A stretch of DNA of 64,000 nt from NCBI RefSeq assembly GCF_002812705.1, contig NZ_CP025030.1, positions 3,720,001 through 3,784,000 of the forward strand, in the 5' to 3' direction. Source of the DNA: Achromobacter spanius. GTDB taxonomy: Bacteria > Pseudomonadota > Gammaproteobacteria > Burkholderiales > Burkholderiaceae_B. Made by a program: the position numbers and the translations under genes. Within the stretch, counting starts at the first letter, position 1, and every line of letters begins with the position of its first letter. The notes under the pieces were generated by a model, which made no database searches, had not been told where the DNA came from, and was given only the letters and a program-made list of their open reading frames with translations. Positions 1-64,000 of this stretch are shown here, one piece after another.

Positions 1-404
1 AGGATGCGGCGTTCCGTTTGGTGTGCGCGCGGTTGATCGACACGGCAAGCGGCGAAGTGGCGGGCCAGTTGTTCGGCGTGACGAATGTGGCGGCTTCACA
101 AGCCGACGCGGCGACGGTGGCGCGGTGGCTGGTGCTGCAGGACGAGGCCAAGGCGGGCTTCCGCTATATGGCGAGCGCCTGGCAGGCATTGCCGGCGGTT
201 GACGGCGCGCATACCTTGGCCAGGCAGTCGCTGATGGCCGGCCAGTTGGGCGCCGCGTGCTGGCAGATGGCGCATTCCGCGTCTGCGGGCGTGGCGAGGG
301 GGCCGTTGTCGGGGATCATGGGGTCCGAGAGAAAGCTGTCAGGGAAGTTGCTGCCGGTAGCGATACTGAAGATGTTCGCGATGCTGGAGATGGCGGCGGG
401 GTGA
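1..404 (+). CDS. Hypothetical protein, C-terminal fragment (5' end outside window)
   Basis: The reading frame is open from the first base to a TGA at 402-404, so the start codon probably lies upstream; the visible TTG (18) and GTG (21) lack a convincing ribosome binding site. About 133 residues are seen. The fragment is Ala/Leu/Met-rich, mostly predicted helical by eye, with no signal peptide, membrane segment or catalytic motif that I recognise. It points toward the repeat array at 458-1020, and the next gene (flgN) runs the opposite way, so it is probably unrelated to the flagellar operon. I assign no function. Confidence 0.5.
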   Translation, partial: DAAFRLVCARLIDTASGEVAGQLFGVTNVAASQADAATVARWLVLQDEAKAGFRYMASAWQALPAVDGAHTLARQSLMAGQLGAACWQMAHSASAGVARGPLSGIMGSERKLSGKLLPVAILKMFAMLEMAAG

Positions 405-457
405 TGGGGTGATGGGGTTCGCGGGGCGGCTGTGATGCGGTTCGCGGGGTGGCTGTG

Positions 458-954
458 ATGGGTTTCGCGCGTTGGGTGGTTGTGATTTTTTGGCGGGCGT
501 GCCGCGCTGCACCCATCCTACGGGTATGTGTGGTGGTTCCGGGTATATCCACCTGTGGCTGATGGGTTTCGCGCGGTGGGCGCTGGTGTTTCTCTGGCGG
601 GTGTGCCGCGCTGCACCCATCCTACGGGTATGTGTGGTGGTTCCGGGTATATCTACCGGTGGCTGATGGGTTTCGCGCGGTGGGCGCTGGTGTTTCTCTG
701 GCGGGTGTGCCGCGCTGCACCCATCCTACGGGTATGTGTGGTGGTTCCGGGTATATCCACCTGTGGCTGATGGGTTTCGCGCGGTGGGCGCTGGTGTTTC
801 TCTGGCGGGTGTGCCGCGCTGCACCCATCCTACGGGGATGTGTGGTGGTTGCGGGTATATCCCCCGTTGCTGATGGGTTGCGCGCGTTACGCGCTGCTGT
901 TTCTCTGGCGGGTGTGCCGCGCTCCACCCATCCTACGGATGCGCGGTGGTGCTT
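458..954. repeat. Tandem array of about 104-bp repeats
   Basis: The motif GCCGCGCTGCACCCATCCTA recurs starting at 501, 605, 709 and 813, exactly 104 bp apart, with a variant copy at 915 (102 bp on). Each unit holds a left end GATGGGTTTCGCGCG and a right end CGCGCTGCACCCATCCTACG, which are imperfect inverted repeats of each other. The array therefore looks like a small palindromic element amplified together with its flank. A partial, diverged unit begins near 458. Short open frames through the array (472-1055) are repeat translations, not genes. Confidence 0.9.
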
Positions 955-1020
955 GTAGGATGGGTGAAGCGCGCGGGGGACTTGGCAAGGACGCTGGGGA
1001 CGCATCGCGCGTAACCCATC
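955..1020. repeat. Palindromic repeat element, inverted relative to the array
   Basis: Starts GTAGGATGGGTGAAGCGCGC and ends GCGCGTAACCCATC, the same terminal signatures as the array units but in the opposite orientation. A further partial copy (CGCGCTTCACCCATCCTGCG) lies near 1099-1118, just before the 3' end of flgN. The rest of 1021-1130 holds nothing else I can identify. Confidence 0.75.
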
Positions 1021-1130
1021 TTGCAGCGGTTCCGTATTTATCCATTCACCGCTGATGCGATGCGCGCGTGAGCCGGTCTTTTTTTTTGACCGGATTTTCG
1101 CGCTTCACCCATCCTGCGTGTAGCGCGGAC

Positions 1131-1613
1131 TTATCCGGCGACGATGGGTTTGCGGCTGGGGGCGCCTCGGGCGCCGCGGCCGTGGGCGTCGTATGTGACG
1201 TTGCCCTTGGCGCCGTTGATGTCGCGCAGCGCGTCCAGCGATTGCTGGGTGTAGCGCAGATGGACGTCGATCAGCGCGCCATTGCGCATATTGATTTCAT
1301 TGGCCGATGCCGACTTGCTCAACAGCGCTTGCCAGACACCCGACAACTGCGGGTGCAGCACGGCGGCCTGCTCGGTGCCGGTGTGGCCGGCGGGCAGGCC
1401 GATTTCGGCCAAGAGGCCGTCGCGCGTGTCGCTCAGATCCACCAACTGCTGTGCCACGCGGCCCTTGCGTTCCGTAATGGTCTGCAGCGCGCCCACGTTG
1501 CCCGGCCCGACCAGCACCTCGGTCTCTTCTTCCAGAATCGCCGAGAACTCGGTGATCAGGGCGTCTTCCTGACGCATGCAGGACTGGAGGGCGTCGACGG
1601 GGTTCATGGTCAT
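1131..1613 (-). CDS. flgN: FlgN, flagellar export chaperone for FlgK/FlgL
   Basis: 160 residues, close to the usual FlgN length. It is a soluble, charged, helical protein without signal peptide. In the family, FlgN binds the hook-filament junction proteins FlgK and FlgL in the cytoplasm and escorts them to the export apparatus. The N-terminal part is acidic (residues about 15-32, with an EEETE run), consistent with a helical chaperone. It lies 31 bp downstream of flgM in the same direction, the typical flgMN pair. Its clients are encoded at 10598-13575. The C-terminal tail is Arg/Gly-rich and probably flexible. Confidence 0.9.
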   Translation of the reverse strand: MTMNPVDALQSCMRQEDALITEFSAILEEETEVLVGPGNVGALQTITERKGRVAQQLVDLSDTRDGLLAEIGLPAGHTGTEQAAVLHPQLSGVWQALLSKSASANEINMRNGALIDVHLRYTQQSLDALRDINGAKGNVTYDAHGRGARGAPSRKPIVAG

Positions 1614-1644
1614 GCTTTGTGGATGATCAGGCGTTGAACAAGGA

Positions 1645-1938
1645 TTACTTCAGCAGATCGCGCGCGCTGGCGATCAGGCTGTCGGCGATACGGCCGGTGT
1701 CGATCTTCAATTGGCCAGAGGCAATCGCGGCGCGAATGGCGGCCACGCGCTCGACGTTGATGTCGTTCGACCCGTCTTGCAGGGCCAGCATCTTGCGCGA
1801 TGCCGAGCTCAACGCCACTTGCGAGCTGCTCGAGCCCGAGGCGTTGCTGGCGCCGTACGCCTGCGACACGGCGGAATCCGGGCGCTGGCTCACGGCGTCG
1901 GCCGAAAGGGGCCGGTTGGAGGTCGAATTGATTTTCAA
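1645..1938 (-). CDS. flgM: FlgM, anti-sigma-28 factor
   Basis: 97 residues, the normal FlgM size. The Ser/Ala/Gln-rich N-terminal half looks disordered, as expected for a protein exported through the flagellum. The C-terminal half (about 45-97, including DINVERVAAIRAAIASGQ) matches the sigma-28-binding helices of the family, and its VERVAAIRAAI-SGQ pattern is typical. FlgM holds FliA inactive until the hook is complete. A FliA-type promoter is readable upstream (1998-2024), giving the usual feedback in which FliA drives its own inhibitor together with flgN. Confidence 0.95.
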   Translation of the reverse strand: MKINSTSNRPLSADAVSQRPDSAVSQAYGASNASGSSSSQVALSSASRKMLALQDGSNDINVERVAAIRAAIASGQLKIDTGRIADSLIASARDLLK

Positions 1939-1997
1939 GGTTTTCTCCGCAGGGCGTCCTGGGTCGGTTTGCGACGGATCCGCCTACTTATGTCTGT

Positions 1998-2024
1998 GTA
2001 ACGACAGGGCAGGGGGGAACTTTA
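1998..2024 (-). promoter_or_regulatory. Sigma-28 (FliA) promoter for flgMN
   Basis: On the minus strand the sequence reads TAAAGTTC-N11-GTCGTTAC, matching the FliA consensus TAAAGTTT-N11-GCCGATAA with correct spacing. It lies about 60 bp upstream of the flgM start and within the flgM-flgA gap (1939-2065). Confidence 0.75.
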
Positions 2025-2065
2025 GGGCAGCTTGCCCGCCGCCGCAACGCGATTTGTAACAGACC

Positions 2066-2782
2066 CTACAGTTGTATTTCCACCAAGCCCGCGTTGCGCA
2101 CCACACCGCTGACCACCTGGCCGTTCGCGGTGCGGACCTGCACACGGGCGCCTGGCGCCGCATTGTCCAGCGCCTCGCCCTCGCTGCTGACCACAAACCC
2201 ATTGCCGCGCGCATTGATCCGCACGTTGGAGCCGCGCAGCACCGTTTGGGCATTGCGTAAAGAAGAACTTCGCACCGGCTGGCCGGCGTTGATCCGGTAG
2301 GCGGCCGTCATGCCCTCAACCATCTGGGGGTCGGTGATGGCGCCCGGCGGCAGCGACACCAGGTCGCCATCCCGGGGGGAAAGGTCGTCCGGCGTCAGTG
2401 CCTGGCCCGCCGCGATCAAGCGCGAAGCGACGTAATAGTACCCGGGCACGCTGACCGTGGCCTGCACATAGGTGGTCCAGGGCTTGGGCGCGTTGCACCG
2501 CACGCCGACCGTCATCCGCGAACGCAGCCGCATGCCCGACGGCATGAACGGGGCCATGGCGTCGCAGGGCGTCAGGTGTTCCACGCGCGGCGGGTCGACG
2601 GTAACGGCGGGTTGGCCGGGCAGGCCGGCCAACTGATCCAGCAGATAGTCTTGCGCAACAGAAGCGATCGCCCCGGGTGGCTGGCTGGCCACGGCTTGGG
2701 CCAGCGCGGCCCCGGAACCGGCCAGCGCCAGAACGATCAGGCCGCTGGCGCGCGCGAGGAGGAGTCGTGCGGAGATTTTCAT
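2066..2782 (-). CDS. flgA: FlgA, P-ring assembly periplasmic chaperone
   Basis: 238 residues from the ATG at 2782. Starting here puts a signal peptide at the N-terminus (MKISARLLLARASG followed by a hydrophobic stretch ending near ALAQA); the upstream in-frame ATG would bury it. The C-terminal SAF-like region contains GQALTPDDLSPRDGDL and GNGFVVSSEGEALDNAAPGA, characteristic of FlgA. The family acts in the periplasm to help FlgI assemble into the P ring around the rod. It is transcribed divergently from flgB and points toward flgM. Confidence 0.93.
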   Translation of the reverse strand: MKISARLLLARASGLIVLALAGSGAALAQAVASQPPGAIASVAQDYLLDQLAGLPGQPAVTVDPPRVEHLTPCDAMAPFMPSGMRLRSRMTVGVRCNAPKPWTTYVQATVSVPGYYYVASRLIAAGQALTPDDLSPRDGDLVSLPPGAITDPQMVEGMTAAYRINAGQPVRSSSLRNAQTVLRGSNVRINARGNGFVVSSEGEALDNAAPGARVQVRTANGQVVSGVVRNAGLVEIQL

Positions 2783-2840
2783 GATGACTGAATTGTAGGA
2801 GTCCGCCGCGCTTGGCAATACGTGAATTGGATGAGAAATG

Positions 2841-2854
2841 GCAGGTTATTTGGC
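2841..2854. promoter_or_regulatory. Motif in the divergent flgA/flgB promoter region (candidate class II activator site)
   Basis: GCAGGTTATTTGGC lies in the 177-bp divergent flgA/flgB spacer; with the preceding AAT it gives AATGGCAG, which resembles half of the enterobacterial FlhDC box. Very similar words occur twice in the divergent fliF/fliE spacer (33759-33771 and 33840-33853). No flhDC gene is in the window, so the link to FlhDC is inference. Confidence 0.35.
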
Positions 2855-2959
2855 TGATTGTGTTACGCCGTCGGCCCCTATGATTCCGTCATCCAATGGG
2901 ATACCGGTGTGTTCGGGGTCCTGTGCTCTATCCGTATTGCAACGCAAGAAGGCGCCACG

Positions 2960-3367
2960 ATGCTCGACAGGCTTAATGAAGATTTCCGGTTCTACCAGCA
3001 GGCTCTGGGACTGCGCGCGCAGCGCCAGGAAGTGCTGTCGTCCAACATCGCCAACGCCGACACGCCGAACTACAAGGCGCGCGACTTTGACTTCAAGGCC
3101 GCGATGCAGAACGCCATGGAAGGCTCCAAGCGCCTGGAGGACACCTCGCTGACGCTGACCTCGGCGCGCCACATTCCCGCCAAGGCCGTCTCGCAAGGTC
3201 CGACCGACCTGCTGTACCGCCTGCCGTACCAGCCCAGCATGGACGGCAACACGGTGGACATGGATATCGAGCGCGTGCAGTTCGCCGACAACACCTTGCA
3301 CTACCAGAGCACGATGCAGATGATCTCCGGCCGTATCCGGACGCTGCAAACCGCTATTCAGGATTGA
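2960..3367 (+). CDS. flgB: FlgB, proximal rod protein
   Basis: 135 residues from the ATG at 2960, chosen because the MLDRLNEDFRFYQQAL start is the usual FlgB N-terminus; the longer open frame from 2858 lies in the promoter region. The N-terminal motif (LSSNIANADTPNYKARDFDF, residues about 28-47) is the rod/hook family signature, and the C-terminus forms the second half of the coiled coil. FlgB is one of the first rod subunits, exported without cleavage and built between the MS ring and the distal rod. It begins the flgBCDEFGHIJ run, with flgC 22 bp downstream. Confidence 0.96.
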   Translation: MLDRLNEDFRFYQQALGLRAQRQEVLSSNIANADTPNYKARDFDFKAAMQNAMEGSKRLEDTSLTLTSARHIPAKAVSQGPTDLLYRLPYQPSMDGNTVDMDIERVQFADNTLHYQSTMQMISGRIRTLQTAIQD

Positions 3368-3389
3368 TCCATAAAGGGAGCAACAGGCA

Positions 3390-3809
3390 ATGTCCTTGTT
3401 GAGCATTTTCGATATCGCCGGTTCCGCGCTCAGCGCGCAGTCGCAACGCATGAACGTGTCGGCCAGCAATATGGCCAATGCCGACAGCGTCGTCGGCCCG
3501 GACGGCCAGCCGTACCGCGCCCGCCAGGTCGTGTTCCAGGTCAACCCGGCTCCGGGGCAGGCCATGGGGCAGGAGATCGGCGGCGTGCGCGTGGCCGGCG
3601 TCATTCAGGACCCGTCGCCCTTGAAGCAGGTCTATGACCCCAAGCATCCGCTGGCGGACGCCCAGGGTTACATCAGCATGCCCAACGTCGATCCGGTGGC
3701 CGAAACGGTCAACATGATCGCGGCGTCGCGGTCCTATCAGGCCAACGTCGAAGTGCTGAACACCGCCAAGTCGTTGATGCAGAAGACCCTGACCATTGGT
3801 CAATCCTAA
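3390..3809 (+). CDS. flgC: FlgC, proximal rod protein
   Basis: 139 residues, standard length. It begins with the axial-protein motif [14 protein letters not shown] and ends with the paired C-terminal motif [20 protein letters not shown], which lets N- and C-terminal helices pack in the rod. It assembles with FlgB, FlgF and FliE in the proximal rod in the periplasm. A ribosome binding site (AAAGGGAG) precedes the start. Spacing to flgB is 22 bp and to flgD 19 bp, so the genes are probably co-transcribed. Confidence 0.96.
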
Positions 3810-3828
3810 CCCCTGACAGAGTGAATCC

Positions 3829-4527
3829 ATGACCACCGTCAATCAAAACACCAGCGCCACCGGCATGGCCTTGGCCCAAACGGGTTCCACCAGCTCCATC
3901 ACGGCGCAGGGCCTGCAGGACCAGTTCCTGAAGCTGCTCACCACGCAGTTGCAGAACCAGGATCCGCTGAACCCGATGGAAAACGCCGAGCTCACCTCGC
4001 AGATGGCCCAAATCGCGACGGTGGAAGGCGTCAACAACCTCAAGAACACCATGCTGGCCATCAGCGGCCAGATCGACGTGTCGCAGTCGATGAACGCTGT
4101 GGCGATGATCGGCAAGGGCGTGCTCATCCCCGGCAACAAGATCAAGATGGGCGTCGACGGCGATAACGCCGCCGAGCGCGTGGTCACCCCTTACGGCCTG
4201 GACTTGCAAGCCGACGCGCAGAAGGTGCAAGTGCGCATCGCCGACGCCAACGGCGCCATCGTTCGCACCATTGAAATGGGCGAGCAAAAGGCTGGCGTTT
4301 ACACGCTGGACTGGGACGGCAAGAACGACAGCGGCGTGGTGCTGGAGCCGGGCGCGTACACCGTGTCCGTCCTGGCCACCGACGGCGATGGCAAGAAGAT
4401 CAATTCGGAAGTGCTGCGCTACGGCCAGGTCAAGAGCGTGGCGTACTCCACCGAAGGTTTGCGTCTGGACATGGGCCTGGACGGCCAGGCCAGCATGCTG
4501 GATGTGCGTAAGGTAATCGGCGCCTGA
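3829..4527 (+). CDS. flgD: FlgD, hook cap / hook assembly scaffold
   Basis: 232 residues. The conserved N-terminal segment has DQFLKLLTTQLQNQDPLNPM (residues about 30-49) and the following hydrophobic gate-binding region. The rest is a Tudor/FnIII-like body (for example VYTLDWDGKNDSGVVLEPGAY). FlgD caps the growing hook and is displaced by FlgK. It lies directly before the hook gene flgE, with a 71-bp gap that holds no other recognisable element. Confidence 0.95.
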   Translation: MTTVNQNTSATGMALAQTGSTSSITAQGLQDQFLKLLTTQLQNQDPLNPMENAELTSQMAQIATVEGVNNLKNTMLAISGQIDVSQSMNAVAMIGKGVLIPGNKIKMGVDGDNAAERVVTPYGLDLQADAQKVQVRIADANGAIVRTIEMGEQKAGVYTLDWDGKNDSGVVLEPGAYTVSVLATDGDGKKINSEVLRYGQVKSVAYSTEGLRLDMGLDGQASMLDVRKVIGA

Positions 4528-4598
4528 ATCGGGCGGACGTGAATCGGTGCCGGCGCACGGGCGGCGGCTTCCCTAGATAAAGATCAGCGAGAGAAAAC

Positions 4599-6068
4599 AT
4601 GGGCTTCGGACAAGGATTGAGCGGCTTGAATGCCGCTGCGCAGAACCTGGATGTCATCGGCAACAACATTGCGAACTCCGGCACCGTCGGCTTCAAGTCG
4701 GCCACCGCGTCGTTCGCCGACGTCTACGCCAGCTCGCGCGTGGGCCTGGGCGTGAAAGTGGCCGCCATCAACCAGCGCTTCACGGTGGGTACCGTGCAGG
4801 GCGGCGGCGGCGAATACGACATTGCCATCGACGGCGCCAAGGGCATGTTCCGCCTGACCGACCAGAGCGGCGCGGTCATGTATTCGCGCAACGGTGAATT
4901 CCTGGTCGACAAGAACAGCTACATCGTCAACGCCCAGGGCTACCGCCTGACGGGTTACCCGGCGGGCGCGATCGGCGCGAACCCGGTCGAACTGCAAGTG
5001 CCGACCGCCAACGTGGCGCCGCAAGCCAGCGCCACCGGCACGACCGTGGCCAACCTGAACGCCAACGCCAAAGTCGTTTACCTGACCGATACGGTGACGT
5101 CGCCCGCGGTCGACGGCACGGTGACGCTGGGCGGTACGCCCTACACATTCACGCGCGACGCCGGTGGCGCCCTGGTCTGGGCAGCGGGTACCCCGCCCGC
5201 CGGCACGTACGGCACGGCGCCAAACGAGGTCACCATCGACGGCGCGGGCGCCATCACGGCGGGCGACATCAGCCAGATTCCGGGCTACGTCAACTACACC
5301 GCGGCTGTCACGGAAATTGGCCGTCCGTTCGACCCCACCATCTCCGCCAGCTACACAAACGCATCGCCCATGACGGTGTTCGACTCCCTGGGCAACTCGC
5401 ACCAGGTGATGCAGTACTTCGTCAAGCGTCCGGCCGACGCCGGGGGCAATAGCGTCTACGACGTGTACTACACGATGGACGGCCAGGCCATGGCGCCCAC
5501 GACCCAGGCGGCGGGCGTCTGGGGCAACCCCACGCAGTTCACGTTCAACAAGGCCGGCGCGATGACCAGCGCCCCGGTCGTGACGTTGAGCTTTGCGACG
5601 CCGGGCGGCACCGTCACGCCGGCCGACCCGCTCAGCATCGCCATGAACTACACCGGCACCACCCAGTACGGCAGCGACTACAAGCTGGTGGCCAAGCCCG
5701 ACGGCTACACCTCGGGTGAATTCAGCGGCATCAACATCGGCGCCGACGGCAGCCTGGTGGCCAGCTACACCAACGGCGAAACGCAAGTGGTCGGCAACAT
5801 CGTGCTGGCTGACTTTTCCAACCTGCAAGGCTTGCAGCCCATCGGCAACAACGCCTGGTCCGAAACGGCCGCCTCCGGCCAGCCGATCCTGGGCCAGCCC
5901 GGCACCAACGGCATGTCCCGCGTGGTCGGCCAGGCGACGGAAGCGTCCAACGTCGACATGAGCAAGGAACTGGTCAACATGATCATTGCCCAGCGCACGT
6001 ACCAGGCCAACTCGCAGACCATCAAGACCCAGGACGAAATCATGCAAGTCCTGATGAACCTGAAGTAA
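4599..6068 (+). CDS. flgE: FlgE, flagellar hook protein
   Basis: 489 residues, longer than the about 400 of enteric FlgE; the extra length is in the central domains (about residues 130-300), which are variable and surface-exposed in this family. The N-terminus (GFGQGLSGLNAAAQNLDVIG, with the following NNIANSGTVGFK) and C-terminus (SNVDMSKELVNMIIAQRTYQ) carry the axial-protein motifs that form the D0 coiled coils. It polymerises into the universal joint outside the outer membrane. AGCGAGAG precedes the ATG. FliK proteins (26842 and 35512) would set hook length. Confidence 0.96.
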   Translation: MGFGQGLSGLNAAAQNLDVIGNNIANSGTVGFKSATASFADVYASSRVGLGVKVAAINQRFTVGTVQGGGGEYDIAIDGAKGMFRLTDQSGAVMYSRNGEFLVDKNSYIVNAQGYRLTGYPAGAIGANPVELQVPTANVAPQASATGTTVANLNANAKVVYLTDTVTSPAVDGTVTLGGTPYTFTRDAGGALVWAAGTPPAGTYGTAPNEVTIDGAGAITAGDISQIPGYVNYTAAVTEIGRPFDPTISASYTNASPMTVFDSLGNSHQVMQYFVKRPADAGGNSVYDVYYTMDGQAMAPTTQAAGVWGNPTQFTFNKAGAMTSAPVVTLSFATPGGTVTPADPLSIAMNYTGTTQYGSDYKLVAKPDGYTSGEFSGINIGADGSLVASYTNGETQVVGNIVLADFSNLQGLQPIGNNAWSETAASGQPILGQPGTNGMSRVVGQATEASNVDMSKELVNMIIAQRTYQANSQTIKTQDEIMQVLMNLK

Positions 6069-6101
6069 AGCTGGCTCGCGACGACACCGACGGAATAGGC
6101 A

Positions 6102-6863
6102 ATGGACAGAATCATCTACACCGCCATGAATGGCGCAGCGCGTATCACTGAGCATCAGGCCGCGCTCTCCAACAACATGGCCAACGTGAACACGACGGGC
6201 TTTCGCGAGCAGATCGCGTTGTACCGCTCGGTTCCGATGGCGGACGGGGTGAGTCTGCCGACGCGGGTTTCGACGGTGGCGTCCACCCCCGGCAACAGCT
6301 TCCAGATGGGCACGATGCAGACCACGGGCCGCGACATGGACGTGGCGCTGGCCAGCGAAAACGGCTGGATCGCCGTGCAGACCCCGCAAGGCGAGGCCTA
6401 CACGCGCGGCGGCAGCCTGCAAGTGGGCATCAACGGTCTGTTGCAGACGTCGTTGGGCCAGCCGGTGCTGTCGGATCAGGGCGGTCCCATCGACGTGCCC
6501 GACCAGGCCGCGCTGAGCATCACGTCGGACGGCACCATCACCGCCATCGGCGCGGGCGACGGTCCGAACAACATCCTGAACCTGGGCCGCCTGAAGCTGG
6601 CCAACCCGAACAACGCGCAACTGGTGCACGGCGACGACGGCGTGTTCCGCATGCCACCGGTCAATGGCCAGCCGGCGCCGCCCCTGCCCGCCGACCCCGG
6701 CCTGCGCCTGTTGTCCGGCGTACTGGAAGGCAGCAACACCAATCCGATGAAGGCGATGGTGGGCATGATTGAAAACGCCCGCCGCTTCGAGCAGCAGATG
6801 CAGGTGATCCAGCAGTCGGACCGCAACGCCGAACGCGCCAACGGCATCCTGTCGGTCAGCTGA
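6102..6863 (+). CDS. flgF: FlgF, proximal rod protein
   Basis: 253 residues, normal length. The start MDRIIYTAMNGAARITEHQA and the segment NNMANVNTTGFREQ are the FlgF form of the rod N-terminal motif. The C-terminal half ends with NPMKAMVGMIENARRFEQQM, the paired helix. It forms the proximal rod with FlgB, FlgC and FliE and precedes its paralogue flgG by 64 bp. Confidence 0.95.
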   Translation: MDRIIYTAMNGAARITEHQAALSNNMANVNTTGFREQIALYRSVPMADGVSLPTRVSTVASTPGNSFQMGTMQTTGRDMDVALASENGWIAVQTPQGEAYTRGGSLQVGINGLLQTSLGQPVLSDQGGPIDVPDQAALSITSDGTITAIGAGDGPNNILNLGRLKLANPNNAQLVHGDDGVFRMPPVNGQPAPPLPADPGLRLLSGVLEGSNTNPMKAMVGMIENARRFEQQMQVIQQSDRNAERANGILSVS

Positions 6864-6927
6864 TTCGGCCGCTGATTCAAACCATTTTTTGCGCGCGGCC
6901 GGGCCGCGCCACTAGGAGTACTTCATC

Positions 6928-7713
6928 ATGATGCGTTCGCTGTGGATTGCCAAGACGGGCCTGGAAGGTCAACAGATGTCCATGGACGTGATCTCCAATA
7001 ACTTGGCCAACGTCTCCACCAACGGCTTCAAGCGCGGCCGCGCCGTGTTCCAGGACCTGATGTACCAGACGCTGCGCCAGCCCGGCGCCCAGGTGGGCGA
7101 CGCCACGCAACTGCCGTCCGGCCTGCAATTGGGCACGGGCGCGCGCGTGGCCGCCACCGAGCGCATCCACACCGACGGCAACCTGAACAACACCGGCGGC
7201 GAAATGGACATTGCCATCAACGGCCGGGGTTTCCTGCAAGTGGAACTGCCCGACGGCACCCAGGGTTACACCCGCGACGGCGCGCTGCAACGCGATCAGA
7301 ACGGCCAGTTGACCACGGTGTCCGGCTACGTGATCCAGCCGCCGATGAACGTGCCGGACAATGCCTTGTCCATCTCCATCGGCAAGGACGGCATCGTGTC
7401 GGTGACGCAGCCTGGCGCCGCCGGCGTGAACGTGCAGATCGGCCAGTTGCAGATCGCCACCTTCATCAACCCGACCGGTCTGCAAAGCATCGGCGAAAAC
7501 CTGTATCTGGAAACGGATGCCTCCGGCCCCGCCAACCTGCTGCAGCCGGGTGTGGACGGCGCGGGTTCGATCATGCAGAACTACGTTGAAACCTCGAACG
7601 TGAACGTTGCTGAAGAACTGGTCAACATGATCACGACCCAGCGCGCTTATGAAATGAACAGCAAGGCCGTCAAGACCTCTGACGAGATGCTGGCCCGCCT
7701 GTCCCAACTGTGA
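6928..7713 (+). CDS. flgG: FlgG, distal rod protein
   Basis: 261 residues, highly typical: starts [20 protein letters not shown], then [20 protein letters not shown], and ends with [20 protein letters not shown]. The second ATG (6931) is an equally good start. FlgG polymerises into the distal rod, whose length is limited by the outer membrane and the L and P rings encoded next. Its stop overlaps the flgH start by one base (TGATG), suggesting translational coupling. Confidence 0.97.
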
Positions 7714-8402
7714 TGCCCATGTCTGTCCTGCGTCTGGTATTGTCTGCGGCGCTGGCTATGCTGGCGGCCGGTTGCGCCATGATTCCGCCCGAGCCCATCG
7801 TGACCGGGCCGACGACCGCCGCGCCGCCGCCGCCGCCCATGCCCATGGCGCAGCCCACGGGCTCGATCTATCAGCCCACCACCTACGGCAACTATCCGTT
7901 GTTCGAAGACCGCCGGCCGCGCAACGTGGGCGACATCGTCACCATTGTGCTGAACGAACGCACCAACGCGTCCAAGAACGTCGCCACCAACACCAACCGC
8001 ACCGGCTCGACCACGCTGGGCATCGCGGCGGCGCCATCGTTCATGAACAGTTGGGCCAACGCCAACCTGAATACCGAGGCCAACGGCGGCAACGTGTCGC
8101 AGGGCAAGGGCGACAGCACCGCCAACAACGCCTTCACGGGCACCATCACCACCACCGTGGTGGGCGTGATGTCCAACGGCAACTTGCAGGTGGCTGGCGA
8201 GAAGCAGATCGCCATCAACCGGGGCAGCGAGTACGTACGCTTTGCCGGCGTGGTGGATCCGCGTTCCATTACCGGCACGAACACCGTGTCGTCCACGCAA
8301 GTGGCCGACGCCCGCATTGAATATCGCAGCAAGGGCGTCATGGATGAAGTCCAGACCATGGGCTGGCTGCAACGCTTCTTCCTGCTTGCTTCGCCGTTCT
8401 GA
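7713..8402 (+). CDS. flgH: FlgH, L-ring lipoprotein
   Basis: 229 residues from the ATG at 7713. The N-terminus is a lipoprotein signal with the lipobox LAAGC (Cys near residue 22), followed by a Pro-rich linker. Family segments include [20 protein letters not shown] and [20 protein letters not shown]. FlgH forms the outer-membrane bushing around the rod. It overlaps flgG by 1 bp at its start, and its TGA overlaps the ATG of flgI by 1 bp. Confidence 0.96.
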
Positions 8403-9541
8403 TGATGACAAAACCCACTCCGATATCCGCCGTGCTGTCCTTGTTCGCCCGCGTGTGCGTGGCGGTGGGGCTGCTTGCCGGCGCCGGCGCTGCGCAAGCC
8501 GATCGGCTCAAGGATCTGGCTACGATCCAGGGCGTGCGGGGCAATCAGCTGATCGGCTATGGCCTGGTTGTGGGCCTGGACGGCAGCGGCGACCAGGTGC
8601 GCCAGACGCCCTTCACCCAGCAAAGCCTGACCAACATGCTGTCGCAACTGGGCATTACGGTGCCCGCCGGCAGCAACATGCAATTGAAGAACGTGGCGGC
8701 CGTCATGGTCACCACCACCTTGCCGGCGTTCGCCCGGCCCGGCCAGACGCTGGACGTGGTGGTGTCGTCCATGGGTAACGCCAAGAGCCTGCGCGGCGGC
8801 ACCTTGTTGATGACGCCCTTGAAGGGCGCCGACAGCCAGGTCTACGCCATTGCCCAGGGCAACATCCTGGTGGGCGGCGCGGGTGCGTCGGCAGGCGGTT
8901 CCAGCGTGCAGATCAACCAATTGAACGGCGGCCGCATCAGCGCGGGCGCCATCGTCGAACGCGGCGTGCCCACCACGTTCTCGCGCGACGGCTATATCCA
9001 CATTGAACTGAACAATACGGACTTCGGCACGGCGCAGAACGTGGCGGTGGCCTTGAACCGCAAGTTCGGCCAGGGCACGGCCACCGCGCTGGACGGTCGC
9101 GTGGTGCAGGTGCGCACGCCCATGGAGCAGTCCTCGCAGGCGCGCTTCCTGTCGCAGGTGGAAGACTTGCAGGTGACGCGCGCGCCCACGGTCGCCAAAG
9201 TCATCATCAACGCCCGTACCGGCTCGGTCGTCATGAACCGCACGGTCATGATCGAAGAGGCCGCCGTGGCGCACGGCAACCTGTCGGTCATCATCAACCG
9301 CCAGAACCAGGTGTCGCAGCCGGACACGCCTTTCACCGAAGGGCAGACGGTGGTGGTGCCCAACACGCAGATCGAAGTGCGGCAGGACAACGGTTCGTTG
9401 CAGCGCGTGAGCACCAGCGCCAACCTGGCTGACGTGGTCAAGGGCCTGAACGCCCTGGGCGCCACGCCGCAAGACCTGCTGGCAATCCTGCAGGCCATGA
9501 AAACCGCGGGCGCCTTGCGCGCCGAACTGGAAATCATCTAA
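8402..9541 (+). CDS. flgI: FlgI, P-ring protein
   Basis: 379 residues (ATG at 8402, second ATG at 8405 possible). A signal peptide runs to about AGAAQA, then the mature protein starts with the family motif [20 protein letters not shown]. The segment [10 protein letters not shown] follows, and [20 protein letters not shown] near the C-terminus is also typical. It forms the ring in the peptidoglycan layer with help from FlgA (2066-2782). Genes flgG-flgH-flgI-flgJ are nearly gapless, so one transcript is likely. Confidence 0.96.
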
Positions 9542-9546
9542 CGGCC

Positions 9547-10524
9547 ATGGCGATCACCCAAGACGCGGCACGCGGCGCCGGCCGCCAGGAATCTGTCTTT
9601 GACATGGGCCGCTTGTCGGACCTGAAGCGCGACGTCAAGAAAGACCCCGAAGGCACCGACCAGCAGAAGCAGGTGGCCAGGCAATTCGAAGCCCTGTTCC
9701 TGCAGATGATGGTCAAGCGCATGCGCGAGGCCACGCCCAAGGAAGGGCTGTTTGATTCGCAACAGACGCAGATGCTGCAGTCCATGGCCGACGAGCAATT
9801 GGCGCTGCACCTGGCGTCGCCCGGGATCGGGTTGACCCAGTCCATCCTGGCGCAGATGCAGCAAGGCAAGCCGGCCGATATGTCCGACGATGCCGTGCGC
9901 GCCATCGCGCAGGGCGGCGACCTGGATTTCCGCACCGGCGGCTCGCGCGAGGTGTCGGCGCTGCTGAACGTGATGCGCAACAACCGCGCCAGCGACCGCG
10001 CCTTGGCGGCAGCCGAGGGCGCGCCCGAACACGTGGTCGACTTCGTGTCGAAGATGTCGCGCGCGGCCAACCTGGCGTCTCAGCAAAGCGGGGTGCCCGC
10101 TCGCCTGATCATGGGTCAGGCGGCCCTGGAGTCGGGTTGGGGCCAGCGCGAGATCAAGCATCCGGACGGCAGCACCAGCTACAACCTGTTCGGCATCAAG
10201 GCCGGCGGCAGTTGGAAGGGGCAGGTCGTCAATGTGTTGACCACTGAATACGAAGGCGGTGTCGCGAAAAAAGTGACACAACCCTTTCGTGCCTATTCTT
10301 CTTATGAAGAGTCGTTCTCGGACTACGCCCGCCTGATCGGCAACAGCCCGCGCTACGAAGCCGTTACGCAGGCTCGCAACGAAATCGACGCGGCCCGCAA
10401 GATCCAGGACGCCGGCTACGCCACCGACCCGCGCTATGCGCAAAAGCTGATCGGCATCATGGGCCAGTTGCGCGGGGCGGCATCCGACGTGGAAATTTCT
10501 CGTCAGATGTTGGAAGGACTCTAA
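9547..10524 (+). CDS. flgJ: FlgJ, rod cap with peptidoglycan hydrolase domain
   Basis: 325 residues, the dual-domain form. The N-terminal half (about 30-105) has the rod-scaffold motif QFEALFLQMMVKRMREATPK. The C-terminal half (about 170-320) is a glucosaminidase-type domain with SGVPARLIMGQAALESGWGQ, where the Glu of ALESGWG is the expected catalytic acid, followed by SYNLFGIKA. It opens the peptidoglycan for the rod. Its TAA stop is the first part of the sigma-28 promoter of flgK. Confidence 0.95.
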   Translation: MAITQDAARGAGRQESVFDMGRLSDLKRDVKKDPEGTDQQKQVARQFEALFLQMMVKRMREATPKEGLFDSQQTQMLQSMADEQLALHLASPGIGLTQSILAQMQQGKPADMSDDAVRAIAQGGDLDFRTGGSREVSALLNVMRNNRASDRALAAAEGAPEHVVDFVSKMSRAANLASQQSGVPARLIMGQAALESGWGQREIKHPDGSTSYNLFGIKAGGSWKGQVVNVLTTEYEGGVAKKVTQPFRAYSSYEESFSDYARLIGNSPRYEAVTQARNEIDAARKIQDAGYATDPRYAQKLIGIMGQLRGAASDVEISRQMLEGL

Positions 10525-10548
10525 ATTTGGACGATCTCCTGCCGTTAT
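10522..10548 (+). promoter_or_regulatory. Sigma-28 (FliA) promoter for flgKL, overlapping the flgJ stop
   Basis: TAAATTTG-N11-GCCGTTAT fits the FliA consensus with exact 11-bp spacing. The TAA of flgJ is the first three bases of the -35 element. It lies about 50 bp upstream of flgK and would separate the late hook-junction genes from the middle flgB-J operon. Confidence 0.8.
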
Positions 10549-10597
10549 TGGAGTATCCAGAGATATCACCTGCGGTTACACACGGGGCATTGTTAGC

Positions 10598-12271
10598 ATG
10601 AACTTGTACAAAACAGCGCTGAGCGGGCTGAACGCCGCCCAGGCAGGCTTGTCAACCACCACTCACAACATCAACAATGCCACCACGGTTGGCTACAACC
10701 GTCAGCGCGTGCTGACCTCGACCGCGGGCGCCCAAGCCACCAGCAACGGTTACATCGGCCGAGGCGTACAGGTTGATACGGTCGAGCGCAGCTACGACAG
10801 CTTCCTGTACAAGCAGTTGGTCGGCTCGACCGGCAGCGGCGCGCAGTTGCAAACGCAGTTTGCGCAGGTATCGCAGATCAACAACCTGTTTGCCGACCGC
10901 ACCGTGGGCATCGCCCCGGGCCTGACCGATTTCTTCACCAGCATGAACACGGTCGCCAGCAAGCCGGCCGACCCGGCGGCGCGCGCCGACCTCTTGGGCA
11001 AGGCCAACAGCCTGGCCACGCAGATCCGTTCGGCTTACACCGAAATGCAGAATCAGCGTGAAGGCCTGAATACGCAGATCACCACCACGGTTGAACAGGT
11101 CAACAGCTACCTGGGCCGTATCGACGACCTGAACACGCAGATTTCGCTGGCGGCCGGCAAGGCCAATGGCAGCCCCCCCAACGACCTGCTCGATCAGCGC
11201 GACCAGGCCGTGCTCGAACTGAACCAGCTCATCGGCATCACGACCTACCCGCAGGGCGACAAGATCAATATCTCGTTGACCAAGGGTGGCCAGTCGCTGT
11301 TGGCGGGCACGACGCTGTACCCGTTGCAGGCGATTCCGTCGACCAAGGACGCCAGCCGCACGGTCATCGCCTACACCTTGCCGGCCGGTGCGGGCAAGAC
11401 GGTTGCGGTGGAAATGGAAGACAGCGAAATCACGGGCGGTTCGCTCGGCGGCCTGTTGCAGTTCCGCTCGTCGTCGCTGGACCTGATGCAGAACCAGCTG
11501 GGCCAGATGGCCGTTGGCCTGGCCTTGTCGTTCAACGAACAGCACACCCAGGGCCTGGACCAGAACGGCAATCCGGGCACCGATTTCTTCAGCGTCAGTT
11601 CGCCGGAAGCCGTACCGAACACCAGCAACAAGAGCAACGCGCAGATCACGGGCGAATTCACCACCCTGGGCAACATCAACGCCAAGGACTACGAGATTTC
11701 GTTTGACGGCACCAACTACCAGGTGCTGCGCATGCCGGAAGGCACGCGCGTCTATAACGGACCCGCCACCGGCACGCCGCCCAACGCCACGCTGAACATG
11801 GACGCCGAGATGGGCGTGACGCTGACGATCGACGCGCCGCCGCAGGCAGGCGACAAGTGGTCGCTGTCGCCCACGCGCAATGCCGCGCGCGACATCAACG
11901 TGCTGATCACCGATCCGGAAAAAGTGGCCGCGGCCGACGCCGAGGGCGGTGACGCCAACGGCAAGAACGCGCTGAAACTGGCGCAGCTGCAAAGCGCCAA
12001 GATTCTGGGCCACGGCACGATGAGCACCACCGACATGTTCGCGCAGGTGGTGAACACGGTGGGTGTGCAGACCGCACAGGTGAAGTCGGCCGCCACCGCG
12101 CAAGCCAACCTGATCAAGCAGACCACCGCTGCCCAGCAGTCGGTGTCGGGTGTCAACCTGAACGAAGAATACGTCAGCCTGTCGTTGTACCAAGAGCAAT
12201 ACCAGGCCAGCGCGCGCATTATCGATGTGGCCAGCACCGTGTTTGACACGCTGTTGGGCCTGCGTGGTTGA
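10598..12271 (+). CDS. flgK: FlgK, hook-filament junction protein 1
   Basis: 557 residues. The N-terminus MNLYKTALSGLNAAQAGLST and the following NINNATTVGYNRQRVL are the HAP1 form of the axial motif. The C-terminus has GVNLNEEYVSLSLYQEQYQA, which packs against it. FlgK is exported with FlgN, displaces the FlgD cap and joins hook to FlgL and the filament. It is preceded by a FliA promoter and followed by flgL after 44 bp. Confidence 0.95.
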   Translation: MNLYKTALSGLNAAQAGLSTTTHNINNATTVGYNRQRVLTSTAGAQATSNGYIGRGVQVDTVERSYDSFLYKQLVGSTGSGAQLQTQFAQVSQINNLFADRTVGIAPGLTDFFTSMNTVASKPADPAARADLLGKANSLATQIRSAYTEMQNQREGLNTQITTTVEQVNSYLGRIDDLNTQISLAAGKANGSPPNDLLDQRDQAVLELNQLIGITTYPQGDKINISLTKGGQSLLAGTTLYPLQAIPSTKDASRTVIAYTLPAGAGKTVAVEMEDSEITGGSLGGLLQFRSSSLDLMQNQLGQMAVGLALSFNEQHTQGLDQNGNPGTDFFSVSSPEAVPNTSNKSNAQITGEFTTLGNINAKDYEISFDGTNYQVLRMPEGTRVYNGPATGTPPNATLNMDAEMGVTLTIDAPPQAGDKWSLSPTRNAARDINVLITDPEKVAAADAEGGDANGKNALKLAQLQSAKILGHGTMSTTDMFAQVVNTVGVQTAQVKSAATAQANLIKQTTAAQQSVSGVNLNEEYVSLSLYQEQYQASARIIDVASTVFDTLLGLRG

Positions 12272-12315
12272 TACGAACCTATTGTGATGATTAAGAAGAA
12301 TTCCGGAGCCGCACC

Positions 12316-13575
12316 ATGCGCCTGAGCACCACGATGATGTATTCGAACGGCCTGAGCGGCATTATGGCCCAGGAGTCGGACATGAACCGCCTGGTTGAAC
12401 AGGTGGGCAGCGGCCGCAAGTTCCTGACTCCCGCTGATGATCCCTTGTCCGCTTCGCTGTCCATCGGCGTGGCGCAGACCCAGAGCATGAACAGCACGTA
12501 CGGTCTGAACCGCGACGCGGCGATGACCAATCTGGGCCAGGAAAGCAATGTGCTGGACTCGATCACGACCGCCTTGCAGGATGTGCGCACGCGCGTCATC
12601 CAGGCCGGTAACGGCACCTTCGCCGACAGCGACCGCCAGGCCCTGTCGACCGCGCTGAAAAGCGCCCGCGATGCACTGCTGGGTCTGGCGAACAGCACGG
12701 ACGGCAACGGCCAGTACCTGTTCTCGGGTTACCAGGGCGGCGTGGTTCCCTATTCGCAGGACGTCAACGGCAAGATCATCTACAGCGGCGCCACCGGCGA
12801 ACGCACGATGCAGGTGGACCAGTCGCGCCAGTTGTCCACGAGCGATCTGGGCAGCGATGTTTTCAATCGCGCCAACCCCGGCTCGCAGGCGTATGTCAGC
12901 ACCGCCGCCAACGCCAATACCGGCACGGCCCAGTTCAGCACGGTGTCGGTGACGCCGGGCAGCGCCAACATCGGCAAGAATTTCCAGATCCAGTTTGAAG
13001 CGGATCCGGCCACGGGCAACATGGGTTACCGCGTCACGACGACGGACCCGACCGCCATCCCGCCAGTCCCGCCCGTCATCACGCCCGCGCCGCCGGCCGC
13101 GCCCACGCAGTACACGGCGGATTCGGCCATCGACTTCGGTGGCGTGTCGGTAGTGATCAAGGGCACGCCCGCCAACGGCGACGTGATCAACGTCGAGAGC
13201 GTGCAGTCGGCGGACGTGGACATGTTCAACACGCTGGACAGCCTGATCAAGGTGCTGGATTCGCCGATTGCCGGCGACGAAGTCGCCCTGGCCAAGCTGA
13301 ACAACGAATTGGCGACCGCCAACAAGAAGCTGGCGAGCAACTACGACAACGTCTTGACGGTAGCAGCCTCGGTCGGCGCCCGCATGAACGAGCTGGAAGC
13401 GCTGGATGCGACCGGCACGAAGAAGGGTTTGACCTATTCCAAGTCGCTGTCGGACTTGGAAGATTTGGATTATTACGCCGGCACCAGCCAGCTTGCATTG
13501 CGCAAGGTCGCGCTGCAAGCGGCTTCCGCCGCGTTCATGACGATTCAGGGATCCAGCCTGTTCAGCCGCCAATAA
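12316..13575 (+). CDS. flgL: FlgL, hook-filament junction protein 3
   Basis: 419 residues, within the long range for FlgL. The flagellin-like N-terminus has MRLSTTMMYSNGLSGIMAQE and FLTPADDPLSASLSIGVAQT. The C-terminus ends DYYAGTSQLALRKVALQAASAAF, the D0 helix. The middle contains a Pro-rich insert (about 245-265). It sits between FlgK and the filament. A strong hairpin (13621-13652) follows, though without a T-tract. Confidence 0.93.
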   Translation: MRLSTTMMYSNGLSGIMAQESDMNRLVEQVGSGRKFLTPADDPLSASLSIGVAQTQSMNSTYGLNRDAAMTNLGQESNVLDSITTALQDVRTRVIQAGNGTFADSDRQALSTALKSARDALLGLANSTDGNGQYLFSGYQGGVVPYSQDVNGKIIYSGATGERTMQVDQSRQLSTSDLGSDVFNRANPGSQAYVSTAANANTGTAQFSTVSVTPGSANIGKNFQIQFEADPATGNMGYRVTTTDPTAIPPVPPVITPAPPAAPTQYTADSAIDFGGVSVVIKGTPANGDVINVESVQSADVDMFNTLDSLIKVLDSPIAGDEVALAKLNNELATANKKLASNYDNVLTVAASVGARMNELEALDATGTKKGLTYSKSLSDLEDLDYYAGTSQLALRKVALQAASAAFMTIQGSSLFSRQ

Positions 13576-13620
13576 GCGGCGGATTCCCAGGCCGCGTCAC
13601 GGCGCGGCGGTGCGCATACT

Positions 13621-13652
13621 CGGACGCTTCCGGTCAAGGACCGGGGCGTCCG
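13621..13652 (+). terminator. Nested hairpin after flgL (possible terminator or processing site)
   Basis: CGGACGC pairs with GCGTCCG and, inside it, CCGGTC pairs with GACCGG around an AAG loop. No T-run follows, so factor-independent termination is uncertain. It may instead stabilise the flgKL mRNA or separate it from the receptor gene at 13707. Confidence 0.55.
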
Positions 13653-13706
13653 TGGTTGCGTTCAGGGTAGGTTGTGTCGTTTCACTGTTTAACGCTCGGG
13701 TATTTC

Positions 13707-15650
13707 ATGCTTGCCAATTTGAAAGTCCGCACCTGTATCGTTCTGGTGCTCTTGCTCTTCACGGGCGCCATGTTCATTTCGAACGGCGTGGCGTGGTTGG
13801 GCCTGAACTCCAGCAACGGGAAGCTGGAGCAGGTCAATGACGCCTATTCCAATCAGGCGACCCAGTTGAATCGCGCCTACATTGCCTTCCTGCGCGGCCG
13901 CCTGTTGCTGGCGAATTCGCTGATGGATATGCAGCAGGGCAAGACCGAGCAGGCAACGTCCCAGGCCAAGCGCGCCGATACGCTGATGCAGGAAGGCAAG
14001 CAGCAGCTTGAGGCGTTCCGCAAGGTGCCGCGCATGACGGGTTCCGAAGCCGTGGTCGAAAAGCTGGAAGCCGCGTTCAGGCAGTTTGACGACGTGTACA
14101 AGCGCCAGGCAGCGGCATTGTCCAACCTGGCCATTCAAGAGTATCTGGACCTGAACGACGCCGGCAGCGCCGCCAATACCGCATTCCGTGAATCGGTGTA
14201 TGGCGTGCTGCAATTCCTGGATACGCGCACCAACGAACTGGTGGTGCAGGCCGAGACCGATCATCGCATCTCGCGCACCGTGACGATTGCGATGCTGGCG
14301 ATCACGCTGCTGCTGGCGCTGGGTTGCTGGATTTTCATCAACCGCACCGTGCTGCGTCCGCTGCATCAGGCGGGCGACCATTTTGACAAGATCTCGGGCG
14401 GCGACTTCACCGGCCGTATCGATGTGCGCAGCACCAACGAAATCGGCCAGTTGTTCGGGGCCATCAAGCGCATGCAGGAAAGCCTGACGCGTACGGTCGC
14501 GACCGTGCGCCGTGGTGTGGACGAGATCAATGTGGGCGCGCGTGAAATTTCCGCCGGCAACACCGACCTGTCCAGCCGCACGGAACAACAGGCGGCGTCC
14601 CTTGAGGAAACCGCCGCGTCCATGGAAGAGCTGGCGTCCACCGTGAAGCAGAACGCGGACAACGCGCGTCAGGCCAACCAGTTGGCGGCCAGCGCGTCGG
14701 ACGTGGCCGAGCGCGGTGGTTCTGCCGTGTCGGAAGTGGTCAGCACGATGCAGGGCATTTCGGCCAGCTCGCGCAAGATCTCCGAGATTGTTTCGGTCAT
14801 TGACGGCATTGCGTTCCAGACCAACATCCTGGCGCTGAACGCGGCGGTGGAAGCCGCGCGTGCAGGCGAGCAGGGCAAGGGCTTTGCGGTGGTGGCGGGC
14901 GAAGTGCGCTCGCTGGCGCAACGCAGCGCGCAAGCCGCCAAGGAAATCAAGGGCCTGATCGAAGACTCGGTCAACAAGGTCGGCGCGGGTTCGCAGCAGG
15001 TGGAACGCGCGGGTGCAACGATGCAGGAAATCGTGGCGTCGGTGAAGCGCGTGACGGACATCATGGGCGAAATTTCGGCGGCGTCCGAAGAGCAGTCCAG
15101 CGGTATTGACCAGGTCAACCGCGCCGTGTCGCAGATGGACGAAGTGACGCAGCAGAACGCGGCGCTGGTCGAAGAAGCGGCCGCCGCGGCGGGCTCCTTG
15201 CAAGAACAGGCCCAGCGTCTGGCGCAAGCCGTGGCAGTGTTCAAGATCAACGCGGGCGAAGTGATTGAAGTGCCGGCGCAGCATCTGGCCAGCCAGCAAG
15301 CCGCGCCGCGCGTGTCGCCGCCGCAAACGGCGCCGCGTGCGCCGTCACCGGCCCAGCATTTGCCGCATTCGGCTCAAGCTGCCAGCGCGGCATCGACGTC
15401 CGCATCGCAGGCCGAGGCATCGACGCAGGACGCTGACGAAGCGTCCGCCGCACCGAAACCCGCGCCGCGCAAGACGCAGGTGGCACGTCCCAAGCCGGCC
15501 GCCACGGCGGCTACCGTGGTGCGCCCGTTGCGCCGTCCGGCCACGCGCGCGGACAACGCGGCGACCCGGGCCGGGGCAGATGCAACGCCCACCGCTTCAG
15601 CATCCAGCCGCCGGTCCGCGCCCTCGGACGATGATTGGGAGTCCTTCTGA
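13707..15650 (+). CDS. Methyl-accepting chemotaxis receptor 1, with C-terminal docking pentapeptide
   Basis: 647 residues from the ATG at 13707 ([14 protein letters not shown]), chosen over 13674 because the basic-then-hydrophobic TM1 starts here. TM1 is about 10-30, a periplasmic four-helix-type sensor about 31-188, TM2 about 190-212 and HAMP about 213-265. The cytoplasmic coiled coil has its conserved tip near 360-405 ([20 protein letters not shown]). An Ala/Pro-rich linker ends in DWESF, the CheR/CheB-docking type of pentapeptide. The ligand is unknown. From the HAMP region on it is almost identical to the next two receptors. Confidence 0.93.
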
Positions 15651-15761
15651 CGAATCCCGCGTCAGTGCATTGAATAGGCAGTCGATTACAAACAGGTCAT
15701 TCCCCTTTACGGACCGGCGGCCATCGCGCGCCACCGGGACGACTACCGGAACTATCGGAAC

Positions 15762-17630
15762 ATGTTCAGCAATCTGAAGGTGCGTACGGGCTTGATGCTC
15801 GCTCAGTTGGCAGTTGCCCTGGCCGCACTGGTTGCAATTGGTTTGGGCTGGAACAGCATGCGTGCCAGCGCCGTGACGATCAACGCGCTCGATTCGCTGA
15901 GCGTGCAGCAGAGCAACCTGATCAAGGATGCCTACACACAGATGCTGCGCGCCACGGTGCGTGCCGACATCGCCGCCGCGCAGCGCGCGGCCGGCGACGC
16001 CAATGGCGCGGCCGACAACTCGCGCACGGTGCAGCAACTGATCGGCGACGCGAAGAAGAAGATGGACGCCTTCAAGGCCGTTCCGAAGATGACGGAGATG
16101 GGCAAGGCCTCCGAAGGCCAACTGATTTCGTCGTTCAACGGCTTTTCCGATGCGCTGCAGTCGATGATGGGCGCGCTGGACAAGGGCGACGCCGCCACCT
16201 ACCTGAGCCTGAAGAACACCAAGGCGGGCGCCGCCAGCGGTGCGTTCTTCAAAGAACTGACCGCCTTCGCCGACAACATCAGCGCCTACAGCGAGCAGCA
16301 GGTGCAAGCCTCGCGCGCCGAGTCCACGATGATGACCTACGTGTACCTGGGCTTGGCCGCCTTGATTCTGGCCGTGTCCCTGGGCGCCTTCCTGTTCATG
16401 AACCGCGTTGTGCTGCGCCCCTTGCGCGCCGTCAGCGACAGCTTCGACAAGATCGCGGGCGGCGACCTGACCGTGCGCGTGGAAGCCACGGCCAACAACG
16501 AAATCGGCCACTTGATGGCTGCGGTGAAGCGCATGCAGGAAAGCCTGACGCGCACGGTGGCGGCGGTGCGCCGTGGCGTGGACGAGATCAACGTGGGGTC
16601 GCGTGAGATTTCGGCCGGCAACACGGATCTGTCCAGCCGCACGGAACAACAGGCGGCGTCCCTTGAGGAAACCGCCGCGTCGATGGAACAACTGGCGTCC
16701 ACCGTGAAGCAGAACGCCGACAACGCACGCCAGGCCAATCAATTGGCGGCCAGCGCGTCGGACGTGGCTGAACGCGGTGGTTCGGCGGTGTCGGAAGTGG
16801 TCAACACCATGCACGACATTTCGGCCAGCTCGCGCAAGATTTCGGAAATCGTTTCCGTTATTGACGGCATCGCCTTCCAGACCAACATCCTGGCGCTGAA
16901 CGCCGCCGTGGAAGCCGCGCGTGCAGGTGAGCAGGGCAAGGGTTTCGCGGTGGTGGCGGGCGAAGTGCGCTCGTTGGCGCAGCGCAGCGCGCAAGCCGCC
17001 AAGGAAATCAAGGGCCTGATCGAAGACTCGGTCACGAAGGTCGGCGCGGGTTCGCAGCAAGTGGAACGCGCGGGCGCGACGATGCAGGAAATCGTGGCAT
17101 CGGTGAAGCGCGTGACGGACATCATGGGCGAGATCTCGGCGGCGTCCGACGAGCAGTCCAGCGGCATTGACCAGGTCAACCGCGCCGTGTCGCAGATGGA
17201 CGAAGTGACGCAGCAGAACGCGGCGCTGGTGGAAGAAGCGGCGGCCGCGGCGGGTTCGCTGCAAGAGCAGGCGGAACGCCTGGTGCAAGCCGTGGCGGTG
17301 TTCAAGATCAACGCGGGCGAAGTGATTGAAGTGCCGGCGCGCCAGTTGGCGCAGCAAGCCCCGCCGCAGCGCGCGCCGCGCGTTGCCGCGCCGGCCCCGG
17401 CCAAGGCCCCGGCTGATGCGCCCGCCGAAGCGCCTGCGCGTTCGGCGCCTGCTGTGCGTCTGACCCACGCCGCGCGTGCCAAGCCGGCACCCGCCGCCGA
17501 GGGCGCATCCGCCGCGCGTCCGTTGCGCCGTCCAACTCCGCGTCCGGCAGCGCCCGCAGGCGAGGCCAAGCCGGCGCCTGCGGCCAGCCGCCGGCAAGCA
17601 CCGTCCGACGACGATTGGGAATCTTTTTGA
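15762..17630 (+). CDS. Methyl-accepting chemotaxis receptor 2, with C-terminal docking pentapeptide
   Basis: 622 residues. TM1 about 7-28, periplasmic sensor about 29-187 (unlike that of receptor 1 in sequence), TM2 about 189-212, then HAMP and the long signalling coiled coil. The tip sequence is the same as in receptor 1. The tail is an Ala/Pro-rich linker ending in DWESF, suggesting it can recruit CheR or CheB. The ligand cannot be read from sequence. No sigma-28 site was found in the 111-bp gap before it, so it may be read from upstream. The lipoprotein gene follows after 29 bp. Confidence 0.93.
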
Positions 17631-17659
17631 TGCCGGCACCGCTGGCGAACAGGTAGGGT

Positions 17660-18130
17660 ATGCGAGGCTATAGACATCTTCTGGCGGCTGCCGCCATCGC
17701 GTTGCTGCTTGGCGGCTGCGCGGCCACGGGCCACAACTTCGACCCGGGCAAACTGAGCACGCTGACCCCTGGCCAGACGACGCTGGAAGAAGCCTCGCGG
17801 GCGCTGACCGCGCCGCCTGACAAGATTTACCGACAAACCGACGGCACGCAACTCGCCCTCTGGTCGCACAAGATCACGTTTATCACCGACGGGCTGTACA
17901 GCCGCAAGGAAGCGCTGCTGCAGTTCGGCCCGGACGGCCGCCTGATGCGGCTGGTTGATAGCACCAATATTCTGCTGGAACCTTGGGAACGCCAGAAATT
18001 GCTGGGTCCCGCGCCCATGCCTGACGCGCGTCAGGATTGGCCGCCACCCGTGGCGGAACCCGAGGTGCAAACTATCTACATACCCGGTCCGGGAGAGCCG
18101 GCCGGGTTGGCTCCACAGGGTAAGCAGTAG
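17660..18130 (+). CDS. Small lipoprotein of unknown function, BamE/OmlA-like fold possible
   Basis: 156 residues. A lipoprotein signal with lipobox LLGGC (Cys near residue 20) is clear. The following part (LSTLTPGQTTLEEASRALTA, then WSHKITFITDGLYSRKEALL and FGPDGRLMRLVDS) has the layout of SmpA/OmlA/BamE-type proteins: a short helix pair then strands with a G-x-P-like turn. The C-terminus is Pro-rich. It lies between receptor genes and in the same direction, 29 bp after receptor 2; whether it has any chemotaxis role is unknown. The similarity call is by eye only. Confidence 0.65.
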   Translation: MRGYRHLLAAAAIALLLGGCAATGHNFDPGKLSTLTPGQTTLEEASRALTAPPDKIYRQTDGTQLALWSHKITFITDGLYSRKEALLQFGPDGRLMRLVDSTNILLEPWERQKLLGPAPMPDARQDWPPPVAEPEVQTIYIPGPGEPAGLAPQGKQ

Positions 18131-18152
18131 GCCTGGGTAGTCCGGCAGAGAG

Positions 18153-18174
18153 CATTGCGGCGCGCGCCGCAATG
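18153..18174. repeat. Perfect 22-bp palindrome upstream of receptor 3
   Basis: The first half, CATTGCGGCGC, is followed directly by its exact reverse complement, giving a symmetric 22-bp site between the lipoprotein stop and the receptor 3 start. It could be a hairpin or a dimeric repressor site; no T-tract follows. Confidence 0.6.
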
Positions 18175-18268
18175 TACGTCGCCTTGAATGTACCCGCCGT
18201 GTAACAGGGCGTGTCCGCAAGGTGGTTTTTCATTTGGTCAGAGCAGTTCCTGAGGGATGGGGAAAAAT

Positions 18269-20019
18269 ATGGAAGCGAGTCTCGAATCCGGCGCAAAGGC
18301 CGGCAAAGGCAGGAAAAAGGCCGCGCGCGCGCCCAAGGTAAAACGCAAGCTGCGGCTGCGTGACGCCCGCGTCGGTACGATGCTGCTGTGGGTGATGGCG
18401 TTTTTCGCGATCCTGATCGCGGCGGTGGGCGGCCTGGCCGCATTTTTCTTGCAGCACAATTACGAGTCCATTCGCGAAGTGAACGCGCTGACCGAGCGTG
18501 CCAAGCAAGTCGAAGTGATCAACAGCGACATGTTGCGCGCCCGCGTGAGCCTGATGGTGGCCGCGCGCCACTTGCAGGAATCCGGCTGGGGCAGCGGCGA
18601 GAACTCGGCCCGTGACGCGGCCGCCGCCTTGAAGGCCGCCACCGACCTGCTGACGGGCGTGCGCAGCCGCTTCTCGGACTTCCAGAAGAACATGCCTCGG
18701 ACTTCCAGAAGAACATGCTTCAGGACGACACCGGCCGCCAACTGTCCATGAACCTGGTGCGTCGTTATCGCTCCTACATCGACGACGGTGTGGACACGAT
18801 GGTGGAAGCCCTGCGCAGCGAAGACTATTCGACGTTCTACATGGTGAACAACGAATACGGCACGCCGCGTAGCGCCGCCTTCATCGAGGCGATCGGCGAT
18901 TTCAGCAAGTACATCGGCGACCAGCAGCAAGCCACCATTGATCAGGCTGAAGCGAACTTCAACCGCGCCATGGTGGCCGTGGCCGTTGCGGTGGGCATGG
19001 CATTGCTGCTGATGATTTTCTGCCGCATCTTGTTCGGCCGCCTTGTCGTGCGCCCGCTGGTGGAAGCCGGCCAGCACTTCGACAAGATCGCCGCCGGCGA
19101 CCTGACGAGCCGCGTGGAAGTGAAGTCGCACAACGAAATCGGCCAGTTGATGGCGGCCGTGAAGCGCATGCAGGAAAGCCTGTCGCGTACGGTGACGACG
19201 GTGCGCCGTGGCGTGGACGAGATCACCGTGGGTTCGCGTGAAATCGCGGCCGGCAACACGGACCTGTCCAGCCGTACCGAAGAGCAGGCGGCTTCCCTTG
19301 AGGAAACCGCGGCGTCGATGGAAGAGCTGGCCTCTACCGTGAAGCAGAACGCGGACAACGCGCGCCAGGCCAACCAGTTGGCCGCCAGCGCGTCGGACGT
19401 GGCCGAGCGCGGTGGTTCGGCGGTGTCGGAAGTGGTCAGCACGATGCAGGGCATTTCGGCCAGCTCGCGCAAGATCTCGGAAATCGTTTCCGTCATCGAC
19501 GGCATTGCGTTCCAGACCAACATCCTGGCGCTGAACGCGGCGGTGGAAGCGGCGCGTGCAGGCGAGCAGGGCAAGGGTTTCGCGGTGGTGGCGGGCGAAG
19601 TGCGCTCGCTGGCGCAACGCAGCGCGCAAGCCGCCAAGGAAATCAAGGGCTTGATCGAAGACTCGGTCAACAAGGTCGGCGCGGGTTCGCAGCAGGTGGA
19701 ACGCGCGGGTGCAACGATGCAGGAAATCGTGGCGTCGGTGAAGCGCGTGACGGACATCATGGGCGAGATTTCGGCGGCGTCCGAAGAGCAGTCCAGCGGT
19801 ATTGACCAGGTCAACCGCGCCGTGTCGCAGATGGACGAAGTGACGCAGCAGAACGCGGCCTTGGTGGAAGAAGCTGCGGCCGCCGCCGGTTCGTTGCAGG
19901 ATCAAGCGCACCGCCTGGCCGAAGCCGTGGCGGTGTTCAAGATCAACGCCGGCGAAGTGATCGAAGTGCCCGCCCACCAACTGAGCGGCTACGCGTCCCC
20001 GACGCTGACGCAAGGTTGA
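18269..20019 (+). pseudogene. Methyl-accepting chemotaxis receptor 3, frame broken by a 23-bp tandem duplication
   Basis: The start is taken as ATG 18269 (GGGG upstream) rather than 18257. The first frame encodes a basic N-terminus, TM1 (about 40-62) and the start of the sensor. At 18673-18718 the unit CTCGGACTTCCAGAAGAACA(TGC) occurs twice in tandem, shifting the frame. The rest continues at 18715-20019 in another frame with TM2, HAMP and the shared signalling domain. Removing one copy restores one frame of about 575 residues through [17 protein letters not shown]. Unlike receptors 1 and 2 it has no DWESF tail. It may be a reversible switch, a fixed mutation or an assembly error. Confidence 0.85.
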
Positions 20020-20028
20020 TAGGTAGAC

Positions 20029-20051
20029 GGCCGGGGGAAACCCCGGCCTTT
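20029..20051 (+). terminator. Rho-independent terminator after receptor 3
   Basis: GGCCGGGG-GAAA-CCCCGGCC followed by TTTG, eleven bases after the stop codon at 20017-20019. It is a strong stem with a stable GAAA loop but a short T-run. Confidence 0.75.
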
Positions 20052-20067
20052 GATGCAACGGCGGCTC

Positions 20068-20249
20068 GTAGGATGGGTGGAGCGCGCGCGGACGTTGATT
20101 AGAACAAGGCTGCCGATCGCGCGTAACCCATCGGACGGCGCAGCGGTTCTTAACCGGATCCGCCACAACGCGACGTTCGTCTGATGGGTTACGCGCGATC
20201 GGCGTTTGTTTGCGCGGGGCGGACGGTGCGCGCTTCACCCATCCTACGG
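20068..20249. repeat. Pair of palindromic repeat elements in opposite orientation
   Basis: The first element runs 20068-20132 (GTAGGATGGGTGGAGCGCGC to GCGCGTAACCCATC) and the second 20183-20249 (GATGGGTTACGCGCGATC to CACCCATCCTACGG). Together they form a long imperfect inverted repeat. The termini match those of the array at 458-1020, so one element family is present at two sites. A short run of CCACCGG-like repeats follows (about 20250-20298). Confidence 0.85.
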
Positions 20250-20335
20250 CCACCACCGGGCGCCGGCGGCCACCACCGGCCGCCACCGGCCACCGGCATC
20301 GTGCGAATCGCGTCACGCACCGATTAATACGCACG

Positions 20336-20362
20336 TTAAGTTTTCATTAAAAATACCGTTAA
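20336..20362 (+). promoter_or_regulatory. Sigma-28 (FliA) promoter for aer
   Basis: TTAAGTTT-N11-ACCGTTAA agrees with the FliA consensus at most positions and has the right spacing. It is about 160 bp upstream of the aer start. The local AT-rich stretch (20330-20375) stands out in a GC-rich region. The remainder of 20363-20525 contains GC-rich imperfect inverted repeats but no gene. Confidence 0.6.
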
Positions 20363-20525
20363 TAACAATAACGCCTGGAAGAGGGCGGTGAACAGTGTTT
20401 GATGGTCGGTGTGCGCGTGAGGGCGCCCCGGCCAGACAAACCGGGCGGGGTCATGCGGGGCGCCACGCCCTGGTTTGCTCACTGCTATTCATTCGCTGCT
20501 CTATTGATGTCACTGGAGACTAGCT

Positions 20526-22121
20526 GTGCGCGTGAACTTACCCATCACTGATGTGGAAACCAAGCTGCGCGAAGATCAATACCTGATCTCGCGAACCGAT
20601 ACCAAGGGCCGCATCGTCTACGCGAACCCGGCGTTCGTTGACGTCAGCGGCTTTACCCGCGAAGAACTCATCGGCAAGCCGCACAACATCGTGCGCCATC
20701 CCGACATGCCGCCCGAGGCTTACGAAGACTTGTGGGAAACCTTGGAAGCCGGCGAATCGTGGCTGGGCCTGGTCAAGAACCGCCGCAAGGATGGTGGCTA
20801 TTACTGGGTGCTGGCCAACGCCACGCCCATCGTCGAAAACGACGAAGTCGTCGCGTATTCCTCGGTGCGGGTGCGGCCTTCCGACGAACAGATCGAGATG
20901 GCCGAAGAACTCTACGCGCGCATGCGCGAAGGCTCGGCACGAGGCATCCGCATCAAGCGCGGACGGCCGGTGCGCGCCGGCTGGCGGCGTGGCCTGGACG
21001 TGGTGGCGTTTCCGTTCAAGCGCAGCGTGCGCAGCCGGATGTTCCGCCATGCCCTGGTGTCCGCCGGCATCGTCGCGGGCGCGGGCGCCTATGGCTTGCA
21101 CGCCAATTGGGACAGCCTGGGCACCTGGGGCGCCAGCCTGGGATGCGGCGCCATCGCGCTGGGCGTGATCGCCATCTTCGGGATGGGTTGGAGCTTGTCG
21201 CGGTCGCTGCTGGACCCGATGCTGGACGCCGCCAACATGGCGCGCCAGGTGGCCGCCGGCAACCTCACCACGCAGATCATCGCGGACTCGGATGATGAAG
21301 TGGGCAGCTTGAAGTTCTCGCTGGAAGTCATGCGCAAGAGCCTCATCGGCATCGCCCAGGACGTCTATCGCGGTATCGAGGGCACGACCCATGCGGCCGT
21401 GCATATCGCGCGCGGCAACCAGGAACTGGCCGGCCGCACGGAAGGGCAGGCGTCGTCCTTGCAGCAAACCGCCGCCAGCATGGAGCAACTGACGTCCACC
21501 GTGCGCCAGAACGCCGACAACGCACGACAGGCCAACCAGTTGGCCGCCAGCAGCATGGACGTGGCGCGGCGCGGTGGCGTGGCCGTGGGCCAGGTGGTCG
21601 ACACCATGCACGGCATCTCGGCCAGCTCACGCAAGATCGCGGACATTGTCAGCATCATCGAAGGCATCGCGTTCCAGACCAACATCCTGGCCCTTAACGC
21701 CGCGGTGGAAGCAGCCCGCGCCGGCGAAACCGGCAAGGGCTTCGCCGTGGTGGCGGGCGAAGTGCGCAGCCTGGCGCAGAAAAGCGCGCAGGCCGCTAAA
21801 GAGATCAAGGGCTTGATCGAGGATTCCGTGGACCGCGTGTCGGAAGGCTCGGCGCAGGCCGAGCAAGCGGGCGCAACCATGGAAGAAATCGTGGCGGCCG
21901 TGCATCGGGTCACCGACATCATCGGGGAAATCTCGCAGGCGTCCCAAGAGCAGTCCAGCGGTATCGAACAGGTGGATACTGCCGTGTCGCAGATGGACGT
22001 GATGACCGTGCAGAACACGGCGCTGGTGCAGGAATTGGGCGGCGCGGTGATGCAGCTGGGCACCCAGTCCGGTGCGCTGCGCGAGACGATCCGGGTATTC
22101 CGGCTTACCGGTCAGCCCTGA
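20526..22121 (+). CDS. aer: Aer-type PAS-domain chemoreceptor (aerotaxis/energy taxis)
   Basis: 531 residues from the GTG at 20526; [11 protein letters not shown] matches the usual Aer start. A PAS domain spans about 20-118 ([20 protein letters not shown] and [14 protein letters not shown]), which in Aer binds FAD and senses redox state. A basic linker leads to two closely spaced hydrophobic segments (about 178-198 and 203-225), then HAMP-like and receptor signalling regions with the conserved tip [20 protein letters not shown]. No docking pentapeptide. The signalling part is related to but clearly more diverged from receptors 1-3. Confidence 0.9.
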
Positions 22122-22169
22122 GCGATTTCATCCGCGTCCGGTAGACGCTTAACCCCAGGTTGGTTCAAC

Positions 22170-22206
22170 AAGCCCCTCCCTTTCGATGTTTCGGGGAGGG
22201 GCTTTT
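22170..22206. terminator. Bidirectional terminator between aer and fliR
   Basis: AAGCCCCTCCC pairs with GGGAGGGGCTT around a short loop, with T-runs on both sides. It lies between the convergent ends of aer and fliR and can serve both. Confidence 0.9.
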
Positions 22207-22235
22207 CCATTGGCCATTTGCCCAGGACTTTCCCG

Positions 22236-23024
22236 CTACCGCCCCGCCAGCGCATCCACCACCCGGCTCATCGCACCCAGGCCGGATTCGAACAAGTTCT
22301 CCAGGAACGGGCCGGAGTGCGGCAGTACCACGGTCAGCACGATCACGCCGATGATGAGCGTGACGGGAAAGCCCACCGAGAACACGGACAGTTGCTGCGC
22401 GGCGCGGTTCAGGATGCCCATGGCCAGGTTGATGGTCAGCAGCGCGCAGATCAGCGGCAGCGCCAGCAGCAGGCCCGAGACGAACACGGTCTTGCCCCAT
22501 TCCACCACCACGCCCCAGCCGTTCTGGTGCAGTTGGATCGTGGCCACGGGCAAGGTGTCGAAGGACCGCACCAGGGCGGCCAGCACCAGCAGGTGGCCGT
22601 CCAGCGCCAGGAACGTCAGCATCGCCACCATGTTGAACAGGCGCGACAGCACGGCGGTGTTGGCGCCGGCGCTGGGGTCGAAGAACGAGGCGAACGACAA
22701 GCCCATCTGCAAGCCGACGAATTCGCCGGCCGTCTGCACGGCGGCGAAAACGATGCGCATCGTGAAGCCCATGGCGATGCCGATCAGCACCTGCTGCATC
22801 ACCATCCACAGGCCCGCATAAGAGCCGGGCGAAACGGGCGGCATGGGATCCAGCGCGGGGCTGACGGCCACGGCCAGCATGAACGACAGACCCACCTTGA
22901 CCTTCACGGGAATGGCGGATTCCGAGAACAGCGGGGCGGTGCCGACCAGCGCCAGGATACGCACGAACGGCCAGAGAAACTGGCCGATCCAGCCGTTGAG
23001 CTGTTCGAGCGTGAAGGCGATCAT
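22236..23024 (-). CDS. fliR: FliR, export gate membrane protein
   Basis: 262 residues, normal length, with about six hydrophobic segments. The N-terminal LNGWIGQFLWPFVRILALVG and the segment GEFVGLQMGLSFASFFDPS are FliR signatures. With FliP and FliQ it forms the helical export gate inside the MS ring. It is the last gene of the fliK/L-R run, ending at a shared terminator with aer. Confidence 0.96.
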   Translation of the reverse strand: MIAFTLEQLNGWIGQFLWPFVRILALVGTAPLFSESAIPVKVKVGLSFMLAVAVSPALDPMPPVSPGSYAGLWMVMQQVLIGIAMGFTMRIVFAAVQTAGEFVGLQMGLSFASFFDPSAGANTAVLSRLFNMVAMLTFLALDGHLLVLAALVRSFDTLPVATIQLHQNGWGVVVEWGKTVFVSGLLLALPLICALLTINLAMGILNRAAQQLSVFSVGFPVTLIIGVIVLTVVLPHSGPFLENLFESGLGAMSRVVDALAGR

Positions 23025-23058
23025 GGGGAAACGTCCGGGGCCGGGCGGCGCGGGCCGC

Positions 23059-23328
23059 TCAGGACACCAGCATGGGAATCTGGCCGATCAGTAGCCGGAT
23101 GTAGTCGACCATGACGCCGATGAGCCAGGGGCCCAGCAGCACCAGAACGCCGCACATGGCCAGCAGCTTCGGAATGAACGACAGCGTCATTTCGTTGATC
23201 TGCGTGGCGGCCTGGAAGATGCTGATGACCAGACCCACCACCAGCACCACCAGCAGCAGCGGCCCGGCCATCGCCAGTACGATCTTCATCGCCTGGTAGG
23301 CCATGGTCATGACGGTTTCAGCGGTCAT
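23059..23328 (-). CDS. fliQ: FliQ, export gate membrane protein
   Basis: 89 residues with two membrane helices; MTAETVMTMAYQAMKIVLAM and FQAATQINEMTLSFIPKLLA are typical. Four copies join FliP and FliR in the gate. Gaps: 16 bp from fliP, 34 bp to fliR. Confidence 0.96.
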   Translation of the reverse strand: MTAETVMTMAYQAMKIVLAMAGPLLLVVLVVGLVISIFQAATQINEMTLSFIPKLLAMCGVLVLLGPWLIGVMVDYIRLLIGQIPMLVS

Positions 23329-23344
23329 GGCGATTGCTCCGGCG

Positions 23345-24136
23345 TTATTGGTAGAAGCTCTGGGCCAGGGAACCCATCAGCAGGTTCCAGCCGTCGGCCA
23401 GCACGAACAGCATCAGCTTGAACGGCAGCGCCACGGTCACGGGCGGCACCATCATCATGCCCAGCGCCATCAGCACGCTGGCCACGACCAGGTCGATGAT
23501 CAGGAACGGAATGAAGATGGTGAAGCCGATCTGGAACGCCGTCTTCAATTCGCTGGTGATGAAGGCGGGCACCAGGATGCGCAAGGGCACTTGCGACGGA
23601 TCTTCCAGCGCGGGCTGCTTGGCCAGGTTGGCGAACAGCGACAGATCGTTCTCGCGCGTCTGGTGCAGCATGAACGTGCGCAGCGGGCCGGCCGCGCGTT
23701 CCACCGCGGTCTCGAATTGGATCGACCCTTCGGACAAGGGCTTGTAGGCGTCGGCGTAGATCTTGTCGAACACCGGCGACATCGTATAGAAGGTCAGGAA
23801 CAGCGACAGCCCGATCAGCACGTGGTTGGGCGGCGACATCGCGGTGCCCATGGCGCTGCGCAGCAGGCCCAGCACGATGATGATGCGGGTGAAGCCCGTC
23901 ATCATCAGCAAGGCGGCCGGCAGGAACGACAGCGACGTCATCAGCAGCATGGTCTGCATGCTGAGCGAGTACGTCTCCGAGCCGTTGGGGCCGGGTGTGG
24001 CGGTCAGGGCGGGCAGGGTGGCCTGGGCGACGACTCCGGCCGGAAAGAAGGCCAGGCCCAGCACTGCGGCGGCCGCCAGCAAGGGCAGGGCGCGCGGACG
24101 GGCGGGCAGGAGTGTCGTGCGAGAGAGAAAGCTCAT
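23345..24136 (-). CDS. fliP: FliP, export gate membrane protein
   Basis: 263 residues. A signal peptide-like first segment ends near VVAQA, as is usual for proteobacterial FliP. Conserved parts are [37 protein letters not shown] and the C-terminal [20 protein letters not shown]. Five copies build the core of the export gate, with FliO needed for its assembly. Confidence 0.96.
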
Positions 24137-24163
24137 GGGTGTCGCAAAGATGCGCGTGTCGCG

Positions 24164-24487
24164 CTAGCGGCGCTTGAGCGCCTGGCCCAGCTTGGCCGCG
24201 AAGGCCGCGGCGGGCAAGGGCGAACCCTCCGGCATCTGGCCGGCGGGCAGGGTGTGCAGGGTAGTGAGCTGGTTCGGGCCGACGCCCACCACCAGCCAGG
24301 TATTGTCGATTTCTACGACGACGATGCTTTGGCGCGCGCCGACGGGCAGGCTGGCGACCTGCTTGAGCAGGTTGCCGCCGCCGCGCTGGGTCAGGCCGGC
24401 CCGCCGCGCCAGCCAGGCCGAAGCCAGGATGGCGGCCACCACCAGCACCAGGCCGATGACGACGCGCAGCAGGGCGGATTCAGTCAT
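24164..24487 (-). CDS. fliO: FliO, FliP assembly factor
   Basis: 107 residues: one N-terminal membrane segment (about 7-25) and a small cytoplasmic domain with VGARQSIVVVEIDNTWLVVG, the usual FliO core. In the family it helps FliP form its ring and is not a stable part of the gate. Position between fliN and fliP supports the call. Confidence 0.9.
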   Translation of the reverse strand: MTESALLRVVIGLVLVVAAILASAWLARRAGLTQRGGGNLLKQVASLPVGARQSIVVVEIDNTWLVVGVGPNQLTTLHTLPAGQMPEGSPLPAAAFAAKLGQALKRR

Positions 24488-24499
24488 GGCGCCGGGCTG

Positions 24500-25054
24500 C
24501 TAGCGGCGGTTGTTCAAGCGGTTGATCCGCTCGGACGGGGTGATGATGTCGGTCAGGCGGATGCCGTACTTGTCTTCGACCACCACGACTTCGCCTTGGG
24601 CGATGAGGTAGCCGTTGACGAAGATGTCCATCGGCTCGCCGGCCAGGCCGTCCAGCTCGACCACGGAGCCCTGGCCCAGTTGGAGCAGGTTCTTGATGGT
24701 CAGGCGGGTGCGTCCCAGTTCGACCGTCAGTTGGACGGGCACGTCCATGATCAGGTCGATGTCGCTGCCGGAGCCGCTCGTGGCGCCAGCCAGCGGCTTG
24801 AACACCGACTGCGACGCCGATTGCGCGGCCGGTGCCGCGGCGGCCGGTGCCGCAGGTGCAGCCGGTGCCGGGGCAGGCGCCGCGGCCGCGGGCGGCGTGG
24901 AGGCGGTTTGTTCAGCCATCGCGGCCGCCCAGTCGTCCTGCGGCTTGAGGCCGTCGGCTTGGGTGGGCGGGTTGGCGCGGGATTGTTCGGCGAGCGCGTC
25001 GGCCCAGTCGTCGGCCGGGGACGAGCCGGTGCCAGGCTCGTTCTTGTCAGTCAT
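24500..25054 (-). CDS. fliN: FliN, flagellar motor switch (C-ring) protein
   Basis: 184 residues, longer than enteric FliN (about 137) because of an Ala/Pro-rich linker (about 55-95). The conserved SpoA domain is at the C-terminus: MDVPVQLTVELGRTRLTIKN, then LLQLGQGSVVELDGLAGEPM and VNGYLIAQGEVVVVEDKYGI. It forms the lower C ring and docks FliH for export. The N-terminal part has two related short motifs (SPADDWADALAEQ and KPQDDWAAAMAEQ). It overlaps fliM by 8 bp. Confidence 0.95.
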   Translation of the reverse strand: MTDKNEPGTGSSPADDWADALAEQSRANPPTQADGLKPQDDWAAAMAEQTASTPPAAAAPAPAPAAPAAPAAAAPAAQSASQSVFKPLAGATSGSGSDIDLIMDVPVQLTVELGRTRLTIKNLLQLGQGSVVELDGLAGEPMDIFVNGYLIAQGEVVVVEDKYGIRLTDIITPSERINRLNNRR

Positions 25055-26054
25055 GGTCGGGGGCCTCGTTTGAATCGGTATCGTAGGTAAACATGTTCTG
25101 TACGCGAAGCGCGTACTGGCCGTTGAAGACGCCGTAGCCGCATTCCATCAGCGGTACGCCATCCACATGGGCTGTGATGGTTTGGGGCACGTCCACGGGA
25201 AGGACGTCGCCCACCTTCAAATTCATCAGTTCGCGGATCGACGACGGGATGCGCGCGAATTCCGCCACCACGTCGATGTCGGCGCTGCGCACCTGGCGCG
25301 ACAACTGCTGCGACCAGCGCTGGTCAACCTCTTCCATCGTGGTTTCTTGCAGCGGCCGCGTCAGCAGATCGCGCACCGGCTCAATCATGGAATAGGGCAG
25401 GCAGATGTTCAGGTCGCCGCCGGTCGCGCCGAATTCGATGTGGAACGAGGTGACGACCACCACTTCATTGTTGCCGGTGATGCTGGCGAACTTGGTGTGC
25501 ATCTCCGAGCGCACGTACTCGAATTCGATGGGATAGACGGGGTCCCAGGACTTGCCGTAGCTTTCCAGCGTCAGGTTCAGCAGGCGCCGGATGATGCGTT
25601 GTTCGGTCGTGGTGAAGTCACGGCCTTCGACGCGCGTGTGGTAGCGTCCATCGCCGCCGAACAGGCTGTCGATGACCAGGAATACCAGGTTTGGGTCATA
25701 GGTGAACAGCGCCGTGCCGCGCAGGGGCTTCATCTGAATCATGTTCAGATTGCTGGGCACGGGCAGGTTGCGTTCAAAGTCCGCGTACTTCTGGATCTTG
25801 ATCGAGCCGACGGTAATGTCGGCGCTGCGGCGCATGAAGTTCAACAGCACGTTGCGCATGTGGCGCGCAAAACGCTCGTTGATGAGCTCCAGCGTCTGCA
25901 TGCGGCGGCGCACGACCCGCTCGGGCGAGCTCAGGTCGTAGGCGCGCGCGCCATCGTTGGAGTTCGCGGCCGTTGATTTGCTATCGCTCTCGCCGGTGAC
26001 GCCGGCTAGCAGCGCATCGACTTCGTCCTGCGAAAGGAATGCCTCGTAGGCCAT
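25047..26054 (-). CDS. fliM: FliM, flagellar motor switch protein, CheY-P target
   Basis: 335 residues. The N-terminal LSQDEVDALLAGVTGE is the CheY-P-binding peptide. The middle domain contains DPNLVFLVIDSLFGGDGRYH and the C-terminal SpoA domain ends near VNMFTYDTDSN. FliM links FliG to FliN in the C ring and sets rotation direction when CheY-P binds. It starts 2 bp after the fliL stop. Confidence 0.97.
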   Translation of the reverse strand: MAYEAFLSQDEVDALLAGVTGESDSKSTAANSNDGARAYDLSSPERVVRRRMQTLELINERFARHMRNVLLNFMRRSADITVGSIKIQKYADFERNLPVPSNLNMIQMKPLRGTALFTYDPNLVFLVIDSLFGGDGRYHTRVEGRDFTTTEQRIIRRLLNLTLESYGKSWDPVYPIEFEYVRSEMHTKFASITGNNEVVVVTSFHIEFGATGGDLNICLPYSMIEPVRDLLTRPLQETTMEEVDQRWSQQLSRQVRSADIDVVAEFARIPSSIRELMNLKVGDVLPVDVPQTITAHVDGVPLMECGYGVFNGQYALRVQNMFTYDTDSNEAPDHD

Positions 26055-26056
26055 GC

Positions 26057-26671
26057 TTATTGCACCACGAACGCCGTGAACAGCACGTCGGTGACATACT
26101 GGCCGTCAGGCAGGGGCGAGAACGGCTGGTTGACCGCGGTCTTGATCGCGTTGGCCATTTCGGTCTTGCCTTGCTGCGTCTGCACGCCGGTGGGCGATTG
26201 CGACGACAGCACCATCAGGATGCGGCTGCGCACTTCAGGCATGTACTTTTCAAGTCGGGTGCGGGTCTGCTCGTCGCTGACGCGCAGGGTCAGACCCACG
26301 TGCATGATGCGTTCGGTTTCCGCGTTTTGCAGCGTGACGGTGAATGCTTCGATCGGGACGAAGATCGGGGCGGGCACCGCGATGGGGCCGGCGGGCGGCG
26401 CCACGAATGTGGTCGGCGTGGCTTGGGGGCCCTGGCCGGGCTGACCGGGCTGACCCGGTTGGCCGGGCTGACCGCCAGGCACCTGGCCCACGCCCAATTG
26501 CACGGGCGCGCCGGCTTGCGGTTGCTGCAGGCGTTGGGTGATGAACCAGGTTGCGCCCGCACTGCCGGCGGCAACAAGGAGCAAGACCAACAGGCCCAGC
26601 AGCAGACGAAGAATGCCGCCGCCGGATTTCTTTGCGCCCGACGGCGCGGTTATGGGTTTGGTAGTCGCCAT
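26057..26671 (-). CDS. fliL: FliL, basal-body/stator-associated membrane protein
   Basis: 204 residues: short cytoplasmic start, one membrane helix (about 20-44), a Gly-Gln-Pro linker (PGQPGQPGQPGQPGQ, about 70-86) and a periplasmic domain that is stomatin-like in the family. The C-terminus LPDGQYVTDVLFTAFVVQ is typical. The linker is encoded by short in-frame DNA repeats and is unusual in length. FliL supports stator function. The 170-bp spacer before it (26672-26841) has one GC-rich hairpin (26806-26831) and no gene. Confidence 0.93.
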   Translation of the reverse strand: MATTKPITAPSGAKKSGGGILRLLLGLLVLLLVAAGSAGATWFITQRLQQPQAGAPVQLGVGQVPGGQPGQPGQPGQPGQGPQATPTTFVAPPAGPIAVPAPIFVPIEAFTVTLQNAETERIMHVGLTLRVSDEQTRTRLEKYMPEVRSRILMVLSSQSPTGVQTQQGKTEMANAIKTAVNQPFSPLPDGQYVTDVLFTAFVVQ

Positions 26672-26841
26672 CTCGGTTTCGATGCGTATTGAGCCGCTGG
26701 TGAAAACGGATTCTTAGTGGATGAAAGCATTCTGCCCCAAACTACGCCTCGGCTTGGAGGCGAAAAACAGGGCGAAAGCCGCGTATCTCAAGCTATTGCT
26801 GCACTGCCCGCGTTCGTTGCCAAGCGCGGGCCGCGTGTTTG

Positions 26842-28227
26842 TCACGCAAAGGTGTCGACCAGTGCGTTGGCGTTGCGCGACACCGTCACGGTGGGGGTGG
26901 CGTTGTCGGCCGACGCATCGGCAAGCGCCGATCCATTGCCCGACTGACGCTGCGAACCGCCGTTGCCTTGCTGTTGCGCGAATTCCTGCTGCGCGGACTG
27001 TTCGCCCACGCTGGTCTGGCCCAGCGAAATGCCCGCTTGCGCCAAGGCTTGCTGCAATTGCGGCATGGCGGTTTCGATAGCCTGGCGCACCGAGGCATGC
27101 GCCGAGACGAACGAGGCGCTGGCCACGCCGTCGGCGATGTTCAGGCTGACGCGCAGGGGGCCCAGGTCGGGCGGATCCAGCCGCAGCTCGGCAGTCTGCA
27201 TGCCCTGGCGCGCGTTGGTGCTCATCATCACCACTTGCTGGCCCAGCTCGGTGCCCCAGTGCGTGCCGCCGACCGGGGTGGCGACCTGCATCACAAGCGG
27301 CACGGCCGGCGGGGCGAAGGCCGATTGGTTCACGACGGGCGCAGCCTGGCGTTGGGTGGCGGCGGCAAGTGCCTGCGCCAGATGGTCCTGCGGCGTGGCG
27401 CCATGTTGCGGCGCCTGGAATTGCTGGGTGGTGCCGGTCAGGGCGGCCAACAGTTCTTCTTCGGTGCGCGCGGGCAAGGTCGTGGTGGTGCCGGCATCGG
27501 CATCGGCCTTGGTTTCGCGTGCAACGCGCGGCAACGGAAGTTCGACAGCGGCGCGCGGTACTGCGGCCTTGACGGCCGGCTGCGTGGTCGGGGCGGCGGC
27601 GACGGCCGGGGCCGTGGCGCTGCCCGGCTTGACGGCGGCGGTCAGGACCGGCTGCGCGACCTGAGCATCGCGCGCGGCAATCGCGGCGGCGGCTTCGGCC
27701 TGCACGGCGGTCACGGCGACCGGCGTGCGGGCGGTGGCGGGGGCCGCAACATCGGCCGCGTTCAGCGTGGCGGTCAGCACGGCCGCGCTGCTGCCGAGTG
27801 CGGCGGCGGCGGCTTCGGCGCTGCCGCGCGCAAGCTGCACTTGCTCGGCGGCCTGCGCCGCGAGCTCAAGCGTTTGCTGCGGCAGGGCGGGCACGGGCGG
27901 CTGCGCGGCGGCCACGGCCAGCGCGCCGGCTTCGGCGGACGTCGCGGTATTGACGGCGTCATTGATGGCGCCGGCAGCGGCATCTTCCGCCTTGGCGTTG
28001 GGGTCGGTGCCGGCGTCGGCGGTCTTGCCGGGCATCTTGCCGGGCGCCTTGGCGCCATCGTTGGCCGGACGTGAATCGGCGGACGGCTTCGGACGTTGCT
28101 GAGCCAGCACGTCGGAGAAGCTGGGGCCTTTCTTGTTCGCGGGTGCGGGCTTGTTGGCGCCCAGCGTGTCGGCGATGGACGTTTTCGCAACGGGCGCGAT
28201 AGTCGGCAAGGGCAGGGGAGCGGTCAT
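26842..28227 (-). CDS. fliK: FliK, hook-length control protein (first copy)
   Basis: 461 residues. The first 320 are Ala/Pro/Gln-rich and low in complexity, the part that acts as a ruler in the family. The conserved C-terminal hook domain includes QTAELRLDPPDLGPLRVSLN and ASASFVSAHASVRQAIETAM. FliK measures the hook during export and then acts on FlhB to switch to filament export. Its place directly after fliJ is canonical. A second FliK-type gene lies at 35512-36855. Confidence 0.92.
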   Translation of the reverse strand: MTAPLPLPTIAPVAKTSIADTLGANKPAPANKKGPSFSDVLAQQRPKPSADSRPANDGAKAPGKMPGKTADAGTDPNAKAEDAAAGAINDAVNTATSAEAGALAVAAAQPPVPALPQQTLELAAQAAEQVQLARGSAEAAAAALGSSAAVLTATLNAADVAAPATARTPVAVTAVQAEAAAAIAARDAQVAQPVLTAAVKPGSATAPAVAAAPTTQPAVKAAVPRAAVELPLPRVARETKADADAGTTTTLPARTEEELLAALTGTTQQFQAPQHGATPQDHLAQALAAATQRQAAPVVNQSAFAPPAVPLVMQVATPVGGTHWGTELGQQVVMMSTNARQGMQTAELRLDPPDLGPLRVSLNIADGVASASFVSAHASVRQAIETAMPQLQQALAQAGISLGQTSVGEQSAQQEFAQQQGNGGSQRQSGNGSALADASADNATPTVTVSRNANALVDTFA

Positions 28228-28265
28228 CTTGGGCTTCCTGTTAGGTGCAGCTTTATAGGTGCTGC

Positions 28266-28715
28266 TTAATGCATCCCGGCCTGGCGCTGGACCAGGCGGG
28301 CGGAATATTCATCATTGGCGCGCTGTTCACGGCGCGATTCCACGACGGCCTGCGCGCGCATTTCGCGCTGCGCCAGGGCGTCGTAGGAACTGAGCTTGCG
28401 CTTTTCCTGCTGCCAGTACAGACGGCCCTTGGCAAGGTTGTCATCCGCCTGGCGCAGCACGGTTTGCTGCTGGCTGATGGCGTCGTCCAGGGTGCCGATG
28501 AAGCGCTGGTAGTTGTGGCAATCGCTGGCGGACATGCCGGTCGTCATGGCTTGCTGCAACCGCTCCAGGTAGTCCTGGCGGTAATCGCTCAACATGCCGA
28601 GCTGGCGCTCGGCGTTGGTGCGTTCGGCGCTGAGCCGACCCAGCAGGCGCGCGGCTTCATCCGTGCTTTCCTTGGCCAGGTTGATCAACATGTCCAAGGG
28701 CAATTGGCTAGGCAT
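28266..28715 (-). CDS. fliJ: FliJ, export ATPase stalk
   Basis: 149 residues, almost fully helical with heptad-like spacing; [20 protein letters not shown] and [20 protein letters not shown] are typical of FliJ. In the family it inserts into the FliI hexamer and contacts FlhA. It overlaps fliI by 8 bp. Confidence 0.93.
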
Positions 28716-30207
28716 AGGTGTCCCTTAACTCGAAACTGGCGCGCAACTGGTTGACGGCGTCGTCGTAGCCGATGTTTTCGCCGACGTCTTGCTGCAAGAA
28801 GGCTTCCAGGCGCGGATAGCGCGCGATGGCTTCGTCCAACTGCGGATCGTTGCCGGCCGCATAGGCGCCCACGGCGATCAGGTCGCGGTTGCGCTGGTAG
28901 CGCGACAGGTTCTGCTTGAAGCGGCGCACGATGGAGAATTGCTGCGGCGTGATCAGCGAAGTCATCGCGCGCGAAATCGACGCTTCGATATCGATGGCGG
29001 GGTAGTGCCCGGCTTCGGCCAGATGGCGCGACAGCACCACGTGGCCGTCCAGGATGGCGCGCGCCGAGTCGGCGATCGGGTCTTGCTGATCGTCGCCTTC
29101 GGCCAGCACCGTATAGAACGCAGTGATGGAACCGGCTTTGCCGGACGGGCCGGGCGCGCCCATGCCGGCGCGTTCAACCAGCATCGGCAACTTGGCGAAC
29201 ACCGACGGCGGGTAGCCCTTGGTGGCGGGCGGCTCGCCGATGGCCAGCGCGATTTCTCGTTGCGCCATGGCGTAGCGGGTCAGCGAATCCATGATCAGCA
29301 GCACGTCTTGGCCCTGATCGCGGAAATGCTCGGCCAGGCGGGTGGCGTAGGCCGCGCCCTGCAGGCGCAGCAACGCGGACACGTCGGCGGGCGCCGCCAC
29401 GACAACCGAGCGGGCCAGGCCTTCGGGGCCCAGGTTGTGTTCGATGAATTCCTTGACTTCACGGCCGCGTTCGCCGATCAGGCCCACGACAATCACATCG
29501 GCCTTGGTGTAGCGGGCCATCATGCCCAGCAGCACGGATTTACCCACGCCGGAGCCCGCGAACAGGCCCATGCGCTGGCCTCGGCCCACGGTCAGGAGGC
29601 CGTTGATGGCGCGCACGCCCGTGTCCAGCACGGTGTCGATCGGGGCGCGCGACAAGGGGTTGATGGGCTGCGCGGACAAGGGCGCCAGTTCGGCGCCCGT
29701 CAGCGGGCCCAGGCCATCCAGCGGGCGGCCGGCGCCGTCCAGCACGCGGCCCAGCAGCGCGTTGCCCACGGGCAGGTGGCGGCCCAGTTGCGGCTTGGCG
29801 TTGCCATTCAATTCAGCCTTGCGCGGCAGCGGGATCGCGCGTTGCACGGGCGGTTCGCCCGGCACGACGCGCGCGCCGGGCGGCAGGCCGGAAATATCGG
29901 CCTGCGGCATCAGGTACAGCGTGTGGCCGTCAAAGCCGACCACTTCGGCATCGGCCCAGTGGTCATGGCCGCGCGCGATTTCGATGCGGGCGGCGGCGCC
30001 CACGGGCAGGCGCAGGCCGGTGGCATGCAGCACCAGGCCGGTGGCGCGCGTGATCTTGCCGCTGACCAGCCAGGGGTCGGTGGAGGCGGCGCGGATCGAA
30101 CCGATTTCCAGCTGCGTCTTCCAACGGTCCAGCACCGGCACGGTAGCGGCGGGCGTGGCGGGCGCGGCCGTCAGGCCGGGTTGCGCCGGGGCCGGATTGC
30201 CGCTCAC
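28708..30207 (-). CDS. fliI: FliI, flagellar export ATPase
   Basis: 499 residues from the GTG at 30207, which overlaps the fliH TGA (GTGA); the longer open frame to 30312 runs inside fliH. Walker A is [15 protein letters not shown], Walker B region is [15 protein letters not shown], followed by the family motif [20 protein letters not shown]. The first 45 residues are Ala/Pro-rich and longer than usual. FliI hydrolyses ATP to prepare substrates for the gate, with FliH and FliJ. Confidence 0.95.
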
Positions 30208-30947
30208 GCCGGATCCTCCCAGGACACGTTGCGGCCCAGCGAGGCCGCGACGCGGCGCCAGCGCGTTTGCAGCGTGGCGTCGATGTCGCCAAAGGGCGTT
30301 TCGGCGCGGCAACCGCCACGCGCGATGGATTCATCGGCCATCACGCGCCAATGGCCTTCCTTGAGTTCGTCGGCCAGGTGCAGGCGGATCAGTTCGATGT
30401 CCTCGGGGTTGGCCCACAAGCGCATCTGGCCATTCGTCGACGGGTTGATGTGCAGCACGTCGCGCACGGCGGCGGCCACGGCCTCGGGTTGTTCGGACAG
30501 GGTGGTGCGCACGACCTGCTGCGCAATATCCAAGGCCAGCGTCAGCAGGCTCTGGCCCATTTTTTCTTCCAGCGCACCCACCGACGCGGCGCAAGCCTGC
30601 ACCAGCGCGTGCAAGCGCTGCGCTTCTTCGGCGCCTTGTTCACGCGCCTGGGCCAGGCCTTCGGCGTAGCCGGCTTCACGGCCCGCGGCGTAGCCCGCTT
30701 CGTGGCCTGCCTGCTGGCCGGCTTCCACGCCGGCCGCATGGCCTTGCGCGTAACCGTCCTCGCGTCCTTCGGCCATGGCCTGGGCGCGCAACTGCGCCAT
30801 CACCACGGCGGGGTCGGGGCCCGGATCGGGTTCCGGTTCGGGCTCCACGTCGACGGTCTCCGGCTCGTCGAACGACAGCATCTGCCAGCGCCGCCAGGCG
30901 GCACTGCGCGAGATGAGCGTCGTCGCGCCGTTGTCCGCTTCAGACAT
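30204..30947 (-). CDS. fliH: FliH, FliI regulator and C-ring tether
   Basis: 247 residues from the ATG at 30947 ([20 protein letters not shown]); longer frames upstream are shadows in fliG. The N-terminal [16 protein letters not shown] is the part that in the family binds FliN and FlhA. The middle has Gly-Ala/Gln repeats ([17 protein letters not shown] and similar), the GxxxG-type helix typical of FliH. The C-terminal domain binds FliI. It overlaps fliG by 8 bp and fliI by 4 bp. Confidence 0.93.
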
Positions 30948-31939
30948 ACGCGTCGTCTCCGGAATTGCCCAGCACGATCTGGCCGCTTTCGGCCAGGCGG
31001 CGGGCGATCTGCAGAATCTTCTTCTGTTCGCCTTCGACCTTCGACATGCGGATCGGGCCCTGGGCTTCCAGGTCCTCGCGCAGCATTTCGGCGGCGCGGC
31101 TGGACATGTTGCGCAGGAACTTGGCGCGCAGCTCTTCCTGGGCGCCCTTGAGCGCGACCATGAGCGTGTCGTTGTCGATTTCCTTGAGGATGAGCTGGAT
31201 GGCGCGGTCTTCGACGTCGAGCAGGTTGTCGAACACGAACATCTCGTCGATGATCTTCTGCGCCAGGTCGTTGTCGCGCTCGCGCAGGCTGGCCACAACG
31301 GTTTCCTCGTCCGAGGAATTCATCATGTTCAGGATCTCGGCCGCGGTGCGCACGCCGCCCATCTTGCTGCGCTTGGCGCCTTGGCCGGCCAGCACGGAGT
31401 TCAGCACTTCGGTCAGTTCGGACAGGGCAGCGGGCTGCACGCCGCCGAACGTGGCGATGCGCAGCATGACGTCGTTGCGCAGGCGGTCGGTCAACAGCGC
31501 CAGCACACCGGCGGCGCGGTCGCGCTCCAGGTGCACCAGGATCGTCGCGATGATCTGCGGGTGTTCGTCGCCGATCAGCTCGGCCACGGTGTTCGGGTCC
31601 AGCCAGTTCAGCGCATCGATGCCGCTGCCGCCGTCGCCGGCTTCCAGGATGTCTTCGATCAGGCCGGCCGCGCGGTCGCTGCCCAGCGCCTTGGTCAGCA
31701 CGCTGCGGATGTAGTCGTCCGAGCCCAGCGTGACGGCCATGAACTGGTCGGCTTCCTGGCGGAATTCTTCCAGCACCACGGCCACGTCGTTGCGCGTGAC
31801 CTGCTTCAGGCTGGCCATCGCGCCGCCCACCTGCTGCACTTCGCGGGCGCTCAGGTACTTGAAGACTTCAGCCGCGGCGTCTTCGCCCAGCGACATCATC
31901 AGGACGGCGCTGCGCGTCATGCCGTCCATCGGAGTGGAA

Positions 31940-31950
<11 letters not shown>
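30940..31950 (-). CDS. fliG: FliG, flagellar motor switch protein
   Basis: 336 residues, normal length. Conserved parts include RSAVLMMSLGEDAAAEVFKY, the middle-domain GDEHPQIIATILVHLERDRA, and the C-terminal charged torque helix region with DLAQKIIDEMFVFDNLLDVE. FliG sits on FliF and interacts with the MotA stator. It overlaps the end of fliF by 11 bp, the usual arrangement. Confidence 0.97.
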
Positions 31951-33619
<1,669 letters not shown>

Positions 33620-33758
33620 CGATGGCTCCCGCTGGCTACGCGGCGCAAGGAAAAAGTCTTCATGTCTTGGTAGGGCAGATTACACATGCAACGTGCTTCT
33701 GGTCTGGGGAGAGCCTGGATTATTGCCGTTGGGTCGACAATCCCAATCGATGAAAACA

Positions 33759-33853
33759 GCAGGTTTTTGGCGTTACTTATCCTCTATGTCGATCGAAGGT
33801 CAGCCGATGCGGCCCCGGTTGACGGCATTCAAGGAAATGTCGGGTTTTTTGGC
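33759..33853. promoter_or_regulatory. Divergent fliF/fliE spacer with two copies of a shared motif
   Basis: The 320-bp spacer 33620-33939 contains GCAGGTTTTTGGC (33759-33771) and TCGGGTTTTTTGGC (33840-33853), close to GCAGGTTATTTGGC in the flgA/flgB spacer. They are candidate binding sites for a shared activator of class II flagellar genes. No sigma-28 or sigma-54 pattern is visible here, and no gene. Confidence 0.4.
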
Positions 33854-33939
33854 GGTTTATAGCGGCTATGGGCGTGCGCGATCGGCGTTACGCTCTGCGG
33901 CAACATTGGCGATATGCCCAACCAGCAAGGAATCAGGTA

Positions 33940-34272
33940 ATGGCTGTATCAGGCTTGAACGGCATCGAAGGCATGCTCCAGCAGATGCGCACCGTCGTGA
34001 GCAAGGCGGAAACCGGCAATCTCGCCGCGGGGGAATCGGTGGGCCAGCCCGACGGTTTCGCCGCCGAGTTGCAGCGCTCGATCCGCCGCGTGACCGCGGC
34101 CCAGAACGCGTCGTCGGCGCAGGCGAAGGCCTTTGAAATGGGCGCGCCCGATATTTCGCTGAACGATGTGATCATCGACATGCAGAAAGCCAGCCTTGGC
34201 TTTCAGACGGCGGTCCAGGTGCGCAACAAGCTGGTTGCCGCCTACAAGGAAATATCGTCGATGGCCGTGTAA
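33940..34272 (+). CDS. fliE: FliE, MS ring-rod junction protein
   Basis: 110 residues from the ATG at 33940 ([20 protein letters not shown]), chosen to fit family length; the longer frame from 33868 lies in the promoter region. The C-terminal [20 protein letters not shown] and [15 protein letters not shown] are characteristic. FliE bridges the MS ring and export gate to FlgB of the proximal rod. It is a single-gene unit closed by the terminator at 34286-34316. Confidence 0.95.
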
Positions 34273-34285
34273 GGGCGTCGATCTG

Positions 34286-34316
34286 AAAAAGGCCTTTCCA
34301 TTGGAAAGGCCTTTTT
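34286..34316. terminator. Bidirectional terminator between fliE and ycgR
   Basis: AAAAAGGCCTTTCC-ATT-GGAAAGGCCTTTTT is a perfect 14-bp stem with a T-run on either strand. It sits between the convergent fliE and ycgR genes. Confidence 0.95.
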
Positions 34317-34354
34317 GCATTGGGGCTTAGCTTGGTGTTGCGGGTGGTTTTGCC

Positions 34355-35158
34355 TTAATTGCGCTGCGCGCCTTTCTCCAGGCGCCACACCACTTTCTGC
34401 AGCCAGTTTTCCTGGCGCGCATCCAGATTCAAGAACACGGCGCCCATGTGGCTCATTGGCGGTTCGCCGGTCAGCGACACGTGCCGGGGCGCGGCGTCGT
34501 CCGGGCTGTCGGGCTGAATCATCGGCTGGCCGGAAATGGGGTAGATGTTGCGCACTTCCAGGTTGGCGCTGAGCTTGCCCAGTTCACCAAAATCCAACTG
34601 CACGTCTTCCAGCACCGTGCCGCGTTCCGGCAATTCTGGCACGGCAAGCGCGGCCCGCAGCCCCACGCCGTCGACCGAAATATCGCGCACCGTGAACTGG
34701 AAAGGCTTGGTCTTGGCATCGGGCTGCCAACTGGCCCGGCATTGGCCAGCGCCCGTGACCAGCGAGGCGCGAAACATCTTGCGCCGCTGGATGCGGGCCA
34801 GGCGATCCGGAAAGGGCGACATCAGCGCCGCGCTGCCGTCGTCGAAGTGGATGACTTCGGGGCGCTGCACGCGAAAGCGGATCTGCACGCCGCCATAGGC
34901 GGTGGCGTGGAAATGGAAAGTGGTGCCGCTCAACAGGCCCATGCTGTCGGACTGCTCGAAGTCAGCGCCGGCGTAATCGCGCGGCCGCCAGAAGAACTGG
35001 CGGGTTTGCTTGTCGGCGCCCAGCACCAGCACCGCCATTTCGCGGTCGGCGGCGTCGCGCACCAGGATGTGGCTGTCGGGGTGCGTCAGCTCGAACAGGG
35101 CGGAGCGCATGTCTTCCGGCCGGGTCAGCAGGAATTCCGGGTCGCTGGCATCCAACAC
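34355..35158 (-). CDS. ycgR: YcgR-type c-di-GMP flagellar brake (PilZ domain)
   Basis: 267 residues in two parts. The N-terminal YcgR domain (about 10-110) is followed by a PilZ domain in which RIQRRKMFR carries the first arginine motif and DISVDGVGL is the D/N-x-S-x-x-G motif, both needed to bind c-di-GMP. In the family the loaded protein binds the motor switch or stator and slows rotation. It is the last gene of the fliD operon, 24 bp after the FlhB-like gene. Confidence 0.9.
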   Translation of the reverse strand: MLDASDPEFLLTRPEDMRSALFELTHPDSHILVRDAADREMAVLVLGADKQTRQFFWRPRDYAGADFEQSDSMGLLSGTTFHFHATAYGGVQIRFRVQRPEVIHFDDGSAALMSPFPDRLARIQRRKMFRASLVTGAGQCRASWQPDAKTKPFQFTVRDISVDGVGLRAALAVPELPERGTVLEDVQLDFGELGKLSANLEVRNIYPISGQPMIQPDSPDDAAPRHVSLTGEPPMSHMGAVFLNLDARQENWLQKVVWRLEKGAQRN

Positions 35159-35182
35159 GATGGTGGTCCTTAAAGATTGAGG

Positions 35183-35512
35183 TCAGGCGGGCGGCGCCGC
35201 TTGGGGAAGCTCGCGCGATTCCAGGCGATAAAGCCAGGCCAGCAATTCTGCCACTGCTACGTACAGTTGGGGAGGAATATGTGCGTCCAGATCGACCTGC
35301 ATGAGCAGGCCAACCAATTCACGCGATTCGTGCACATACAGGCCATTCTCTTCGGCGGCGCGCACGATGGTGTCGGCCAGTTGGCCGTAGCCCTTGGCGA
35401 CCACGCGCGGCGCGCCGTCCTTGTCGTCATAGGAAATAGCGACGGCGGCATTGCGGTTGGCGTTGGGGCCATCGTTCAGGCCGATGCCCTGGGAATTGGG
35501 GGTATTGCTCAT
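35183..35512 (-). CDS. FlhB C-terminal domain paralogue (export switch-like protein)
   Basis: 109 residues, cytoplasmic. AAVAISYDDKDGAPRVVAKG and ADTIVRAAEENGLYVHESRE followed by LVGLLMQVDLDAHIPPQLY match the soluble C-terminal domain of FlhB/YscU-type switch proteins. The membrane part is absent, and the autocleavage motif NPTH is not present. Similar stand-alone proteins in other bacteria can partly replace the FlhB C-terminus. Its ATG overlaps the TGA of the FliK-like gene, so the two are translated together. What it does in this organism is unknown. Confidence 0.85.
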   Translation of the reverse strand: MSNTPNSQGIGLNDGPNANRNAAVAISYDDKDGAPRVVAKGYGQLADTIVRAAEENGLYVHESRELVGLLMQVDLDAHIPPQLYVAVAELLAWLYRLESRELPQAAPPA

Positions 35513-36855
35513 CAGAAATCGGTCGGCATGACGGGGCGCGGCTCCGTCACGCTGACCGCCAGATTGCTCAAGGTCAAGCCCGCGGCCAGCAGGCGCGAGC
35601 GCAGTTGGTCGGACGCATCATTGATTTCGGCGGCGGCCAGCGGCGCGACCAATTGCAATACGATCTGGTCGCCCGCCAGGTTCAGCCGTGCATCCACCAG
35701 CCCCAGGCGGGGCAGGTCCAGCTTGAGCCGGGTGGCCCAGGTGGGCGTGGCCGAATCGGGGTCGCCACCGTAGGGGTCGCGTTCCACTTCCCATTCCATC
35801 GGCGTGCCGGGCCAGGCTTCGCCTTGCCAGGCCAGGGATTGGTTGGCCAGCACGTCCAACTGCTGGCGCACCAGCACGGTCAGGTCCTGGTGGATGCCGG
35901 CCACCGGCGTGCCGGGCGCGGGCGACCCGCTACCCGACGTTGCCTCGGCGCCGCCACCGGTGCGCGCGGTACTTGATGCGTCCGAACGGCTGCGCGCCGA
36001 CGTGGCGTTTTGCTGGGCGGTGTCGCGGCTCATCCTGGCTTGCGGCTCTTCCTGGAGCGCGGCCGGGTTGGTGCGGCCGAACACCATGTCGGTCAAATGC
36101 GATTCATAGAACAAGCCGCTGGTTTGCAGGGCTTGGCGCAGCGCCTGGCCCAGCAAGCGGGCGGTCGGGCCGCCTGCCGCCAACGAGGCATGGGCCGCGG
36201 CGTCGGCGCCGCGTGCCGCATGGGCATCAGCCTGGCCGGCGGGCCGCGTCAGCTTGGCGCCAGCGGCGGCATCCGCGCTGGTCGCGGCGGTTGCGGTTGC
36301 AGTGGCGGTGGTCGGCGCGGCAGGTAACGTAGGGGCCGAGGCCGGGGGCTGCCCGGCGGCGGCTTGACCGGACGGCGGGGGTTGGCCTGCACCCGGCGCG
36401 GGCTGCGGCGTGGCTTGCGCGGGCGCTTGTCCGGCCGCGCCGCCATTGGCGTTCCAGAGCGGCGCGCGCCCCTGGACGGCGGGCGCGGCTTCGGGAAACT
36501 GCGCCAGCAAGGCAAGAATCGTGCGGGCGGTGGTGCCCAGCGTGGTCGGGGCGGAGGCGGTGGTGTCGCTGCTGGTGACCAGGCCGCGCGCGGCCAGCGC
36601 CAGCGCGGCGGCCGTCTTCGCGTCGACAACGGCATTCTGGCGGTCGCCTCGGGCGCCGCCAGTTTGTATGCCTTGCCGGGGATCGCGGGTGGAACCGTCC
36701 GACGACCCGGGCTTTTCCAGGCCTCCGGGCTGGCTGACGGCGTCTGGCCGTGCGCCCGACACCTGGTTGGCGTTCGCGGCGGACATCGTCGTGCCAAGCA
36801 CGGCGTCCAACCGCTGCACCAGGACATTACCGAGTGCGGCGGGACCGACGCTCAT
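35512..36855 (-). CDS. Second FliK-like protein, hook-length control family
   Basis: 447 residues. Most is Ala/Pro/Thr-rich low-complexity sequence. The C-terminal 130 residues hold a hook-domain-like core: MEWEVERDPYGGDPDSATPT, then LPRLGLVDARLNLAGDQIVL and a helical end. This resembles the FliK C-terminus but differs from the copy at 26842. It is coupled to fliT upstream (ATGA overlap) and to the FlhB-C-like gene downstream (1-bp overlap). A FliK/FlhB-C pair suggests an accessory substrate switch; it could also be a degenerate paralogue. Confidence 0.75.
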   Translation of the reverse strand: MSVGPAALGNVLVQRLDAVLGTTMSAANANQVSGARPDAVSQPGGLEKPGSSDGSTRDPRQGIQTGGARGDRQNAVVDAKTAAALALAARGLVTSSDTTASAPTTLGTTARTILALLAQFPEAAPAVQGRAPLWNANGGAAGQAPAQATPQPAPGAGQPPPSGQAAAGQPPASAPTLPAAPTTATATATAATSADAAAGAKLTRPAGQADAHAARGADAAAHASLAAGGPTARLLGQALRQALQTSGLFYESHLTDMVFGRTNPAALQEEPQARMSRDTAQQNATSARSRSDASSTARTGGGAEATSGSGSPAPGTPVAGIHQDLTVLVRQQLDVLANQSLAWQGEAWPGTPMEWEVERDPYGGDPDSATPTWATRLKLDLPRLGLVDARLNLAGDQIVLQLVAPLAAAEINDASDQLRSRLLAAGLTLSNLAVSVTEPRPVMPTDF

Positions 36856-37253
36856 TCTTCAGGCGCCTGATATCCGTAGGCCGACAGCAGCGTCTGCTGG
36901 CGCTTCATGCGTCCCAGCAGGTCGCCCAGCCGGGCCAGTTGCGGGATAGCCAGGTCGCGCGTCAGCGCATCGTTTTCCAGAATCCGCACGAGCAGGTCGT
37001 ACTTCATGGCGCGGCCGGCTTCGTCCAGCGGCGCCTTTTGTTCCGTCTGGCGCAGGAGCTCGACACGCTCGCAATATTGCTGGCCATGGACCATGGCCAG
37101 GTCCCAGTCGCCTGCCTTGGCGGCGGTCAGCATTTCCCCCGTGATGAAAGCAATTTCCTGGTAGTGCTCCAGGATGGCGGGAAGGGACTGGGTCAGGGAC
37201 GTCATGGAAATCTCGGGCGTTCTCAGGCTGGCTAGGGGCATGGTTTGGGCCAT
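36852..37253 (-). CDS. fliT: FliT, chaperone for FliD
   Basis: 133 residues from the ATG at 37253, which overlaps the fliS stop (TAATG) and has GGAG five bases upstream; ATG 37205 would give a more typical 117 residues. The protein is helical and acidic, with SLPAILEHYQEIAFITGEML and CERVELLRQTEQKAPLDEAG. In the family FliT binds the filament cap FliD and, in enterics, FlhDC. Gene order fliD-fliS-fliT supports the call. Confidence 0.85.
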   Translation of the reverse strand: MAQTMPLASLRTPEISMTSLTQSLPAILEHYQEIAFITGEMLTAAKAGDWDLAMVHGQQYCERVELLRQTEQKAPLDEAGRAMKYDLLVRILENDALTRDLAIPQLARLGDLLGRMKRQQTLLSAYGYQAPEE

Positions 37254-37681
37254 TACGGCTCCATGCCGCCAGCCGGCCGGTCGATGGAAGTCTGCCAAGC
37301 TTCGGCCAGATCGGCCAGCAGCCGGTCGGCAATATCAAGCTGCTCGGCATCCGCCTTCAGGTTCGCTGTCAGCAGCGTACGGATGATGTAGTCGTAAAGC
37401 AGGGCGAGGTTGACGGCGATGTCGCCGCCGGCCTCCATGTTAAGCCCCGTTTTCAGGCCTTCATCGACAATCTTGATCGCTTTCGAGATGGCCGCGCCGC
37501 GTTCAGCGATGCGGCCTTCGTTCAAATGGATGCGCGCCTGCCCGATGGCCGCCCGCGCTCCCAGATACAGCAGGGTGATCAGCCGCTCCGGGCTTGCGCC
37601 CAGGACTTGCGTTTCCAGGCCGATGTCGGCGTAGGAACGAACAGAATAAGACCCTGAGGGCCGTCGGGCGGCATACGTCAT
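37253..37681 (-). CDS. fliS: FliS, flagellin chaperone
   Basis: 142 residues, standard size. SYADIGLETQVLGASPERLI and LLYLGARAAIGQARIHLNEG are clear FliS motifs, followed by LALLYDYIIRTLLTANLKAD. It wraps the C-terminus of flagellin to stop early polymerisation. The flagellin gene itself is not in this window. It lies 24 bp after fliD. Confidence 0.95.
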   Translation of the reverse strand: MTYAARRPSGSYSVRSYADIGLETQVLGASPERLITLLYLGARAAIGQARIHLNEGRIAERGAAISKAIKIVDEGLKTGLNMEAGGDIAVNLALLYDYIIRTLLTANLKADAEQLDIADRLLADLAEAWQTSIDRPAGGMEP

Positions 37682-37705
37682 TTAATGCATCTTCTTTTAA
37701 GTTGG

Positions 37706-39091
37706 TTACTTCGACTTGTTCATGGCCTCAAACTGCTGGGTCAGATAGCTGCCCGTGCTTTGCATCTGCATATAGAAGGTGTCCAGCGCAACGAACTGCG
37801 TGCGCATCCGCTCAATTTCAGCATCGCTCGATGCCTTGGCGCGCGCTTGCTGCGCGGTCAACGCGGTGATCGACTTGGCCAAGCCGTCCTGGCGCGTCTT
37901 CAAGGAGCCGGTCGAACCCAGCACATCCTTGAGCGCGGCGTCGATGTTCTTCGCCAAGCCGTTTTCGCCCGTCAACAGTTTGGTGACGTCGGCGGGGTTC
38001 TCGGTCAGAGCCTTGGTGAGCTTGGTCGTGTCCAGCTTCAGTTCGCGGGCGGTGGCATCGGTGGTGATGCCCAGATCTGCCAGCGAGCGCAGCGTGCCGT
38101 CGCCCAGCACGCCTTGCAAGGCGCCGGACAGGGCCGACTGGATCGAGCGCGTGGTGCCGTCGCCCGTCAGCGGCTGGTTGGTGGCCGCCGCGGCGTCGAA
38201 CGCGGTCAGGTTCTTGATCGTGGTTTGCAGCGTCTTGTACTTGGTGACGAAGTCCTGCACCGCCTTGCTGGCCACCGAGGTATCGGCTTCCAGTTTCAGG
38301 GTGATGGGCTTGTTGGTTTCGGTCTTTTCGGCCAGGTTCAGCGTAATGCCGTCGATGGCGGTCGAAATGTTGTTTGAACCGCTCTTGACCGTGATGCCGT
38401 TGATGATGACTTCGGCGTCCTGTCCGGCGGTGGCCTTCATGCCGGAGGTTGCGCCGTTGGCGTCCGTGCTGAACGTCAGGATGTCTTCCAACTTTGGGTC
38501 GCCGTTGACCGTGATGGACTTCACCGCTGCCTTTTCCCCCGTCTCGCGCGAGGTCAGCATCAGGTAGTTGTTGCCGTCGCCGTCGTTGATGACGGTGGCG
38601 CGCACGCCGGTCTTGTCGTCGGCGTTGATGGCCTTGACGATGCCGTTCAAGGACGTATCGTCCTTCAGGTCGACCGTGCGCTTGGTGCCGTCGGCCAGTT
38701 CGATTTCGAAGGTGCCAGTGGCGCCGTTCTGGGCGGTACGGTCAGGCACCGCCGACGATTGCAGACTTTGCGCCCGCGCCAGGTTCTTCACTTCGATGGT
38801 GTATTCGCCAGCCACTGCGCCCTCGGCCGCCACCGTGGCCGTCAGGGCGGAACCGCCAGTGACGCTGCCCTTGATGGCAGCCATCGTTTCCGTCTTGCCC
38901 AGCACGGCGGCCGAAGACTGCAGGGCTTCCAACGCGCTTTGAAGCTGCGAGTAAGCGTCGATACGAGTTTTGTAGCTTTCCGCGCGGGTCGTGTAGACCG
39001 AAAGCTTTTTCGTCTCGGCGTCTTGCAGGTCCGACAGGATCTTTTCCAGCGGCAAGCCGGACACGGACCCAAGGTTGGTGATAGAAGCCAT
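37706..39091 (-). CDS. fliD: FliD, filament cap protein
   Basis: 461 residues. The N-terminal SGLPLEKILSDLQDAETKKL and the C-terminal helical region (ARAKASSDAEIERMRTQFVA, ending YLTQQFEAMNKSK) are typical HAP2. The middle contains the GITLNLAEKTE-type segment found in FliD hook-associated domains. It forms the cap that folds flagellin at the filament tip and is exported with FliT. It starts the operon fliD-fliS-fliT-fliK-like-flhB-like-ycgR. Confidence 0.95.
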   Translation of the reverse strand: MASITNLGSVSGLPLEKILSDLQDAETKKLSVYTTRAESYKTRIDAYSQLQSALEALQSSAAVLGKTETMAAIKGSVTGGSALTATVAAEGAVAGEYTIEVKNLARAQSLQSSAVPDRTAQNGATGTFEIELADGTKRTVDLKDDTSLNGIVKAINADDKTGVRATVINDGDGNNYLMLTSRETGEKAAVKSITVNGDPKLEDILTFSTDANGATSGMKATAGQDAEVIINGITVKSGSNNISTAIDGITLNLAEKTETNKPITLKLEADTSVASKAVQDFVTKYKTLQTTIKNLTAFDAAAATNQPLTGDGTTRSIQSALSGALQGVLGDGTLRSLADLGITTDATARELKLDTTKLTKALTENPADVTKLLTGENGLAKNIDAALKDVLGSTGSLKTRQDGLAKSITALTAQQARAKASSDAEIERMRTQFVALDTFYMQMQSTGSYLTQQFEAMNKSK

Positions 39092-39200
39092 GTGATTTCC
39101 TTCCTAGCGAAGCGATTCTGACAAAAATAGGGTGCCGGCGATTGGCCGGGTAAGGGCATAAGGCGGGCCTAATTCGGGGTTTCCCTCACGCATAGGCGCC

Positions 39201-39224
39201 AAAACAGTTGAAGAACACTGTTTT
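39201..39224 (-). terminator. Hairpin between flaG and fliD
   Basis: AAAACAGT pairs with ACTGTTTT across an 8-base loop, directly after the flaG stop (39235). Only four T follow, so termination may be partial and fliD may be read from the flaG promoter. Confidence 0.6.
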
Positions 39225-39234
39225 AAGGGTCAGG

Positions 39235-39618
39235 TCATGCAGTGGTTTTAATGCCGTTGCCTTGCATGTTCACGATCATTTTGGCGATTTTGAGTACCGT
39301 TTCGCTGGGGATCGTGCGAATAACATCGCCCGACTCCGCATCCACGACCGACACCACCACCTGATGCACATTCGGATCAATTTCGAACTGCAATTGCGTC
39401 GACCACGCCTTCATCTGGTCGTTGATTTCGTCAAGCGCCTTGTCCAAAGGCAGCTTTTGCGAATCTGGTTGATCCGACGTGGCGCTGTCGGAGGCGCCGC
39501 TGTTCGTGGCGGCGGCGGCGGGCGTCACGCTCACAGCCGGTTCGGCTGCGATGGGTGCCTGCACGGGCGCAGCGGGTGCGAACGTAGCGGGGGCTAGGGG
39601 GGTTACGGCCATGATCAC
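39235..39618 (-). CDS. flaG: FlaG, filament-length related protein
   Basis: 127 residues. The N-terminal half is Ala/Pro-rich; the C-terminal half has LDKALDEINDQMKAWSTQLQ, FEIDPNVHQVVVSVVDAESG and DVIRTIPSETVLKIAKMIVN, the clear FlaG core. In other bacteria loss of FlaG changes filament length. It usually lies between fliC and fliD; here no fliC is on its upstream side. A good FliA promoter precedes it. Confidence 0.92.
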   Translation of the reverse strand: MIMAVTPLAPATFAPAAPVQAPIAAEPAVSVTPAAAATNSGASDSATSDQPDSQKLPLDKALDEINDQMKAWSTQLQFEIDPNVHQVVVSVVDAESGDVIRTIPSETVLKIAKMIVNMQGNGIKTTA

Positions 39619-39678
39619 TCCAGCGGCGATGTGGGCGTCTCGGAGGAACGCGCTGTTTTCAGGGAATTCTCAGCTACG

Positions 39679-39705
39679 ATTACGGCACCTTTGCAGGGAA
39701 CTTTA
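39679..39705 (-). promoter_or_regulatory. Sigma-28 (FliA) promoter for flaG
   Basis: On the minus strand TAAAGTTC-N11-GCCGTAAT, the best match to the FliA consensus in the window. It lies about 60 bp upstream of flaG, in the divergent spacer with the IclR gene. Confidence 0.85.
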
Positions 39706-39755
39706 GCCCCCGGCAAGGACGGGTGTTTCACGTGCTAATCAGTTTGGATCGGGCA

Positions 39756-40493
39756 ATGAGTGTCAAAACGGCGCTGCGAGTCATCGAAATCATCGAAACC
39801 TTTGCCCGCGAGAAGCGCGCGCTGCCCTTGTCGGAGCTGGCGCGCTTGCTGGATGTGCCGGTGTCCAGTTGCCTGGCGCTGATCCGTACGCTGACGGGCC
39901 TGGGCTACCTGTACGAAACCGGCCGGCGCCAGGGCTATTACCCCACGGGTCGCTTGCTTGCCATGGCGCAGCGCATCGCGCGCGCCGACCCCGTTTTGGA
40001 CCGCGTTTACCCCAGCCTGGCGGAATTACGGGACGCCACCCGCGAAACCGTCGTGTTCGCCAAGCTCACCCAGGATGGCCGGGTGGTCTATCTGGATGTG
40101 CTGGATTCCCCACATACGATCCGATACGCGCCCGTTGCAGGCGAGTTCAAGGACGTACACGCCAATTCTCTGGGAAAGGCGCTGGTGTCGCTGATGGATG
40201 CCCCCTCGCGGCAGAGCCTGCTGTCCGACATGCCGATGACGCGCTACAACGAGCGCACGCTGGTCACGCCGCAAGCGCTGGAAGACGACCTGCAACGCTC
40301 GCGTCAGCGCGGTTGGTTCATGAACAGTGGGGAATCGATCGCCGACGTGGGCGCCATCGCCTGGCCCGTCACCCTGTCGGGCGAGCACTATGCGATTTCG
40401 GTGGGCGGCCCGATCTACCGGATCGAGCCGCAGCAAGAGGCCTATGCGCGCATCTTGCGGGCGGCGTGCACCGCCCTGGAACAGCAGGCCTGA
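39756..40493 (+). CDS. IclR-family transcriptional regulator
   Basis: 245 residues from the ATG at 39756 (MSVKTALRVIEIIETFAREK); a GTG at 39723 would add 11 residues. The N-terminal winged helix-turn-helix is at about 19-63 (LPLSELARLLDVPVSSCLAL), and the C-terminal effector domain has HANSLGKALVSLMDAPSRQS and IADVGAIAWPVTLSGEHYAI. IclR proteins usually control nearby catabolic genes. It is convergent with the acyl-CoA dehydrogenase/CoA-transferase genes, its likely targets. The ligand is unknown. Confidence 0.9.
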   Translation: MSVKTALRVIEIIETFAREKRALPLSELARLLDVPVSSCLALIRTLTGLGYLYETGRRQGYYPTGRLLAMAQRIARADPVLDRVYPSLAELRDATRETVVFAKLTQDGRVVYLDVLDSPHTIRYAPVAGEFKDVHANSLGKALVSLMDAPSRQSLLSDMPMTRYNERTLVTPQALEDDLQRSRQRGWFMNSGESIADVGAIAWPVTLSGEHYAISVGGPIYRIEPQQEAYARILRAACTALEQQA

Positions 40494-40503
40494 ATGGGCC
40501 CCG

Positions 40504-40524
40504 GCCGGGCGTCGCGCCCGGCTT
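40504..40524. terminator. Hairpin between the IclR gene and the acyl-CoA dehydrogenase gene
   Basis: GCCGGGCG-TCG-CGCCCGGC followed by TTG lies eleven bases after the IclR stop, in the 82-bp spacer between convergent genes. Confidence 0.65.
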
Positions 40525-40575
40525 GTCGTCAATATGCCTTGGGCGTTGCGCCTGGCGCGCCGTCAACATGCCTCG

Positions 40576-41742
40576 TCAATACGACTTCGGCAGGCCCAGC
40601 ACCTTTTCCGCGATGAAGCACATAATCAGCTGCGGGCTGACCGGCGCGATGCGGGGAATGAAGCTCTCGCGCAGCAGCCGTTCCACGTGGTATTCCTTGG
40701 CGTAGCCCATGCCGCCCAGCGTCATCACGGCCGTTTGGCAGGCGTTGTAGCCGGCTTCGGCCGCCAGGTACTTGGCCGTATTGGCATAGGGGCCGCAGGG
40801 CAGGCCGGCGTCGTACAGGCTGGCGGCCTTGAACACCATCAGGTCGGCGGCTTCCAGTTGCATCCAGGCTTGCGCCAAGGGATGCTGGATGCCCTGGTTC
40901 TGGCCGATGGGGCGGCCGAACACGGTGCGTTCCCCGGCGTATTTCACGGCGCGGTCCAGCGCGGCGCGGCCAATGCCCACGGCTTCCGCCGCGATCAGGA
41001 TGCGTTCGGGGTTCAGACCGTGCAGGATGTACTCAAACCCGCGGCCTTCTTCGCCGATGCGGTCGGCCACCGGAATGCGTAGCCCATCAATGAACAGCAT
41101 GTTCGAGTCCACGGCCTTGCGGCCCATTTTCTCGATTTCGCGCACCTCGATCTTCTCGCGGTCCAGATCGGTATAGAACAAGGACAGGCCCTGGGTGGGC
41201 TTGTCTACCTCGGACAGCGGGGTGGTGCGCGCCAGCAGCAGCATCTTGGTGGCGACCTGCGCCGTCGATATCCAGATCTTGCGGCCGTGCACCACGTATT
41301 CGTCGCCCTGGCGCACCGCGCGGGTCGACAGCTTGGTGGTGTCCAGGCCGGCATCGGGCTCGGTCACGGCAAAGCAGGCCTTTTCGCGGCCGGCGATCAG
41401 CGGCTCCAGCCATCGGCCGCGCTGCTCGTCGGTGCCGAACACCACCACGGGGTTCAGGCCAAAGATATTCATGTGCACGGCGGATGCGCCGGTAAAACCC
41501 GCGCCGGATGCGGCGATCGTCTGCATCATCAGCGCGGCTTCGGTCATGCCCAGGCCCGCGCCGCCGTATTCCGGCGGCATCGCAATGCCCAACCAGCCGT
41601 CGCGCGCCAGATCGGCGTGCAGCGGCTCGGGAAAGCCGCCTTCGCGGTCGCGTTCCAGCCAGTATTCGTCGGGGTAGCGGTCGCAGATGCGAGAAACGGC
41701 GTCGCGCAGCGCCAACTGCTCGGGGGTGAAGGCAAAGTCCAT
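40576..41742 (-). CDS. Acyl-CoA dehydrogenase family flavoprotein
   Basis: 388 residues, typical for the family. N-terminal helical domain (MDFAFTPEQLALRDAVSRIC), a middle beta domain with CFAVTEPDAGLDTTKLSTRA, and a C-terminal FAD domain with RTVFGRPIGQNQGIQHPLAQ and LGGMGYAKEYHVERLLRE. It should oxidise an acyl-CoA and pass electrons to ETF. The usual YEGT motif that carries the catalytic glutamate near the C-terminus is replaced by RIAPVSPQLIM, so the base may lie elsewhere or the reaction may differ. It overlaps the CoA-transferase gene by one base. Confidence 0.9.
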   Translation of the reverse strand: MDFAFTPEQLALRDAVSRICDRYPDEYWLERDREGGFPEPLHADLARDGWLGIAMPPEYGGAGLGMTEAALMMQTIAASGAGFTGASAVHMNIFGLNPVVVFGTDEQRGRWLEPLIAGREKACFAVTEPDAGLDTTKLSTRAVRQGDEYVVHGRKIWISTAQVATKMLLLARTTPLSEVDKPTQGLSLFYTDLDREKIEVREIEKMGRKAVDSNMLFIDGLRIPVADRIGEEGRGFEYILHGLNPERILIAAEAVGIGRAALDRAVKYAGERTVFGRPIGQNQGIQHPLAQAWMQLEAADLMVFKAASLYDAGLPCGPYANTAKYLAAEAGYNACQTAVMTLGGMGYAKEYHVERLLRESFIPRIAPVSPQLIMCFIAEKVLGLPKSY

Positions 41743-42974
41743 CAGTGGTTTCCATCCTGGGTAATGCCGCGGGCGACCAGCGCGTCGATCCGGGCGTCGT
41801 CGTAGCCGGCTTGGGCCAGCACCTCTCGGCTGTGCTCGCCCAGCCGGGGGGCGGGCCGTCGCAGGGACGTGGGCGTGCCTTGGTACTGGCCCAGCGGCGC
41901 GGGGGTGCGCAGGGGGCCTTCGCTAGGGTGATCCACATGGCGGATGAAGTCGGTGGCGGTCAGGTGCTCGTCTACCAGCAGGTCGTCCACCGTGTAGAGC
42001 TGCGACGCGGGAATGTCCGCGCGGGCCAGGGCGTCCAGCCACTCCTGCGTGGGGCGGGTGCGGATCACGTCGGCCACATAGGCGTAGACCTCATCGATAT
42101 GCGCGGCGCGTGCGCCGTGCGTGCAAAAGCGCGGATCTTCGGCCAATTCGGACTGGCCGATCAGGTCAAAGAAATTGCGCCAGTGCTTGTCGTTGTAGAT
42201 CAGCAGGCAAAGGTAGCCATCGGCCGTTGCGTAGGGCCGGCGATGGGGCGCCAGCAGGCGGGCGTAGCCGGTCGGGCCCATGGGCGGCTCGAACGTCGCG
42301 CCACCCAGGTGATCGCCCAGCACCAGGTGGGCCATGCCTTCGAACATGGGAATTTCCACCTGCTGGCCGCGTCCCGTCGTCTTGGCGTGCAGCACGGCCG
42401 ACACCAGGGCGATGGCCACGTGCAAGCCCACCGCCCGGTCGGCCAGCGTCAGCGGCGCGTAGCGGGGCACGTCGCCGCTTTGCTGGGCCGACAGCGCGGC
42501 GATGCCTGTCTGCCCCTGGATCAGGTCGTCGTAGGCGGGCCGGCCGGCGTACGGCCCGGCCTCGCCAAACCCGTAGGCGCCCAGGTAGACGATGCGCGGG
42601 TTGCGCGCCGCCACCGTCTCGTAGGACAGGCCCAGCCGGGCCATTGCCTGCGGCCGGATGTTGTAGAGCAGGGCGTCGCAGCTTTCTGCCAGCTTCAGGC
42701 AGGCCTCCAGCCCCTCGGGCGTCTTCAGGTCCAGCACGATGGACCGCTTGTTGCGGTTCAGGTGCAGATACAGGTGGCCCATGCCGGGATTGCGCATGGG
42801 TCCCACGGCCCGCATGTTGTCGCCCGCGGGCGATTCCACCTTGATCACGTCGGCGCCCAGGTCCGCCAGGGTTTGCGTGGCATAGGGACCCATCACGACC
42901 GAACTCAGGTCCAGGATGCGCACGCCGGTCAGCGGGCCGGCCGGCGTGGCCTCAGGGGTGGAGGGCGTGGTCAT
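41742..42974 (-). CDS. CaiB/BaiF-type class III CoA-transferase
   Basis: 410 residues from the ATG at 42974, which overlaps the stop of the upstream receptor gene (ATGA). Family motifs: LTGVRILDLSSVVMGPYATQ, LADLGADVIKVESPAGDNMR, LNRNKRSIVLDLKTPEGLEA, and RPAYDDLIQGQTGIAALS, where an Asp in the DD pair is the expected catalytic residue. It moves CoA between carboxylic acids; the substrate is unknown. It is probably co-translated with the dehydrogenase. Confidence 0.92.
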   Translation of the reverse strand: MTTPSTPEATPAGPLTGVRILDLSSVVMGPYATQTLADLGADVIKVESPAGDNMRAVGPMRNPGMGHLYLHLNRNKRSIVLDLKTPEGLEACLKLAESCDALLYNIRPQAMARLGLSYETVAARNPRIVYLGAYGFGEAGPYAGRPAYDDLIQGQTGIAALSAQQSGDVPRYAPLTLADRAVGLHVAIALVSAVLHAKTTGRGQQVEIPMFEGMAHLVLGDHLGGATFEPPMGPTGYARLLAPHRRPYATADGYLCLLIYNDKHWRNFFDLIGQSELAEDPRFCTHGARAAHIDEVYAYVADVIRTRPTQEWLDALARADIPASQLYTVDDLLVDEHLTATDFIRHVDHPSEGPLRTPAPLGQYQGTPTSLRRPAPRLGEHSREVLAQAGYDDARIDALVARGITQDGNH

Positions 42975-43945
42975 TGCTGTTCGATTCCTGCATCTTTGAT
43001 CAGCTTGCCCCACAGCGTGCGCTGGTCGCTGACGAACTGCGCGAACGTTTCGGGGGTGCTGGAAAAGGCGTCAAAACCCAGGTCCGCCAAGCGCTTCTTG
43101 ACCTCGGGCTTGGCCACGACCTGGTTGATGGCGGCGTTCAGCTTCGCCACCACTTCCGGCGGCAGGCCGGCGGGGCCGAAATAGCCGTTCCAGGAATTCA
43201 GGTCAAAGTCCTTCACGCCGGCCTCGGCCATGGAGGGCAGGTCGGGCACGATGGCGCTGCGTTCGGCGGTGGACACGGCCAGGGCGCGCAATTGGCCCGA
43301 CTGCACGAAAGGCAGGCCGGAAGTCAGGTCGGTAAACATGAAGTCCACCTGGCCGCCCACCACATCGGTCAAGCCTTGCGGGGTGCCTTTGTAAGGTACG
43401 TGCAGGATGTCGATGCCGGCGCGGTTGGCCAGCGTGGCGCCGGCCACGATGCCGGTGCTGTTGCCGCTGGCATAGGTGATGCGGCCCGGGTTTTTCTTGG
43501 CGTCGGCCACCAGTTCGCTGACGTTCTTCCACGGGCGTTTGGGGTTCACGACCAGGATGAAGGGCAGGTTGCCGCCGCGCGCGATCGGGGTGAAATCCTT
43601 GACCGGGTCATAGGACACGTTCTTCATCAGCCAGGGCGCGGCCGAGTGCGAGGTGTTGGTGGTGACGAAGAGCGTGTAGCCGTCGGGCTTGGCACGGGCC
43701 ACATAGCTGGCCGCGATGGTGGCGTTGGCGCCCGGCTTGTTTTCCACAACGATCTGCTGGCCCAGGATGGCCGATAGTTCAGACCCGAATATCCGGCCGA
43801 CCGCATCGGTGCCCGAGCCGGCCGGGAAGGGCACGATCAGGGTGATGGGCTTGTTGGGATAGTCGGACGCCGCGTGGGCGGCGGGGGCAGCCATCAAGGC
43901 CGCGCCGCTGACCACGGCGGCGCTTAGCAAACGGAAAGGGTGCAT
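42971..43945 (-). CDS. Bug/TctC-type periplasmic substrate-binding protein
   Basis: 324 residues. Signal peptide (MHPFRLLSAAVVSGAALMAA, cleavage near AHA). Then DYPNKPITLIVPFPAGSGTD, GQQIVVENKPGANATIAASY and ITYASGNSTGIVAGATLANR, all typical of the Bug family that is expanded in Bordetella and relatives. It binds carboxylates in the periplasm, but no tctA/tctB membrane genes are nearby. It is coupled to the CoA-transferase gene and probably binds the same kind of substrate. Confidence 0.93.
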   Translation of the reverse strand: MHPFRLLSAAVVSGAALMAAPAAHAASDYPNKPITLIVPFPAGSGTDAVGRIFGSELSAILGQQIVVENKPGANATIAASYVARAKPDGYTLFVTTNTSHSAAPWLMKNVSYDPVKDFTPIARGGNLPFILVVNPKRPWKNVSELVADAKKNPGRITYASGNSTGIVAGATLANRAGIDILHVPYKGTPQGLTDVVGGQVDFMFTDLTSGLPFVQSGQLRALAVSTAERSAIVPDLPSMAEAGVKDFDLNSWNGYFGPAGLPPEVVAKLNAAINQVVAKPEVKKRLADLGFDAFSSTPETFAQFVSDQRTLWGKLIKDAGIEQQ

Positions 43946-44013
43946 GGGGTTGTCTCCAGTTTTATAGGGAATTCAGGCGCGGCTCTGCGTCCGCTGCCTG
44001 TTGCCGCCTGGTG

Positions 44014-44436
44014 TCAGGCGGCAGGCGGTGGCGCCGGAAAGTCCCGGATCACGCGATCGGGGGATTCTTCATAAGGGGGGGTGTAGATCACCAGCAGCCT
44101 GGCCGGCTCGTCACTGGTCACGGTAAAAACGTGGGGCACGTCGGGCGGGAAATAACAGCAGTCGCCCGCGACCATGTCGGCCGACTCGTCCTGCACCTGG
44201 GCGCGCGCGGTGCCCGACAGCAGGTAGCAGACCTGTTCAATGCCCGGATGCGCGTGCGGCAACGCGCCCTGGCCTTTTTCGATGACGCCCAGCAGCACTT
44301 CCACGCCACGAGAGCCCACGGTATCGGGCCCGATCAGGCGGCGGTTCAAGGTGCCGGTGTGATTGGCGGGGTGATAGCCGGGCACCTCGGCTTCGCGGAC
44401 CAGCCAGCTGGGGGAGTTTGCTTGCGTCATGTTCAT
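44014..44436 (-). CDS. Cupin-domain protein
   Basis: 140 residues (ATG 44436, or ATG 44430). The cupin barrel shows PHAHPGIEQVCYLLSGTARA as motif 1, with His-x-His and Glu as metal ligands, and CCYFPPDVPHVFTVTSDEPA as motif 2 with its His. It may be a small metal-dependent enzyme or a sensor; the substrate is unknown. It is 68 bp upstream of the Bug receptor gene in the same direction and probably opens the cassette. A palindromic operator-like site precedes it. Confidence 0.85.
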   Translation of the reverse strand: MNMTQANSPSWLVREAEVPGYHPANHTGTLNRRLIGPDTVGSRGVEVLLGVIEKGQGALPHAHPGIEQVCYLLSGTARAQVQDESADMVAGDCCYFPPDVPHVFTVTSDEPARLLVIYTPPYEESPDRVIRDFPAPPPAA

Positions 44437-44448
44437 CCATCTAAATTT

Positions 44449-44476
44449 TCATACGTAAATTCATTTTCACGTATGA
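44449..44476. promoter_or_regulatory. Inverted repeat, operator-like, upstream of the cupin gene
   Basis: TCATACGT-N12-ACGTATGA is a perfect 8-bp inverted repeat with about 20 bp between half-site centres (two helical turns), flanked by T- and A-runs. It lies 13-40 bp upstream of the cupin start in the divergent spacer with folC. A dimeric regulator such as the IclR protein at 39756 could bind here; that is inference. Confidence 0.65.
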
Positions 44477-44593
44477 GAAAAACATCGGCAAGCGCTTTTT
44501 CGGGTCGGATACTGTGTCGCGCTCTAGGGGATTAGGGAAAACACCGTGCGCGGACTGCTAAAATCCGGCGCTGATCTTCTTTCACGGCCCGCC

Positions 44594-45904
44594 ATGTCTT
44601 CCGTTTGTCCGCCTGACGCCTCCGCCACCCTGTCTGATTGGTTGCAATACCTGGAATCCATCCACGCCACGGCGATCGACATGGGCCTGGATCGCGTGCG
44701 CGAAGTGGCCACCCGCATGGGGCTTGAACTGTCAGGCGTGAAGTTTGTCGTGGGCGGCACCAATGGCAAGGGCTCCACCTGTGCCATGCTGGAAGCCATT
44801 TTGCTTGCGGCCGGCTACAAGGTGGGGCTGTATACGTCGCCGCACCTGATCGACTTCAATGAGCGCGCCCGCGTCAACGGCCAGATCGCCTCGGACGGCG
44901 ACCTGATCGCTCAGTTCCAGGCCGTCGAGGCGGCGCGTGGCGACATCTCGCTGACGTACTTCGAATTCACCACGCTGGCCATCTTGCGCCTGTTTTCGCA
45001 ATCGCGCCTGGATGCGGTCGTGCTGGAAGTGGGCTTGGGCGGCCGGCTGGATGCCGTCAACATCGTCGACGCCGATTGCGCCATCGTCACCAGCGTTGAC
45101 CTTGATCACACCGACTGGCTGGGCGATACCCGCGAGAAAATCGGCTTCGAAAAGGCCCACATCTATCGCGCCGGCCGGCCCGCCATCTGCAGCGACCCGG
45201 TTCCGCCGCAATCGCTGCTGGATCACGTGGAAAAAATCGGCGCGGACCTCTGGCTGTTCAGCCGCGACTACAACTATTCCGGCGACCGCCAACAGTGGGC
45301 GTATGGCGGGCGCGAACAGCGCCGCAGCGCGCTGGCCTATCCGGCCCTGCGCGGCGCCAACCAGCTGTTGAATGCGTCAGCTGCGTTGGCCGCGCTGGAA
45401 TCCGTGCGCGATCGTTTGCCGGTGCAGCAGCAGGCCGTGCGCCTGGGGCTGCTGCAAGCCTCGCTGCCAGGGCGCTTCCAGATCCTGCCGGGCCAGCCCA
45501 CGGTGATCCTGGACGTGGCCCACAACCCGCATGCCGCCGCCGTGCTGGCGCAGAACCTGGACAACATGGGGTTCCATCCGTACACCCACGCGGTGTTCGG
45601 CATGCTGAACGACAAGGACCTCGCCGGTGTCGTGGCCAAGCTGGGCACCCGCATCGACCACTGGTATTGCGCGGGCCTGCCCGGGCCGCGCGGCATGTCG
45701 GGCCAGGCGCTGGCTGACAAGCTCGCCGCCGCCTTGCCACCATCGCCCGCGGGGGCGGAAAGCCCCAGCATCACCGCCTTCGAAAATCCCGCCCAGGCCT
45801 ATGCCGCGGCGCGCGAACAGGCGGTCGAGAATGATAGAATCGTCGTGTTTGGGTCGTTTCTCACCGTGGCCTCGGTTTTGCAGGCACTGGGTCGCAAGGC
45901 ATAG
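44594..45904 (+). CDS. folC: FolC, dihydrofolate synthase / folylpolyglutamate synthase
   Basis: 436 residues from ATG 44594 (MSSVCPPDASATLSDWLQYL); a GTG at 44546 would add 16 residues. I prefer 44594 because a TAAAAT (44559-44564) resembles a -10 element inside the longer form. The P-loop is FVVGGTNGKGSTCAMLE, followed by GLYTSPHLIDFNERARVNGQ, and VLDVAHNPHAAAVLAQNLDN is the Mur-ligase type motif. It adds glutamate to dihydropteroate and folates in the cytoplasm. Confidence 0.94.
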   Translation: MSSVCPPDASATLSDWLQYLESIHATAIDMGLDRVREVATRMGLELSGVKFVVGGTNGKGSTCAMLEAILLAAGYKVGLYTSPHLIDFNERARVNGQIASDGDLIAQFQAVEAARGDISLTYFEFTTLAILRLFSQSRLDAVVLEVGLGGRLDAVNIVDADCAIVTSVDLDHTDWLGDTREKIGFEKAHIYRAGRPAICSDPVPPQSLLDHVEKIGADLWLFSRDYNYSGDRQQWAYGGREQRRSALAYPALRGANQLLNASAALAALESVRDRLPVQQQAVRLGLLQASLPGRFQILPGQPTVILDVAHNPHAAAVLAQNLDNMGFHPYTHAVFGMLNDKDLAGVVAKLGTRIDHWYCAGLPGPRGMSGQALADKLAAALPPSPAGAESPSITAFENPAQAYAAAREQAVENDRIVVFGSFLTVASVLQALGRKA

Positions 45905-45958
45905 GCAAAAACGGGTCATGGCGGCCCGCCGCCACATTGCCGCAAGGAATTCTCTTCC

Positions 45959-46798
45959 ATGGGTTTTTTCAATCGCAAGGATCCTGCCGACCAGGCGCAG
46001 CCCTCCAAACGGGCGGCGGTGCCTAGCGAGGTTCAGGCTGCGGAGCTGCGCGGCCGTGCGCGGCGCAGGTTGGCAGGCGCCGTCGCCTTGGTGCTGGCGG
46101 CAGTCATCATTCTGCCCATGGTGCTTGATTCGCAGCCCGTGCCGGTTGCCGACAACATTCCCATCCGCGTGCCAGAACGCAACACCCCGTTCCAACCCCA
46201 GGTAAGCGACCCGCAAGCCGCGCCCCAGGCGGGCGGCACCGCGAACGCGCCGGTGGTTGCGGGCAATGGCGCGACGCCCGCGGATTCCACGGTGCCCACG
46301 CCGCCGCCCGTGACGTCCACGCCGTCGACCCCGCCTACGACTTCCGCGCCGCCCGAATCGGCAGCCCCGCACACGACCACCGTGCAGGTGACGCCGCCGC
46401 TCGTGGCGCCCAAGCCTGAAGTCAAGCCCAAGCCCGAAGTCACCAAGCCGGCCACGCCGCCCAAGCCCGACACGCGCTCCGACGACGGCGCGCGAGCCTT
46501 GGCGCTGCTGGAAGGGCGTGCCGCGCCGGCCGCCGCCGCGCCGGCGCCCAAGCCTGCCGCCAAGGGCAATTTCGTATTGCAGATTGCGGCCTACACCACG
46601 TCGGAAGACGCTCAATCGCGTCGCGGCAAACTGCATCAGGCCGGCGTCACCAACGCCTTTGTGGAACAAGCCTCCATCGGAGGCAAACAGCAGTACCGTC
46701 TGCGTGTGGGGCCGTTCCCCTCGCGCGAGGCGGCGCAGGCGGCCCAGGCGCGGTTGCGCACCTTGGGCTATGACAATGGTTTTATTGCCGCCCAATAG
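45959..46798 (+). CDS. SPOR-domain membrane protein (DedD-like)
   Basis: 279 residues: a short cytoplasmic start, one membrane helix (about 40-58), a long Pro/Thr/Lys-rich periplasmic linker (about 75-195), and a C-terminal SPOR domain (NFVLQIAAYTTSEDAQSRRG to the end). SPOR domains bind denuded septal peptidoglycan, so a role at the division site is likely. The order folC-SPOR-cvpA-purF matches the folC-dedD-cvpA-purF order of enterics. Confidence 0.9.
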   Translation: MGFFNRKDPADQAQPSKRAAVPSEVQAAELRGRARRRLAGAVALVLAAVIILPMVLDSQPVPVADNIPIRVPERNTPFQPQVSDPQAAPQAGGTANAPVVAGNGATPADSTVPTPPPVTSTPSTPPTTSAPPESAAPHTTTVQVTPPLVAPKPEVKPKPEVTKPATPPKPDTRSDDGARALALLEGRAAPAAAAPAPKPAAKGNFVLQIAAYTTSEDAQSRRGKLHQAGVTNAFVEQASIGGKQQYRLRVGPFPSREAAQAAQARLRTLGYDNGFIAAQ

Positions 46799-47286
46799 TG
46801 ACCGGCTTCGACTTCGTCGTGCTGGCCATCCTGGCGGTCTCGGGTGTGCTGGGCCTGGTGCGCGGCCTGCTCAAAGAGGTGCTGTCGCTGGTCGCCTATC
46901 TGCTGGCCTTCGTGGCCGCGATATGGTGGGGCCCCACGGTGTATACGTGGCTTGAGCCCTATATTGAAACGACGCTGCTGCGCATGGGAGTCTCATACGC
47001 CGTGGTGTTCATCCTAGTGCTGCTCGGTGTGGGTTTGGTCAACATGACGCTAGCCGCCTTGATCCGCAGTACCGGACTCAGCCCCGCCGATCACGGCCTG
47101 GGCGGTATGTTCGGGCTGGCCCGTGGTCTGGTGATTGTGCTGGCGTTGGTGGCTGCTGCCGGCTATACGCCGCTGCCCCAAGAGCCGTGGTGGAAGGACG
47201 CCATGTTTTCGCATTCGGCCATCGAGGCCATCAAACATATCAAAACGTGGCTGCCGCCGTCTTTGGCGACTTGGCTGCCGTATTGA
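46798..47286 (+). CDS. cvpA: CvpA family membrane protein
   Basis: 162 residues from the GTG at 46798, which shares one base with the preceding TAG. About four hydrophobic segments. FDFVVLAILAVSGVLGLVRG and LSLVAYLLAFVAAIWWGPTV are typical. In E. coli CvpA is needed for colicin V export and affects envelope stress; its exact activity is unclear. It precedes purF by 30 bp, the usual pairing. Confidence 0.92.
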   Translation: MTGFDFVVLAILAVSGVLGLVRGLLKEVLSLVAYLLAFVAAIWWGPTVYTWLEPYIETTLLRMGVSYAVVFILVLLGVGLVNMTLAALIRSTGLSPADHGLGGMFGLARGLVIVLALVAAAGYTPLPQEPWWKDAMFSHSAIEAIKHIKTWLPPSLATWLPY

Positions 47287-47316
47287 TTAGCTTCAAATCA
47301 ACCAGGAAATCTCACC

Positions 47317-48837
47317 ATGTGTGGAATCGTAGGGGTCATCGGGCGCGGGCCGGTCAACCAGCTGCTCTATGACAGCTTGCTGCTGTTGCAGCATCGCGGG
47401 CAGGACGCCGCGGGCATCGCGACGTCGCAAGGCAACCAATTCAATATGTACAAGGCGCACGGCCTGGTGCGCGACGTCTTCCGTACGCGCAACATGCGTT
47501 CGTTGCCCGGTACGTCCGGCGTCGGCCAGGTCCGCTATCCCACCGCGGGCTCCAGCGCCAGCGAGGAAGAGGCCCAGCCGTTCTACGTCAACGCCCCGTT
47601 CGGCATCATGTTCGCCCACAACGGCAACCTGACCAACTGGCGTGAACTGCGTGAATCGCTCTACCGCGTCGACCGCCGCCACATCAACACGAATTCCGAT
47701 TCCGAAGTGCTGCTGAACGTGCTGGCGCACGAACTGCAATCGTCGGCCAACGGCGTGTCGCTGGATGATGACGCCATTTTCCGTGCAGTGTCGGCCGTGC
47801 ATAAGCGCGTGCGTGGCGCCTATGCCGTCGTCGCGCAGATTTCTGGTTACGGCCTGCTGGCGTTCCGTGATCCCAACGGCATTCGCCCGTTGTGTATCGG
47901 CCGCATGGAAACCGACGAAGGCGTCGAATGGATGGTGGCCTCGGAATCCGTGGCGCTGGAAGGCAGCGGCTTTGTCTTCGTGCGCGACGTCGAACCCGGT
48001 GAAGCCGTGTTCGTCGACCTGGACGGCCGCTTCGTCAGCCGCCAGTGCGCCGACAACCCGCAACTGGTGCCCTGCATTTTCGAATACGTGTACTTCGCGC
48101 GTCCGGATTCGCTGATCGACGGCGTGTCGGTCTACGACGCCCGCCTGCGCATGGGTGAATACCTGGCCGACAAGGTCGCGCGCAACATGCGCCTGGGCGA
48201 CATCGACGTCGTCATGCCGATTCCGGATTCCTCGCGTCCCGCCGCCATGCAGTTGGCTGCCCGCCTGAACCTGGACTACCGCGAAGGGCTCATCAAGAAC
48301 CGCTACGTGGGCCGTACCTTCATCATGCCGGGCCAAGCCGTGCGCCGTAAGTCCGTGCGCCAGAAGCTCAATGCCATCGGCATGGAGTTCAAGGGCAAGA
48401 ACGTGCTGCTGGTCGATGACTCCATCGTGCGCGGCACCACCAGCCGCGAAATCGTCGACATGGCCCGCGCCGCCGGCGCCAACAAGGTGTACTTCGCGTC
48501 CGCCGCGCCTCCGGTCCGCTTCCCGAACGTGTACGGCATCGACATGCCCACGCAATCGGAGCTGATCGCCACCGGCCGCAGCGACGAGGAAATCGCCCGC
48601 GCGATCGGCGCCGACTCGCTGATCTATCAAGATCTGTCCGACATGCAGCAATCGGTGCGTGACCTGAACCCCAAGATGTCGCGCTTCGAAGCCTCATGCT
48701 TTGATGGCGAATACATCACGGGCGACATCACCGCCGAATACCTGGCCCGCCTGGGCCAGTCGCGCGCCGAACCCGGCCAGGACGAAGGCGCAAGCGGCCT
48801 GCAATTCAACATGGGCTACGCCGCCAACGACGCCTGA
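47317..48837 (+). CDS. purF: PurF, amidophosphoribosyltransferase
   Basis: 506 residues. The start [20 protein letters not shown] exposes the N-terminal Cys nucleophile of the glutaminase domain. The phosphoribosyltransferase signature is [20 protein letters not shown] (about 365-384). It makes phosphoribosylamine from PRPP and glutamine, the first step of purine synthesis. A strong terminator follows at 48870-48907. Confidence 0.97.
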
Positions 48838-48869
48838 GTTCCATTGGGGTAGGGCTGACAAGGCATCAA

Positions 48870-48907
48870 CAAAAATGCCGTTCACTTGCGTGAACGGCAT
48901 TTTTTTA
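48870..48907. terminator. Terminator after purF, shared with the D-lactate dehydrogenase gene
   Basis: AAAAATGCCGTTCAC pairs with GTGAACGGCATTTTT around a TTGC loop, followed by T. The stem has A/T-runs on both sides, so it can act for purF and for the convergent gene ending at 48933. Confidence 0.95.
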
Positions 48908-48932
48908 TGCCCGCTCGGCTTGCTTGCCGCTG

Positions 48933-50741
48933 CTATGTGGCGTTGGCGCCATCGTTGCCGTCGGCCTGGATACCACTGGCCTGAATGCCGCTGTCCTGAA
49001 TGCCATAGGCGGCCGGCATGCCTTGTTGCCCGCAGCACGCGCCCCAGTTGAGCAGCTTCGACGTGTGCCCGATGCCCGGGTTGAACGTGTTGGTGGGGTC
49101 CAACTCACGATAGAACGCGGCCAGCGCGGGCTTGGCCACATACAAGTGGCCCACATTGTGCTCGGCGGGGTACTCGGCCTGGCGCGCGTCCAGCAAGGTC
49201 CACATGCGCTTTTCCATCGCGATCGGGTCCACGCCTTTGCGCACGATGTAGTCCTGGTGGAACACGTGGCAGAAGAAATGGCCGTAATAGAGCTTGTGGA
49301 CGATGTCGCGTTCCATGTCGGCGGGCAGCGTTTCAACCCAGTCGCGGTCGTTGCGGCGCAGCGCAATGTCCAGCGGCACAATGTCCTCGACCGATGAGCG
49401 GTGGGTGTCGCGATAGCGAATCGCCGCGCCCGCGATGGCGAAGCGATGCAGAAAGGCTTTGCGACCTTCGTCGGCGCTGCATTCAAAGAACGCCGCATCG
49501 CCGCGTCCGTCGAAATGCCGTTGCAGGAACGCGCGTGTGGCGTCGGCGGTGTCGTTGGACACGCGCAGCAGCAAATGGTGTTCGTAGCGATCACGATAGT
49601 CGCGCATGCGGCGCGGCAGGTGCTGGGGCCACAATGCCGTGGCGGCCTGGATCAAGCGGTCGGCCAGGCCGTGCAGCCCCAAGCGCTCGAAAAACCCGTC
49701 GACCCGGCTCTTGATCGCAAACGCCTGCGGCACGCGCGCCGTGCCCAGCTTTTCGATCAGCAAGAACACGTCCTTGCCGTAGCGCGCGCCGATATCGAAG
49801 GCGTCGCGATGGATGTATTCACCCGCGATGGGCAGGCGCGGCAGCTCGGCCAACAATTGCCGGCGCACGGCCGTCAAATCGTCGGGTTGGTTGCTGCCGA
49901 TATAAAAGACGGTGCTGGGTTCGCGTTCAAACGTATCCAGGCGCACGGCGAACAGGCAGACGCGGCCGGCGGAACCCGAGGCCTCGAACAGGCGCGACGG
50001 GTCCGCATTGAAGCGGGCCGGCGTGGGTTCGTCGATTTGGCGCACGTGCTGCGCATAGCGCGGATCCGACGCGGCGCCCGCGTCATCGCGGATGTCGTCC
50101 GGGCCATATTGCCCGGCCTGCAAGCGGGTCAGGATGTCTTCGGGCGTTGCGCCCAGTTCAATGCCCAAGTGGTTCACCAGGCTTAGTGAACCGTCGTCGT
50201 CCACGCGCGCGTACAGGGCCAGTTCGGTGTAGGCAGGGCCGCGCCGCATCAAGGCGCCGCCGGAGTTATTGCACACCCCGCCCAACACGGACGCGCCGAT
50301 GCAAGACGACCCGATCACCGAATGCGGCTCACGCCCCAGCGGCGCCAGCGCCTGTTCCAGGCGATCCAGCGTGGCGCCGGGCAGGCAAACCACCTGCTTG
50401 CCATCGCGGATAAGCTGAATGCCCGGAATGCGCAGCGTGTTGATCAGGACGATGTCGCGGTCGTAGTGATCGCCGTCTGGCGTAGAGCCCCCGGTCAGCC
50501 CCGTGTTGGCCGCCTGCATGATGACGATGCGGCCGGATTGCACCACGGCCTGCAACACGCGCCATTGTTCCAGCAACGTGCCCGGCCGCACCACGGCCAG
50601 GACTTTGCCTTCGCCGGTGCGATGCCCCCTGCAAAAGCGGCGCGTGGCCGCGTCGCTGGTCAGTACATGGGTGGGGCCGACCACGGCGCGCAGTTGCGCC
50701 AGCAGGGCGGGGCCCTCGGTCATGTTGGACGAAAGCGTCAT
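48933..50741 (-). CDS. dld: Quinone-dependent D-lactate dehydrogenase
   Basis: 602 residues from the ATG at 50741 (MTLSSNMTEGPALLAQLRAV). The FAD-binding PCMH domain contains VVRPGTLLEQWRVLQAVVQS, IVIMQAANTGLTGGSTPDGD and GSSCIGASVLGGVCNNSGGA. The middle and C-terminal parts (FEREPSTVFYIGSNQPDDLT, and KLYYGHFFCHVFHQDYIVRK) match the membrane-binding D-lactate dehydrogenase family (E. coli Dld, 571 residues). It oxidises D-lactate to pyruvate at the inner face of the membrane. The C-terminus ends in a degenerate repeat (IQDSGIQASGIQADG). Confidence 0.92.
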   Translation of the reverse strand: MTLSSNMTEGPALLAQLRAVVGPTHVLTSDAATRRFCRGHRTGEGKVLAVVRPGTLLEQWRVLQAVVQSGRIVIMQAANTGLTGGSTPDGDHYDRDIVLINTLRIPGIQLIRDGKQVVCLPGATLDRLEQALAPLGREPHSVIGSSCIGASVLGGVCNNSGGALMRRGPAYTELALYARVDDDGSLSLVNHLGIELGATPEDILTRLQAGQYGPDDIRDDAGAASDPRYAQHVRQIDEPTPARFNADPSRLFEASGSAGRVCLFAVRLDTFEREPSTVFYIGSNQPDDLTAVRRQLLAELPRLPIAGEYIHRDAFDIGARYGKDVFLLIEKLGTARVPQAFAIKSRVDGFFERLGLHGLADRLIQAATALWPQHLPRRMRDYRDRYEHHLLLRVSNDTADATRAFLQRHFDGRGDAAFFECSADEGRKAFLHRFAIAGAAIRYRDTHRSSVEDIVPLDIALRRNDRDWVETLPADMERDIVHKLYYGHFFCHVFHQDYIVRKGVDPIAMEKRMWTLLDARQAEYPAEHNVGHLYVAKPALAAFYRELDPTNTFNPGIGHTSKLLNWGACCGQQGMPAAYGIQDSGIQASGIQADGNDGANAT

Positions 50742-50840
50742 GGTAGTGGGGAGGGGCCTGATTCGGCGAAAGTTCGATGGCGAGCGAGGCGTCGCGCGCG
50801 GGGCCATCATACCGAAGATTCACGCTAGGGCGGCGGCCAG

Positions 50841-51362
50841 TCAGCCCTTGGGCGCCCACAACGATTCGCGCGTGGCCTCCAGGTGCGTCAGGTATAGCCG
50901 CAGATCGAATTCGTATTGGTGATAGTGCGGCTCCATGCGCAGGCACAGGTTGTAGAAGGCCTTGTTGTGGTCCTTCTCTTTCAGGTGCGCCAATTCGTGC
51001 ACGGTGATCATCTTCAGGAATTCGGCCGGCACGGTCTTGAACAGCGTCGCCACCCGGATCTCGTGCTTGGCGCGCAGCTTGCCGCCCTGCACGCGCGAGA
51101 TGTAGGTGTGTTGGCCCAGGGCGTGCTGGATCACATGGATCTTGCTGTCGTAGGCAACTTTATTGATCAGGTCGCCGTTGCGCAGATAGGTGTTCTTCAG
51201 GTCCGTCACGTACTGGTACAGCGCGCGGTCCGTGCGGACATCGTGCGGGCCATCCGGGTAACGCGACAGCAGGGCGGCGCCCAGCTTGCCGCGCTCAAGC
51301 AGCGTTTGGGCCTGGACGAGCAGGGGTTCCGGATAGCCGGTCAGGTATTTCAGGGTAGTCAC
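50841..51362 (-). CDS. YgjP-like zinc metallopeptidase
   Basis: 173 residues. The zinc motif is MITVHELAHLKEKDHNKAFY, giving HELAH and a downstream His. Upstream KLRAKHEIRVATLFKTVPAE is a family-like strand and helix. The layout fits the YgjP/WLM group (M48-related); no signal peptide or membrane segment is seen, so it is likely cytoplasmic. The substrate is unknown. Confidence 0.85.
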   Translation of the reverse strand: MTTLKYLTGYPEPLLVQAQTLLERGKLGAALLSRYPDGPHDVRTDRALYQYVTDLKNTYLRNGDLINKVAYDSKIHVIQHALGQHTYISRVQGGKLRAKHEIRVATLFKTVPAEFLKMITVHELAHLKEKDHNKAFYNLCLRMEPHYHQYEFDLRLYLTHLEATRESLWAPKG

Positions 51363-51460
51363 AGCTTGAGTAGACCTCCGCGTGGCCGCGCCGCCTTATG
51401 GGGGGCAACCGGCGCGGTGTTGTCAGGCGCGGGCCGCCAGGCGCGCGTCCGCGTTTGGAT

Positions 51461-51943
51461 TCAGGCTCGGGCGCGGCTGAAGGCGACGGGTAGCGCCATG
51501 AAGAACATGACCACGAAGAGCGCCAGGCTCCACAGGGCGTATTCAAGGCCAAGCACCTGCACCTTGGCGTCCATGCAGGTGGCGAAAATGCCGAATACCC
51601 AGGGCACGTTGCCTTCCAGGCCGATGCCGGTCATGAAGCGGTCGGCAAAGGTCTGGTCGCACGACAGCATGTTCGCCGCCACGCTGTGCTGGTACCAGGC
51701 GGCGGCAACGCCCGCCACGGCCAGCAGTGCCGTCAGTGCGCCGGCGATGCGAGTCAGCACTCGGCCGCCGCCAAAGCCGCCCACCAGCGCCACCACGCCG
51801 ATCACCAGATAGATCAGGCGTTGCAGCACGCACCAGGCGCAGGGCGGCATGTCGAAAACGTGTTGAGAAACCAGGGCCACGCCCACTGCGCCGAAGCAAA
51901 GCAGGGCAATCAGGCGAAGCAGGTGTTCAGAGCGGGTAGTCAT
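51461..51943 (-). CDS. dsbB: DsbB, disulfide bond oxidoreductase
   Basis: 160 residues with four membrane helices. The first cysteine pair is Cys35-Ala-Trp-Cys38 (MPPCAWCVLQRLIYL) and the second pair is in the periplasmic loop (MLSCDQTF and FATCMDA). It reoxidises DsbA and passes electrons to quinone. It is separated from the metallopeptidase gene by 98 bp with no visible element. Confidence 0.95.
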   Translation of the reverse strand: MTTRSEHLLRLIALLCFGAVGVALVSQHVFDMPPCAWCVLQRLIYLVIGVVALVGGFGGGRVLTRIAGALTALLAVAGVAAAWYQHSVAANMLSCDQTFADRFMTGIGLEGNVPWVFGIFATCMDAKVQVLGLEYALWSLALFVVMFFMALPVAFSRARA

Positions 51944-51995
51944 TTTTTAGCTTGTCTTGAGATTGATCGATGCGGGCGCGCGGCCCGGCCAACGC

Positions 51996-52709
51996 TTAGG
52001 CCTTGGGAACCGGAATTGGTTGCATCACCTGCGTCAACAAGCCCAGCATCAGGTCGCGCGCGCCTTCCCAGAAGATCTGCACGCCCAGGCACAGCATGAT
52101 GAACGCCGACAGCCGCATGAACACGGCCGTGCCGTTGTCGCCCAGGCGGTGCAGCATCTGCGCGGCGAAGCGCAGGCAGACATAGAGGGTCAGGGACACC
52201 GCGATGATGCCCGGGATGGAGCCGCCCAGCCGCACCAGGCTCAGCACGTGGTTCTGGTCGCGCAAGGACACGCCCACGGTGATGGCCGCGGCAATGGAGC
52301 CGGGGCCGCAGCTGATGGGAAACGTCAGCGGGTAGAACGCGCGGGCCTTCGCCATTTCGGGCGTGAACGATTCGGCCATGCGCGCCACGCGCTCGGTATC
52401 GGCGTCGGGCGAATTCACCAGCCGCCAGGCGCTGGCAATCACCAGCATGCCGCCGCCCACGCGCACGATCGACAAGGAAATGCCGAAGAAGCTGAGCAGC
52501 ACGTTGCCGGCCACCATGGCCACGATCAGCATCAGGCAGACGTTGACTGCCACCCGTTTGGCCAGCACCACGCGCGTGGCCGACGAGGCGCCCTCGGTCA
52601 GTGACAGGAAGATCGGCGCAATGGCGGGAGGATTCAGGAAGGGCAGCAGCGTGGCCAGCGCAAAAAAGAAGCTGCCACCGAAGACGCGCAGATAGTCGTT
52701 GAGCTGCAT
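51996..52709 (-). CDS. MarC family integral membrane protein
   Basis: 237 residues, about six membrane helices. The conserved parts FALATLLPFLNPPAIAPIFL, RVGGGMLVIASAWRLVN and FYPLTFPISCGPGSIAAAIT are typical of MarC/NAAT proteins. The function is unclear in most members; an amino-acid transporter role has been shown only for a few. It is downstream of glnD across a 13-bp repeat array. Confidence 0.9.
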   Translation of the reverse strand: MQLNDYLRVFGGSFFFALATLLPFLNPPAIAPIFLSLTEGASSATRVVLAKRVAVNVCLMLIVAMVAGNVLLSFFGISLSIVRVGGGMLVIASAWRLVNSPDADTERVARMAESFTPEMAKARAFYPLTFPISCGPGSIAAAITVGVSLRDQNHVLSLVRLGGSIPGIIAVSLTLYVCLRFAAQMLHRLGDNGTAVFMRLSAFIMLCLGVQIFWEGARDLMLGLLTQVMQPIPVPKA

Positions 52710-52772
52710 GGGAGCGGGTATCGCCTGGCCGAAAACCCGGATTGTATGCGCTTCGGGCGAGGCTTGGTGACC

Positions 52773-52863
52773 TGATCGGGCGGCCCGATCAAGCGACCCG
52801 ATCAGGAGACCCGATCAAGCAACCCGATCAGGCAACCCGATCAGGCAACCCGATCAGGCCACC
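52773..52863. repeat. 13-bp tandem repeats overlapping the 3' end of glnD
   Basis: Units of the form CGATCAGGCAACC occur six times in tandem at 52786-52863 with small changes. The last unit covers the glnD stop (52854-52856). At 52773-52791 TGATCGGG-CGG-CCCGATCA forms a hairpin that may end glnD transcription. Every unit contains GATC. Confidence 0.9.
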
Positions 52864-55460
52864 CGTTGTTGCGCCTCGTCGCCGGCCAGCGCGTCAAGAA
52901 TGTCGCGTTCAAACTGCATCTGGATGCGGGGGCGCGCCAGCGCCGAGCCATCCACGATGAACACGTCTTCCACGCGGTCGCCCAGCGTCATGATCTTGGC
53001 CATCAGCAGGTTGATCTCGTGCTGGGCGAACACGCGCGCCAGTGCGTGCAGCAGGCCAGGGCGGTCGGTGGCGGTAACCGACAGGCGCCACGACGTGCTG
53101 CGCTCGTCCGGCTGCAATTCGGCTTGCGGCATGACCGGGAACACCCGCGACACGCGCGATTGCCGGTTGCGGCCGTAGTAACCGCCACGGCTGGGTTGCG
53201 CCTGGGCGGCCGCGTGCGGGTCCTTCAGGCGTTCCGCCAGTTCGTGTTCCACCAGCGTGGCCTGGGCCCGCAGGTCGCTGGTGCCTTCAGGTAGCAGCAC
53301 GATAAAGCTGTCCAGCGCCCAGCCATGGCGCGTGGTGTGGATGCGCGCGTCTTGAATCGACAGGTTCTTGGCGTCGAAGTAGCCGCAGATCGCCACGAAC
53401 AGGTCGGGCGCGTCGCGCGTATAGACCATGATCTGCAGGCCTTCGCCTTGCTCGGTGGGGCGCGCCCTGACGACTGCCTGCGCGGGCGCCACCTGGTGGT
53501 ACAGGTGGCGCGTGTGCCAGGCAATGTCCGAGGCGTCGTGGCGCAGGAAGTAGGCCACGTCCAACTGGTTCCAGAAGGCTTCGCGGGCGTCGTCGCGCAG
53601 GCCGGCCCGGCGCGTCAGGCGGGCCGCTTCTTCCTTGCGTTCGGTCAGCACCGTGTGGGCGTCCGAATGGGCGCCGCCCAGCGCGGCCAGGGTCAGCTTG
53701 TACAGGTCTTCCAGCAGCTTGCCCTTCCAGGCGTTCCAGACCTTGGGGCTGGTGCCGCGAATGTCGGCCACCGTCAGCAGGTAGAGCGCCGTCAGATGGC
53801 GTTCGTCCTTCACCGTGGCGGCGAACTCCTGCACCACCGCCGGGTCGGACAAGTCGCGCTTTTGCGCCACGGCCGACATCAGCAGGTGCTGGCGCACCAG
53901 GAATTCCACCAGCTTGGCGTCTTCGGGATCCATGCCGTGGTCTTGAGCAAACTTGCGCACTTCGCGAGCGCCGAGTTCGGAGTGGTCGCCGCCACGACCC
54001 TTGGCGATGTCGTGAAACAGTGCCGCCACGTACAGCAGCCAGTGCCGGTCCAGGCCGGCAATCAATTGGCTGGCCAGCGGGTATTCCTGGGCGTGCTCGG
54101 GCATGGTGAAGCGGCGCAGGTTGCGCACCACCGCCAGCGTGTGCTGGTCCACCGTGTAGGCGTGGAACAGGTCGTGCTGCATCTGGCCCACGATGCGGCG
54201 GAACACCGGCAGGTAGCGCGGCAGGATGTTCAACATGGTCATGCGCCGCAGCTCGTGCACGATGCCGCGCGGCTGCTGCAGGATCTGCAAGAACAGCTTG
54301 CGGTTGACCGGGTTGCGGCGGAACTGCGCATCGATGCGATGGCGCGAATGCCAGATGGCGCGCAGCGTGCGCGCCGACATGCCCGTGAGTTCGGGATGTT
54401 GCTGCATCACCAGGAAGGCGCGCAGCAGCAGCGTGGGATTGCGTTCGAAGCCGTCGTCGCGAATGATGTCCAGGCGGTCGCGCAGGTTGCGGAAGTCGTC
54501 GTCGATGTCGCGCGCGTCGCTATCGGGGCGCGGGAACAGCCTTTCTTCGATGTTCTGCACCAGGATGCCGTTCAACTGCGTCACCAGCCGCGCTGCCCAG
54601 TAATAGCGCTGCATCAGCAGCTCGCTGCCGCGCCGCGTGGCGGTGGCGTGGATGCCGTAGACCTCGGCCAGCGCCGGTTGCAGATCGAACAGCACGCGGT
54701 CTTCGCGGCGTTTGGACAGCAGATGCAATTCGATGCGCAAGCGCTTGAAGGCCTGTTCCGCCTTGCGCAGGTCCCGCGCTTCGGAAGAGGTCAGCAGCCC
54801 CGCCTGCGCCACCGAGCGCCAACTATTGCCGAAGCCCGCGGCACGCGCCATCCACAAAATGACTTGCAGGTCGCGCAAGCCGCCGGGCGATTCCTTGCAA
54901 TTCGGTTCCAGCGCGTAGGGCGTGTCGTGATAGCGCGCATGGCGCTGCTGCATCTCGACCCGCTTGGCCTGGAAAAAGGCGCGTGGATCCAGCCGCGACT
55001 TGGTGGCGGCGTCAAACTTGCGCATCAGGATGCGGCTGCCCGCCAGCCAGCGCGATTCCAGCAGCGCCGTTTCCACGGTGATGTCGGCATCGGCCTCGCG
55101 TTCGCATTCTTCAATGGTGCGTACGCTGTGGCCGGGTTCCAGGCCCAGGTCCCACAACGAGGCCACCAGCCGTTCAATGGCCGATTCCTCTTCGGGTGTG
55201 GGGGCGTGCGGCAGCAGAATCAGCAGATCGACGTCGGAATGCGGATAAAGCTCGCCCCGGCCATAACCGCCCACCGCCGCCAGCGTGGCGCCCAAGGGCA
55301 GTGGGCAATGCTTGACCAGGTCGCGCAGCGCGGCGTCCACGATGCGCCGTAATTCGGACAGCAATGTGTCCGGACGCTCGTGCTCGCGGAACTGGGTTAC
55401 CGCGGCGCGTCGGGCTTGCTGAATGCGTTCACGCAGGGAGCTGAGGAATTCGGCGGTCAT
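52854..55460 (-). CDS. glnD: GlnD, PII uridylyltransferase / uridylyl-removing enzyme
   Basis: 868 residues, normal length. The nucleotidyltransferase site is VGGYGRGELYPHSDVDLLIL (about 62-81, with the Gly-x-Gly and Asp-Val-Asp residues). The HD hydrolase domain is YVAALFHDIAKGRGGDHSEL (about 483-502). Two C-terminal ACT domains (around 690-770 and 795-865) bind glutamine. It adds or removes UMP on PII in response to glutamine and so controls nitrogen metabolism. It lies 18 bp downstream of map. Confidence 0.97.
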   Translation of the reverse strand: MTAEFLSSLRERIQQARRAAVTQFREHERPDTLLSELRRIVDAALRDLVKHCPLPLGATLAAVGGYGRGELYPHSDVDLLILLPHAPTPEEESAIERLVASLWDLGLEPGHSVRTIEECEREADADITVETALLESRWLAGSRILMRKFDAATKSRLDPRAFFQAKRVEMQQRHARYHDTPYALEPNCKESPGGLRDLQVILWMARAAGFGNSWRSVAQAGLLTSSEARDLRKAEQAFKRLRIELHLLSKRREDRVLFDLQPALAEVYGIHATATRRGSELLMQRYYWAARLVTQLNGILVQNIEERLFPRPDSDARDIDDDFRNLRDRLDIIRDDGFERNPTLLLRAFLVMQQHPELTGMSARTLRAIWHSRHRIDAQFRRNPVNRKLFLQILQQPRGIVHELRRMTMLNILPRYLPVFRRIVGQMQHDLFHAYTVDQHTLAVVRNLRRFTMPEHAQEYPLASQLIAGLDRHWLLYVAALFHDIAKGRGGDHSELGAREVRKFAQDHGMDPEDAKLVEFLVRQHLLMSAVAQKRDLSDPAVVQEFAATVKDERHLTALYLLTVADIRGTSPKVWNAWKGKLLEDLYKLTLAALGGAHSDAHTVLTERKEEAARLTRRAGLRDDAREAFWNQLDVAYFLRHDASDIAWHTRHLYHQVAPAQAVVRARPTEQGEGLQIMVYTRDAPDLFVAICGYFDAKNLSIQDARIHTTRHGWALDSFIVLLPEGTSDLRAQATLVEHELAERLKDPHAAAQAQPSRGGYYGRNRQSRVSRVFPVMPQAELQPDERSTSWRLSVTATDRPGLLHALARVFAQHEINLLMAKIMTLGDRVEDVFIVDGSALARPRIQMQFERDILDALAGDEAQQRVA

Positions 55461-55478
55461 GGGGCGGGCGGCGGAGCC

Positions 55479-56300
55479 TTACACGGCGGGAATGACGATG
55501 GGCTCGGTGATGAAAGCGGGCGGTTGCGGCATGCCGGGCGACAGCGTCAGCACTTCATAGCCGGTATCGGTGACGCAGACGGCATGTTCCCACTGTGCCG
55601 ACAGGCTGTGGTCGCGGGTCACGACCGTCCAGCCATCGGCAAGCTGGCGAATTTCGCGGCGGCCGGCGTTGATCATGGGCTCAATGGTGAACAACATACC
55701 CGTCACCAATTTCACGCCCGTGCCGGGCTTGCCATAATGCAGCACCTGCGGGTCTTCATGGAAACGCTGGCCGATGCCGTGGCCGCAGAATTCGCGCACG
55801 ACCGAAAAGCCGTTGGATTCCGCATGCTTCTGGATGGCATTGCCCACGTCGCCCAGGGTGGCGCCGTTCTTGACCTGCTGGATTCCCTTCCACATGCACT
55901 CGAAGGTGATCTCGGTCAGGCGGCGCGACAAGATGGACTGTTCGCCCACGGCGTACATGCGGCTGGTGTCGCCAAACCAGCCGTCTTTAATGATGGTGAC
56001 GTCGATATTGAGCGAGTCCCCGTTTTTCAGCACCTTGTCGCCCGGAATGCCGTGGCAAACCTGATGGTTCACCGACGTACAGATGGCGCCGGTGAAGGGC
56101 GGGTAGCCGGGCGGGGCGTAGCCGACCGTGGCGGACTTGACCTTCAATTCGTCAGTCAGGTATTCCAGGCACAGGCGGTCCAGCTCGCCGGTGGTGACAC
56201 CCGGCTTCACGTAGGGAGTGATGAAATCGAGAACTTTGGCGGCGTCCTGGCAGGCGGCGCGCATCTTGGCCAGGTCGGCCGGATTGGTAATTGTGCCCAT
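55479..56300 (-). CDS. map: Methionine aminopeptidase
   Basis: 273 residues from the ATG at 56300 (MGTITNPADLAKMRAACQDA); longer frames run through its promoter. Metal ligands: Asp in LNIDVTIIKDGWFGDTSRMY (two), His in CGHGIGQRFHEDP, Glu in TIEPMI and Glu in QWEHAV. It removes the initiator methionine from new proteins. It is divergent from rpsB, the common arrangement. Confidence 0.96.
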   Translation of the reverse strand: MGTITNPADLAKMRAACQDAAKVLDFITPYVKPGVTTGELDRLCLEYLTDELKVKSATVGYAPPGYPPFTGAICTSVNHQVCHGIPGDKVLKNGDSLNIDVTIIKDGWFGDTSRMYAVGEQSILSRRLTEITFECMWKGIQQVKNGATLGDVGNAIQKHAESNGFSVVREFCGHGIGQRFHEDPQVLHYGKPGTGVKLVTGMLFTIEPMINAGRREIRQLADGWTVVTRDHSLSAQWEHAVCVTDTGYEVLTLSPGMPQPPAFITEPIVIPAV

Positions 56301-56351
56301 GGAGTAACTTGACGATCTCTCGCTTGAATGTCTGCTTGAAAGAATAGTAGA

Positions 56352-56357
56352 ATTATA
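56352..56357 (-). promoter_or_regulatory. Likely -10 element of the map promoter
   Basis: TATAAT on the minus strand, 52 bp upstream of the map start. No strong -35 is visible at 17 bp. The same stretch also has TTGAAT-N18-TAGAAT on the plus strand (56324-56353), so a divergent transcript is possible. Confidence 0.5.
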
Positions 56358-56375
56358 GGCTTCCCTAAAATTTTG

Positions 56376-56690
56376 GGGAGCAATCGGGTTACGGCAAGAG
56401 CCGATCCTGGCAGCGGTGGTTGAAAATGCACCGCATGAGTTTTGCCAGTCTCTTTGCCCCGAACGATCTTTCATGAGATCGGCAGCATGCCCTGAAGTTT
56501 CACCGCAAGCGAAGGTTGTGGAGCGAAATCGGGCAGGTCGCCAGGTACTGAAAGAGCGCAAGGTGCGGAAGGGGTCACGCAGAATTTATGTGGGTATTTG
56601 AGATCAGCAAACCCGGGGCACGGCGTGCTTGTAAGCCCGGTCATGTTTTTGAGCGGCGATGCAGGTTCGGTATGGGCGCCAGATTAAGTT
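56376..56690. other. map-rpsB spacer, left part: no gene recognised
   Basis: About 315 bp with no conserved coding sequence that I recognise. Open frames here are short, lack ribosome binding sites and overlap map's upstream region. It could be the leader or body of a transcript running right toward the hairpin at 56690. Confidence 0.4.
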
Positions 56691-56880
56691 CTTGAAAACC
56701 TTCGGGTTTTTTGAAGAAATGCCCTGGTGGTCTGATGCGCGGGACGGCGTCAAGCCTGAGCGCGAAGAGCTGGATTTCGCTGCCAACAAAACAAGTCCGG
56801 GTGCGCTGAACCCCGGAAACTTCCAGGAATCTCCTGGAGTGTCTGGCTCAGCGCCTGCTTGTGTAGAACAAGCATGAGCA
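56689..56880. other. Structured non-coding stretch with four hairpins in the map-rpsB spacer
   Basis: In order: TTCTT/AAGAA enclosing AAAACC-TTCG-GGTTTT-TT (56689-56720, terminator-like on both strands), CCGG/CCCGG around 56796-56816, TCCAGGA-ATC-TCCTGGA (about 56822-56838), and GCTTGT/ACAAGC (about 56859-56874). The clustering suggests a structured RNA or a series of terminators. No known RNA family is recognised. Two short open frames (56659-56877 plus, 56604-56894 minus) overlap it and look accidental. Confidence 0.4.
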
Positions 56881-56970
56881 AGTGTGCAGTGCAAGGTTCC
56901 TGTCGTGTCGGTCGTCTGGGTTTATCGCGGAAGCAGTAGTTTTATTGCGGCAGTGATCGGTCGGCCCGGT

Positions 56971-56976
56971 TAAAAT
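56971..56976 (+). promoter_or_regulatory. Likely -10 element of the rpsB promoter
   Basis: TAAAAT about 110 bp upstream of rpsB; the leader that follows has hairpins CCCGC-GTGTT-GCGGG (about 56987-57001) and CAGCC-AAA-GGCTG (about 57029-57041). In E. coli the rpsB leader is bound by ribosomal protein S2; a similar role here is inference. Confidence 0.5.
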
Positions 56977-57081
56977 TTTGTCCATCCCGCGTGTTGCGGG
57001 AAATCGCGCGTCTCACCACCCAGGGTGTCAGCCAAAGGCTGATGCAGGTGCGGCGCAAGAAATCAACCCTTGGAGAATTAC

Positions 57082-57831
57082 ATGTCTTTGATGCGCGAAA
57101 TGCTGGAAGCGGGTGTCCACTTTGGTCACCAAACCCGTTACTGGAACCCCAAGATGGCTCCGTACATCTTCGGTCACCGTAACAAGATTCACATTATCAA
57201 CCTGGAAAAGACGGTTGATAAGTACCAGGAAGCCACCAAGTTCGTGAAGCAGATCGCTGCTCGCGGCGGCAACATCCTGTTTGTCGGCACCAAGCGCGCT
57301 GCTCGCGAGCTGGTCGCCTCCGAAGCTGCCCGTTGCGGCATGCCCTTCGTCGACGCCCGCTGGCTCGGCGGCATGCTGACCAACTTCAAGACGGTCAAGA
57401 CCTCGGTCAAGCGCCTGAAGGACATGGAAGTCGTCGTTGCCGAAGGCGGCGCCGAGCGCATGATCAAGAAGGAAGGCCTGCTGTTCCAACGCGAACTGGA
57501 CAAGCTGAACAAGTCGATCGGCGGCATCAAGGACATGAACGGTCTGCCTGACGCCATGTTCGTCATCGACGTCGGCTACCACAAGATTGCCATCGCCGAA
57601 GCCAAGACGCTGGGTATCCCCGTGGTCGCCGTGGTTGACACCAACCACTCGCCCGACGGCATCGACTACGTCATCCCGGGTAACGATGACTCGGCCAAGG
57701 CCATCGCGCTGTACGCCAAGGGCATCGCCGACGCCGTGCTGGAAGGCCGCGAACAGAACATGAACGGTCTGGTCGAAGAGCTGGGTGAAGGTCAGGAAGA
57801 GTTCGTCGAAGTGCAGGACAACCAGGCCTAA
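57082..57831 (+). CDS. rpsB: Ribosomal protein S2
   Basis: 249 residues from the ATG at 57082 ([20 protein letters not shown]), preceded by TGGAGA. The motifs [20 protein letters not shown] and [20 protein letters not shown] are S2 signatures. It binds the small ribosomal subunit. The C-terminus is acidic. It is followed by tsf after a 181-bp GC-rich spacer with three hairpins. Confidence 0.98.
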
Positions 57832-57861
57832 GCCTGCTGTCATGTCCGGCGGTTAGTGTCC

Positions 57862-57986
57862 GGGAGCGGCTTTTGAAACAGAACCGCTCCCGCCTCGCCG
57901 GCACTGCGAAGGTGGGCTCCCATCTTCCTGGCCCGCCACTGGCGGGCGTCCCATCGAATCAAATCACTGCCCCGGCGAGCCGGGGC
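57862..57986 (+). other. rpsB-tsf spacer with three GC-rich hairpins
   Basis: GGGAGCGG/CCGCTCCC (57862-57891), GCCCGCC-ACT-GGCGGGC (57931-57947) and GCCCCGGC-GA-GCCGGGGC (57969-57986). None has a T-run. They may attenuate or process the rpsB-tsf transcript, adjusting EF-Ts relative to S2. Confidence 0.6.
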
Positions 57987-58012
57987 GTGTCTTAGCAAAA
58001 TTTGGAGCAAAC

Positions 58013-58891
58013 ATGGCTGAAATTACCGCTGCCCTGGTCAAGGAACTGCGCGAGAAGACCGACGCGCCCATGATGGAGTGCAAGAAGGCCTTGACGGAAG
58101 CCGAAGGCGACCTGGTTCGCGCCGAGGAAATCCTGCGCGTCAAGCTGGGCAACAAGGCCAGCAAGGCCGCTGCCCGCGTCACCGCCGAAGGCCTGATCGG
58201 TCTGTTCATCTCCGCCGATGCCAAGCAAGGCGCCGTCGTTGAAATCAACTGCGAAACCGACTTCGTCGCCAAGAACGACGACTTCGTCGGCTTCGTGAAC
58301 AAGCTGGCTGAACTGGTCGCCACGCAGAACCCGGCCGACGTCGCCGCTCTGTCGGCCCTGCCGTTCGGTGAAGGCACCGTTGAAACGACCCGTACCGCCC
58401 TGATCGGCAAGATCGGCGAAAACATCTCGATCCGCCGCTTCGAGCGCATCGAGACCCCGAACGCGCTGGCCAGCTACGTGCACGGCGGCAAGATCGGCGT
58501 GCTGGTGGAATACTCCGGCGCCGAGGAAGTGGGCAAGGACCTGGCGATGCACATCGCCGCCACCAAGCCCAAGGCCCTGAACGCCGACGGCGTGAACCCG
58601 GCCGATATCGCCGCCGAGCGTTCGGTTGCCGAGCAGAAGGCCGCCGAATCCGGCAAGCCGGCTGACATCGTCGCCAAGATGGTTGAAGGTTCGGTTGCCA
58701 AGTTCTTGAAGGAAGTGACCCTGCTGTCGCAACCTTTCGTCAAGAACGACAAGCACACGGTCGAACAGCACCTGAAGGCCAATGGCGCTTCGATCAGCAA
58801 GTTCGTGCTGTTTGTTGTCGGCGAAGGTATCGAGAAGAAGACCAGCGACTTTGCCGCTGAGGTTGCCGCTGCCGCCGCCGGCGCAGCCTAA
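58013..58891 (+). CDS. tsf: Elongation factor Ts
   Basis: 292 residues, normal. [20 protein letters not shown] and [20 protein letters not shown] are the N-terminal signatures, then [13 protein letters not shown] and [20 protein letters not shown]. It regenerates EF-Tu-GTP. It is followed by a strong terminator, so pyrH is probably read separately or by read-through. Confidence 0.98.
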
Positions 58892-58908
58892 CCGTCAGGG
58901 GTAGTGCT

Positions 58909-59784
<876 letters not shown>

Positions 59785-59799
59785 AGAAAAGGAAATTCC

Positions 59800-60360
59800 A
59801 TGAGCGCAGCAGAAATCCGCAAATCCGCCGAAGCCAGGATGGCCAAGTCGCTTGATACGCTCAAGATCAACCTGGGCAAGATCCGGACGGGCCGCGCCCA
59901 CACCGGCATCCTGGACCACGTTCAGGTCGACTACTACGGTTCGCCCGTGCCGGTCGGTCAGGTCGCCAACGTCAACCTCGTGGACGCCCGCACCATCAGC
60001 GTGCAGCCCTACGAAAAGCAAATGGCCGGCCCGATTGAAAAGGCTATCCGTGAATCGGATCTGGGTCTGAACCCGATCTCGATGGGCGACACCATCCGCG
60101 TGCCGATGCCCGCCCTGACCGAAGAGCGCCGCCGCGACCTGACCAAGGTCGTGCGCAGCGAAGGCGAAGACGCCAAGATCGCCGTGCGCAACCTGCGCCG
60201 CGAAGCGAACGAAGCGTTGAAGAAGCTGGTCAAGGACAAGGAAATCTCCGAGGACGACGAGCGTCGCGCCCAGGACGATGTCCAAAAGCTGACCGATCGT
60301 GCCGTGACGGACATCGACAAGATGGTCGTCCAGAAAGAAGCAGAAATCATGACCGTATAA
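59800..60360 (+). CDS. frr: Ribosome recycling factor
   Basis: 186 residues, the family standard. [40 protein letters not shown] and [20 protein letters not shown] are signatures. It splits post-termination ribosomes with EF-G. The 177-bp gap to uppS holds no clear element. Confidence 0.97.
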
Positions 60361-60537
60361 TCCGTGATTGTTTCGGGGTAGACGGATAGCCCGTTTTCCC
60401 CGGCGTCAGGATTTTCTTGCCTATGCGCCGTCCTTACCATTGCCTCGCAGCACCACTATGCAGCAATGGAACGACGGCGCAGGTTTTTCTCCCGTATTTC
60501 TGATTTTCGCCGGCCTTCCGCGCGCAGTCCCACACCC

Positions 60538-61302
60538 ATGGCAACCAGTTCGACCCAGGCGGTTCCCGATACTCGCGACATACCCGAACACGTCGCCATC
60601 ATCATGGATGGCAACGGGCGATGGGCTACGCGGCGGCTGCTGCCTCGCACTGCCGGCCATGCCAAGGGCGTGCAGGCCGTGCGCCGCGTGGTCGAGGCCT
60701 GTGGGCGCGCCGGGGTGCGCTACCTGACGTTGTTCGCCTTCAGTTCCGAGAACTGGCGCCGGCCCGCCGAAGAGGTCTCGCTGTTGATGCGCCTGTTCGT
60801 GCAGGCGCTGGAGCGCGAAATCGGCAAGCTGGACGAACAGGGCGTGCGCTTGCATGTCATTGGAGACCTGAGCGCCTTCGAACCCCGCCTGCAAGAGCTG
60901 ATCATGGCCGCGCAGGCACGCACCGCGCACAACGACCGCCTGCATCTGACGGTTGCCGCCAACTACGGCGGACGCTGGGACATTCTTCAGGCCACCCGCG
61001 CGATGCTGGCCGCCGAACCCGAGCTTGCGTCCCACCCCGAACAAGTTAACGAAGAGCGCCTGGCCCGGCATCTGTCGATGTCGTGGGCGCCCGAACCCGA
61101 TCTGTTCATCCGCACCGGCGGTGAGCAGCGCATTTCCAATTTCCTGATCTGGCAGATGGCTTACGCGGAGTTCTACTTCACGGACCGCTATTGGCCGGAT
61201 TTTGGCGCCGCCGAGCTGCAAGCGGCTTTTGACTGGTATCGCACCCGCGAACGCCGCTTCGGCCGCACCAGCGCGCAAGTCAGCGAAAGCGGCGCGCAGT
61301 AA
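60538..61302 (+). CDS. uppS: Undecaprenyl diphosphate synthase
   Basis: 254 residues from the ATG at 60538 ([20 protein letters not shown]); the ATG at 60466 would add an unconserved basic segment. [20 protein letters not shown] carries the Asp that binds Mg and diphosphate, and SFSSENW-type [11 protein letters not shown] and [20 protein letters not shown] are conserved. It makes the C55 lipid carrier for cell-wall sugars. First of the envelope genes in this run. Confidence 0.96.
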
Positions 61303-61354
61303 GCAGACGGCGACAAGCGCGTCTTTCCAGAGCAGCACACGAGGAGACCGTCAT

Positions 61355-62212
61355 ATGTTGGGCCAGCGTATCGTTACCGCCGTCATTCTGTTGGCCATTC
61401 TGGCCGCCGCGATGATCAGCGCCAACCCCTGGTGGTTCGTCGCCTTGCTGGCCTTGGCCGCCGCCTGCGCCAACTGGGAATGGCTGCGCCTGACGCTGCC
61501 CCAGCCCCCGTCCCCCCTGATTTCCATCGGCCTCGCCGTGCTGTTGTTCGGCGGCATGCTGGCGCTTGCCTCGGCCTGGCTTGCCGGTGGCGGCGCGGGT
61601 TGGCGCGATCCGGCCTGGGTGATGCGCTATGTGGTGCCCGCCGTCGCCGCCGTCTGGCTGTTCGGCGGGGTTACCGCCGTGGTTCGCGGCCGTTCCGATG
61701 CGCCGCCCGCCAGCCTGGGCTGGTCTGTCTTTTCCGTACCCGCCGCCTTTGCCGCCTGGGCCGTGCTGGCGCAGATGTTCGTGGCGCGCGGCGCGGGTTT
61801 TGTGGTGTCGCTGCTGGCGCTGGTCTGGGTGGCTGACATTGCCGCGTATTTCGCCGGACGCGCCTTCGGCAAGCGTAAGCTCGCCCCTAGGGTCAGTCCA
61901 GGCAAGACCATTGAAGGCGCCATCGCCGGTGTGCTGGGCGCGGTGGTCTGGATCGGGCTGTCCAGCCTGTGGGCCGGCTCATTCGGCTACGCGCTGGTGG
62001 AACGCTGGAGCTTCTGGCTGGCCCTGCCTATTGCCGCGCTGCTGGGCGTGGTGTCCATCGTGGGCGACCTGTTCGAATCGCTGCTCAAGCGCCGCGCGGG
62101 TCGCAAGGATTCCAGCACGCTGCTGCCCGGCCATGGTGGGGTGTATGACCGGATCGACGCGATTCTTCCCGTCGCGCCGTTTGCGCTAATTTTGTCTGGA
62201 GTGCTGTTTTGA
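61355..62212 (+). CDS. cdsA: Phosphatidate cytidylyltransferase
   Basis: 285 residues from the ATG at 61355 ([27 protein letters not shown] upstream). About eight hydrophobic segments. The family signature is [20 protein letters not shown], followed by GVYDRIDAI. It makes CDP-diacylglycerol for phospholipid synthesis in the inner membrane. Its stop overlaps the TTG start of dxr. Confidence 0.96.
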
Positions 62213-63408
62213 CGGTTTTTCAACGCGTCGTCGTGCTCGGGTCGACCGGATCGATCGGTGAAAGCACGCTGGATGTGATTGCCCGCCACCCCGAACGCCT
62301 GGGGGTTTATGCGCTGTCCGCCCACAGCCGGATGGAGCGTCTGGCCGAGCAGGCCCTGGCCTGCCGCGCCGCCGTCGTGGTGGTGCCGGATGTGGCCGCC
62401 CGCAAGCGATTCATCGCAGCCTGGACGGGCGCGCAGCCCATGCCCGACATCCGGGTGGGCGCGCAGGCGCTGGCCGACACGGCGGCGGACCCGCAGTGCG
62501 ATTCGGTCATGGCGGCCATCGTGGGCGCGGCCGGCTTGCCCGCCGCGCTTGCGGCTGCCCGTAGCGGCAAACGTGTGTTGCTGGCCAACAAGGAAGCGCT
62601 GGTCGCCGCGGGCTCGCTCTTCATGCGGGCCGTGCGCGACAACGGCGCGGAACTGCTGCCGATCGATAGCGAACACAATGCCATTTTCCAGTGCCTGCCT
62701 CACGGCGGGCGGGCCCAGGCGCCTGATGCGCCCGCGCCGGGCGTACGCCGCCTGTTGCTGACGGCCTCCGGCGGCCCGTTCCGGGGGCGCGATCTCGAAG
62801 ACCTGCACGATGTGACCCCCGCCCAGGCCTGCGCCCACCCGAACTGGAGCATGGGCCGCAAGATCTCGGTGGACTCCGCGACCATGCTCAACAAGGGCCT
62901 GGAAGTGATCGAAGCGCATTGGCTGTTCGCCATGCCCGCCGACCGAATCGAAGTGGTGGTGCACCCGCAAAGCGTCGTGCATTCGATGGTTGAGTACGAC
63001 GATGGCTCCGTGCTGGCGCAGTTGGGCCAGCCCGACATGCGTACCCCCATTGCCTACGGGCTGGGCTTTCCCGAGCGCCTGGAAAGCGGCGTCGGGCCGC
63101 TGGACCTGACCCGCCTGGGCCGCCTGGATTTCGAAAAGCCTGATCTGGCCCGGTTCCCTTGCCTGGCCTTGTCTTTTGACGCCTTGCGCGCCGGGCAGGG
63201 CGCCTGCGTGGCGCTCAACGCGGCCAACGAAGTTGCCGTCGCGGCGTTTTTGGACGGCCGCCTTCCCTATACCTGGATCGCGCGAGTGATTGAAGCCACC
63301 CTGGAGTGGCAGGCAGGGCAAGCATCTGTTACGCTCAACAGTCTTGACGAGGTGCTGGCGCTGGACGCTGATGCGCGCACCTTCGCAGGAAACCTTGGGC
63401 TGGCCTGA
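62209..63408 (+). CDS. dxr: 1-deoxy-D-xylulose 5-phosphate reductoisomerase
   Basis: 399 residues from the TTG at 62209, overlapping the cdsA stop (TTGA). [20 protein letters not shown] is the NADPH-binding motif; [20 protein letters not shown] and [16 protein letters not shown] carry metal and substrate residues. It makes MEP in the non-mevalonate isoprenoid path that feeds UppS. Confidence 0.96.
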
Positions 63409-63451
63409 CGGCTGGCCCCGCTTGCTTCTGATTCCCTAGATCCCGATCCCC

Positions 63452-64000
63452 ATGCTTTTCACCCTGCTGGCCTTTGCCGTAGCGCTTGGCTCACTGATCA
63501 CCTTCCATGAGCTGGGACACTATTGGGTGGCCCGCCTGTGCGGCGTGAAAGTGCTGCGGTTCTCGTTGGGGTTCGGCAAGGTCATCCTGCGCCGCACTGA
63601 CAAGCATGGCACCGAATGGGCGGTGTCCGCCTTGCCGCTGGGCGGCTACGTAAAGATGCAGGACGAAGCGCCCGCCGGCGCCACGCCGGCCGAGGCCGCC
63701 AGCGCGTTCAACAACAAGCCGGTTGGCCAGCGCATCGCCATCGTCGCGGCCGGCCCGCTATTCAACCTGATCCTTGCCGTCTTCCTTTATGCCGGGCTGA
63801 ACATGGCCGGCACGGACGAACCGCAGGCCATCATCGCCCAACCCACGGCGGAATCGCCTGCCGCGCAGGCCGGCCTGCTGGCCGGCGACCGCATCCTTGC
63901 CATCGATGGCCAAGAGGTCGCGTCGTGGTCGGATGCGCGCTGGCGCCTGATGGACGTCCTGTCCACCGGTGGCCGCGCGCTGGTTGAAGTCAGCACTCCG
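63452..64000 (+). CDS. rseP: RseP, site-2 intramembrane protease (3' end outside window)
   Basis: The first 183 codons are visible. LITFHELGHYWVARLCGVKV has the zinc-binding HELGH in the first membrane helix. WAVSALPLGGYVKMQDEAPA and QRIAIVAAGPLFNLILAVFL are typical, and a PDZ domain begins near residue 115. In the family it cuts RseA in the sigma-E stress response. It runs off the window. Confidence 0.96.
   Translation, partial: MLFTLLAFAVALGSLITFHELGHYWVARLCGVKVLRFSLGFGKVILRRTDKHGTEWAVSALPLGGYVKMQDEAPAGATPAEAASAFNNKPVGQRIAIVAAGPLFNLILAVFLYAGLNMAGTDEPQAIIAQPTAESPAAQAGLLAGDRILAIDGQEVASWSDARWRLMDVLSTGGRALVEVSTP

Follow-up and report, generated by a model that had tools for sequence, protein, structure and literature searches.

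The window analyzed in this study, a stretch of 64,000 nucleotides of the Achromobacter spanius chromosome (contig NZ_CP025030.1, positions 3,720,001 to 3,784,000), carries a run of flagellar genes, flgE-flgL, followed by four chemoreceptor genes, the third of which is broken by a short tandem duplication (Table 1). The other three receptor genes have intact frames and served as controls. The ORF located between receptors 2 and 3, whose N-terminus we read as that of a putative lipoprotein, gave no Pfam or NCBIfam match within the cut-offs applied. Beside the receptor cluster, the aligned blocks flanking positions 22202-22236 of the window are about 5.5 kb farther apart in the related genome G036, corresponding to an insertion or a deletion. 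The window also includes an array of a 104-bp unit (positions 456-938, 4.7 copies, 93% matches), a motif of which, CACCCATCCTACGG, recurs past receptor 3 at about 20236-20249 and as its reverse complement near 20070. A 13-bp unit is repeated about 7.5 times at positions 52769-52865, where it covers the 3′ end of a minus-strand ORF and extends past it, and dense indels relative to both G036 and a second relative, G038, at 48951-49005, the 3′ end of a minus-strand ORF, suggest that this ORF may have a variable tail.

Table 1. Features of the flagellar and chemoreceptor region (positions in the 64-kb window).
Feature	Positions	Strand	Basis and remarks
flgE, F, G, H, I, J, K, L, open frames	4599..13575	+	Flagellar run upstream of the receptor cluster
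Chemoreceptor 1, TarH-HAMP-MCPsignal, intact frame	13674..15650	+	Pfam; sensing part used as control
Chemoreceptor 2, TarH-HAMP-MCPsignal, intact frame	15762..17630	+	Pfam; sensing part used as control
Putative lipoprotein, 156 aa, between receptors 2 and 3	17660..18130	+	Own reading of the N-terminus
ORF1, 5′ part of the broken receptor (chemoreceptor 3)	18269..18751	+	Pfam TarH (PF02203), conserved start; 160 aa
23-bp unit, copy 1, CTCGGACTTCCAGAAGAACATGC	18673..18695	+	Repeat scan
23-bp unit, copy 2, exact, directly abutting copy 1	18696..18718	+	Repeat scan; single copy in the 29 other aligned orthologues
ORF2, 3′ part of the broken receptor (chemoreceptor 3)	18715..20019	+	Pfam HAMP (E = 1.3e-15) and MCPsignal (E = 2.9e-59); 434 codons
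PAS-HAMP-MCPsignal receptor, aerotaxis-like, intact frame	20526..22121	+	Pfam; N-terminal part used as control

Searched separately with Pfam, the two pieces of receptor 3 contain the TarH, HAMP and MCPsignal domains in the order expected for a TarH-type methyl-accepting chemotaxis protein, and the reading frame is interrupted at the duplication, which splits the gene in its ligand-binding half. ORF1 encodes a basic N-terminus, a first transmembrane segment (TM1, a reading made by eye from a hydrophobic stretch), the first part of the TarH ligand-binding domain and a frameshifted tail. The PF02203 match (E = 2.6e-10) covers residues 37-131 of the 164-aa listed ORF, which starts at 18257; the ATG at 18269 was retained as the conserved start because several relatives have a stop or a frame change between these two ATGs. 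ORF2 encodes the remainder of the ligand-binding domain, TM2, the HAMP domain and the signalling domain, and its start, an ATG within the second copy of the repeat, is the first ATG, GTG or TTG in its frame. An intact orthologue (P0014) aligns over residues 32-553 with "Methyl-accepting chemotaxis protein I" (6s1k_E, which we take to be Tsr), and the duplicated stretch corresponds approximately to residues 137-143 in this alignment, within the ligand-binding domain. When the whole gene was used as a DNA query, 15 other places of the genome matched, all of them at query positions 790-1727 (HAMP and signalling part), and these are probably other receptors. Three receptor-like places, of which two are adjacent and the third lies at a distance of about 30 kb, share about 90% identity with the signalling module.

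The first-pass annotation had proposed an exact 23-bp tandem duplication at this place, and both its coordinates and its identity were borne out: the two copies of CTCGGACTTCCAGAAGAACATGC are 100% identical and arranged head to tail. A scan for perfect tandem duplications (units of 10-300 bp) found only two in the window, of 13 and 23 bp, while five order-3 Markov shuffles of the window gave a total of one hit, of 10 bp, and none longer. In 20 stretches of this chromosome totalling 400 kb, 17 perfect tandem duplications with a unit of at least 10 bp were found, compared with six over 400 kb of G036 (raw counts only), the longest being 15 bp in both cases. The 23-bp duplication is thus far above chance. 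Slippage on flanking microhomology was considered and rejected: a GCTTC pair surrounds the unit, but its spacing in the one-copy form is 25 and not 23, so that this pair leaves the exact endpoints of the duplication unexplained.

Long DNA matches to the receptor were found in 34 of 43 genomes of the genus, including the host genome. Base-by-base alignment of 30 fetched loci revealed a single copy of the unit in all 29 genus orthologues other than that of the host. Among the four genomes that were not aligned, three (G020, G025 and G004; loci L052, L057 and L056) have one copy, and the fourth (G017) is represented by an unbroken protein match only. Likewise, all 26 loci from named Achromobacter and Bordetella strains, B. 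pseudohinzii included, have one copy, this set overlapping the 29 aligned genus loci. In the one-copy orthologues that were read, one open frame spans the site; three of them (L021, the same locus as L045; L061; and L064) extend to a contig end, and one (L032) has a separate break upstream. This fits the earlier statement that removal of one copy unites the two halves of the gene in one frame. A 229-residue sensing-domain query taken from an intact relative was unbroken over 229/229 residues in 32 of the 34 matching genomes (32 of the 33 others), the exceptions being the host genome and Achromobacter sp. RTa (G023). Since all 29 other aligned loci have one copy, two copies are the derived state; the comparison with the orthologous locus suggested by the first-pass annotation found the two-copy allele in none of them, and an allele fixed in the genus is ruled out by these one-copy relatives. 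The nine genomes of the genus without a match are all drafts of at least 60 contigs, and the flanking receptors sit on different contigs in G042, G027 and G024; gene loss in these nine genomes was not accepted. Several of the shortened database homologues (14 sequences read) seem to reflect frame errors or contig ends, and the shortened homologues were left out of the counts.

The age of the break was evaluated from substitutions in stretches that were checked to be the orthologue and not a paralogue. Relative to G038 and G036, the two closest relatives, the dN/dS ratios of the broken gene were 0.096 (four nonsynonymous changes) relative to G038 and 0.066 (three) relative to G036 for the piece upstream of the duplication, 0.079 and 0.073 for the rest of the ligand domain up to TM2, and 0.007 and 0.009 for the HAMP and signalling part. 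The same three pieces gave 0.026 (one nonsynonymous change), 0.173 and 0.004 in the intact pair G036-G038, and the sensing parts of the control receptors gave, relative to G038 and G036, 0.147 and 0.104 (receptor 1), 0.178 and 0.128 (receptor 2) and 0.043 and 0.057 (PAS receptor). The broken gene has dN/dS values that fall inside the range found for intact receptors; the value of its upstream piece is somewhat above that of the intact pair, with small counts and, under the test applied, none of the nonsynonymous changes private to the host lineage. Changes private to this lineage, i.e., at sites where G036, G038 and G035 agree, amounted to 21 synonymous and one nonsynonymous over 565 codons, compared to about 65 nonsynonymous changes expected if the gene had been neutral over the whole branch (3.09 nonsynonymous sites per synonymous site). 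With a Poisson 95% upper limit of 4.74 for a single event, the share of the branch without constraint is limited to about 7%, and the break is therefore young. The earlier view of a recent event in an otherwise intact gene thus held, with no further stop in either piece and strong purifying selection on the signalling module. An old decaying pseudogene was rejected on the same grounds. Overall, the gene has the features of a recent loss-of-function allele (a single derived lesion, no decay and the ancestral state in relatives), and we infer that the two-copy allele has lost its function.

In our opinion, these data are probably best explained by a recent, spontaneous, inactivating duplication of 23 bp in one receptor gene rather than by an evolved switch. 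The duplication would have arisen recently, probably within the species, in one receptor beside the flg genes. Translation initiated at 18269 would leave the frame past the duplication, since 23 is not a multiple of three, and stop at 18751. The predicted product is a fragment of 160 aa that contains TM1 and some of the ligand-binding domain but neither the HAMP nor the signalling domain, so that the receptor would be off in the sequenced clone; the duplication most likely silences receptor 3. The loss of one receptor is plausibly tolerable because the frames of the three neighboring receptors and of flgE-flgL are intact. One copy might be lost again by replication slippage. Any perfect tandem repeat can shrink in this way, which is a general property and not the sign of an evolved switch.

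This interpretation has to be weighed against others. The real genome might have one copy, the second resulting from an assembly or sequencing error, which we regard as improbable. The nearby signalling modules, with their high identity, make assembly harder, but the site is located in the unique ligand-binding part, outside the module common to the neighboring receptors, and an exact 23-bp head-to-tail copy is an unusual type of assembly or sequencing error. Furthermore, the genome consists of a single contig of 6,425,783 bp with a completeness estimate of 100%. The comparison with G036 over about 63.7 kb of aligned sequence revealed 30 frame-changing gaps in predicted ORFs (greedy choice of ORFs of at least 100 aa with high GC3); according to our own reading, the 29 others are compensated by a neighboring gap, form clusters where the sequences have diverged, lie close to the end of an ORF or belong to a single short ORF of doubtful status, and none of them stands alone in the interior of a long predicted ORF. 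In the receptor cluster, this comparison concerns G036 only, since the alignment with G038 lost positions 836-20061, where paralogues were paired; over positions 20062-64000, our reading of the G038 alignment found no frame-changing gap standing alone in the interior of an ORF. A general assembly error is unlikely. Another reading accepts the duplication and supposes that translation restarts at the ATG at 18715, yielding a protein of 434 aa that contains TM2 and the HAMP and signalling domains and would join receptor arrays with a partial ligand-binding domain. This ATG has the required frame, lies 34 nt before the stop codon of ORF1 and is preceded by a weak AGAAG stretch, and the HAMP and MCPsignal domains are kept in ORF2. 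However, the ribosome site is weak, the missing TM1 and first half of the ligand domain make a correct membrane insertion doubtful, and recency explains the constraint on ORF2 equally well; such a split receptor seems very unlikely to us. Programmed -1 frameshifting that would join ORF1 and ORF2 was rejected, as their overlap contains no X-XXY-YYZ slippery heptamer.

Two further readings grant the repeat a role of its own. In Achromobacter sp. RTa, a draft genome, the same gene (locus L032, positions 657-1400, also L062) is frameshifted by an apparent 7-bp tandem duplication in the region coding for TM1, which hints that receptor 3 may be hit more than once. No break was found in the queried N-terminal segments of the neighboring receptors, to which these controls are restricted: none in 42 matching genomes for the sensing part of receptor 1, none in 32 for that of receptor 2 and none in 40 for the N-terminal part of the PAS receptor, a 41st genome having only a paralogue with 53% identity. 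Receptor 1 of G025 was left out (its open frame is short, but some bases of the repeated module are unresolved), and other short control frames (for example in G002, G019, G021, G027, G029, G039 and G042) may correspond to contig ends. The excess of breaks in receptor 3 (2/34) over its neighbors (0/114) is suggestive but borderline, with a value of 0.052 for a post hoc comparison that includes one draft genome. That short tandem duplications with the potential to revert preferentially hit receptor 3 across Achromobacter (23 bp in the host, 7 bp in RTa) appears highly improbable. The first-pass annotation had proposed that the repeat could be an on/off switch for one receptor. As a contingency locus, it would slip between one and two copies often enough to keep a mixed population with the receptor on or off. 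The exactness of the repeat, a unit length that is not a multiple of three and the strong constraint on the rest of the gene agree with this proposal, and a change of repeat length indeed shifts the frame, the two-copy allele having two frames and the one-copy relatives being open; the tandem duplication of pneumococcal wchA provides a precedent (PMC4022640), and in RTa another tandem duplication breaks this gene as well. Nevertheless, two copies are the minimum number of units, the RTa duplication lies elsewhere in the gene with another unit, and recency alone explains the intact remainder. The repeat tract is neither kept nor variable across relatives (one copy in 29/29 and 26/26 loci), and since no other orthologue read has a second copy at the site, the locus shows no conservation as a switch. 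With only two copies, no repeat in the relatives examined and nothing showing variation of copy number or selection for the repeat, this proposal is not supported and we consider a switch quite unlikely.

The recent knock-out that we favor can be compared with known systems. Simple-sequence contingency loci consist of many short units kept as a hypermutable tract, whose copy number alters expression, and the chemoreceptor gene tlpB of Helicobacter pylori shows variation of expression that depends on a G tract. The tlpB case is similar in that a chemoreceptor gene can vary through a repeat; in contrast to simple-sequence contingency loci, receptor 3 has two long units that are absent from the relatives examined. 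In pneumococcus, PMC4022640 refers to a tandem duplication in wchA behind capsule loss, cites titles that name phase variation and expects, for an insertion of at longest 9 bp, a reversion of about 1e-5 at most. Spontaneous sequence duplications in pneumococcal capsule genes were reported by Waite et al. (2001, 2003), as cited in PMC4022640, PMC4292784 and PMC4898793. In these genes, the tandem duplication of part of an ORF reportedly inactivates the gene and the loss of one copy can restore it, as would be the case here. By contrast with the capsule genes, which the cited titles associate with phase variation, our observation concerns one genome, another class of gene and no known selection for the off state. 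A parallel of comparable size is offered by lrp of Xenorhabdus, in which spontaneous loss-of-function tandem duplications of 26-116 bp occur among mutants; the authors class these variants as plain mutants and not as phase variants, and the isolates listed for the reversion test include no named duplication allele, so that the reversion of duplications is not addressed there (PMC6786866). Judged by titles and the beginnings of abstracts, no case in which two copies of a long repeat switch one chemoreceptor on and off was present among the matches listed in searches of the open-licence PMC literature on phase-variable or Achromobacter chemoreceptors. The words "duplication", "chemotaxis" and "chemoreceptor" are all absent from the main text of a 2025 review on phase variation (PMC11868660).

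The duplication in receptor 3 is a new instance of a well-known type of mutation. If the copy number proved to be mixed, a long repeat in two copies would here be switching one chemoreceptor on and off. If receptor 3 were a preferred target, cells could drop and regain one sense while the rest of chemotaxis is untouched. If it is only a recent knock-out, as we favor, the finding matters mainly for annotation: a receptor that is common in the genus would be off in the sequenced strain.
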